DNA from: Comamonas sp. lk
Lineage (GTDB): Bacteria > Pseudomonadota > Gammaproteobacteria > Burkholderiales > Burkholderiaceae_C
Direction of reading: 5' to 3'
Assembly (NCBI GenBank): GCA_945898105.1
Contig: CAMDHL010000001.1
Span: 1-30,086 of the forward strand
DNA: 30,086 nt
Below are positions 1 to 30,086 of the stretch, in pieces (position 1 is the stretch's first letter; each line of letters starts with the position of its first letter). The notes below the pieces were generated by a model, which saw nothing but the letters and a program-made list of their open reading frames with translations, had not been told where the DNA came from and made no database searches. Both the position numbers and the translations under genes were made by a program.

Positions 1-17
1 GCGGCGCAAGGCAGGCT

Positions 18-1442
18 TTAGAGCGCGAAAATTTTTCCAGGGTTCAAGATGTTGTGTGGGTCCAATGCCTGCTTGATAGCACGCATCATGGCCACCGCGC
101 CAGCTCCGGTTTCATTCACCAGAAACTCCATTTTGTGCAAACCCACGCCATGCTCACCGGTACAGGTGCCGCCCAGGCGCAAAGCACGTGTCACCAACTG
201 CGCATTAAGTTGCTCGGCGGTTTCGCGTTCCTGCGCGTTATCCGGATCAATCAGGTAACCCATATGAAAATTGCCGTCGCCCACATGACCTACCATGAAG
301 TAGGGGATGCCCGCGGCATTCGCCTCGTCTACGGAATCGAGCAGCGCATCGGCCAATTTGGAAATAGGCACGCAGGTATCGGTGGTCACGCAGCGGCAAC
401 CCGGACGCGACTGGATACCGGCAAAGTAGGCGTTATGCCGGGCTGTCCACAGGCGGGTGCGCTCCTCCGGGGTGTCTGCCCACTGAAAGCCATGGCCGTG
501 GTTGTCGCTCACGATCTCCTGCACCGTGGTGATCTGCTCCTGCACACCCGCAGGTGAACCGTGGAATTCCATCAGCATCATCGGCCCTTCAGTCAGATCC
601 AGCTTTGAATGCTGGTTCACCATTCGCACGGTGTTGCCGTCTAGCAATTCGCAGCGGGCAATCGGTACGCCCAGTTGAATAATCTGGATGGTGGTGTTGA
701 CAGCATCGGCCAGTGAGGAAAAAGCACAAGTCGCCGCCATGACCGCTTCGGGCAAGGGGTAAAGCTTGAGCGTGATTTCTGTGATCACGCCCAATGTGCC
801 TTCGCTGCCCACCATCAAACGCGTCAGGTCATAACCGGCTGAAGACTTTTTCGCACCGGTGCCGGTGCGGATCACCTCGCCGCTGGCAGTAACCACCTGC
901 AAGGCCAGCACGTTCTCGCGCATGGTGCCATAGCGGACAGCATTGGTGCCGCTGGCGCGGGTGGCGCACATCCCCCCCAGGCTGGCATCGGCCCCCGGGT
1001 CAATGGGGAAAAACAAGCCCGCCGATTTCACTGCTTCATTGAGCTGCTTGCGCGTCACACCGGGTTGCACGGTGACGGTCAAGTCATCGCCGTTGATTGA
1101 CAGTACTTTGTTCATGCGACTGACATCCAGGCTGATACCGCCCTGCACCGCCAGCAAATGCCCTTCCAAAGAGGAGCCCACACCAAAAGGAATGACCGGC
1201 GCTAAAAACTGCGCGGCCAGTTGCACGGCGGCGGCCACGTCGTCGGTGGACTCGGCAAACACGACGGCCAACGGGGGTGGGGCTTGCATGGCAGATTCGT
1301 CACGCCCATGCTGCTCGCGCACCACCATGGCGGTGGAGCACTGAGCGCCAAAGCGCGCTTGTAACTGCTCTAAAAAAGCCGGCGCAATAGGGCGCTCGGT
1401 AAGAGATGGCATGAGCGAAGCGGCAACAAGAGGTGCATTCAT
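18..1442 (-). CDS. FAD-binding D-lactate/glycolate-type dehydrogenase
   Basis: This is a 474-residue flavoprotein of the GlcD/D-lactate dehydrogenase (cytochrome) family, which oxidises a 2-hydroxy acid to the 2-oxo acid and passes electrons to the respiratory chain. The N-terminal FAD-binding domain shows PFGVGSSLEGH at about 85-95, the DPGADASLGG segment at about 148, and GSEGTLGVITE at 212-222. The C-terminal FAD-oxidase domain shows GHVGDGNFH at 385-393, GEHGVG near 430 and the family ending NPGKIF. The length is normal for the family. The ATG start is preceded by AGAAGGA on the reverse strand. No partner subunits (glcE, glcF) are present, which favours a single-subunit D-lactate dehydrogenase over glycolate oxidase. 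The exact substrate cannot be fixed from sequence. It is transcribed away from the DUF1993 gene. Confidence 0.9.
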   Translation of the reverse strand: MNAPLVAASLMPSLTERPIAPAFLEQLQARFGAQCSTAMVVREQHGRDESAMQAPPPLAVVFAESTDDVAAAVQLAAQFLAPVIPFGVGSSLEGHLLAVQGGISLDVSRMNKVLSINGDDLTVTVQPGVTRKQLNEAVKSAGLFFPIDPGADASLGGMCATRASGTNAVRYGTMRENVLALQVVTASGEVIRTGTGAKKSSAGYDLTRLMVGSEGTLGVITEITLKLYPLPEAVMAATCAFSSLADAVNTTIQIIQLGVPIARCELLDGNTVRMVNQHSKLDLTEGPMMLMEFHGSPAGVQEQITTVQEIVSDNHGHGFQWADTPEERTRLWTARHNAYFAGIQSRPGCRCVTTDTCVPISKLADALLDSVDEANAAGIPYFMVGHVGDGNFHMGYLIDPDNAQERETAEQLNAQLVTRALRLGGTCTGEHGVGLHKMEFLVNETGAGAVAMMRAIKQALDPHNILNPGKIFAL

Positions 1443-1579
1443 AGCCGAAATCCTTCTAATCTGGGGTGCGGGTAGCTTAGAGTGCCAAGCATAACGCCAG
1501 CCCTGCCCGGCGGCGCGGGGTCGCTAAGATAGCGCCGCGCTAAACCGGCGCCAGCCATTTATTACCCGAGACAACCCCC

Positions 1580-2086
1580 ATGACGATTTCCATGTACCAC
1601 GCCAGCGCGCCGCGCCTGGCCAATGCCCTCACCAATTTATCCACCCTTCTGACCAAAGCCCAGGCGCATGTCCAAGCTAAAAAAATAGATCCCGCCGCGA
1701 TCATCGATTTCCGGCTCTACCCCGATATGTTGAGCTTTAAGCGGCAAATCCAGATTGCCAGCGATACCTGCAAAGGCGTGATGGCACGTCTGGCCGGTGT
1801 GGAAATCCCAGCCTACGAGGACAAAGAGCAAAGTTTTGAGGACCTGCAAGCGCGCATCGCCAAGACTATCGCCTATATCGAGAGCTTCACCCCTGCGCAG
1901 ATTGATGGCACCGAGGACAAAGACATTGTGACCAAGCGCGGCGATACCGAAACCCATTACAAAGGCATGCAGTTTTTACTCGGTCACGCCCTGCCTAATG
2001 TGTACTTCCACGTGTCCATGGCCTATAGCATCTTGCGCCACAATGGAGTGGAAGTCGGCAAGCGCGACTACCTCGGAAAAATCTAA
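1580..2086 (+). CDS. DUF1993 family protein
   Basis: This 168-residue protein matches the DUF1993 family. It begins MTISMYHASAPRL, is largely helical, has a central region with FRLYPDMLSFKRQIQ, and has the late HVSMAYSILRHNGVEVGK segment typical of the family. DUF1993 proteins have a DinB-like four-helix bundle appearance and no established function. It has no signal peptide or membrane segment. The next gene begins 68 bases downstream, after a perfect hairpin, so cotranscription is possible but not certain. No clear Shine-Dalgarno sequence is visible before the ATG. Confidence 0.82.
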   Translation: MTISMYHASAPRLANALTNLSTLLTKAQAHVQAKKIDPAAIIDFRLYPDMLSFKRQIQIASDTCKGVMARLAGVEIPAYEDKEQSFEDLQARIAKTIAYIESFTPAQIDGTEDKDIVTKRGDTETHYKGMQFLLGHALPNVYFHVSMAYSILRHNGVEVGKRDYLGKI

Positions 2087-2097
2087 ATCCATCCGGC

Positions 2098-2127
2098 GCG
2101 GCCTGCTGAACTGATTAAGCAGGCCGC
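2098..2127 (+). other. Perfect 10-bp hairpin between DUF1993 and the methionine synthase
   Basis: GCGGCCTGCT (2098-2107) and AGCAGGCCGC (2118-2127) are perfect inverted repeats around a 10-base loop. No T-tract follows, so it is not a classical intrinsic terminator. It could be a factor-assisted terminator or an mRNA-stabilising element, and it may set the boundary between the two genes. Confidence 0.5.
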
Positions 2128-2154
2128 ACACCACGCAAGACAGGAGATAAGCCT

Positions 2155-3186
2155 ATGTTCCCCACCGCCATCGCCGGCAGCCTGCCCAAACCGGACTGGT
2201 TGGCCGAGCCACAAAAGCTTTGGCCCGAATGGCGCGCCAGCGGCGAAGCCCTGGCGCAGACCAAGGCCGATGCCACGCTGTTGTGGATCAAGACTCAAGA
2301 GGACGCGGGCCTTGACGTCATCGGCGACGGTGAGCAGGCCCGCCAGCACTTTGTGCATGGTTTTGTGGAGCAGGTCGAAGGCATCGACTTTGAAAACAAA
2401 GTGCGCATGGGCATACGCGATAACCGCTACGACGCCATGGTGCCCCAGGTGATGGGGCCGCTGCGCCTTAAAGGCCGGGTGCATGCCATGGAAGCCCAAC
2501 TGGCCCGCGCGCATACCCAGCGCACCCTGAAATTCACCCTGCCTGGCCCGATGACGATTGTCGACACCGTAGCCGACCAGTACTACGGCGGCGGGCGCGA
2601 AGGCCGCATCAAAATGGCTTTTGCCTTTGCCGAGTTGCTCAACGCCGAGGCTCTGGCACTGCAAGCCGACGGCGTTGACATCGTGCAGTTTGACGAACCC
2701 GCTTTCAATGTCTATATGGATGACGCAGCCGACTGGGGTGTAAAAGCGCTGGAGCGTGCCGCGGAGGGCCTGACTTGCAAAACCGCCGTACATATTTGCT
2801 ACGGCTACGGTATCAAGGCCAATGTGGATTGGAAAAATACCTTGGGCCACGAGTGGCGCCAGTATGAAAAAGTGTTTCCGGCGCTGGCCAAGAGCAGCAT
2901 CCACCAAGTCAGCCTGGAATGTGCCAATTCGCACGTGCCTATGGATTTGATGGCCTTACTCGAAGGCAAGGAAGTGATGGTGGGCGTGATCGACGTGGCC
3001 TCCGACGTGGTGGAGACGCCCGAGGAAGTGGCCGACACCATTGGCCGCGCTTTGCAGTTCGTGCCCAAGATGAAGCTGACCGCCTGCACCAACTGCGGCA
3101 TGGCCCCCATGGACCGAAGCATTGCAACGCGCAAGCTGTATGCACTGGCCCAGGGCGCTGAAATAGCGCGCCAGCGCCACGGATAA
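2155..3186 (+). CDS. Core-MetE methionine synthase (MesD-like)
   Basis: This 343-residue protein corresponds to the catalytic C-terminal half of cobalamin-independent methionine synthase. It transfers a methyl group to homocysteine using a bound zinc. The start AGSLPKPDWL, the VQFDEPAFN segment near 168-176, AVHICYGYG (H203, C205) and CTNCGMAP (C324) are the family signature, and H203, C205 and C324 are probable zinc ligands. It lacks the N-terminal folate-binding half of MetE. From memory, its closest described group is the folate-independent MesD family, which works with an oxygen-dependent partner, MesX (DUF1852). No MesX is encoded in this window. AGGAGA sits just before the ATG. Calling it plain MetE would be misleading because of its length. 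Confidence 0.83.
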   Translation: MFPTAIAGSLPKPDWLAEPQKLWPEWRASGEALAQTKADATLLWIKTQEDAGLDVIGDGEQARQHFVHGFVEQVEGIDFENKVRMGIRDNRYDAMVPQVMGPLRLKGRVHAMEAQLARAHTQRTLKFTLPGPMTIVDTVADQYYGGGREGRIKMAFAFAELLNAEALALQADGVDIVQFDEPAFNVYMDDAADWGVKALERAAEGLTCKTAVHICYGYGIKANVDWKNTLGHEWRQYEKVFPALAKSSIHQVSLECANSHVPMDLMALLEGKEVMVGVIDVASDVVETPEEVADTIGRALQFVPKMKLTACTNCGMAPMDRSIATRKLYALAQGAEIARQRHG

Positions 3187-3239
3187 ACCCGGCTTGAAAT
3201 CGGTCCGTTTGCAAGCCATTGACTGTAAAGGCAGCAGCC

Positions 3240-3830
3240 ATGTCCAAAACTATTGAATTCTTTTTTGATTTCGGCAGCCCCACGACCTACCTGGCCAACA
3301 CGCAGCTAACCAAGTTGGCGCACGAATGCGGCGCACACCTGGTGTACCGGCCGATGCTCTTGGGCGGCGTATTCAAAGCCACGGGCAATGCCAGCCCAGT
3401 GACGGTGCCGGCCAAGGGCCGCTGGATGGGCGTTGACATGCAACGCTGGGCCGAACTCTATGGCGTGCCCTTTGCCTTCAACCCGCATTTCCCCATCAAC
3501 ACCTTAACTCTGATGCGCGGAGCCTGCGGTATGCAAATGCGGCATCCCGACACGCTGGGGCGCTATATCGATGCGGTGTTCGAGGCCATGTGGGTTACGC
3601 CTTGCAACATGGGCGACCCGCAGGTGCTGGCCCAGGTGCTGGGCGCAGCTGGTTTTGAGGCGCAGGCCTTTATGGATTTAGTCGCAGACCCGCAAGTCAA
3701 AGCCCAACTGATCAGCAATACCGACGAAGCGGTGGCGCGCGGCGTGTTTGGTGCGCCGACCATGTTTGTGGGCGACCACATGTTTTTCGGTCAAGACCGG
3801 CTCGAGTTTGTGCGAAAAGCACTGGCCTAA
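3240..3830 (+). CDS. 2-hydroxychromene-2-carboxylate isomerase-like (DsbA/GST-kappa family)
   Basis: This 196-residue thioredoxin-fold protein belongs to the DsbA-like/GST-kappa family that includes the glutathione-dependent isomerase NahD of naphthalene breakdown. The N-terminal FFFDFGSPTTYLA carries the serine that in NahD contacts glutathione. The C-terminal GVFGAPTMFVGDHMFFGQDRL is the conserved thioredoxin-fold end. The ATG at 3240 follows an AAGG box; a TTG seven codons upstream is the only alternative. No aromatic ring-cleavage genes are nearby, so the substrate in this host is unknown. It lies 53 bases after the methionine synthase and 41 bases before the FabH-like gene, in a probable operon. 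Confidence 0.85.
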   Translation: MSKTIEFFFDFGSPTTYLANTQLTKLAHECGAHLVYRPMLLGGVFKATGNASPVTVPAKGRWMGVDMQRWAELYGVPFAFNPHFPINTLTLMRGACGMQMRHPDTLGRYIDAVFEAMWVTPCNMGDPQVLAQVLGAAGFEAQAFMDLVADPQVKAQLISNTDEAVARGVFGAPTMFVGDHMFFGQDRLEFVRKALA

Positions 3831-3871
3831 AGCCCTTGCGCGCGAGCGCTGCCAAAAATTAAGGAAAACCT

Positions 3872-4990
3872 ATGCATCGCGTTGCTATCAGCAGCACAGG
3901 CCTGTTTACACCGCCGCACACCATTAGCAACGAAGAGCTGGTGCAGGCCTATAACGACTACGCCGCGCTGGAAAACAAGCTGCATGCCGATGCAATTGCC
4001 GCCGGCACACACAGCGCCCTGACTGAATCGAGCGTCGAGTTCATCGAAAAAGCCTCCGGCATAAAGAGCCGCTACGTCATGGAAAAGCAAGGCGTTCTGG
4101 ACCCCGAGCGTATGCGTCCGCGCTTTACGCCGCGCCCGGACAGCGAGATTTCCATGATGGCCGAAATTGGCGTTCTGGCCTGCCAGGAGGCATTGAAAGC
4201 CGCCGGCAAAACCGCCGCAGATGTGGATGGCCTGATTTGCGCTGCTGCCAATATGCAGAGGCCTTACCCGGCCATGGGCGTGGAAATTCAAACCGCACTG
4301 GGCATTCATGGTTACGCCTTTGACATGAACGTGGCGTGCTCGTCCGCCACCTTTGCGCTGGAGCTGGCCTACAACGCGGTGCGCACCGGCCAGTCGCGCG
4401 CGGTGCTGGTAGTGAACCCGGAAATTACCTCTGCACATTTGGCCTGGAAAGACCGCGACTGCCATTTCATTTTTGGCGACGTGTGTACGGCGATCTTGGT
4501 CGAGCGTCTGGATCTGGCGCCTCAGAGCGCTTTCGAAATTCTGGGTACCCGCTTGCTCAGCACTTTTTCCAACAACATCCGCAACAACCAGGGCTTTATG
4601 TCCCGCGCGGAAGACCGCGACCCGGACGATCGAGACCAACTCTTCCGGCAGGAAGGCCGAAAAGTCTTCAAAGAAGTCTGTCCCATGGCGGCCGAGCACA
4701 TCGAAAATCATTTGCAAAGCCTGGGCTTGACACCTGCACAGGTGCGCCGCTTCTGGCTGCACCAGGCCAATCTGTCGATGAATCAGTTCATCATCCGCCA
4801 CCTGCTCGGGCGCGACGCCAGCGCCGACGAAGCGCCCGTCATCCTGGACGAATTTGCCAACACCGCGTCGGCGGGTTCCATCATTTCTTTTCACCGCAAT
4901 AAAGCCGACATCCAAAGCGGCGAAACCGGCGTCATTTGCTCGTTCGGCGCCGGTTACTCAATTGGCAGTGTGATTGTGCGCAAGACCTGA
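3872..4990 (+). CDS. Beta-ketoacyl-ACP synthase III, long FabH-like type
   Basis: This 372-residue thiolase-fold enzyme condenses an acyl-CoA starter with malonyl-ACP. The catalytic triad is visible: C156 in VACSSA, H297 in WLHQAN and N330 in FANTASAG. It is longer than housekeeping FabH (about 317 residues). From memory it resembles the Pseudomonas aeruginosa PA3286 type, which takes octanoyl-CoA from beta-oxidation into fatty acid synthesis. The extra length is mostly an N-terminal insertion with a YNDYAALEN stretch at about 27-35. AAGGAAAA precedes the ATG. It ends the forward run that begins at the methionine synthase. Its preferred chain length is inferred from the family. Confidence 0.88.
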   Translation: MHRVAISSTGLFTPPHTISNEELVQAYNDYAALENKLHADAIAAGTHSALTESSVEFIEKASGIKSRYVMEKQGVLDPERMRPRFTPRPDSEISMMAEIGVLACQEALKAAGKTAADVDGLICAAANMQRPYPAMGVEIQTALGIHGYAFDMNVACSSATFALELAYNAVRTGQSRAVLVVNPEITSAHLAWKDRDCHFIFGDVCTAILVERLDLAPQSAFEILGTRLLSTFSNNIRNNQGFMSRAEDRDPDDRDQLFRQEGRKVFKEVCPMAAEHIENHLQSLGLTPAQVRRFWLHQANLSMNQFIIRHLLGRDASADEAPVILDEFANTASAGSIISFHRNKADIQSGETGVICSFGAGYSIGSVIVRKT

Positions 4991-5010
4991 AAGCCGGATG
5001 GCGATCCCAG

Positions 5011-5041
5011 GAAAGTTAGTGCCACCCACTTTCTTTTTATT
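5011..5041 (+). terminator. Putative intrinsic terminator after the FabH-like gene
   Basis: GAAAGT (5011-5016) pairs with ACTTTC (5028-5033), and TTTTTATT follows directly. The stem is short, but its place between the FabH-like gene and the xyl promoter region suits a terminator. Confidence 0.45.
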
Positions 5042-5199
5042 GAAGCCCTGGGGCAAAGGCTGCGCGGCGCCACTTTCGATCAGCCGCCCTGGTGCCAATG
5101 CACGTCCTACATGGGGCCTCCAAACACACTTGGTAGAAGTTAATCTTTAGACCATTTGCCAAAAAAGATATTTCTTTTGGGTATTAGGGTTACTACCAA

Positions 5200-5228
5200 T
5201 AGAAAGTTCAACCCAGCCTAATGATAAT
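5200..5228 (+). promoter_or_regulatory. Putative sigma70 promoter of the xyl operon
   Basis: TAGAAA at 5200-5205 and GATAAT at 5223-5228 have a 17-base spacing and match the -35 and -10 consensus at four and five of six positions. The -10 box runs into the 25-bp inverted repeat at 5226-5250, a natural arrangement for repression. Transcription would start near 5235, leaving a leader of about 100 bases before xylF. This is consensus matching only. Confidence 0.4.
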
Positions 5229-5250
5229 TCGTTCGCTAGTCGAACTAATT
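5226..5250. promoter_or_regulatory. Probable XylR operator (25-bp inverted repeat)
   Basis: The arms are AATTcGTTCG (5226-5235) and CGAACtAATT (5241-5250), symmetric at nine of ten positions around the 5-base spacer CTAGT. It is the only strong palindrome upstream of xylF. The operon encodes a ROK repressor, a family that typically binds such repeats in xyl promoters and releases them with xylose. Assignment to this XylR is by context. Confidence 0.65.
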
Positions 5251-5338
5251 CATGCAAAACATGTCTGAATGGGGAGCAATCGACCGGTAACCTAAATCAA
5301 TGATGCCCTGCGGGGCAAGTTACTAACGGAGAAAACGC

Positions 5339-6358
5339 ATGAAACTAAAGAGTCACCTCAGCGCGCTGGCCATCGCATTGGCCGCAGGCTCATCTTTTGC
5401 CCAACTGGTCGTCGGCGTGAGCTACGACGCATTCCAAGAAGAACGCTGGAAAACTGACGAGGCGGCCATCAAAGCGGAATTGGCCAAGTCAGGCGCAAAG
5501 TACATCATGTCCGATGCCGGCGCTTCCACTGAGAAGCAGTTGTCTGACATCGACGGCCTGATCGCTAAGGGCGCCAAAGTCCTGATCATCTTGGGTCGCG
5601 ACAAAGACGCCATCCTTCCTGCTGTGAACAAAGCGGCGCAGCAAAAAATCCCCGTGATCGCCTACGACCGTCTGTTCGAAGCACCTGGCGTGACTTACAT
5701 CACCTTTGACAACAAGGAAGTCGGCCGCATGACTGCGCGCGCCATCCTGGCAGTCAAACCAAAGGGTAACTTCGCCATCATCAAGGGCGACCCGGGTGAC
5801 GCGAACGCCAACTTCCTGCGTGAAGGCCAGGGCGAAGTGCTGGCTGATGCCATCAAAAAGGGCGACGTGAAGATCGTGGGCGAAGAGTTCACCGCCGGCT
5901 GGAATCCACAGAACGCGCAAAAGAACATGGAACAGATCCTGACCAAAACCGGCAACAAGGTTGACGCTGTGGTTGCCCAAAACGACGGCATGGCCGGAGG
6001 TGTGGTCGCTGCTTTGACCGCGAAGGGTTTGCAAGGTATTCCAGTCTCCGGTCAAGACGGTGACCTGGCTGCGCTGAACCGCGTGGCCCTGGGCACCCAA
6101 ACCGTGTCGGTCTGGAAGAACTCAGCTGACCTGGGTACTGCTGCCGCCAAAGCGGCCGTGGAACTGGGTGCTGGCAAGCCCGTAACTGGTGCTGCTGACT
6201 GGGCGGGCGGCGAGAAGAAGATGACCCTGAAGTCCATCTTCCTCAAGCCCATCCCCGTCACTAAGGACAACTTGGATGTCGTGCTCAAAGCGGGCCACAT
6301 CTCCAAGCAAGCCCTTTGCAAAGGTGTGGACGCTTCGAAAGTGGCCGTCTGCAAATAA
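5339..6358 (+). CDS. xylF: D-xylose ABC transporter substrate-binding protein
   Basis: This 339-residue periplasmic protein binds D-xylose and delivers it to XylHG. A cleavable signal peptide runs about residues 1-21 and ends in SSFA before QLVVGVSYD. The mature protein has the two-lobed sugar-binding fold and the family segments [15 protein letters not shown] near 110, [11 protein letters not shown] and SGQDGD. These match XylF in sequence and length (about 330). GGAGA precedes the ATG. It is first in xylFHGRBA and is followed by a strong hairpin, so it may be expressed above the downstream genes. A C-terminal pair of cysteines ([12 protein letters not shown]) could form a disulfide. Confidence 0.95.
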
Positions 6359-6386
6359 GCTGCTGACCTGAAGCACTGAAGACCCC

Positions 6387-6415
6387 AACATCGCGGGCCA
6401 TGAGCCCGCGGTGTT
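6387..6415 (+). other. Stable hairpin in the xylF-xylH gap
   Basis: AACATCGCGGGC (6387-6398) pairs with GCCCGCGGTGTT (6404-6415) over 12 positions with one G-T wobble and a 5-base CATGA loop. GTTTC follows, so the U-tract is weak. Such a hairpin after a binding-protein gene usually shields the upstream message or partly terminates, giving more XylF than XylH and XylG. Confidence 0.65.
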
Positions 6416-6439
6416 GTTTCTGACACCCAGGAATCTGTA

Positions 6440-7630
6440 ATGAATATTGACTGGCAAACCCTCAAACGTGCCCAGATTGACTGGCGCATGGTGCTCATGT
6501 CGGCCGTGCTGATAGTGATTGCACTGGTTTTCAACATATTGTCCGAGGGCATATTTTTGTCGCCGGAAAACCTATACAACATCGCCCAGCAAACGGCTGT
6601 GGTGGGTATCTTGGCCACCGTTATGGTGCTGATTATTGTGGCGCGCCACATCGACCTGTCGGTCGGCTCGGTGATGGGCTTTGTGGGCGTGCTAATTGCA
6701 TTTTTGATCTATACCGCCAACTGGTCCTGGCAGGCCGCCTGCCTGATGGGCCTGGCCGCTGCGATTGCGGTGTCCATGTACCAGGGCGCCCTCACTGCGT
6801 TTATCGGCGTTCCCTCCTTCGTCGTAACCCTGGGCGGTCTCATGTCCTTCCGTGGCGCGGCTTATCTTGTCGCAGACGGTAAGACTCAGCCTTTGGCAGA
6901 CCCCTTTTTCCTCAAACTCGGCGGCGGCTACAACGGCGGCATCGGCACCACGGCCAGTTGGATTTTGGCCGCCCTGCTCTGCCTGGGCCTGCTTTTGTCC
7001 ATGCTGAACAAGCGACGCGCCAAAAAAGCCTATGGCGTCCCGACCAACCCCGCCTTGGTGGATCTGCTACTGGCGCTTATTCCTATGGCCATAGTCATTG
7101 CGTTTGTTGCCACCATGAACGCCTATCACATCCCCAACAAAGATGCGCCCCAGGGCATACCGATCCCGGTGCTGATCTGGGGTGCGGTGGCCTTAGTCAT
7201 TTCATTCCTGGTACACCGCACGCGCTTTGGTCGCTATATCTTTGCCATCGGAGGCAATCCGGATGCGGCGGCGCTGGTAGGCATCCCGGTCCGGCGCGTC
7301 ACCATGCTGCTTTTCATTCTGTTGGCGGTGCTAATCACCATCGCCGCAATCGTCGCCATCTCGCGCCTCAACGCGGGCACCAACTCGCTGGGCAATAACC
7401 TGGAGTTGCTGGTCATTGCCGCCACCGTCATCGGCGGCACCGCGTTGGCTGGTGGCAGCGGCACCATCATCGGCTCGGTCTTGGGTGCATTGATCATGCA
7501 ATGCATCGACAGTGGCATGCTTTTGCTCGACGTTTCCATTGGTACCCGCTACATCATCATTGGCCAGGTTCTGATTGCCGCCGTTGTATTCGACGTGGCC
7601 TATCGCAAATGGACGGGAGACACACTGTGA
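6440..7630 (+). CDS. xylH: D-xylose ABC transporter permease
   Basis: This 396-residue inner-membrane protein forms the xylose channel. It has about ten hydrophobic segments and the family motifs [18 protein letters not shown] near 67-84, [17 protein letters not shown] near 122-138, [20 protein letters not shown] near 262-281 and [19 protein letters not shown] near 331-349. The length agrees with E. coli XylH (about 393). The ATG follows CAGGAATC. It overlaps the xylG start by four bases, so translation of the two is coupled. Confidence 0.94.
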
Positions 7631-8442
7631 ACGGCATTGACACCACCACACTGGGTAAGCCAGCGGTCGATACCAGTCGCTGTCTGGTTGAGCTTCGCAA
7701 CATACGCAAAGCCTTTGGCGGGGTACACGCGGTCGACGATGTGAGCCTGAACCTCTACCCCGGCGAAGTAGTAGCCGTTCTGGGTCATAACGGTGCCGGC
7801 AAATCCACACTCATGAAAATGCTTGCCGGAGCCTATCCGATTGACAGCGGCGAGGTGTTTTTATCCGGTGAAAAAGCGCTTATTCGTTCACCCTCAGACG
7901 CCCAGAATTTGGGCATCGAATCGATTTACCAGACCCTGGCGCTGGCCGACAACTTGGACGCCGTGGCAAATCTATTTTTGGGGCGCGAGTTGCTCACGCG
8001 CTGGCGCACGCTGGATGACCACCGCATGGACGCCGACGCCCGTAAGGTGTTTCAACGCCTGAATAAAAACTTCACCAATATACGCATCCCCGTGCGCCGT
8101 CTCTCCGGTGGGCAACGCCAGGTAGTAGCGATTTCCCGGGCCATCTATTTCAACGCCCGCATACTCATCATGGACGAGCCGACCGCTGCATTGGGGCCCG
8201 AGGAAACGGCGATGGTTGGTAACCTGATACATCAGCTCAAAGCCGAAGGCGTCGGTATCTTTTTGATCAGCCATGACATGCACGACGTGTTCGCCCTGAG
8301 CGACCGCCTTGCAGTGATGAAAAACGGCAAACGTATTGGCACCTACCGAACGCAAGACGTCACCGAGGACGAAGTGTTGGGCATGATCATCGCGGGCAAA
8401 GCACCTGCAGGCAAAGAACAGACCGAGCGCCCCGCGCGATAG
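7627..8442 (+). CDS. xylG: D-xylose ABC transporter ATP-binding protein, single-domain form
   Basis: This 271-residue ATPase energises xylose uptake. Walker A is GHNGAGKS at 53-60, the Q-loop Q102, the signature LSGGQ at 149-153, Walker B IMDEP with D173 and E174, and the switch histidine H206. E. coli XylG has two fused ATPase domains (about 513 residues). This protein has one and ends soon after it, as in the FrcA-like group, so it probably works as a homodimer. The start is GTG at 7627, overlapping the xylH stop as GTGA with GGGAGA upstream. An open frame continues farther upstream but only inside xylH. No frameshifted second domain follows; xylR begins at once. Confidence 0.9.
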
Positions 8443-8461
8443 TGACTGAGTGACTCAGGCC

Positions 8462-9595
8462 ATGCAAACCACCGGTGACCAGCGGCTGCTTAAGCGCATC
8501 AACCGCAGCGTGCTATTGCGACTGACGCAGCAGCATGGCAGCCTTTCGCGGGCGCGTATGGCCACCCGTAGCGGCTTGACCAAATCTACGGTCAGTGCGC
8601 TGGTACGCGAACTTCTAGACGAGCAATGGCTGATCGAGACCGGCTCGCCATCGAGCTTAGATGGTCTTGGTAGGCCCTCCACCCCGCTGCAACTCAATGC
8701 GGCAGGTCGGGTTCTGATCGGCATGGAGGTGGCCGTCGAATGCCTTCGTATGGTCTGTATATCCCTTACCGGCGAGGTACTCTTTAAGCAAGAGGTACCG
8801 CTGCAAAGCCCTGAGCCGCAGGCAGTGTGTACGCAGGTCGCCAAACTGCTGCAGCCAATTTGCGCAGATTTGGTGTCGCGGCAAATCATCGTCTGCGGCC
8901 TCGGGCTGTGTTTGCCAGGCACCTTCCACGATGACACGGGTCTGGTGCATTTCGCTCCCAATCTAGGCTGGCGAAATGTCGATTTTCTGGCCATGGTCAA
9001 TGCCGCCTTTGCAGATGCCGGCATTGCCTGCGGCAGCGTGCTGGCGCAAAACGATGCCGACGCGGCTGCTTTGGGTGAATACGAGTTTGGCGGCGGCACC
9101 AAAGACGACCCGCTCATCTTTATTAGCTGCGATGTCGGCGTGGGGGCTGGCATCGTGCTCAACGATAGCCTGTTCACCGGCGCGCGCGGTGCGGCGGGCG
9201 AGATTGGTCACACGATTTTGCAAATCGATGGGCCACTCTGTTCGTGCGGACGCTTTGGTTGCGCCGAAACCTTTATTGGGGCTCGCGCCCTAAAAGAAAA
9301 GTCTGACATCGATCGTGCTGGCCAGTTCCTAGGCGTCTTAATTCAAAACCTGAATGTCTTGTTCAACCCACGCGCGGTGGTGCTGGGCGGAAAGATCTGC
9401 GCTGACCACCCTCAGCTGCTGGCGCGGGCGCGGGACACGGCGGCGCAGTATGCGCGCCAATCGGGCGTACCCATGGCCGAAATCCGCGACACGCGCTATG
9501 GACTGCAGGCCCCGGCGGTAGGCGCGGCGGCAATGGTGCTGCACCGTTTTCTGCGCCCGCTTTCACAAGGAGTAAGCCATGTTTTTGGGAATTGA
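8462..9595 (+). CDS. xylR: ROK-family xylose repressor
   Basis: This 377-residue protein has an N-terminal winged helix-turn-helix (SLSRARMATRSGLTKSTVSALVRELLDEQWL, about 22-52) and a C-terminal ROK sugar-binding domain with the zinc motif CSCGRFGCAE. By family it represses the xyl operon and is released by xylose or a related sugar. It lies within the operon, so it should control its own level. The ATG at 8462 fits family starts of the type GDQxLLKRINRS; a GTG four codons upstream is possible. Neither start has a strong Shine-Dalgarno sequence, which would keep repressor output low. The gene overlaps xylB by 17 bases. Confidence 0.88.
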   Translation: MQTTGDQRLLKRINRSVLLRLTQQHGSLSRARMATRSGLTKSTVSALVRELLDEQWLIETGSPSSLDGLGRPSTPLQLNAAGRVLIGMEVAVECLRMVCISLTGEVLFKQEVPLQSPEPQAVCTQVAKLLQPICADLVSRQIIVCGLGLCLPGTFHDDTGLVHFAPNLGWRNVDFLAMVNAAFADAGIACGSVLAQNDADAAALGEYEFGGGTKDDPLIFISCDVGVGAGIVLNDSLFTGARGAAGEIGHTILQIDGPLCSCGRFGCAETFIGARALKEKSDIDRAGQFLGVLIQNLNVLFNPRAVVLGGKICADHPQLLARARDTAAQYARQSGVPMAEIRDTRYGLQAPAVGAAAMVLHRFLRPLSQGVSHVFGN

Positions 9596-11048
9596 TGTTG
9601 GAACCTCGGAAGTCAAGGCACTGTTGCTCAGTGAAGACCATCGGGTTATCGACACTGCGGGCAGCGTGCTGGCGCTCAGCCGTCCACACCCTGGCCACAG
9701 CGAGCAAAACCCGGCCGATTGGTGGACTGCCACCTTTACTGCGCTGGAAGCGTTGCGCAACAAAAATCCCAAAGCCTACGCGGCGGTGCGGGCCATCGGC
9801 CTATCCGGCCAGATGCACGGCGCGGTATTGCTTGACGCCGCCGACCAGGTTCTACGTCCAGCGATTTTGTGGAACGATGTGCGCAGCGACCAGCAATGCC
9901 TGGAAATGATGCAAGAACTGCCAGCGCTGACGCAACTCGCCGGATCGCTGGCCATGCCTGGCTTTACCGCGCCCAAACTACGCTGGGTGCAAAAGCATGA
10001 GCCACAAATTTTTGCGCAAATCGCCAAAGTGCTGCTGCCCAAAGACTATGTGCGTCTGCACCTCACGGGCGAATACGTATGCGATATGTCCGACGCCAGC
10101 GGCACCATGTGGCTGGATGTTCAAAAGCGCGTCTGGTCTCCCGCACTGCTTGCACTTTCAGGATTGCATGAGGGTCAGATGCCGCGACTGGTAGAGGGCA
10201 GCCAAGCGGGTGGTCTGCTGAGCGCGTCGACCGCGGCCGAACTCGGACTGGCTGCAGGCATTGTCGTGGCCGGTGGTGGCGGTGACAACGCCGCCAGCGC
10301 TGTGGGTATGGGCGCAGTCAATACGGGCGAAGGCTTTTTGTCGCTCGGCACCAGCGGCGTACTATTTGTGGTGACGCCCAGCTACCAGCCTAACGCGGCA
10401 AGCGCGACGCATGCTTTTTGCCATGCCCTACCGCAGCGCTGGCATCAAATGAGCGTGATGTTGTCGGCGGCAAGTTGCTTGCAATGGGCGGCCGCAGTAT
10501 TGGGTCTGGAATCAGCGCCCGCTTTGGAAGCCAAAGCCGCCAGTCTGCCGCTTGCAGCACGCGAATTTGCCCCGATGTTTTTGCCCTACCTGAGTGGTGA
10601 GCGTACGCCACATAACGATGCCCATATGCGCGGCAGCTTTCATGGCCTTAGCCACAGTACCGATCAGGCTGCACTGGCCTACGCGGTGATTGAAGGCGTG
10701 ACTTTCGGTTTGAAAGACGGATTGCGCGCGCTGCAAGCCGCAGGTAGCGCGCCGCGCCAGCTCTCGCTGGTGGGCGGCGGTGCTCGCAGCGCCTTTTGGG
10801 CCCAACAACTGGCCTCGGCTCTGGACCTGGACATCGTCACCCACCCTGAATCCACCGCCGGTGGCGCACTCGGTGCTGCGCGCCTGGGCTGGCTCGCGAC
10901 TGGCGCAACGGTGGAACAGGTATGCCGCAAGCCCGACACCACCCACACCTACCGCAGCGACCCCGCCGAGCATGCCATGCTAGACGCACGATTTGGCCGT
11001 TTCAGGGCTCTGTATCCGGCCTTGCGGGGCGCGACCCTAGCTGCCTAA
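9579..11048 (+). CDS. xylB: Xylulokinase
   Basis: This 489-residue FGGY-family kinase phosphorylates D-xylulose to D-xylulose 5-phosphate. Visible motifs are the N-terminal phosphate loop GIDVGTSEVKALL, LSGQMHGAVLLD, the PAILWNDVRS segment, GGGGDNAASA with the probable catalytic aspartate, SLGTSGVLFV, and the C-terminal LVGGGARSAFWAQ adenosine-binding segment. The length equals E. coli XylB (about 484). AAGGAG lies just before the ATG, inside the end of xylR, so the two are translationally coupled. xylA follows after 30 bases. Confidence 0.95.
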   Translation: MFLGIDVGTSEVKALLLSEDHRVIDTAGSVLALSRPHPGHSEQNPADWWTATFTALEALRNKNPKAYAAVRAIGLSGQMHGAVLLDAADQVLRPAILWNDVRSDQQCLEMMQELPALTQLAGSLAMPGFTAPKLRWVQKHEPQIFAQIAKVLLPKDYVRLHLTGEYVCDMSDASGTMWLDVQKRVWSPALLALSGLHEGQMPRLVEGSQAGGLLSASTAAELGLAAGIVVAGGGGDNAASAVGMGAVNTGEGFLSLGTSGVLFVVTPSYQPNAASATHAFCHALPQRWHQMSVMLSAASCLQWAAAVLGLESAPALEAKAASLPLAAREFAPMFLPYLSGERTPHNDAHMRGSFHGLSHSTDQAALAYAVIEGVTFGLKDGLRALQAAGSAPRQLSLVGGGARSAFWAQQLASALDLDIVTHPESTAGGALGAARLGWLATGATVEQVCRKPDTTHTYRSDPAEHAMLDARFGRFRALYPALRGATLAA

Positions 11049-11078
11049 CACTTTAATTTTCAACCCACAGGACATTCA

Positions 11079-12398
11079 ATGAGCAACACCTATTTCCAAA
11101 GCGTAGACCCAATCAAATTTGAGGGTCCAAAATCACAAAACCCGTTGGCGTTCCACTGGTACGACAAAGACCGCGTCGTTATGGGCAAACGCATGGAGGA
11201 GCAACTTCGTTTTGCCGTCTGCTACTGGCATAGTTTTTCCTGGAATGGCTTTGATCCCTTCGGTTACGACGGCACTTTTGAACGCCCTTGGCAACAGATG
11301 GCAGAGCCCATGGCGGCAGCCCACGCCAAGGCCGATGCAGCCTTTGAGTTTTTCAAAAAACTTGGCGCGCCCTACTACTGCTTCCACGACCGTGATGTGG
11401 CCCCTGAAGGAAGCAGCCCACGCGAGAGCGCCAACCACCTGCGCGCCATGGTCGACGTGCTTGCGGCCAAGCAAGAATCCAGCGGTATCCAATTGCTCTG
11501 GGGAACGGCCAATCTGTTTAGCCACCGCCGCTTTATGTCGGGCGCTGCGACCAACCCGGATCCCGAAATCTTTGCGCTAGCCGCGCTGCAGGTCAAAGAG
11601 GCAATGGACGCGACCATGAAACTAGGTGGAGCAAATTTCGTTATATGGGGCGGGCGCGAGGGCTATGAAACCTTGCTCAATACCCGCATGGGCCAGGAGC
11701 TCGACCAGATGGGCCGCTTTTTACACATGGTTGTGGACTACAAGCACAAGATCGGTTTCAAAGGCACCATCCTGCTCGAACCTAAGCCGCGTGAACCGTC
11801 CAAACACCAATACGACTTCGACGTAGCCACAGTGTTCGGATTTTTGCAAAAGCACGGCCTGGAAAAAGAAATCCGCGTCAACATCGAGGCCAACCATGCC
11901 ACGCTAGCGGGCCACAGCTTCGAGCACGAAATTGCGAGCGCCATCGACCTGGGGATCTTCGGCTCCATCGACATGAACCGCGGCGACATGCAATGCCAAT
12001 GGGACACCGACCAGTTCCCCAACAGCGTCGCTGAGACAGCGCTGGCGATGTACCTCATCATGCAAGCGGGCGGATTCAGCACCGGTGGTTTGAACTTTGA
12101 CAGCAAAGTACGCCGCCAGTCGATTGACCCGCAGGACATGTTTTATGGCCACATCGGCGCTATGGACGTTGCTGCCCGCGCCTTGCTGGTGGCCGAGCAA
12201 ATGCTGCAAGACGGCCGCTTTGCCGCACATACCAAAGCACGCTACGCTGGTTGGGAAGCCCCACTAGGCCAGCAGATTATGGGCGGAGGACTCTCACTAG
12301 ACTCTCTGGCCGAACAGGTGCTGGCTGCAAATCGCGATACTGCGCCAGTCTCTGGCCGCCAAGAGTACCTAGAAAACTTACTCAATTCCTTTCTGTAA
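11079..12398 (+). CDS. xylA: Xylose isomerase
   Basis: This 439-residue metal-dependent TIM-barrel enzyme converts D-xylose to D-xylulose. Catalytic and metal sites are present: [13 protein letters not shown] with the ring-opening histidine and its aspartate, the WGGREGYE signature, [15 protein letters not shown] with metal-ligand Glu and catalytic Lys, [17 protein letters not shown], and [17 protein letters not shown] with the metal-binding aspartates. The length matches class II isomerases (about 440). A CACAGGA box precedes the ATG. It is the last clear gene of the xyl operon. Confidence 0.96.
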
Positions 12399-12423
12399 CA
12401 CTACAAAGTGGATTCAAACCACC

Positions 12424-12591
12424 ATGGAAGCAACAGTGCAGAGCATGCTGCTTAAGGGGCAAATCAGCTGGGGAAAGTCCGTTGCGGGCATGCAGTCCGG
12501 GCAGCCGTGCGACATTCCCAAGATCGCTAATTTGCGGGTGATTGAGGCCCTTTTTTCTTCGGAGAAAGCCGGTGCCTACGTCACGCTCTAA
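12424..12591 (+). pseudogene. Short ORF resembling the C-terminus of a Gfo/Idh/MocA oxidoreductase
   Basis: An open frame of 55 codons runs from ATG at 12424 to TAA at 12589-12591. Its end, DIPKIANLRVIEALFSSEKAG then AYVTL, resembles the closing helix and strand of Gfo/Idh/MocA dehydrogenases. The readable frame extends a few codons upstream of the ATG, there is no ribosome site, and no Rossmann domain is present. I read it as the residue of a dehydrogenase gene deleted from the end of the xyl operon. It could instead be a genuine small protein. It overlaps the start of the next gene by 20 bases. Confidence 0.4.
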
Positions 12592-14221
12592 AGCGCCTTG
12601 CGCTTTACACCGCAGTGCTCGGGTGCTGCTGGCGGTTTTTTTGCTGCACGTCACGGTACCGGGTTGGACAGGCCCTGCTGCAAGCCCATTGATTGCGCGT
12701 TTTGTGGAAGAAACCGAAACCGCCGGTCTGCAATCCCGGTTTGAGGGCGAGGACGAATTCATGGTCGGCGGTGGCGTGGCGGTGTTTGACTGCGACGCAG
12801 ACGGGTTGCCCGAGGTTTACGTCACCGGTGGTGTCAACAAGGCCAAGTTCTATCGCAACCACAGCACGCGCGGCGGCCCGCTCAAACTGCAAGAGCAGCG
12901 CTCGGGCCTTGAACTGACAAGCGCCACCGGTGCCTACCCGCTGGACATTGATGGCGATAGCAACATGGACCTTGTCGTGTTGCGCGTCGGCGAGGTGGAG
13001 GTGTTTCGCGGTTTGGGGCAATGCAAGTTCGAGCGCGCCAACGCCCTTTGGAATATCAAGACCGGGAACGATTGGCATACCGCTTTTTCGGCCACCTGGG
13101 AGCCAGGTCAGTCATGGCCCACCCTCGCTTTCGGCACCTATTACGACCGCAGCCGTCCGGACTTTCCCTGGGGCACATGCACACCCGGCGCCCTGCTCCG
13201 ACCGGACCCAAAGGGCGGACGCTTTACGGCCCCCGAGCCGCTAGCGCCCGGTTACTGCGCACTGTCTATGTTGTTCTCTGACTGGAACCGCAGCGGCCAA
13301 GCTTCATTGCGCGCAAGCAATGACCGCGAGTACTACAAAGGCGGGCAAGAACAACTTTGGAAAGTCCAGCCTGGCAAGGCTCCCACCACCTACACCGCCG
13401 AGGAGGGCTGGAAGCGCCTCCAAATCTGGGGCATGGGTATTGCCAGCCACGACATTGACGGCGACGGGTATCCTGATGTTTTTCTGACCAGCATGGCCGA
13501 CAACAAGTTTCAAAAGCTCAGCGGCGACACCAGCCGCCCGGCCTACGTGGATGAGGCTTTCAAGCGCGGCATCACTGCGCATCGGCCCTACATCGGGGGC
13601 GATATACACCCCTCTACCGCTTGGCACGCGCAGTTTGCGGACGTGAACAACGACGGCTGGAGTGACCTTTTCATTGTCAAAGGCAACGTCTCCACCATGC
13701 CTGACTTTGCCATCCAGGACCCCAACAACCTGCTACTGGGTCAGCCCGACGGCAGCTTCTTCGAGGCCGGCAGTGTGTCCGGCGTGGCCAGCTTTCGACG
13801 CGGGCGGGGGGGCATGTTGGCCGACCTCAACGGCGACGGGTTGCTAGACATGGTGGTCGTTAATCGCTGGGAAAAAGCGCAGCTCTGGCGCAATGTAGGT
13901 AGCGGTAGCGCCATTGCGCCGGCACCGGTAGGCCACTGGCTACAACTGCGTCTGCGCCAAAGCGGAGGTAACCGCGATGCCGTCGGCGCCTGGGTGGAAG
14001 TCCAGACCGGCGATCGGGTCCAGCGTGAAGAACTCACCGTGGGCGGTGGCCACGCCAGCGGGCATCTTGGCTGGATGCATTTCGGCTTGGGCGAGACCTC
14101 TAAAGCACGCGTGCGGGTGCAATGGCCGGGTTCGGGATGGAGCGACTGGACTGCGGCGGACGCGGACGGTTTTTACGTGCTGGATCGCCAAAGCGGCTTG
14201 CGCCCTTGGAGGGCGCCGTGA
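12572..14221 (+). CDS. CRTAC1-family FG-GAP/VCBS repeat protein with ASPIC/UnbV domain
   Basis: This protein of about 549 residues is probably secreted: the N-terminus is basic and then hydrophobic (ARVLLAVFLLHVTVPG). It carries calcium-binding FG-GAP/VCBS blades, seen as repeated D-x-D-x-D-G motifs: FDCDADGLPEV, LDIDGDSNMDL, HDIDGDGYPDV, ADVNNDGWSDL and ADLNGDGLLDM. The C-terminal RDAVGAWVEVQTGDRV through GGGHASGHLGWMHFGLG matches ASPIC/UnbV. The fold is a beta-propeller of unknown molecular role. The start is taken as GTG at 12572 because GGAGAAAG precedes it; a TTG at 12542 would extend it by ten codons. It overlaps the haloperoxidase-like gene by one base (TGATG), so the two are coupled. 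Confidence 0.85.
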   Translation: MPTSRSKAPCALHRSARVLLAVFLLHVTVPGWTGPAASPLIARFVEETETAGLQSRFEGEDEFMVGGGVAVFDCDADGLPEVYVTGGVNKAKFYRNHSTRGGPLKLQEQRSGLELTSATGAYPLDIDGDSNMDLVVLRVGEVEVFRGLGQCKFERANALWNIKTGNDWHTAFSATWEPGQSWPTLAFGTYYDRSRPDFPWGTCTPGALLRPDPKGGRFTAPEPLAPGYCALSMLFSDWNRSGQASLRASNDREYYKGGQEQLWKVQPGKAPTTYTAEEGWKRLQIWGMGIASHDIDGDGYPDVFLTSMADNKFQKLSGDTSRPAYVDEAFKRGITAHRPYIGGDIHPSTAWHAQFADVNNDGWSDLFIVKGNVSTMPDFAIQDPNNLLLGQPDGSFFEAGSVSGVASFRRGRGGMLADLNGDGLLDMVVVNRWEKAQLWRNVGSGSAIAPAPVGHWLQLRLRQSGGNRDAVGAWVEVQTGDRVQREELTVGGGHASGHLGWMHFGLGETSKARVRVQWPGSGWSDWTAADADGFYVLDRQSGLRPWRAP

Positions 14222-15636
14222 TGCAAACCCCCGAAAGGTCACACCGCACGACACGCCTGCGGCATTGGCTTGGCCAGGCGATGCGCGCTGCAGACCGGGC
14301 GCTTGCCACTGTGCTGTTGATGACGCCTTTGTTTTTCGGCACGGCATATGCCCAAACCAGTGTGACGGTTGCACCACCAGCCGCCGCTTACAGCTCAGGC
14401 GTGGCCTACGAATGGTTTTATCTGGTGTCACAACTGCTGCAGCAAACTCCGGGAAACAGTCCGCCCGTGGCAGCACGTTCGCTGGGTTATTTGGGGCTGA
14501 CGCTTTACGAATCGGTGGTGCCTGGCATGCCCGGCTACCAGAGCCTGGCCGGGCAGCTCAATGAACTGAGCTCCCTGCCCTGGGCCCAACCCGACGAACC
14601 CCTGCACTGGCCCACGGTTGCCAATGCTTCTATGGCCACCATGACGCGCATGATGTTTAGCAACGCGAGCGCCGAAAACAAGGGACGCATCGATCTGCTG
14701 GAGCGCAGCCTGCCGCTGAAGTACCCGGACGACTTTGATCCGGCCAAAGTCACAGCCAACATCACCAATCGCTCGGAAACTTTCGGCAAGCTTATGGCCA
14801 TGGCCATCATGACCTGGGCACGCACCGACGGCGGCCATGAAGCCTGGGGGCCACTGCGCCGTAACCGCGCCAATTACGTCCCCCCCAGCGGTCCGGGAAC
14901 TTGGAGCGCCACGCCTTCCAAATACTTGCCACCGCTACTGTCATGGTGGGGCGAAGTCCGCCCTTTCGTACTGACTTCAACGCAGGAATGCGTACCGCCA
15001 CCCCCCACACCCTACGCGCAAGAAAGCGACTCCAGCTTTTACCGTGCGGCCAAAGAGGTCTACGACATAAGCAATTTCGCGACACAGGAGCAACGCCAAT
15101 TTGCCTTGTACTGGGCGGACGACCCGGGGAAAACGCCAACGCCGGCCGGGCATTGGTCCTATATTGCAAACGATCTGTTACGCAGCCAGAAGGCCGACCT
15201 GGGTCGGGCAGCGGCCACCCACGTATTGCTAAACATGGCTATGTCTGATGCTTTTGTGGCCGGATGGGCAGCCAAATACCAATACAACCTTATCCGCCCA
15301 GTGACCTACATCCAACTTTTTATCGATAGCAACTGGGTTACGCCACTGTTCACCACACCCAATTTCCCTGAGTACCCATCTGGCCACTCGGTCCAGTCCA
15401 GCGCGGCTGCGGGGGTTTTGGAGCAACAGTTCGGGAAAAATTTGCCCTTCACCGACAACACCCACAACGATCGCGGCTGGGGCCCACGCACGTTCCCGAA
15501 CTTCAACGCCGCGGCTAACGAGGCCTCGCTGTCGCGCATGTATGCAGGCATCCATTTCCGCTTTGGCAGCGAAGGCGGCCAGGCGCAGGGGCGCTGTGTG
15601 GCCAACAAGGTGATGGCACTACGGCTTAAACCCTGA
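14221..15636 (+). CDS. Vanadium-dependent haloperoxidase-like protein (PAP2 superfamily)
   Basis: This 471-residue protein has a twin-basic N-terminus followed by a hydrophobic stretch ending GTAYAQ (about 40-45), a probable signal peptide. The vanadate/phosphate pocket motifs are present: K352-x6-R359-P360 in KYQYNLIRP, PSGH at 386-389, and SR at 438-439 with H445. The usual form SRx5Hx3D ends here in G449. The family either oxidises halides with peroxide through bound vanadate or acts as an acid phosphatase; motif spacing and size favour the haloperoxidase branch. Start ATG at 14221 overlaps the preceding stop by one base. The CRTAC1 gene upstream probably encodes a functional partner. Confidence 0.85.
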   Translation: MQTPERSHRTTRLRHWLGQAMRAADRALATVLLMTPLFFGTAYAQTSVTVAPPAAAYSSGVAYEWFYLVSQLLQQTPGNSPPVAARSLGYLGLTLYESVVPGMPGYQSLAGQLNELSSLPWAQPDEPLHWPTVANASMATMTRMMFSNASAENKGRIDLLERSLPLKYPDDFDPAKVTANITNRSETFGKLMAMAIMTWARTDGGHEAWGPLRRNRANYVPPSGPGTWSATPSKYLPPLLSWWGEVRPFVLTSTQECVPPPPTPYAQESDSSFYRAAKEVYDISNFATQEQRQFALYWADDPGKTPTPAGHWSYIANDLLRSQKADLGRAAATHVLLNMAMSDAFVAGWAAKYQYNLIRPVTYIQLFIDSNWVTPLFTTPNFPEYPSGHSVQSSAAAGVLEQQFGKNLPFTDNTHNDRGWGPRTFPNFNAAANEASLSRMYAGIHFRFGSEGGQAQGRCVANKVMALRLKP

Positions 15637-16011
15637 AGAAGCAGTCGCGCGGGCCGTATACCGCGCCGATGAGTGTTCATCGTGTTGGCTGCGCAGCGCG
15701 CTGTGGGAGGGCTTTTGACGCATAGGCTTGGTGCGCTCGCCGTCCAAATGCTCTAACGCCGCCCGGTCAATTTTGGTGATTAGCCTGTTGCCCAGCGCAG
15801 AAATTAGGTCGACATTGATTCTGGGTATCTTGTGGCTTTAGAACTTGTTGTCGTATTTGCCTGTGCCGCCGTCTAGCCGCTACTCCAGCTTTGCTGGTGC
15901 CAGTTTTAGGGCCCTTTATAGGGCGTCATCCACCCGTTTGCCAGAATTTAGGTCTAAAAGCGCACTTTTTTTACTTATCGCCTAGGGGAAAATCCGTAGG
16001 CTTAGCCGGGG
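15637..16011. other. Gene-free stretch with a possible decayed reverse-strand coding remnant
   Basis: No intact gene is present. On the reverse strand a frame of about 60 codons, roughly 15.84 down to 15.62 kb, reads like protein (PRINVDLISALGNRLITKID, then RAALEHLDGERTKPM). It lacks a plausible start and is preceded by a stop, with coding-like sequence continuing beyond. I do not recognise the family. The right end becomes AT-richer and probably holds the promoter of the sugar-transport operon. Confidence 0.3.
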
Positions 16012-16027
16012 ATGTAAACGTTATCAT
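16012..16027. promoter_or_regulatory. LacI-type operator upstream of the sugar ABC transporter
   Basis: ATGTAAACGTTATCAT is a near-palindrome (ATGnnAACGTTnnCAT) with the central CG usual for LacI-family sites. The identical 16 bases occur at 22472-22487, next to the lacI-type gene. It lies 48 bases before the binding-protein start and contains TATCAT, a possible -10 box. Confidence 0.75.
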
Positions 16028-16074
16028 CGTTGTTGCATCAACACGACTTGTTGAGCATTAACTAGGAGAAAACC

Positions 16075-17310
16075 ATGAAGCGTACGATTGTCGCTGGTCT
16101 TGTAAGCATTGCGCTTGCTTCGCCGGTTTTGGCGCAGGAATCTGTAGAAGTCCTGCATTGGTGGACATCGGGTGGCGAAGCAGCTGCTCTCGGTGTTCTG
16201 AAGAAAGATTTGGAAGGCCAGGGCGTCAAATGGAATGACATGCCTGTCGCCGGCGGCGGCGGCGAAGCTGCCATGACCGCACTGCGCGCCCGCGTAACCG
16301 CCGGCAACCCACCCACTTCGGTGCAAATGCTCGGCTTTGATATCCAGGACTGGGCCAAGCAAGGCGCACTGGGTGACCTCAACGCCCTTGCAACAAAAGA
16401 AAACTGGGACAAGAGAGTTCCCCGGGCCTTGCAGCAGTTCTCCAAGTACCAAGGTAAGTGGGTTGCTGCTCCAGTGAACATCCACTCCACCAACTGGGTG
16501 TGGGCGAATAAAGCGGTGCTGGAAAAAGCCGGCGTGACCACCATGCCCACCGACTTCGATGGTTTCCTGGCTGCTCTGGAAAAAGTACAAAAAGCCGGTT
16601 TCGTCGGCCTGGCGCATGGCGGCCAAGCCTGGCAAGAAGCCACCGTGTTTGACGGCGTCGTACTGGCTACGGGCGGAGTCGATTTCTATCGCAAAGCCTT
16701 TATCAACAAAGATAAAGCAGCGCTGGGTTCTGGCACCATGAAAAAATCCTTTGACCGCATGGCGGCCCTGCGCAAGTATGTGGACAAAGACTTTTCCAAC
16801 CGCGACTGGAATCTAGCATCGGCCATGGTCATAGAAGGCAAAGCCGGCTTCCAAATCATGGGTGACTGGGCCAAAGGCGAGTTCCTGAACGCCAAGAAAG
16901 TACCGGGCAAAGACTTCCTGTGCTTCCGCGTTCCTGGCACACAAGGTATGGTGTCCTTTAACGCCGACCAGTTTGGTATGTTCAAAGTGGGCGCCGGTGC
17001 CCAGGCAGCACAAACCAAGTTGGCCAGCGCCATCATGAACCCCTCCTTCCAGAGCGCGTTTAACGTAGTCAAAGGCTCAGTGCCCGCGCGTACCGACGTG
17101 TCGGATAAAGCTTTTGACGATTGCGGCAAAAAGGGCATGAAGGACTTGGCAGAAGCCAATTCCAAAGGCACTTTGGTCGGCTCCATGGCCCATGGCCACG
17201 CCGAAGCCGCTTCGGTCAAGAACGGCTTTTATGACGTGATCACCCAACACTTCAACGGCAAGCTAGACAGCGCCGCTGCGGTGAAGGCCATGGTCGCTGC
17301 CGCTGAGTAA
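16075..17310 (+). CDS. Sugar ABC transporter substrate-binding protein (glucose/mannose type)
   Basis: This 411-residue periplasmic binding protein is of family 1 (MalE/UgpB-like). The signal peptide is about residues 1-20, ending PVLAQ before [18 protein letters not shown]. The HWWTSGGE opening, [33 protein letters not shown] and [12 protein letters not shown] match the glucose/mannose-binding proteins of Pseudomonas (GtsA) and Thermus. The substrate is therefore probably an aldohexose, but other sugars are possible. AGGAGA precedes the ATG. A strong terminator separates it from the permeases, as expected for a binding protein made in excess. Control by the LacI-family repressor at 21.4-22.5 kb is inferred from the operator upstream. 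Confidence 0.9.
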
Positions 17311-17334
17311 AGCGCCTCTGGTGCATTACAAATA

Positions 17335-17366
17335 AGGGGAGGGGCTTGCCCCTCCCCTGTTTTTTT
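17335..17366 (+). terminator. Strong intrinsic (partial) terminator between binding protein and permease
   Basis: AGGGGAGGGGC (17335-17345) pairs perfectly with GCCCCTCCCCT (17348-17358), giving a GC-rich stem with a tight loop, followed by a run of seven T (17360-17366). The permease ATG begins five bases after the T-run, so the element also occupies the place of its ribosome site. Partial read-through is required for the downstream genes unless another promoter exists. Confidence 0.85.
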
Positions 17367-17370
17367 AGCT

Positions 17371-18237
17371 ATGAAAAATCGATGGTTACCCGCGCTCACC
17401 CTGACACCAAGCTTGGTCTTGGTCGGTGCATGCGTTTATGGCTTTATCGCCTTTACTATTTATCTCTCGTTTACCACCTCGACGCTGATGCCGCAGTTTG
17501 AGCTGGCAGAAGAAATCCCCTACCACCGCCTGTTTCGTCTGAGCACCTTTGCGCTATCGGCCAAAAACCTGGGGGTGTTCTCGGTTTTATACATTGGTCT
17601 GAGCTTATTGCTGGGCATGCTCATGGCGATTTTGATCGACCAAAAAATTCGCGGCGAAACCGCCTTCCGCTCTATTTTTCTCTACCCCATGGCGCTGTCC
17701 TTTATCGTGACCGGCACCGCATGGAAGTGGATTTTGGACCCCAGCATCGGCTTTGAGCGCACCGTGCATTTGATGGGTTTTCCAGACTTTGTATTCGACT
17801 GGATAAAAGACGGCGACATGGCGATTTACTGCGTCGTCATTGCCGCTGTATGGCAAACCTCGGGCTTTGTGATGGCCTTGTTTCTGGCCGGTTTACGTGG
17901 GGTGGATACCGAGGTCATGAACGCGGCCCGCGTCGATGGCGCCAAGGGCTGGAACATGTACTGGCGCATCGTTATCCCGCAGTTGGGGCCGAGCTTTATC
18001 TCTTCTTTCGTGATTCTGGCGCACATGGCGATCAAGAGCTACGACCTGGTGATCGCCCTCACCGGCGGCGGGCCGGGCCGGGCCACCTGGCTGCCATCGG
18101 TATTTGTCTATCAATACACCTTCACCCGCAATGAAATGGCGCTGGGCGCCGCCAGCGCGGTCTTGATGCTGATCGCGGTGAGCATTGTTGTTATCCCCTA
18201 TGTTCGCAGTGAACTGCGTCAAAAGGCGCAATCATGA
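17371..18237 (+). CDS. Sugar ABC transporter permease (first subunit)
   Basis: This 288-residue inner-membrane permease is of the MalF/UgpA (binding-protein-dependent type 1) family. About six hydrophobic helices are visible, the first at 10-31. The conserved EAA loop appears as VMNAARVDGAKGWNMYWRIVIPQLGPS near 185-212, which docks the ATPase. It resembles GtsB of the Pseudomonas glucose system. The ATG at 17371 has no Shine-Dalgarno sequence; the terminator T-run lies where one would be expected. It overlaps the second permease by four bases (ATGA). Confidence 0.9.
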   Translation: MKNRWLPALTLTPSLVLVGACVYGFIAFTIYLSFTTSTLMPQFELAEEIPYHRLFRLSTFALSAKNLGVFSVLYIGLSLLLGMLMAILIDQKIRGETAFRSIFLYPMALSFIVTGTAWKWILDPSIGFERTVHLMGFPDFVFDWIKDGDMAIYCVVIAAVWQTSGFVMALFLAGLRGVDTEVMNAARVDGAKGWNMYWRIVIPQLGPSFISSFVILAHMAIKSYDLVIALTGGGPGRATWLPSVFVYQYTFTRNEMALGAASAVLMLIAVSIVVIPYVRSELRQKAQS

Positions 18238-19097
18238 ACCGCAGCTCGACCGATCTTTTGCAGCGCGTGCTGCTCTATGTGATACTGGGTTTTCTGGCGC
18301 TGGTGTTTTTGCTTCCAATTTATGTAATGGTGGTCAACTCCTTCAAACCGCTGGAAGAAATCCGCGGCGGCAACCTGATCAGCCTGCCGCTGAGCGCCAC
18401 CATTGAGCCCTGGCTGCAAGCATGGAGCAAAGCACAAATCGGCGTGCAGCCCACTGGTTTGCGCCCGTATTTCATGAACTCGTTCTTGATGGTGATTCCG
18501 GCAGTGCTTTTTTCCACGCTGATCGGCTCACTCAATGGCTATGTGCTGACGCAATTCAAGATGCGGGGCGCCACGCTGATGTTTGGTGCACTCTTGTTTT
18601 CAGTTTTCATTCCCTTTCAAATCGTACTCATCCCAATGGCCAAACTTCTGGGCATGCTGGGCTTGGCCGGCACGGTTAAGGGGTTAATACTGGTGCATAC
18701 GGTATATGGCATTGGCTTTGGGACCTTGTTTTTCCGCAACTTTTACACCGCTTTCCCGCATGAGCTGGTGAAATCCGCGCGCATGGACGGCGCCGGCTTT
18801 TTCGTGCTGTACTGGCGTTTGCTGCTGCCCAATAGCTTGCCCATCATCGTGGTGAACGTGATCTGGCAGTTCACCAACATCTGGAACGACTTTTTGTTCG
18901 GCGCATCCTTTAGCGATTTTTCGTCGTACCCGCTAACGGTCGCGTTAAACAACCTGGTGAGCAGCTCTACCGGCGTGAAGGAATACAACGTGCATTTCGC
19001 CGGTGCGTTTATCGCGGCACTGCCCACGCTGGCGGTCTATGTAGTCTCAGGTAAATATTTTGTGCGGGGCCTCATGGCAGGCTCAGTCAAGGGTTAA
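18234..19097 (+). CDS. Sugar ABC transporter permease (second subunit)
   Basis: This 287-residue permease is of the MalG/UgpE family and pairs with the preceding one to form the channel. It has about six membrane helices and the EAA loop ELVKSARMDGAGFFVLYWRLLLPNSLPI near 178-205. The ending FVRGLMAGSVKG is the typical MalG-type C-terminus. The start overlaps the previous stop as ATGA, so translation is coupled and the subunits should be made in equal amounts. The ATPase gene follows after eight bases. Confidence 0.92.
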   Translation: MNRSSTDLLQRVLLYVILGFLALVFLLPIYVMVVNSFKPLEEIRGGNLISLPLSATIEPWLQAWSKAQIGVQPTGLRPYFMNSFLMVIPAVLFSTLIGSLNGYVLTQFKMRGATLMFGALLFSVFIPFQIVLIPMAKLLGMLGLAGTVKGLILVHTVYGIGFGTLFFRNFYTAFPHELVKSARMDGAGFFVLYWRLLLPNSLPIIVVNVIWQFTNIWNDFLFGASFSDFSSYPLTVALNNLVSSSTGVKEYNVHFAGAFIAALPTLAVYVVSGKYFVRGLMAGSVKG

Positions 19098-19105
19098 GGA
19101 TTGGT

Positions 19106-20158
19106 ATGGCAACGCTAACGATAAAAGATATTTCCAAAAGCTTTGGTAACACCACGGTGCTGCAAAACATCGATTTGGATCTTGCCGACGGTGAGTTTTT
19201 GGTGTTGGTCGGTCCTTCCGGCTGCGGCAAAAGTACGCTGATGAACATCGTGGCCGGTTTGGAAGAGCCCAGCACCGGAAGCCTGCATCTGGATAAGCGC
19301 GACATCACAAGGGAAGCGCCGGACACGCGCGACATCGCCATGGTGTTCCAAAGCTATGCGCTCTACCCGAATATGACGGTGGCAGAAAATATCGCCTTTC
19401 CTTTGGAGATGCGAAAGGTGCCGGTCGCCCAGCGCAAAGCCGCCGTCGATGAAGTGGCATCGCTTTTACAAATTGGCCACTTGCTGCAACGCAAGCCGCG
19501 CCAGCTATCGGGCGGGCAACGCCAGCGCGTCGCCATTGGCCGCGCACTTGCGCGTAGGCCTTCTTTGTTTTTGTTTGACGAACCGCTGTCCAATCTGGAT
19601 GCCAAGCTGCGCGTGGACATGCGTGCCGAGCTTAAAAAATTGCACATGGCAACTGGCGTCACCACAATCTATGTCACCCATGACCAGGTGGAAGCCATGA
19701 CGCTGGGTACCCGCATTGCGGTGCTCAAAGATGGTCGCATCCAACAACTGGCCACACCCATGGAGTTGTACGAGCGACCGGCCAATACCTTTGTCGCGGA
19801 GTTCATCGGCTCACCCGCCATCAACTGGAGCGAGAGCGAAGTCGGCAGCGACGGGCAGATTTACCTGGGTCAGGACAGCAGCGGCTTGTTCTTGCCCGAC
19901 CTGGCTGGGCGGCGCGTGCGCATCGGCATACGCCCCGAAGACATGGTGGTCAGCGAGGCCGGCACCTTGCAAGCGACCGTTACTCTGGTCGAACCCACGG
20001 GCGCCGAAAGCTACGTTTTAGTGAATTCTGTAATGGGTGAGTGCACCTTGCGCATGGCCGGTGCCGCCAGCTATGCGCCTGGCGACGCTTTGCGCATGGC
20101 AGTTGCCACCCACAAAATTCATTTGTTCGACGCACAAAGCGGCGAGCGTCTGAACTAA
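19106..20158 (+). CDS. Sugar ABC transporter ATP-binding protein (MalK/UgpC family)
   Basis: This 350-residue ATPase energises the two permeases. Walker A is GPSGCGKST near 37-45, the Q-loop is VFQSYALYPNMTV, the signature LSGGQRQRVAIGRAL is near 132-146, Walker B is LFLFDEPLSNLDAKLR and the switch is YVTHDQVEAMTL. The C-terminal TOBE/OB domain (RIGIRPEDMVV and after) is the MalK-type regulatory domain. Automatic pipelines often call this family ugpC, but the neighbours point to a sugar, not glycerol phosphate. AAGGA precedes the ATG. It is the last gene of the transporter operon and converges with the DUF1479 gene. Confidence 0.93.
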   Translation: MATLTIKDISKSFGNTTVLQNIDLDLADGEFLVLVGPSGCGKSTLMNIVAGLEEPSTGSLHLDKRDITREAPDTRDIAMVFQSYALYPNMTVAENIAFPLEMRKVPVAQRKAAVDEVASLLQIGHLLQRKPRQLSGGQRQRVAIGRALARRPSLFLFDEPLSNLDAKLRVDMRAELKKLHMATGVTTIYVTHDQVEAMTLGTRIAVLKDGRIQQLATPMELYERPANTFVAEFIGSPAINWSESEVGSDGQIYLGQDSSGLFLPDLAGRRVRIGIRPEDMVVSEAGTLQATVTLVEPTGAESYVLVNSVMGECTLRMAGAASYAPGDALRMAVATHKIHLFDAQSGERLN

Positions 20159-20168
20159 GCCGCAACGC

Positions 20169-20189
20169 GCTGGGCTATCACTGCCCGGC
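20169..20189. terminator. Weak hairpin between convergent genes
   Basis: GCTGGGC (20169-20175) pairs with GCCCGGC (20183-20189) with one wobble and a 7-base loop. It is the only hairpin in the 44-base gap between the ATPase and the DUF1479 gene. It lacks a T-tract on either strand. Confidence 0.3.
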
Positions 20190-20202
20190 ACCGCGTATCC
20201 AA

Positions 20203-21465
20203 TCAGCTGGTAAAGCCCATTTGTCTTAATCCCAGCGGAGACAAATCGGCCAATGTGGCGCGGCCATTGAAGTCGACTTCGTAGTTTTCGGGGGCAAAGT
20301 CCGGCGACGACAAACCGGCTTGAAAGGCCGGCTTTTGTAGCGCCTGAAAACTACGGTTCTTCTCGCAATCGGGCGCGGCGCCGATATACATCACATTACT
20401 CGAACCGCTGCCTAGGTGCTCATCTTCTACGCCATGGATTACATCCGGGTGCCACCAGACTGTATCGCCCTGCTCCACTTTGGGAATCGGACCATAGGCA
20501 CGCAGTATCAGGCTGTGAAACTCCTGATTCACCCCCAGCGCGCGCCCGGCGCGGGCGCCGCAAAGGCTGTCCTCGGGCACATCGTCTTGCAAGGCGCGCA
20601 ACAGCACCCAGGCCATGGCATCGGCAATTGGCGCAACGCGCAAAGTGCCATCACCCGGGCCTTGCGACGTCAGGGCCGTCCAACCCTGGAAGGTGCGGAA
20701 CATTCGGCACACCGCAGGCGAAGGAATCTCGTGGGTCTCGGTGCGAAAAGCGGCGTCAAACGCGTTGTACTGACGCACGTCGCCGCCAAAAACATGGCGA
20801 TAGACCTGCTGGTAGCCGGGGTCTATCCAGCGCTCAATCGAGCCACCATCGGTATGCGGCGACAAGCCTAAAGTTTTGTCTCCGGGCTGGCGCTGGCGCA
20901 CGCGGTCCGAATAAGTGCATTCCAGGTCCGGGTTAAACACCTGCTTGCCCGCATGCTCAAACTCCCACAAGTGATTCAGCCAGCGGCGCACGCGCGCCAG
21001 CTCTGGCGATTGGCGCGCGTCCATTTGTGGGCGCGACCAATAGATGCCAAAAATTTGCGGACGCCCGCTCGACAAACTACTGAAGTACTTGTCGATACCG
21101 CGCTTACTCACCTCTTTTTCTAGGTACTTGTTACGGTCCAAGTAATCGGCCAATTCCACGTTCCAGGTCTGCACACGGTCTTGCCCGAAGACTCCGCGCA
21201 CCACCACGCAGCCGCGTTGGCGCACGCGGTCTAAGGTGGCGCCGTCCAGGCTGTCCAAGTCTGCCGCGTTGATGGTAGGCACCGGCGACACCCCTGCGGC
21301 GCGTTCGGCCTCAATTACCTGCACTTGCGACTCTATATGCGCCGTCAGGGTGGCAAAGCGCTCCTTCAAATCCGGCATAGCGGCGCGCAATGCGCGTTTT
21401 GTCTGGCGGATAGTTTCCAGGTGAGGCGCGTTAGGGTCTTGCGTTTCAACGGGGGTCGGTGTCAT
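20203..21465 (-). CDS. DUF1479 protein, putative Fe(II)/2-oxoglutarate dioxygenase
   Basis: This 420-residue protein belongs to DUF1479 (YbiU-like), which has the double-stranded beta-helix fold of 2-oxoglutarate dioxygenases. The probable iron triad is the HTD in LSPHTDGGSIERW plus the histidine in WWHPDVIHGVED, with SSNVMYIGAAP close behind. No substrate is established for the family. The ATG at 21465 overlaps the 3' end of the LacI-family gene by 20 bases, so the two are translationally coupled. A GTG at 21516 would lengthen it by 17 residues but lies deeper in the upstream gene. Its position inside a sugar regulon suggests it acts on a sugar or sugar derivative; this is inference. Confidence 0.85.
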   Translation of the reverse strand: MTPTPVETQDPNAPHLETIRQTKRALRAAMPDLKERFATLTAHIESQVQVIEAERAAGVSPVPTINAADLDSLDGATLDRVRQRGCVVVRGVFGQDRVQTWNVELADYLDRNKYLEKEVSKRGIDKYFSSLSSGRPQIFGIYWSRPQMDARQSPELARVRRWLNHLWEFEHAGKQVFNPDLECTYSDRVRQRQPGDKTLGLSPHTDGGSIERWIDPGYQQVYRHVFGGDVRQYNAFDAAFRTETHEIPSPAVCRMFRTFQGWTALTSQGPGDGTLRVAPIADAMAWVLLRALQDDVPEDSLCGARAGRALGVNQEFHSLILRAYGPIPKVEQGDTVWWHPDVIHGVEDEHLGSGSSNVMYIGAAPDCEKNRSFQALQKPAFQAGLSSPDFAPENYEVDFNGRATLADLSPLGLRQMGFTS

Positions 21466-22456
21466 ACAAGCTTTCAATAGGTGGCGGTTGAAAAAGTATT
21501 TGTTGCGGTTCAGCACTGGGGGCTGTCATCTGGTGCAATAGGCTTTTGCCCAACGAGGTGCCGGTGAGGTAAATATCTTCAAAACAGCCCAGCAAAGGCT
21601 GACGTACATAGCGCGGCAAATGGCTGCTGTACTTGACCACCAAGTCCAGGTCCTGGCGCAGGTGCAAACCGGCATCTAGCACCGCCGTGGTCAGCGCAAT
21701 CACCGGCGCTTCGCGCGTCAGCACCAGGCCGTCAAAGCTGCGTGCATGGGTACGCGTCCATTGGTAAATTTTTTCTGGGCTCTGGTCCAAGTCCATGTCT
21801 TCAATCACCCGGCCTTCTAGGCCCAAGGCAGCGCAAGCCGCGCGAAAGCCACTAGCCAGAAAGCCCCAAAAAGTACCCCCGGCCTCGGGCAGCAAAATCG
21901 CCAAGCGCCTTCGGCCCTGTGCATGTAGCGCCTGCACGGCATCAGCGGCATAGCGCTCGTTGGCGAAATCGACATAAGCGTGCTCAGGTGTGATGCGGGT
22001 GCGACCATGCGTCACAAACGGCAGCGGCGCCTGCTGCAAGTAGCGCACCCGCGCATCATCGGGCAGGGTGTGGGTAATCACCACGCCGTCGGCCAACTTG
22101 TTTTCCACCACATAGCGCAATGCCTTCATACCGTTGCCGTCGGTGCCTTCGGGCATAACGATGAGGTGGTAATCCGTGTCCTGCAAGGCATCGCTGATGC
22201 CCAGCATCAAGTCCTTGAAGGCCGGTTGGTTGGCGTCCGAGCGGTTCACCAAAAAAGCCAGTACATGGGTTTTGCCAGTTTTCAGGCGCACCGCCGCCCG
22301 GTCGCGCACAAAGTGCAGAGCTTTGGCCGCCTCCAGCACCCGCGCCCGCGTGCCCGGTAGCACTTGGGGGCTCCCAGCAAGCGCGCGCGACACCGTGGCG
22401 AGGGACAAACCCGTGGCCTGGGCAATGGTTTGGGTGGTGACTTTAGGGGTTTTCAT
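21446..22456 (-). CDS. LacI-family transcriptional repressor
   Basis: This 336-residue regulator has the N-terminal helix-turn-helix TTQTIAQATGLSLATVSRALAGSPQV (about 6-31) and hinge region, then a periplasmic-binding-protein-like effector domain (VLAFLVNRSDANQPAFKDLMLGI and after). It probably binds the palindrome at 22472-22487, right before its own gene, and the identical one at 16012-16027 before the transporter. The effector is presumably the imported sugar or a derivative. The ATG at 22456 is preferred; a TTG three codons upstream is the alternative. It shares an operon with the DUF1479 gene. Confidence 0.92.
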   Translation of the reverse strand: MKTPKVTTQTIAQATGLSLATVSRALAGSPQVLPGTRARVLEAAKALHFVRDRAAVRLKTGKTHVLAFLVNRSDANQPAFKDLMLGISDALQDTDYHLIVMPEGTDGNGMKALRYVVENKLADGVVITHTLPDDARVRYLQQAPLPFVTHGRTRITPEHAYVDFANERYAADAVQALHAQGRRRLAILLPEAGGTFWGFLASGFRAACAALGLEGRVIEDMDLDQSPEKIYQWTRTHARSFDGLVLTREAPVIALTTAVLDAGLHLRQDLDLVVKYSSHLPRYVRQPLLGCFEDIYLTGTSLGKSLLHQMTAPSAEPQQILFQPPPIESLYDTDPR

Positions 22457-22471
22457 GGGGTACAAACCAAA

Positions 22472-22487
22472 ATGTAAACGTTATCAT
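22472..22487. promoter_or_regulatory. LacI-type operator between repressor and dehydrogenase genes
   Basis: ATGTAAACGTTATCAT is identical to the site at 16012-16027. It sits in the 57-base gap between two divergent genes, 15 bases from the repressor start and 26 bases from the dehydrogenase start. One bound repressor could therefore close both promoters, giving autoregulation and control of the oxidoreductase. Confidence 0.75.
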
Positions 22488-22513
22488 GGGATTTTTCTAT
22501 TAGGAGAAACACT

Positions 22514-23521
22514 ATGCGTTGGGTTTTGGTTGGTGCCAGTACGATTGCTGGCGAATGGATGGTCAGCGCCATCCGGGCGGTGGGTGACGAGGTGGTGGCT
22601 GTGGTGTCGGGCGACCTGCAACGCGCTACAGACTTTGCCGCCAAGCACGGCATCGCCCACGCCCTGACGGATGAAAAAGCCTACCCCGCCCTGGGCGTGG
22701 ACGCCGTGTACATCTCCAGCACCAATGAAAAACACGAGGCTTCCACCTTGTTTGCCGCCGTGCAGGGCTGCCATGTGCTGTGCGAAAAACCCCTGGCCAC
22801 CAGTTTGGACGCCGCTATCCGTATGGTGCGGGCCTGCCGCGATGCAGGTGTGGTTATGGGCACCAACCACCATTTACGTCACAACGGCCCGCACCGCGCC
22901 ATGCGCGAACACCTTCGCGCCGGCACCTTGGGCAAGGTAGTAGCGGTGCGCATGCAGCACTCGGTATATCTGCCCACACATCTGCAAGGTTGGCGCCTGG
23001 ACAGGCCCACCGCAGGCGGCGGTGTGGTGCTGGACATCGTAGTGCACAACGCCGATTCGCTGGCCTTTTTGCTCGGCGAATACCCAGTGGAAGTCTGCGC
23101 CATGGTGTCCAACAGCGGCATGGCCAAGGGCCTGGAGGACAACGCCATGTCCGTATGGCGCTTTGCTAGCGGCATCACCGCCTCCAGCCACCAGGGCTTT
23201 AACACGCCCTACGCTGCCACTGGCCTTGAACTTCATGGCACCCGCGCCAGCCTGCACGGTAACGGCATGATGAGCCAACAACCCAGCGGCGACCTGGTAC
23301 TTTGCAGCGAGCGCGGCAGCGAGGTGCTGCCCGTGCAACGCGCTAATTTGTACGAAGTGTGCTTGCAGGAAATGCACCGCGCGATCCGAGGCGAGTCGCA
23401 CGAAATGGCGGACGGAGTGGCCGGCGCCAAGTCCCTAGCCGTAGCCCTTGCAGTGCTGGAAAGTGCAAATTCTGGCCGGCAAGTGGCGGTCGCGGATGTG
23501 GATGCCTTGTTGGTCAATTAA
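22514..23521 (+). CDS. Gfo/Idh/MocA-family oxidoreductase
   Basis: This 335-residue NAD(P)-dependent dehydrogenase is of the glucose-fructose oxidoreductase/inositol dehydrogenase family. The N-terminal Rossmann fold begins MRWVLVGASTIAGEW, a variant of the usual GxGxxG. It continues through DAVYISSTNEKH to the hallmark CEKPLA near 91-96. The C-terminal domain has RPTAGGGVVLDIVVHNADSLAFLLG, with the conserved Asp and His of the catalytic helix. AGGAGA precedes the ATG. It is divergent from the LacI-family gene and shares its operator. The family oxidises sugars, sugar alcohols or glycosides; the substrate here is presumably the one imported by the ABC system. Confidence 0.9.
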   Translation: MRWVLVGASTIAGEWMVSAIRAVGDEVVAVVSGDLQRATDFAAKHGIAHALTDEKAYPALGVDAVYISSTNEKHEASTLFAAVQGCHVLCEKPLATSLDAAIRMVRACRDAGVVMGTNHHLRHNGPHRAMREHLRAGTLGKVVAVRMQHSVYLPTHLQGWRLDRPTAGGGVVLDIVVHNADSLAFLLGEYPVEVCAMVSNSGMAKGLEDNAMSVWRFASGITASSHQGFNTPYAATGLELHGTRASLHGNGMMSQQPSGDLVLCSERGSEVLPVQRANLYEVCLQEMHRAIRGESHEMADGVAGAKSLAVALAVLESANSGRQVAVADVDALLVN

Positions 23522-23565
23522 TCTTAGAAAAAGTGCCGTAGCAAGCATCTAAGCACCTAATTAAC

Positions 23566-23602
23566 GGCTTACTCCTGTTCGACAAAGCGGGGGAGTTAAG
23601 CC
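23566..23602. terminator. Hairpin between the dehydrogenase and AGE-epimerase genes
   Basis: GGCTTACTCC (23566-23575) pairs with GGAGTTAAGCC (23592-23602) with one bulged base and a 16-base loop, and TCTTT follows. It lies in the 155-base gap between convergent genes and is a plausible terminator for the dehydrogenase message, perhaps for both strands. Confidence 0.45.
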
Positions 23603-23676
23603 TCTTTGAACGGTAAAGGAAGCTTGGGACAGGTCCGTAAGTTGGGCCGCTGCACGAAACCTGCGGTGCAAGTAGC

Positions 23677-24855
23677 TCAATCCCGCAAACCACCCACCTG
23701 CATGACATCCCAGCAAGCGCCCATGGTGTGGTAGTCGGTTTTACCGGCGGGGGATTTGGTGTTTTCCAACTTGCTGCCGTCGGCAGACAAGATGCGAAAC
23801 CAGGCACCGTACTGGTGGTCCACCATGTGTTGCCAGCTCCATTGCCATGTGCGCTGGTATTGGTCCAAAAATTCCTGCTTGCCCGTGGCGCGCCATAGGC
23901 GCCAGGCACTGGCGAAGGACTCGGCCTGCACCCAGAAATATTTGTCGCTGTCGCAGTGCTTCAAGTCCGGGTCAAAGCCATAGACCAGGCCGCCGTGTTG
24001 CGCGTCCCAGCCGTGTTGGTAAGCGGCGCGCTGCAGCTCTTCTGCGCGTTGCAGCCAGCGCGGATTGGGTTGGTGCTGCCAGGCGATCATCAGCAGTTTG
24101 GCCCACTCGGTTTGGTGACCGGTCTGGAAACCCCAGGGCTTGAAAATGTTGCCAGGATTCTCACGGTTGTAGTCCCAGTCCAGCGACCAGTCCTGGCGGT
24201 AATGCTCCCAAACTAGACCATCGGACTGCCCGGCCAGCTCAAACGCAAATCGCTCTATCAGCAGCACGGCGCGGTCCCAGTAGCGTTGCTCGCCAGTGAA
24301 TTCAAAAGCCGTTAAGCAGGCCTCGCACATATGCATATTGGCGTTTTGACCGCGGTAATCGATCAACACGCCTTCGGGGGTGATTTCGTCGGCATAGGCG
24401 CGCGCATCGTTCTGAAAAAACGCCGCGTTCATTTGGTCAAACGCTTGCCCTACAGCATCGCGCGAGCAGGCACCCACCCGAAAGGCGTGGCTGTGTGCCA
24501 GCAGCACAAAAGCCTGCCCGTAGGCCATGGCGGTCGCGTCTTGCACGCGGCCCGCCTCAAGCGTCCAACCATACAAACCACTGGGCAAACGAAAGCTTTG
24601 CACGTGCGCCAATGCATGGCGCGTCCAGTCAAGGTAATGCGCGCGGCCGGTATGGTGAAAGGCCATGGACCAGTTAAATACAAAGCGCGTGGCACTGACC
24701 AGATGCCGGTGCGAACGTTCATACACCGTGCCATCGTCTAGAAAATAATGGAAGAACCCACCTTGCGCGTCCAGGGCATTGGGTTCGTAAAACGCGAGGG
24801 TTTTGTCAATGTGCTCGCTCAAAAAACGACGGCTGTCAAATTCGGGTGCGCTCAA
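23677..24855 (-). CDS. AGE-family sugar epimerase/isomerase
   Basis: This 392-residue protein is of the N-acylglucosamine 2-epimerase superfamily, which folds as an alpha6/alpha6 barrel and interconverts sugars at C2 or between aldose and ketose. Family landmarks are the N-terminal GGFFHYFLDDG, RHLVSATRFVFNWSMA, NANMHMCEACLTAFEFTGE, WGFQTGHQTEWAKLL and the late WVQAESFASAWRLW. The histidines in NMHMCEA and GHQTEW are likely catalytic. Mannose isomerase, mannose-glucose epimerase and sulfoquinovose isomerase are all possible relatives. It is the last gene of a reverse operon and starts 15 bases after the aldose epimerase. It would move a hexose such as mannose or glucose into central metabolism. 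Confidence 0.87.
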   Translation of the reverse strand: MSAPEFDSRRFLSEHIDKTLAFYEPNALDAQGGFFHYFLDDGTVYERSHRHLVSATRFVFNWSMAFHHTGRAHYLDWTRHALAHVQSFRLPSGLYGWTLEAGRVQDATAMAYGQAFVLLAHSHAFRVGACSRDAVGQAFDQMNAAFFQNDARAYADEITPEGVLIDYRGQNANMHMCEACLTAFEFTGEQRYWDRAVLLIERFAFELAGQSDGLVWEHYRQDWSLDWDYNRENPGNIFKPWGFQTGHQTEWAKLLMIAWQHQPNPRWLQRAEELQRAAYQHGWDAQHGGLVYGFDPDLKHCDSDKYFWVQAESFASAWRLWRATGKQEFLDQYQRTWQWSWQHMVDHQYGAWFRILSADGSKLENTKSPAGKTDYHTMGACWDVMQVGGLRD

Positions 24856-24870
24856 TGCGAAACTCCTCGC

Positions 24871-25869
24871 TTAGGACGTGAAAGAAAAATCCAGGGCCAA
24901 TGTGTGGTGGTATTCGCGCTGCGGGCCGTACCACACATCGCTGCCCCAGGCTGGGCCGTTGGGCATGTCTTCGGTTTCCAAACACAGGCCAGCACCGGGC
25001 CCGTGGGGCACGCCCAGCGCGGGGCTGCGCGGGCGCAAACTCCCGCTGGCGTAAAGGTGCAAAAAAGGTCGGTCCGCGCTGACCTGCATGGCTATCCCGC
25101 CGGCTTGCACACGCGCCACAGGGCGCACTGCACCGGCCCCACTGCGCAAAACCATTGCAACATCCAAGTGCGGCACACAGGCGGGTGCCACCGGTACACC
25201 ATGACGGAAATCAAAGCAGGTGCCGTCCACCGGCACCGCTGGCAGCGGTAGTTCTTGCGCGCCCACGGGGTGGTAACTGTCCGCGTCAACTTGCAGGGTA
25301 TGGCCGCAGATATTGGCTGTACCGTCCAGGTTCCAGTAACTGTGTTGCACGATATTTATAGGGGAATCGGCATCGAGCCGGGCATCTGCCTGCCACAACA
25401 AACGATCGCCCTCCAATCGGTAGAGCACGCGCGCCTGGCAGCGCCCCGGAAAGCCCATGTCGCCATCGGCAGAGTCCAGCGTCAACACGACGCCGCCGGA
25501 ATCTTGCTGCCCGATCTGCCAATCACGCTGTCCCCACCCGGCGCTACCACCGTGGATGCAATGGCCCAGGGGATGGTTGGCATCCAGAACATAGCGCTCA
25601 TCACCTCGCTCAAGAACGGCGCCGCCAATACGGTTGCCATAGCGGCCGCATACCGCACCGATGGACATGGTGTCTTGCCGGTAGGCATCGGGCTCGTTAA
25701 AGCCTAAAGACAAAGGCCGCACACCTTCGGGTGCATGCAGCCAAAACAATTGCATGAGGCGCGCACCATAAGGGATGACCCAGGCTACAAAATTTTCCGA
25801 GCGCAAGACCAGAACGCCTGGAGGCGCTGGCATTAGCTCGGGGTAGGAGTCGCCCTGCACAAATGGCAT
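24871..25869 (-). CDS. Aldose 1-epimerase (GalM-like)
   Basis: This 332-residue beta-sandwich mutarotase interconverts the alpha and beta anomers of an aldose. Key residues are visible: the asparagine and arginine of CGRYGNRIGGA, the histidine of HCIHGG, the catalytic histidine in IVQHSYWNLDG and the catalytic glutamate in LCLETEDMPNGP. The length fits GalM (about 340). It lies four bases after the GNAT gene and 15 bases before the AGE-epimerase gene, so all three are probably cotranscribed. Supplying the correct anomer to the isomerase is a natural job for it. Confidence 0.9.
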   Translation of the reverse strand: MPFVQGDSYPELMPAPPGVLVLRSENFVAWVIPYGARLMQLFWLHAPEGVRPLSLGFNEPDAYRQDTMSIGAVCGRYGNRIGGAVLERGDERYVLDANHPLGHCIHGGSAGWGQRDWQIGQQDSGGVVLTLDSADGDMGFPGRCQARVLYRLEGDRLLWQADARLDADSPINIVQHSYWNLDGTANICGHTLQVDADSYHPVGAQELPLPAVPVDGTCFDFRHGVPVAPACVPHLDVAMVLRSGAGAVRPVARVQAGGIAMQVSADRPFLHLYASGSLRPRSPALGVPHGPGAGLCLETEDMPNGPAWGSDVWYGPQREYHHTLALDFSFTS

Positions 25870-25873
25870 CGGG

Positions 25874-26401
25874 CTAAATCAGCGTACGCTGCATACGCAG
25901 CTCGGCAATGCCATGCCCGCCAACTTGCACTTCGCGCTCGGCGCCCAATTCCCGCTTGAAACCGGCCAATTCAAAAAAGCGCAAAGCCGTTTTATTGCGC
26001 GTTTGTAGCCAAAGGGTAACGTCAATGCAACCTTCGTCATGCAAGCCTTGACGCGCTGCATGCCACAAGGACAGACCGACGCCAAGGCCTTGAAAATCCG
26101 GATGCACATAGATGTCGGTGATCTCGCCAGTGGTCTGGCGGCTGCCTTCGTCGCGGCTGCGGTCAAAACCGACAAAACCGACAATTCGGTCGCCATGCAA
26201 AGCGGCCATCACCTGGGGCTCGGCAAACTCAATCGCATCGCGCCAATAAGGCTGGCGCTTGTCTTGGCCCAAAGGCGGAAGTTGGTCGGTGCCCAACAAG
26301 GACTGGTACATCTCAAGCGCTACCAGCGCAAACAAATCACTAATCGCTTTGGCATCGCGCACCACAGTGGCGCGTACCGGAAAAACAGAGGTGCTGGACA
26401 T
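25874..26401 (-). CDS. GNAT-family N-acetyltransferase
   Basis: This 175-residue acetyltransferase uses acetyl-CoA to acetylate an unknown amine. The acetyl-CoA pyrophosphate loop is in ITDIYVHPDFQGLGVGLSLWHAARQ (Q/R-x-x-G-x-G/A pattern), and the later NKTALRFFELAGFK is the standard end of motif B. The ATG at 26401 is preferred over a TTG ten codons upstream. It is the first gene of the reverse GNAT-galM-AGE group. Its substrate and any link to sugar metabolism are unknown. Confidence 0.85.
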   Translation of the reverse strand: MSSTSVFPVRATVVRDAKAISDLFALVALEMYQSLLGTDQLPPLGQDKRQPYWRDAIEFAEPQVMAALHGDRIVGFVGFDRSRDEGSRQTTGEITDIYVHPDFQGLGVGLSLWHAARQGLHDEGCIDVTLWLQTRNKTALRFFELAGFKRELGAEREVQVGGHGIAELRMQRTLI

Positions 26402-26506
26402 GGAAACTGCAATCACAAAAGAACGAAACAAAAGGCGGAACCAATTGTCGCAGGATTGCGCGGGCCTTTGCGCGCCCGCACTGCGCTTAGCGTTAAGCTT
26501 TGCCCC

Positions 26507-27241
26507 ATGCGCTTAGATGTATCCAAGACAACCCCCTACAAACTCTGGCGCTTGGCGCTGCGCTGCTGGCTTCTAGGCGCATGCCTGGGCTCACAAGCCG
26601 CACCCTTTGAAGACACCATGGCCCAGCGTACCCTGGCATGCACCAGCTGCCATGGCCCGCAGGGTCGCTCCGGACCTGACGGCTACTACCCACGTCTGGC
26701 AGGAAAGCCCGCAGGCTATTTGTACAACCAGTTGGTCAACCTGCAACAAGGGCAGCGCAACTACCCGCTCATGCAAAGCCTGCTCGCACCTTTGGACGAT
26801 GCTTATCTGCGCACGCTGGCCGAATATTTTGCGGGGCTTGAAATCCCCTACCCACCGCCCGCGCCGCAGCCCACCGACAAGGCCTTGTTGGCGCGTGGCT
26901 TGCAACTGGTGCGTCAAGGTGACCCGGCATTGCAGATACCGGCTTGCATGCAATGCCATGGCAGCGCGCTGACTGGCACACAGCCTTCGGTGCCTGGCTT
27001 GTTAGGCCTACCACGCGACTACCTCAACGCGCAATTGGGCGGCTGGAAAAACGGCCAACGCCAAGCGCAGGCACCCGACTGCATGGCTGACATTGCCAAA
27101 CGCCTGAGCGACGCCGATGTGCATGCCCTGAGCAGCTGGCTGTCCAGCCAAAACGTGCCGCAGGTATCACGCGCAGCCGCGCAAAAACCGCCCCTGGCCC
27201 CCGGCGCCAAAGAGATACGGTGCGGGAGCGCACCGTGGTGA
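26507..27241 (+). CDS. Dihaem cytochrome c, c4-like
   Basis: This 244-residue protein is exported (hydrophobic LWRLALRCWLLGACLGSQAA near the N-terminus) and has two haem-attachment motifs, CTSCH at 45-49 and CMQCH at 147-151. This two-domain layout is that of c4-type electron carriers, which shuttle electrons in the periplasm. Candidate axial methionines are in the PLMQSLL and DCMADIAKR segments. The ATG at 26507 is chosen because the signal sequence starts there; the upstream open frame lies opposite the GNAT gene. It overlaps the trihaem cytochrome gene by four bases (GTGA), so they probably serve one electron-transfer chain. Confidence 0.88.
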   Translation: MRLDVSKTTPYKLWRLALRCWLLGACLGSQAAPFEDTMAQRTLACTSCHGPQGRSGPDGYYPRLAGKPAGYLYNQLVNLQQGQRNYPLMQSLLAPLDDAYLRTLAEYFAGLEIPYPPPAPQPTDKALLARGLQLVRQGDPALQIPACMQCHGSALTGTQPSVPGLLGLPRDYLNAQLGGWKNGQRQAQAPDCMADIAKRLSDADVHALSSWLSSQNVPQVSRAAAQKPPLAPGAKEIRCGSAPW

Positions 27242-28683
27242 AGCGCAGCACAGTGCGCGCTACGGTATTGGTTCTACTTGTGGCGCTGGCGTGCGCCCTG
27301 CTGTGGGCGCTGTGGGGCTTTGATGCCTATTACCGGCAGGCTAGCGCAAGTACTTTTGCACAAACCACAGCCCCCTCCAGCGCTCAGGTGGCACGCGGGC
27401 AGTATCTGGCTCGCGTGGGCAATTGCGTGTTTTGCCATACTGCGCCCGCCGGCGCGATGCTGGCCGGTGGACGCCCGATACAAACGCCATTTGGCACGGT
27501 GCACACCAGCAACCTAACCCCCGACCCTGCGTATGGATTGGGACGCTGGACGCAAGACGATTTCTGGCAGGCCCTACACCTAGGCTTGGGGCCGCAGGGG
27601 CAACGCCTATCACCCGCCTTTCCCTACACCAGCTACAGCCGCTTGACGCGCGGCGACGCTGATGCGCTGTGGGCCTACCTGCAATCGGTGCCCGCCGTGC
27701 CCCGACCCAAAATCGATCCGAATATGGTGTGGCCCTTCGGTACACAGACCGCGCTGGGCTTGTGGCGCGCGATGTACTTTCGGCCCTTCCAAAACCCGAA
27801 CGAAGATGCAGCACCAGACGGTGCGGACGCGGTGGCTTGGACGCGCGGACGCTACCTCGTCGAAGGTCTGGGCCATTGCCAGGAATGCCACAGCCCGCGC
27901 GACGCGCTTGGCGGCTTGCGCGATGCGTCTCGCGGCACCGGCGGCGTCTTGCCCGGCCTGCCTTGGTATGCGCCCTCTTTACGTGATGCAGCGCAAGCCG
28001 GAACGACCGATGCGCAGGCACTGCAAAGCTTTTTACAAACCGGTGTCGGTGGTGGCCGCTTTGCCGCGGGACCGATGGCCGAAGTGGTCTTGCACGGCAC
28101 GCAACACCTGAGCGACCGGGATGCACAGGCGATGGCGGTTTATTTGCAGTCGCAGGTGCACCCCATAGCTTCCGCAAATGCGACCAGCCAATCACATGGC
28201 CTAGGCACTACGCAAAAATCTGATCCCGTGAGTGCAAATGAAGCGAAGCAATCGAATGTGCCCTTGCAATTAGGTGCATCTGGATCACCATCTCCGATTA
28301 ATTGCGAGAACGCGGAATGCGCCAAACCCCGCAAAGAAACTTTGGTCGATGCGCAAGGCGCAGACATTTATAAAAATAATTGCGCCGACTGCCATGGCGA
28401 AAACGGCCAGGGCCGCGCAGGCGTCTATCCGGCGTTGTCAGGTAACCGCGCGCTGCTGATGGATAAACCCAACAATGCGGTGCTCAGCGTGCTTTACGGC
28501 GGCTTCGCGCCTTCCACGCAAGGTAATGCCCAGCCTTTTGGCATGCCACCTTTTATGCTGGAACTGAGCAATGCACAGATCGCCCAAGTGCTGAGCTACA
28601 CGCGTAGCGCCTGGGGGAACCAGGCTGCGCCCATCAGCGAATTGCAAGTGCAAACCGTGCGCGACCCGCAGCATCGCCGATGA
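27238..28683 (+). CDS. Membrane-anchored trihaem cytochrome c (alcohol/aldehyde dehydrogenase subunit type)
   Basis: This protein of about 481 residues has one N-terminal transmembrane helix (VLVLLVALACALLWALWGF, about 10-28) and three haem c sites: CVFCH at 63-67, CQECH at 214-218 and CADCH at 382-386. The arrangement matches the cytochrome subunit of membrane-bound alcohol, gluconate or aldehyde dehydrogenases, which hands electrons to quinone or an oxidase. The catalytic subunit is not in the window. A linker of about 60 residues (309-368) between the second and third haem domains is rich in Ser, Asn and Gln, and has two extra cysteines (C356, C361). GTG at 27238 overlaps the previous stop; GTG at 27220 or 27235 are alternatives. 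It overlaps rluA by four bases. Confidence 0.87.
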   Translation: MKRSTVRATVLVLLVALACALLWALWGFDAYYRQASASTFAQTTAPSSAQVARGQYLARVGNCVFCHTAPAGAMLAGGRPIQTPFGTVHTSNLTPDPAYGLGRWTQDDFWQALHLGLGPQGQRLSPAFPYTSYSRLTRGDADALWAYLQSVPAVPRPKIDPNMVWPFGTQTALGLWRAMYFRPFQNPNEDAAPDGADAVAWTRGRYLVEGLGHCQECHSPRDALGGLRDASRGTGGVLPGLPWYAPSLRDAAQAGTTDAQALQSFLQTGVGGGRFAAGPMAEVVLHGTQHLSDRDAQAMAVYLQSQVHPIASANATSQSHGLGTTQKSDPVSANEAKQSNVPLQLGASGSPSPINCENAECAKPRKETLVDAQGADIYKNNCADCHGENGQGRAGVYPALSGNRALLMDKPNNAVLSVLYGGFAPSTQGNAQPFGMPPFMLELSNAQIAQVLSYTRSAWGNQAAPISELQVQTVRDPQHRR

Positions 28684-29339
28684 ACGCACCGGGCAGCCCA
28701 GGACTTGCGGACATCACACTCCTGTACCAAGACGATACGCTCCTCGTACTGAATAAGCCTTCAGGACTTTTGTCGGTGCCGGGGCGCGGCGCGGACAAGC
28801 AGGACTGTTTAAGCGCTCGCGTGCAAGCGCAGTTTGCGGACGCTCTGGTGGTACACCGTTTGGACATGGCTACATCGGGCCTCTTGATGATGGGCCGCGG
28901 CGCAGATGCCCAGCGCGCCATCAACCACGCTTTTTCTCAAGGCCTGGTTGAAAAACGCTATGTGGCGATAGTGGCCGGCCTTCTGGAGGCAGATGGAATT
29001 TGGCGAACCATCGACTTGCCGATAGCGGTCGATTGGCCCCGCCGCCCGTTACGCATCATTCAGGTCGATGGCAAAGCCAGCCAAACCCGCTGGCGCTGCA
29101 TCGCGCACGATCTGCAGCGCCAAAGCAGCCGAGTGGAACTAGAACCCCTGACCGGACGCAGCCACCAGTTGCGTCTGCACATGCAAGCCATCGGCCACCC
29201 TATTTTGGGCGATGCTTTGTACGCCCCAGACCATATACAGACCATGGCCCCGCGCTTACTTTTGCACGCCTGCGCGCTATCGCTGGTACATCCGCACACC
29301 GGCACGCCCATGCGATGGGAATGCTCAGCGGACTTTTAA
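28680..29339 (+). CDS. rluA: 23S rRNA/tRNA pseudouridine synthase RluA
   Basis: This 219-residue enzyme isomerises uridine to pseudouridine in RNA. E. coli RluA has the same length and acts on 23S rRNA U746 and tRNA U32. Signature segments are LYQDDTLLVLNKPSGLLSVPGR, the catalytic-aspartate motif HRLDMATSGLL, LTGRSHQLRLHMQAIGHPILGD and the RluA-like end MAPRLLLHACALSLVHP. No S4 domain is present, which separates it from RluC and RluD. The start overlaps the cytochrome stop as ATGA, so a housekeeping RNA-modification gene is translationally coupled to a respiratory gene. Confidence 0.9.
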   Translation: MNAPGSPGLADITLLYQDDTLLVLNKPSGLLSVPGRGADKQDCLSARVQAQFADALVVHRLDMATSGLLMMGRGADAQRAINHAFSQGLVEKRYVAIVAGLLEADGIWRTIDLPIAVDWPRRPLRIIQVDGKASQTRWRCIAHDLQRQSSRVELEPLTGRSHQLRLHMQAIGHPILGDALYAPDHIQTMAPRLLLHACALSLVHPHTGTPMRWECSADF

Positions 29340-29611
29340 ATACTGGACTTGCTAGCGGGATTTGCGTGCAAGTGCGCATCGACGGAGTGATCAAAGAGGA
29401 AGCGGCAGCAGTCCTGGCTGCCATGGGGTTGACCGTGTCGGATGCCGCGCGTCTGATGCTGACCAAAGTGGCCCAAGACAAGGCCTTGCCGTTCGAGCTG
29501 CTGATTCCCAATGCTATGACGATCGAAGCCATGAAGGATGCCCGCGCTGGCAAAGTGACCAAGGCCGCCAATCTGACAGCGCTGTTTGCCGACCTCAATG
29601 CGGACGACTGA
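29321..29611 (+). CDS. RelB/DinJ-family antitoxin
   Basis: This protein of up to 96 residues has the DinJ/RelB ribbon-helix-helix core VQVRIDGVIKEEAAAVLAAMGLTVSDAARLMLTKVA, followed by the toxin-wrapping tail PFELLIPNAMTIEAMKDA. It normally binds and neutralises a YafQ/RelE toxin and represses its own promoter. The start is uncertain: ATG at 29321 lies inside the end of rluA, and GTG at 29366 would give a core nearer the usual DinJ start. Its stop overlaps the start of the toxin-like gene by 14 bases, the normal antitoxin-toxin order. The partner toxin is broken. Confidence 0.85.
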   Translation: MLSGLLNTGLASGICVQVRIDGVIKEEAAAVLAAMGLTVSDAARLMLTKVAQDKALPFELLIPNAMTIEAMKDARAGKVTKAANLTALFADLNADD

Positions 29612-29879
29612 CTACACCGGTCAGTTCAAAAGGGATTTCAAGCGTGAGACCAAAGGCCAGCACCGGGGCACACTCGAGGCCGACCTTTACGCAGTGTTGG
29701 CTGCCTTGCTGGCTGATAAACCCTTGGAGCTACGTCACCGCGACCACGCCCTGACTGGCGACTGGAAAGATTAGCGTGACTGCCATGTGAAGCCTGACCT
29801 CGTTCTGATCTATCAAAAGCCCGATACCGACGTACTGCGACTCGTGCGCTTGGGTTCGCATTCCGAGCTAGGACTATGA
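29598..29879 (+). pseudogene. YafQ-family toxin gene interrupted by an amber codon
   Basis: The frame from ATG at 29598 reads as a YafQ-type mRNA interferase: TDYTGQFKRDFKRETKG, then LELRHRDHALTGDWKD. A TAG follows at 29772-29774, and the same frame continues RDCHVKPDLVLIYQKPD and LRLVRLGSHSELGL to TGA at 29877-29879. No frameshift is needed, so one base change explains the break. The catalytic histidine and aspartate region downstream (RDCH, GSHSEL) is cut off, so the short product should be inactive. Read-through or a sequencing error would restore a full-length toxin of about 93 residues. Confidence 0.82.
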
Positions 29880-30086
29880 ATGGTTTTTGGCCTCCATGAT
29901 CGAAACCAGCGGTTTATGTTGGAACCTCGGCTTCGGCCCAGGAGCGGTCATTCACGAACAGCTGCTTTGGGGGCGTCCAACTGGTTCACATGACCATCGC
30001 TTCGAGGCGGAAAACGCCCGCAGCCGCTCTAATCTCTTTCATCTGACCATGACCTGGAAGCGTCTTGGTCTCAATCGTTACTAGAC

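Follow-up and report, generated by a model that had tools for sequence, protein, structure and literature searches.

A predicted LacI regulon of Comamonas sp. lk that may import 1,5-anhydro-D-fructose and convert it to mannose, with a DUF1479 protein as candidate C1-hydroxylase

The DNA analysed here (the window) is a stretch of 30,086 nucleotides from Comamonas sp. lk (assembly GCA_945898105.1, contig CAMDHL010000001.1, positions 1 to 30,086). On its plus strand it carries an operon for an ABC importer formed by a sugar-binding protein (SBP; 16075..17310, PF01547), permease A (17371..18237, PF00528), permease B (18234..19097, PF00528) and an ATPase of the UgpC/MalK type (19106..20158; PF00005 and TOBE_2), which scores 439 bits against NF008653 (cut-off 432). 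The closest solved chains of the SBP are those of proteins that bind sugars or glucose, 4r2b among them, and the protein is 58-62% identical to SBPs encoded near the reductase genes of loci L131, L142 and L143. The glucose-type solved relatives of the SBP count against the anhydro-sugar reading of the cluster that is set out below.

The importer operon is followed on the minus strand by the genes of a DUF1479/Gig2-like protein (20203..21465, PF07350) and of a LacI-family repressor (21446..22465, with a likely ATG start at 22456); the DUF1479 reading frame is open from 21516, the ATG at 21465 was chosen as its start, and the LacI gene overlaps this start by about 20 bp. A gene for a Gfo/Idh/MocA protein resembling 1,5-anhydro-D-fructose (AF) reductase lies divergently on the plus strand (22514..23521). 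Two further genes that probably belong to the same pathway, both on the minus strand, had been overlooked in the initial annotation. One encodes a protein of the AGE family (23677..24855, PF07221), closest to the D-mannose isomerase 5x32 (E 8e-126), which is the enzyme from Marinomonas (PMC7762179); the other encodes an aldose 1-epimerase or mutarotase (24871..25869, PF01263). With 159 bits against a cut-off of 600 for the NCBIfam equivalog NF051846, the AGE protein is not a member of this Pseudomonas-type model. Sulfoquinovose catabolism was dropped as a role for it, YihS being a much more distant relative than 5x32.

Among solved structures the Gfo/Idh/MocA protein has 4koa (E 3.5e-98) and 2glx (E 5.1e-96) as its closest relatives, and by sequence it is closest to AF reductase, the enzyme that makes 1,5-anhydromannitol. 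Residues K92, D174, H178, A12, S32 and R37, which in the solved enzyme are those of catalysis and NADPH binding, are invariant in 36 of the 36 rows counted; rows L022, L023, L145 and L147, which are long or remote, were left out of this count. The protein is about 52% identical to the reductase of Sinorhizobium meliloti and in the tree it does not group with the characterised rhizobial enzymes, its own group being sister to that of the reductases encoded in CoA-transferase clusters; the S. meliloti reductase (L162) falls across the split from it with a support of 87/86, which is below the starring limit. A contig scan with the reductase alignment gave 80 loci, from which L017-L023 were used, the rest being at most 36% identical in the best segment. 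The CoA-transferase cluster is present at 10 of the 18 mapped reductase loci and at the annotated reductase of S. meliloti. This cluster does not spell a conversion of AF to mannose, a point against the anhydro-sugar reading. The S. meliloti locus resembles the window in that an ABC sugar importer and a LacI protein are encoded there. On the other hand, the reductase neighbours there and at L131 include a CoA transferase, an enoyl-CoA hydratase and an aldehyde dehydrogenase, none of which was found among the ten window genes scanned (16075-26431).

The DUF1479 protein matches PF07350 with 415.5 bits (cut-off 27). The residues of its HxD...H metal triad (H204, D206 and H344) are invariant in 31 of 31 rows and are also present in four aligned solved relatives. 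Arginines R188, R190, R212 and R257 are likewise invariant among the aligned rows, the role of binding 2-oxoglutarate not being pinned to any one of them. An AlphaFold model of the protein, made from three sequences, had a mean pLDDT of 43. The Escherichia coli member of the family, YbiU, has been mentioned in earlier work: its gene is named in an uncharacterised pathway (PMC8464067), is placed among genes with no information (PMC6412132), and in 2012 was put forward on a BLAST match (E 1.6) for a reaction that forms dTMP (PMC3423039), a role for which no support was seen. A search for literature joining anhydrohexitols and dioxygenases, which mostly excluded subscription papers and may thus have passed over earlier work on DUF1479, found nothing relevant.

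Linkage between the reductase and DUF1479 genes was followed in two samples; the presence counts are lower bounds because scoring was limited to some of the first-look candidates in each genome, and the separate searches of each sample are taken as covering the same genomes, since tallies and handles agree. In the family to which the window belongs, 299 genomes were covered: the reductase was found in at least 19, DUF1479 in at least 13 and both in at least nine, and in all nine of the latter the two genes are neighbours (Fisher p 1.2e-9, a statistic that ignores relatedness). Two distinct groups of the reductase show this pairing, and they differ from each other in LacI protein and gene order. 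In G267 a single strand carries LacI, SBP, permease A, permease B, ATPase, reductase, DUF1479 and isomerase genes, and in G058 and G074 LacI, reductase, DUF1479 and isomerase genes follow one another, again on one strand. Of the 13 family loci with DUF1479, the window among them, nine have an isomerase homologue close by, and a mutarotase gene is also found in the clusters of G286, G216 and G124. Other loci hold a part of the set: G119 and G282 have LacI, importer, DUF1479 and isomerase genes without the reductase, and G049, G167, G245 and a Thiomonas MAG have reductase and isomerase genes without DUF1479 nearby, these last four counting against the proposal made below. In a sample of 398 genomes of the phylum, the reductase was found in at least 17 and DUF1479 in at least 14, and the Comamonas genome alone was in both lists; DUF1479 had been expected in the other reductase-bearing genomes and was found in none of the 16, which sets them apart from the window and counts against the proposal. 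Within the family, the genes for importer, reductase, DUF1479 and isomerase are repeatedly linked.

The initial annotation had left the sugar specificity of this gene set as unknown; the reductase, the DUF1479 protein and the isomerase-like neighbour allow a specific proposal, in which substrate, DUF1479 reaction and regulatory effects are all predicted from sequence. AF, an anhydro-sugar derived from starch, would be brought in by the CUT1-type importer and reduced with NADPH by the reductase to 1,5-anhydro-D-mannitol; the DUF1479 protein, acting as an Fe(II)/2-oxoglutarate dioxygenase, would then hydroxylate C1 of this polyol to give the hemiacetal D-mannose, which the mutarotase and the mannose isomerase would convert to D-fructose for a kinase encoded elsewhere. 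A PfkB kinase was found in all four genomes searched. The LacI repressor, bound at two identical operators and released by the imported sugar or its product, would control the importer, the reductase, DUF1479 and itself. We consider that the cluster probably serves AF import and conversion to mannose and fructose, with DUF1479 as the C1-hydroxylase of 1,5-anhydromannitol, and this is held with a confidence well short of certainty. The extension to the whole DUF1479/Gig2-like family, in which YbiU would carry out the same C1 chemistry on 1,5-anhydrohexitols, turning 1,5-anhydromannitol and 1,5-anhydroglucitol into mannose and glucose, could equally well turn out right or wrong.

Part of the proposed route has been described in rhizobia. 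According to a 2025 review (PMC12441222), AF is converted to 1,5-anhydromannitol and then to mannose by a C1 hydroxylation whose enzyme is 'still unidentified', and the AF catabolism of Sinorhizobium morelense, which shares with the window an enzyme of the AF-reductase family, is credited to Kuhn, Yu and Giffhorn 2006. DUF1479 would be a gene candidate for the oxygenation credited to that 2006 paper and, if the proposal is true, would supply the oxygenase that the route still lacks in one group of AF-degrading bacteria; in this way a family so far lacking an assigned reaction gains a concrete one that can be tested. The same review terms the rhizobial oxygenase 'cytochrome P450-family-like', a label that counts against the DUF1479 proposal.

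The genes around ybiU offer a second comparison. In E. coli K-12 the genes ybiU, ybiV, ybiW and ybiY form a row beside fsaA. At 5 of 10 DUF1479 loci of the same class ybiW is absent nearby, which counts against the proposal. The GH31 neighbour in E. coli was considered as an alpha-1,4-glucan lyase, an idea that was dropped on reading WNDNNE and WSGD at positions that are presumably the catalytic sites in hydrolases. YbiW cleaves 1,5-anhydroglucitol-6-phosphate, and the anaerobic YbiW/PflD pathway for 1,5-anhydroglucitol and 1,5-anhydromannitol (Ma et al. 2024, via PMC12441222) is like the proposed one in dealing with inert 1,5-anhydrohexitols and in having ybiU in its ybiU-V-W-Y row. The chemistry differs, given that YbiW is an oxygen-sensitive glycyl-radical enzyme acting on the 6-phosphate, whereas the reaction proposed for the window is a hydroxylation that needs oxygen and acts on the free polyol. 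If the proposal is true, the DUF1479 family would stand, on the aerobic side, opposite the glycyl-radical anhydroglucitol pathway encoded beside ybiU, and this would explain why an oxygen-using protein is found next to an oxygen-sensitive radical enzyme in the E. coli row. Second-hand and without conditions, it has been stated that E. coli NBRC 3301 showed no increase in turbidity on 1,5-anhydromannitol (PMC13259140), which counts against the proposal.

Three other readings of the gene set were weighed. The steps could run in the reverse order, with DUF1479 hydroxylating C1 of AF to give D-glucosone and the reductase producing D-mannose from it for the isomerase; the loci with reductase and isomerase genes but without DUF1479 nearby would then use glucosone directly, and the characterised reductase, in work by Kuhn from 2006, is said to reduce 2-keto-aldoses to manno-sugars. 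We regard this order as rather unlikely, given that G119 and G282, which lack such a reductase, would need DUF1479 alone to yield mannose and that the published rhizobial route passes through 1,5-anhydromannitol (PMC12441222). It is unlikely, too, that this is an ordinary regulon for glucose or mannose uptake, where the Gfo/Idh/MocA protein would be a general sugar oxidoreductase and DUF1479 would be unrelated: the SBP does resemble glucose-binding proteins, and an isomerase and a mutarotase suit mannose or glucose directly, but the reductase has the residues and solved relatives of the AF reductase type, and mannose requires neither a reductase nor an oxygenase, yet the two genes adjoin in each of the nine family genomes that have both. 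Finally, DUF1479 might free mannose by stripping another substituent from it or from an anhydro-sugar, for instance an O-alkyl group by oxidative dealkylation. This chemistry would suit an Fe/2-oxoglutarate oxygenase, and DUF1479-isomerase operons without the reductase do occur; nevertheless, it would leave the AF-type reductase without a role and the position of ybiU next to ybiW unexplained, which makes it decidedly unlikely.

The control that the AF proposal ascribes to the repressor was addressed through the operators. As the initial annotation had noted, ATGTAAACGTTATCAT is present in exactly two identical copies in the window, at 16012..16027, before the importer operon, and at 22472..22487, common to the divergent LacI-DUF1479 and reductase genes; both are exact matches with no strand assigned. 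Also in agreement, no third copy was found in the window with up to 3 mismatches allowed. The claim that the site is a palindrome holds in part, since there is symmetry but it is imperfect, with 6 of 8 base pairs matching (ATGnnAACGTTnnCAT). Operator 1 lies upstream of the SBP gene, whose ATG follows after 47 bp; operator 2 is upstream of both divergent genes, at 15 bp from the likely LacI ATG and 26 bp from the reductase ATG. Neither the isomerase-like nor the mutarotase-like gene of the window has an operator, which also counts against the proposal. In the Comamonas genome, which is 77.6% complete, the looser pattern ATGNNAACGTTNNCAT gave one extra place, ATGCTAACGTTGACAT at G000:C160:1309; it was rejected as a third operator and is probably due to chance, since it sits within a coding frame read by eye as a fructose-bisphosphatase.

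The repressor matches PF00356 with 32.1 bits (cut-off 27), and also PF00532 and PF13377, that is, a helix-turn-helix plus a periplasmic-binding sensor domain. With E <= 1e-40, matches were found in 7 of the 299 family genomes: the Comamonas genome itself, five orthologues that are 54-57% identical and share the gene neighbourhood, and G297, which was rejected as an orthologue (33% identity, a different sugar cluster, neither DUF1479 nor the site). In the six repressor-carrying genomes, TGTAAACGTTWYCA occurs 13 times, always within this cluster. A site is present between LacI and the reductase gene in all five orthologous loci, exact in four and as one-base variants in G124, and a counterpart of operator 2 has the same place in L017. 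This conservation bears out the initial interpretation and makes the predicted LacI regulon well supported. An exact copy precedes the importer in three of the five orthologous loci, and G243 and G039 have no site there within 5 mismatches; the SBP genes of L011, L012, L013 and L017 have a counterpart of operator 1 upstream. It is highly improbable that the two sites repeat each other by chance or serve a different regulator, for although two identical 16-mers by themselves do not name a protein, two matches were obtained in none of 100 shuffles (mean 0.10) and the 13 sites of six genomes are all in this cluster.

The arrangement is like that of the LacI-family sugar regulons described by Ravcheev et al. 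2014 (PMC4052901), with a local regulon, a CG-centred palindrome and the repressor beside its targets; in the accessible text of that study, no regulator of the present pathway was found. Near the other LacI genes of G267, G074 and G064 no CG-centred palindrome was found. In G119 and G282, two genomes of one genus, GTGACNTCGANGTCAC precedes the importer and would be a separate candidate operator.

The 16-mer ATGTAAACGTTATCAT was found at 16012-16027 and 22472-22487 in a motif search of the whole window, with no third copy when up to three mismatches were allowed, as the initial annotation had indicated; in shuffled controls the mean number of matches was 0.10, and two matches occurred in 0 of 100 shuffles. 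The palindrome that it described is indeed symmetric, but only imperfectly so (6 of 8 pairs). The start codon of the gene for the substrate-binding protein (SBP) lies 47 bp past the end of the first site, and the second site is placed between the divergent genes for the LacI repressor (likely ATG at 22456) and the reductase (ATG at 22514). The ATG of DUF1479 is at 21465 and the LacI stop codon at 21446; given this ORF overlap of approx. 20 bp, a single transcript is likely, and LacI and DUF1479 are likely cotranscribed.

A search with the repressor (E <= 1e-40) gave matches in 7 of 299 family genomes, own genome included; five relatives are 54-57% identical and share the gene neighbourhood of the window, and the seventh match is only 33% identical and belongs to another sugar cluster. 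The LacI-reductase gap carries a site at all five orthologous loci, in four of them as exact TGTAAACGTTATCA and in G124 instead as two one-base variants. In G286, G216 and G124 this gap shows two sites 55 bp apart, and an exact one is present upstream of the importer; in G243 and G039 it shows one exact site and, 42 bp away, a second with three mismatches, and no site within 5 mismatches was detected in the importer upstream region. The paired spacings of 55 bp (L011, L012, L013) and 42 bp (L014, L015) are near whole helical turns; the window has a single operator there. Both sites are also present in L017, an uncultured betaproteobacterium contig with cluster proteins 93-99% identical to those of the window. 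A scan of six whole genomes located 13 matches to TGTAAACGTTWYCA, all of them inside the cluster, and 0 to the reversed control pattern. The motif is therefore conserved near orthologues of the repressor, which was the check proposed in the initial annotation, and a LacI regulon with predicted operators is well supported by sequence comparison.

Domain and family models class the importer as a CUT1-type ABC system, and the nearest solved chains of the SBP are 4r2b and sugar/glucose-binding proteins. The Gfo/Idh/MocA protein (22514-23521, + strand) is closest to solved 1,5-anhydro-D-fructose (AF) reductases (4koa, 2glx); K92, D174 and H178, which we take to be catalytic, and A12, S32 and R37, which we take to be NADPH-selecting (window numbering), are invariant in all 36 reductase sequences that entered the count, from which four long or remote ones were excluded. 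DUF1479 corresponds to Pfam Gig2-like, with YbiU and GIG2 chains as solved relatives, and its motif H204xD206...H344 is invariant in 31/31 rows; HxD...H is the metal triad of Fe(II)/2-oxoglutarate dioxygenases. The product of 23677-24855 (- strand) is nearest to 5x32, described as a Marinomonas D-mannose isomerase (PMC7762179), and falls below the cut-off of the NCBIfam Pseudomonas-type mannose isomerase (159 versus 600 bits); the adjacent gene encodes an aldose 1-epimerase (Pfam). A PfkB-family sugar kinase, which could be the fructokinase, was observed approx. 8 kb from the cluster importer gene in two relatives (G286:C1:1423317-1424192 and G216:C3:342007-342891).

Hydroxylation of a 1,5-anhydrohexitol at C1 yields a hemiacetal, that is, a free sugar. 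In the rhizobial route outlined in PMC12441222, a specific reductase converts AF to 1,5-anhydromannitol, and C1 hydroxylation then gives mannose; the hydroxylating enzyme is referred to there as 'still unidentified' and 'cytochrome P450-family-like'. Since C1 hydroxylation frees the sugar and the route runs from AF through 1,5-anhydromannitol to mannose, an oxygenase between such a reductase and a mannose isomerase is the expected step. The reading that we favour, with moderate confidence, is that the regulon would serve the catabolism of AF or a related 1,5-anhydrohexitol, with DUF1479 as its C1-hydroxylase. This would be a variant of a known pathway type, in which the C1-hydroxylase step gains a testable gene candidate.

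Among the 299 family genomes (reductase search at E <= 1e-60), DUF1479 is present in 13, the reductase in 19 and both in 9 (Fisher's exact p = 1.2e-9, relatedness ignored); throughout these nine, reductase and DUF1479 are neighbours that either adjoin each other or flank LacI. Counting that of the window, there are 13 DUF1479 loci: 9 have the reductase, 9 an isomerase homologue, 11 an importer of the window's type (the G116 copy being just 43-47% identical) and, at the threshold used, 4 the mutarotase. Gene order varies: G267 carries LacI-SBP-PermA-PermB-ATPase-reductase-DUF1479-isomerase on one strand, G058 and G074 carry LacI, reductase, DUF1479 and isomerase, and G119 and G282 show LacI-importer-DUF1479-isomerase without this reductase; the LacI proteins of these five genomes are below the orthologue threshold (E <= 1e-40). 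Upstream of the importer in G119 and G282, of the same genus and with a LacI different from that of the window, the palindrome GTGACGTCGAGGTCAC or its reverse complement (L214:15053, L215:5628) is a candidate operator of that regulator.

Less likely rivals to the favoured reading are a reversed order of steps via glucosone, a plain hexose regulon and other oxidative chemistry. Reductase and isomerase occur without DUF1479 at four loci, a point against the favoured reading: in G049, G167 and G245, which are absent from the 13 DUF1479-positive family genomes, and on a short Thiomonas contig (L021); either glucosone as the substrate or a different oxygenase would be compatible with these loci. 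In a reductase tree of 40 rows, 12 of them with neither context label, the DUF1479-linked rows fall in two groups of 9 rows (support 100/99) and 5 rows (100/100), both of which also include isomerase rows without DUF1479. One branch with moderate support (87/86) parts the DUF1479/isomerase contexts from CoA-transferase contexts.

Evidence against AF catabolism through DUF1479 comes from a wider sample of 398 phylum genomes, where the reductase was found in 17 and DUF1479 in 14, and both only in the own genome. At 10 of 18 mapped loci, at three family loci (L218, L220, L221) and in S. meliloti, the reductase gene is followed by one for a CoA-transferase homologue; the S. meliloti reductase carries the annotation 1,5-anhydro-D-fructose reductase. 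In the one CoA-transferase locus scanned with Pfam (L131), a CoA transferase, an enoyl-CoA hydratase and an aldehyde dehydrogenase accompany the reductase; such enzymes do not give AF to mannose, and would belong to a different pathway. L131 and the S. meliloti locus L162, both from other proteobacteria, combine the reductase and these three enzymes with LacI, an ABC sugar importer and a DUF993 or dihydrodipicolinate-synthase-family protein. L018, a contig filed as a Verrucomicrobia MAG and probably mis-binned, encodes a reductase that shares 93% identity with that of the window.

A context independent of the reductase is found in E. coli K-12 (L224), where ybiU-ybiV-ybiW-ybiY are on one strand and fsaA is divergent. 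These five genes are named as an uncharacterised pathway in PMC8464067, and cleavage of 1,5-anhydroglucitol-6-phosphate by YbiW is reported in PMC12441222. Homologues of ybiW and ybiV adjoin DUF1479 at 5 of 10 same-class loci of the phylum sample (L148, L150, L151, L153, L154), and no ybiW was found near the other five. The ybiU-ybiW context points to the same substrate class. Elsewhere, on two Pantoea plasmids (L225, L226), a HAD hydrolase and a YciT regulator flank DUF1479, and the annotations of the stretches viewed include no glycyl-radical enzyme; in Caballeronia and in L156, DUF1479 is accompanied by an SBP and an aldo/keto reductase. Counting against the favoured reading, no recognisable anhydrohexitol context was seen in the partly scanned neighbourhoods of L149, L152, L155, L157, L158, L159 and L164. 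In one E. coli record (L165:7968-14277), genes for LacI, an MFS transporter and a GH31 glycosidase come after ybiU; L148, L150, L153 and L154 likewise have GH31 homologues near DUF1479, and K-12 ybiU has no adjoining GH31. Also against the favoured reading, on the UR115 plasmid (L161:1230-10221), a DUF1479 60% identical to that of the window is divergent from putative uronate-catabolism genes, by eye a glucuronate isomerase, TRAP transporter, KduI and KduD.

Around the cluster, reading by eye suggested a putative xylose operon on its left (5339-12398, + strand; binding protein, permease, ATPase, ROK regulator, xylulokinase and xylose isomerase), an ORF with FG-GAP-like repeats and a PAP2/vanadium-haloperoxidase-type-like ORF between both sugar operons (12542-15636), and, on its right (26039-28683), ORFs with several CxxCH motifs of the cytochrome c type.
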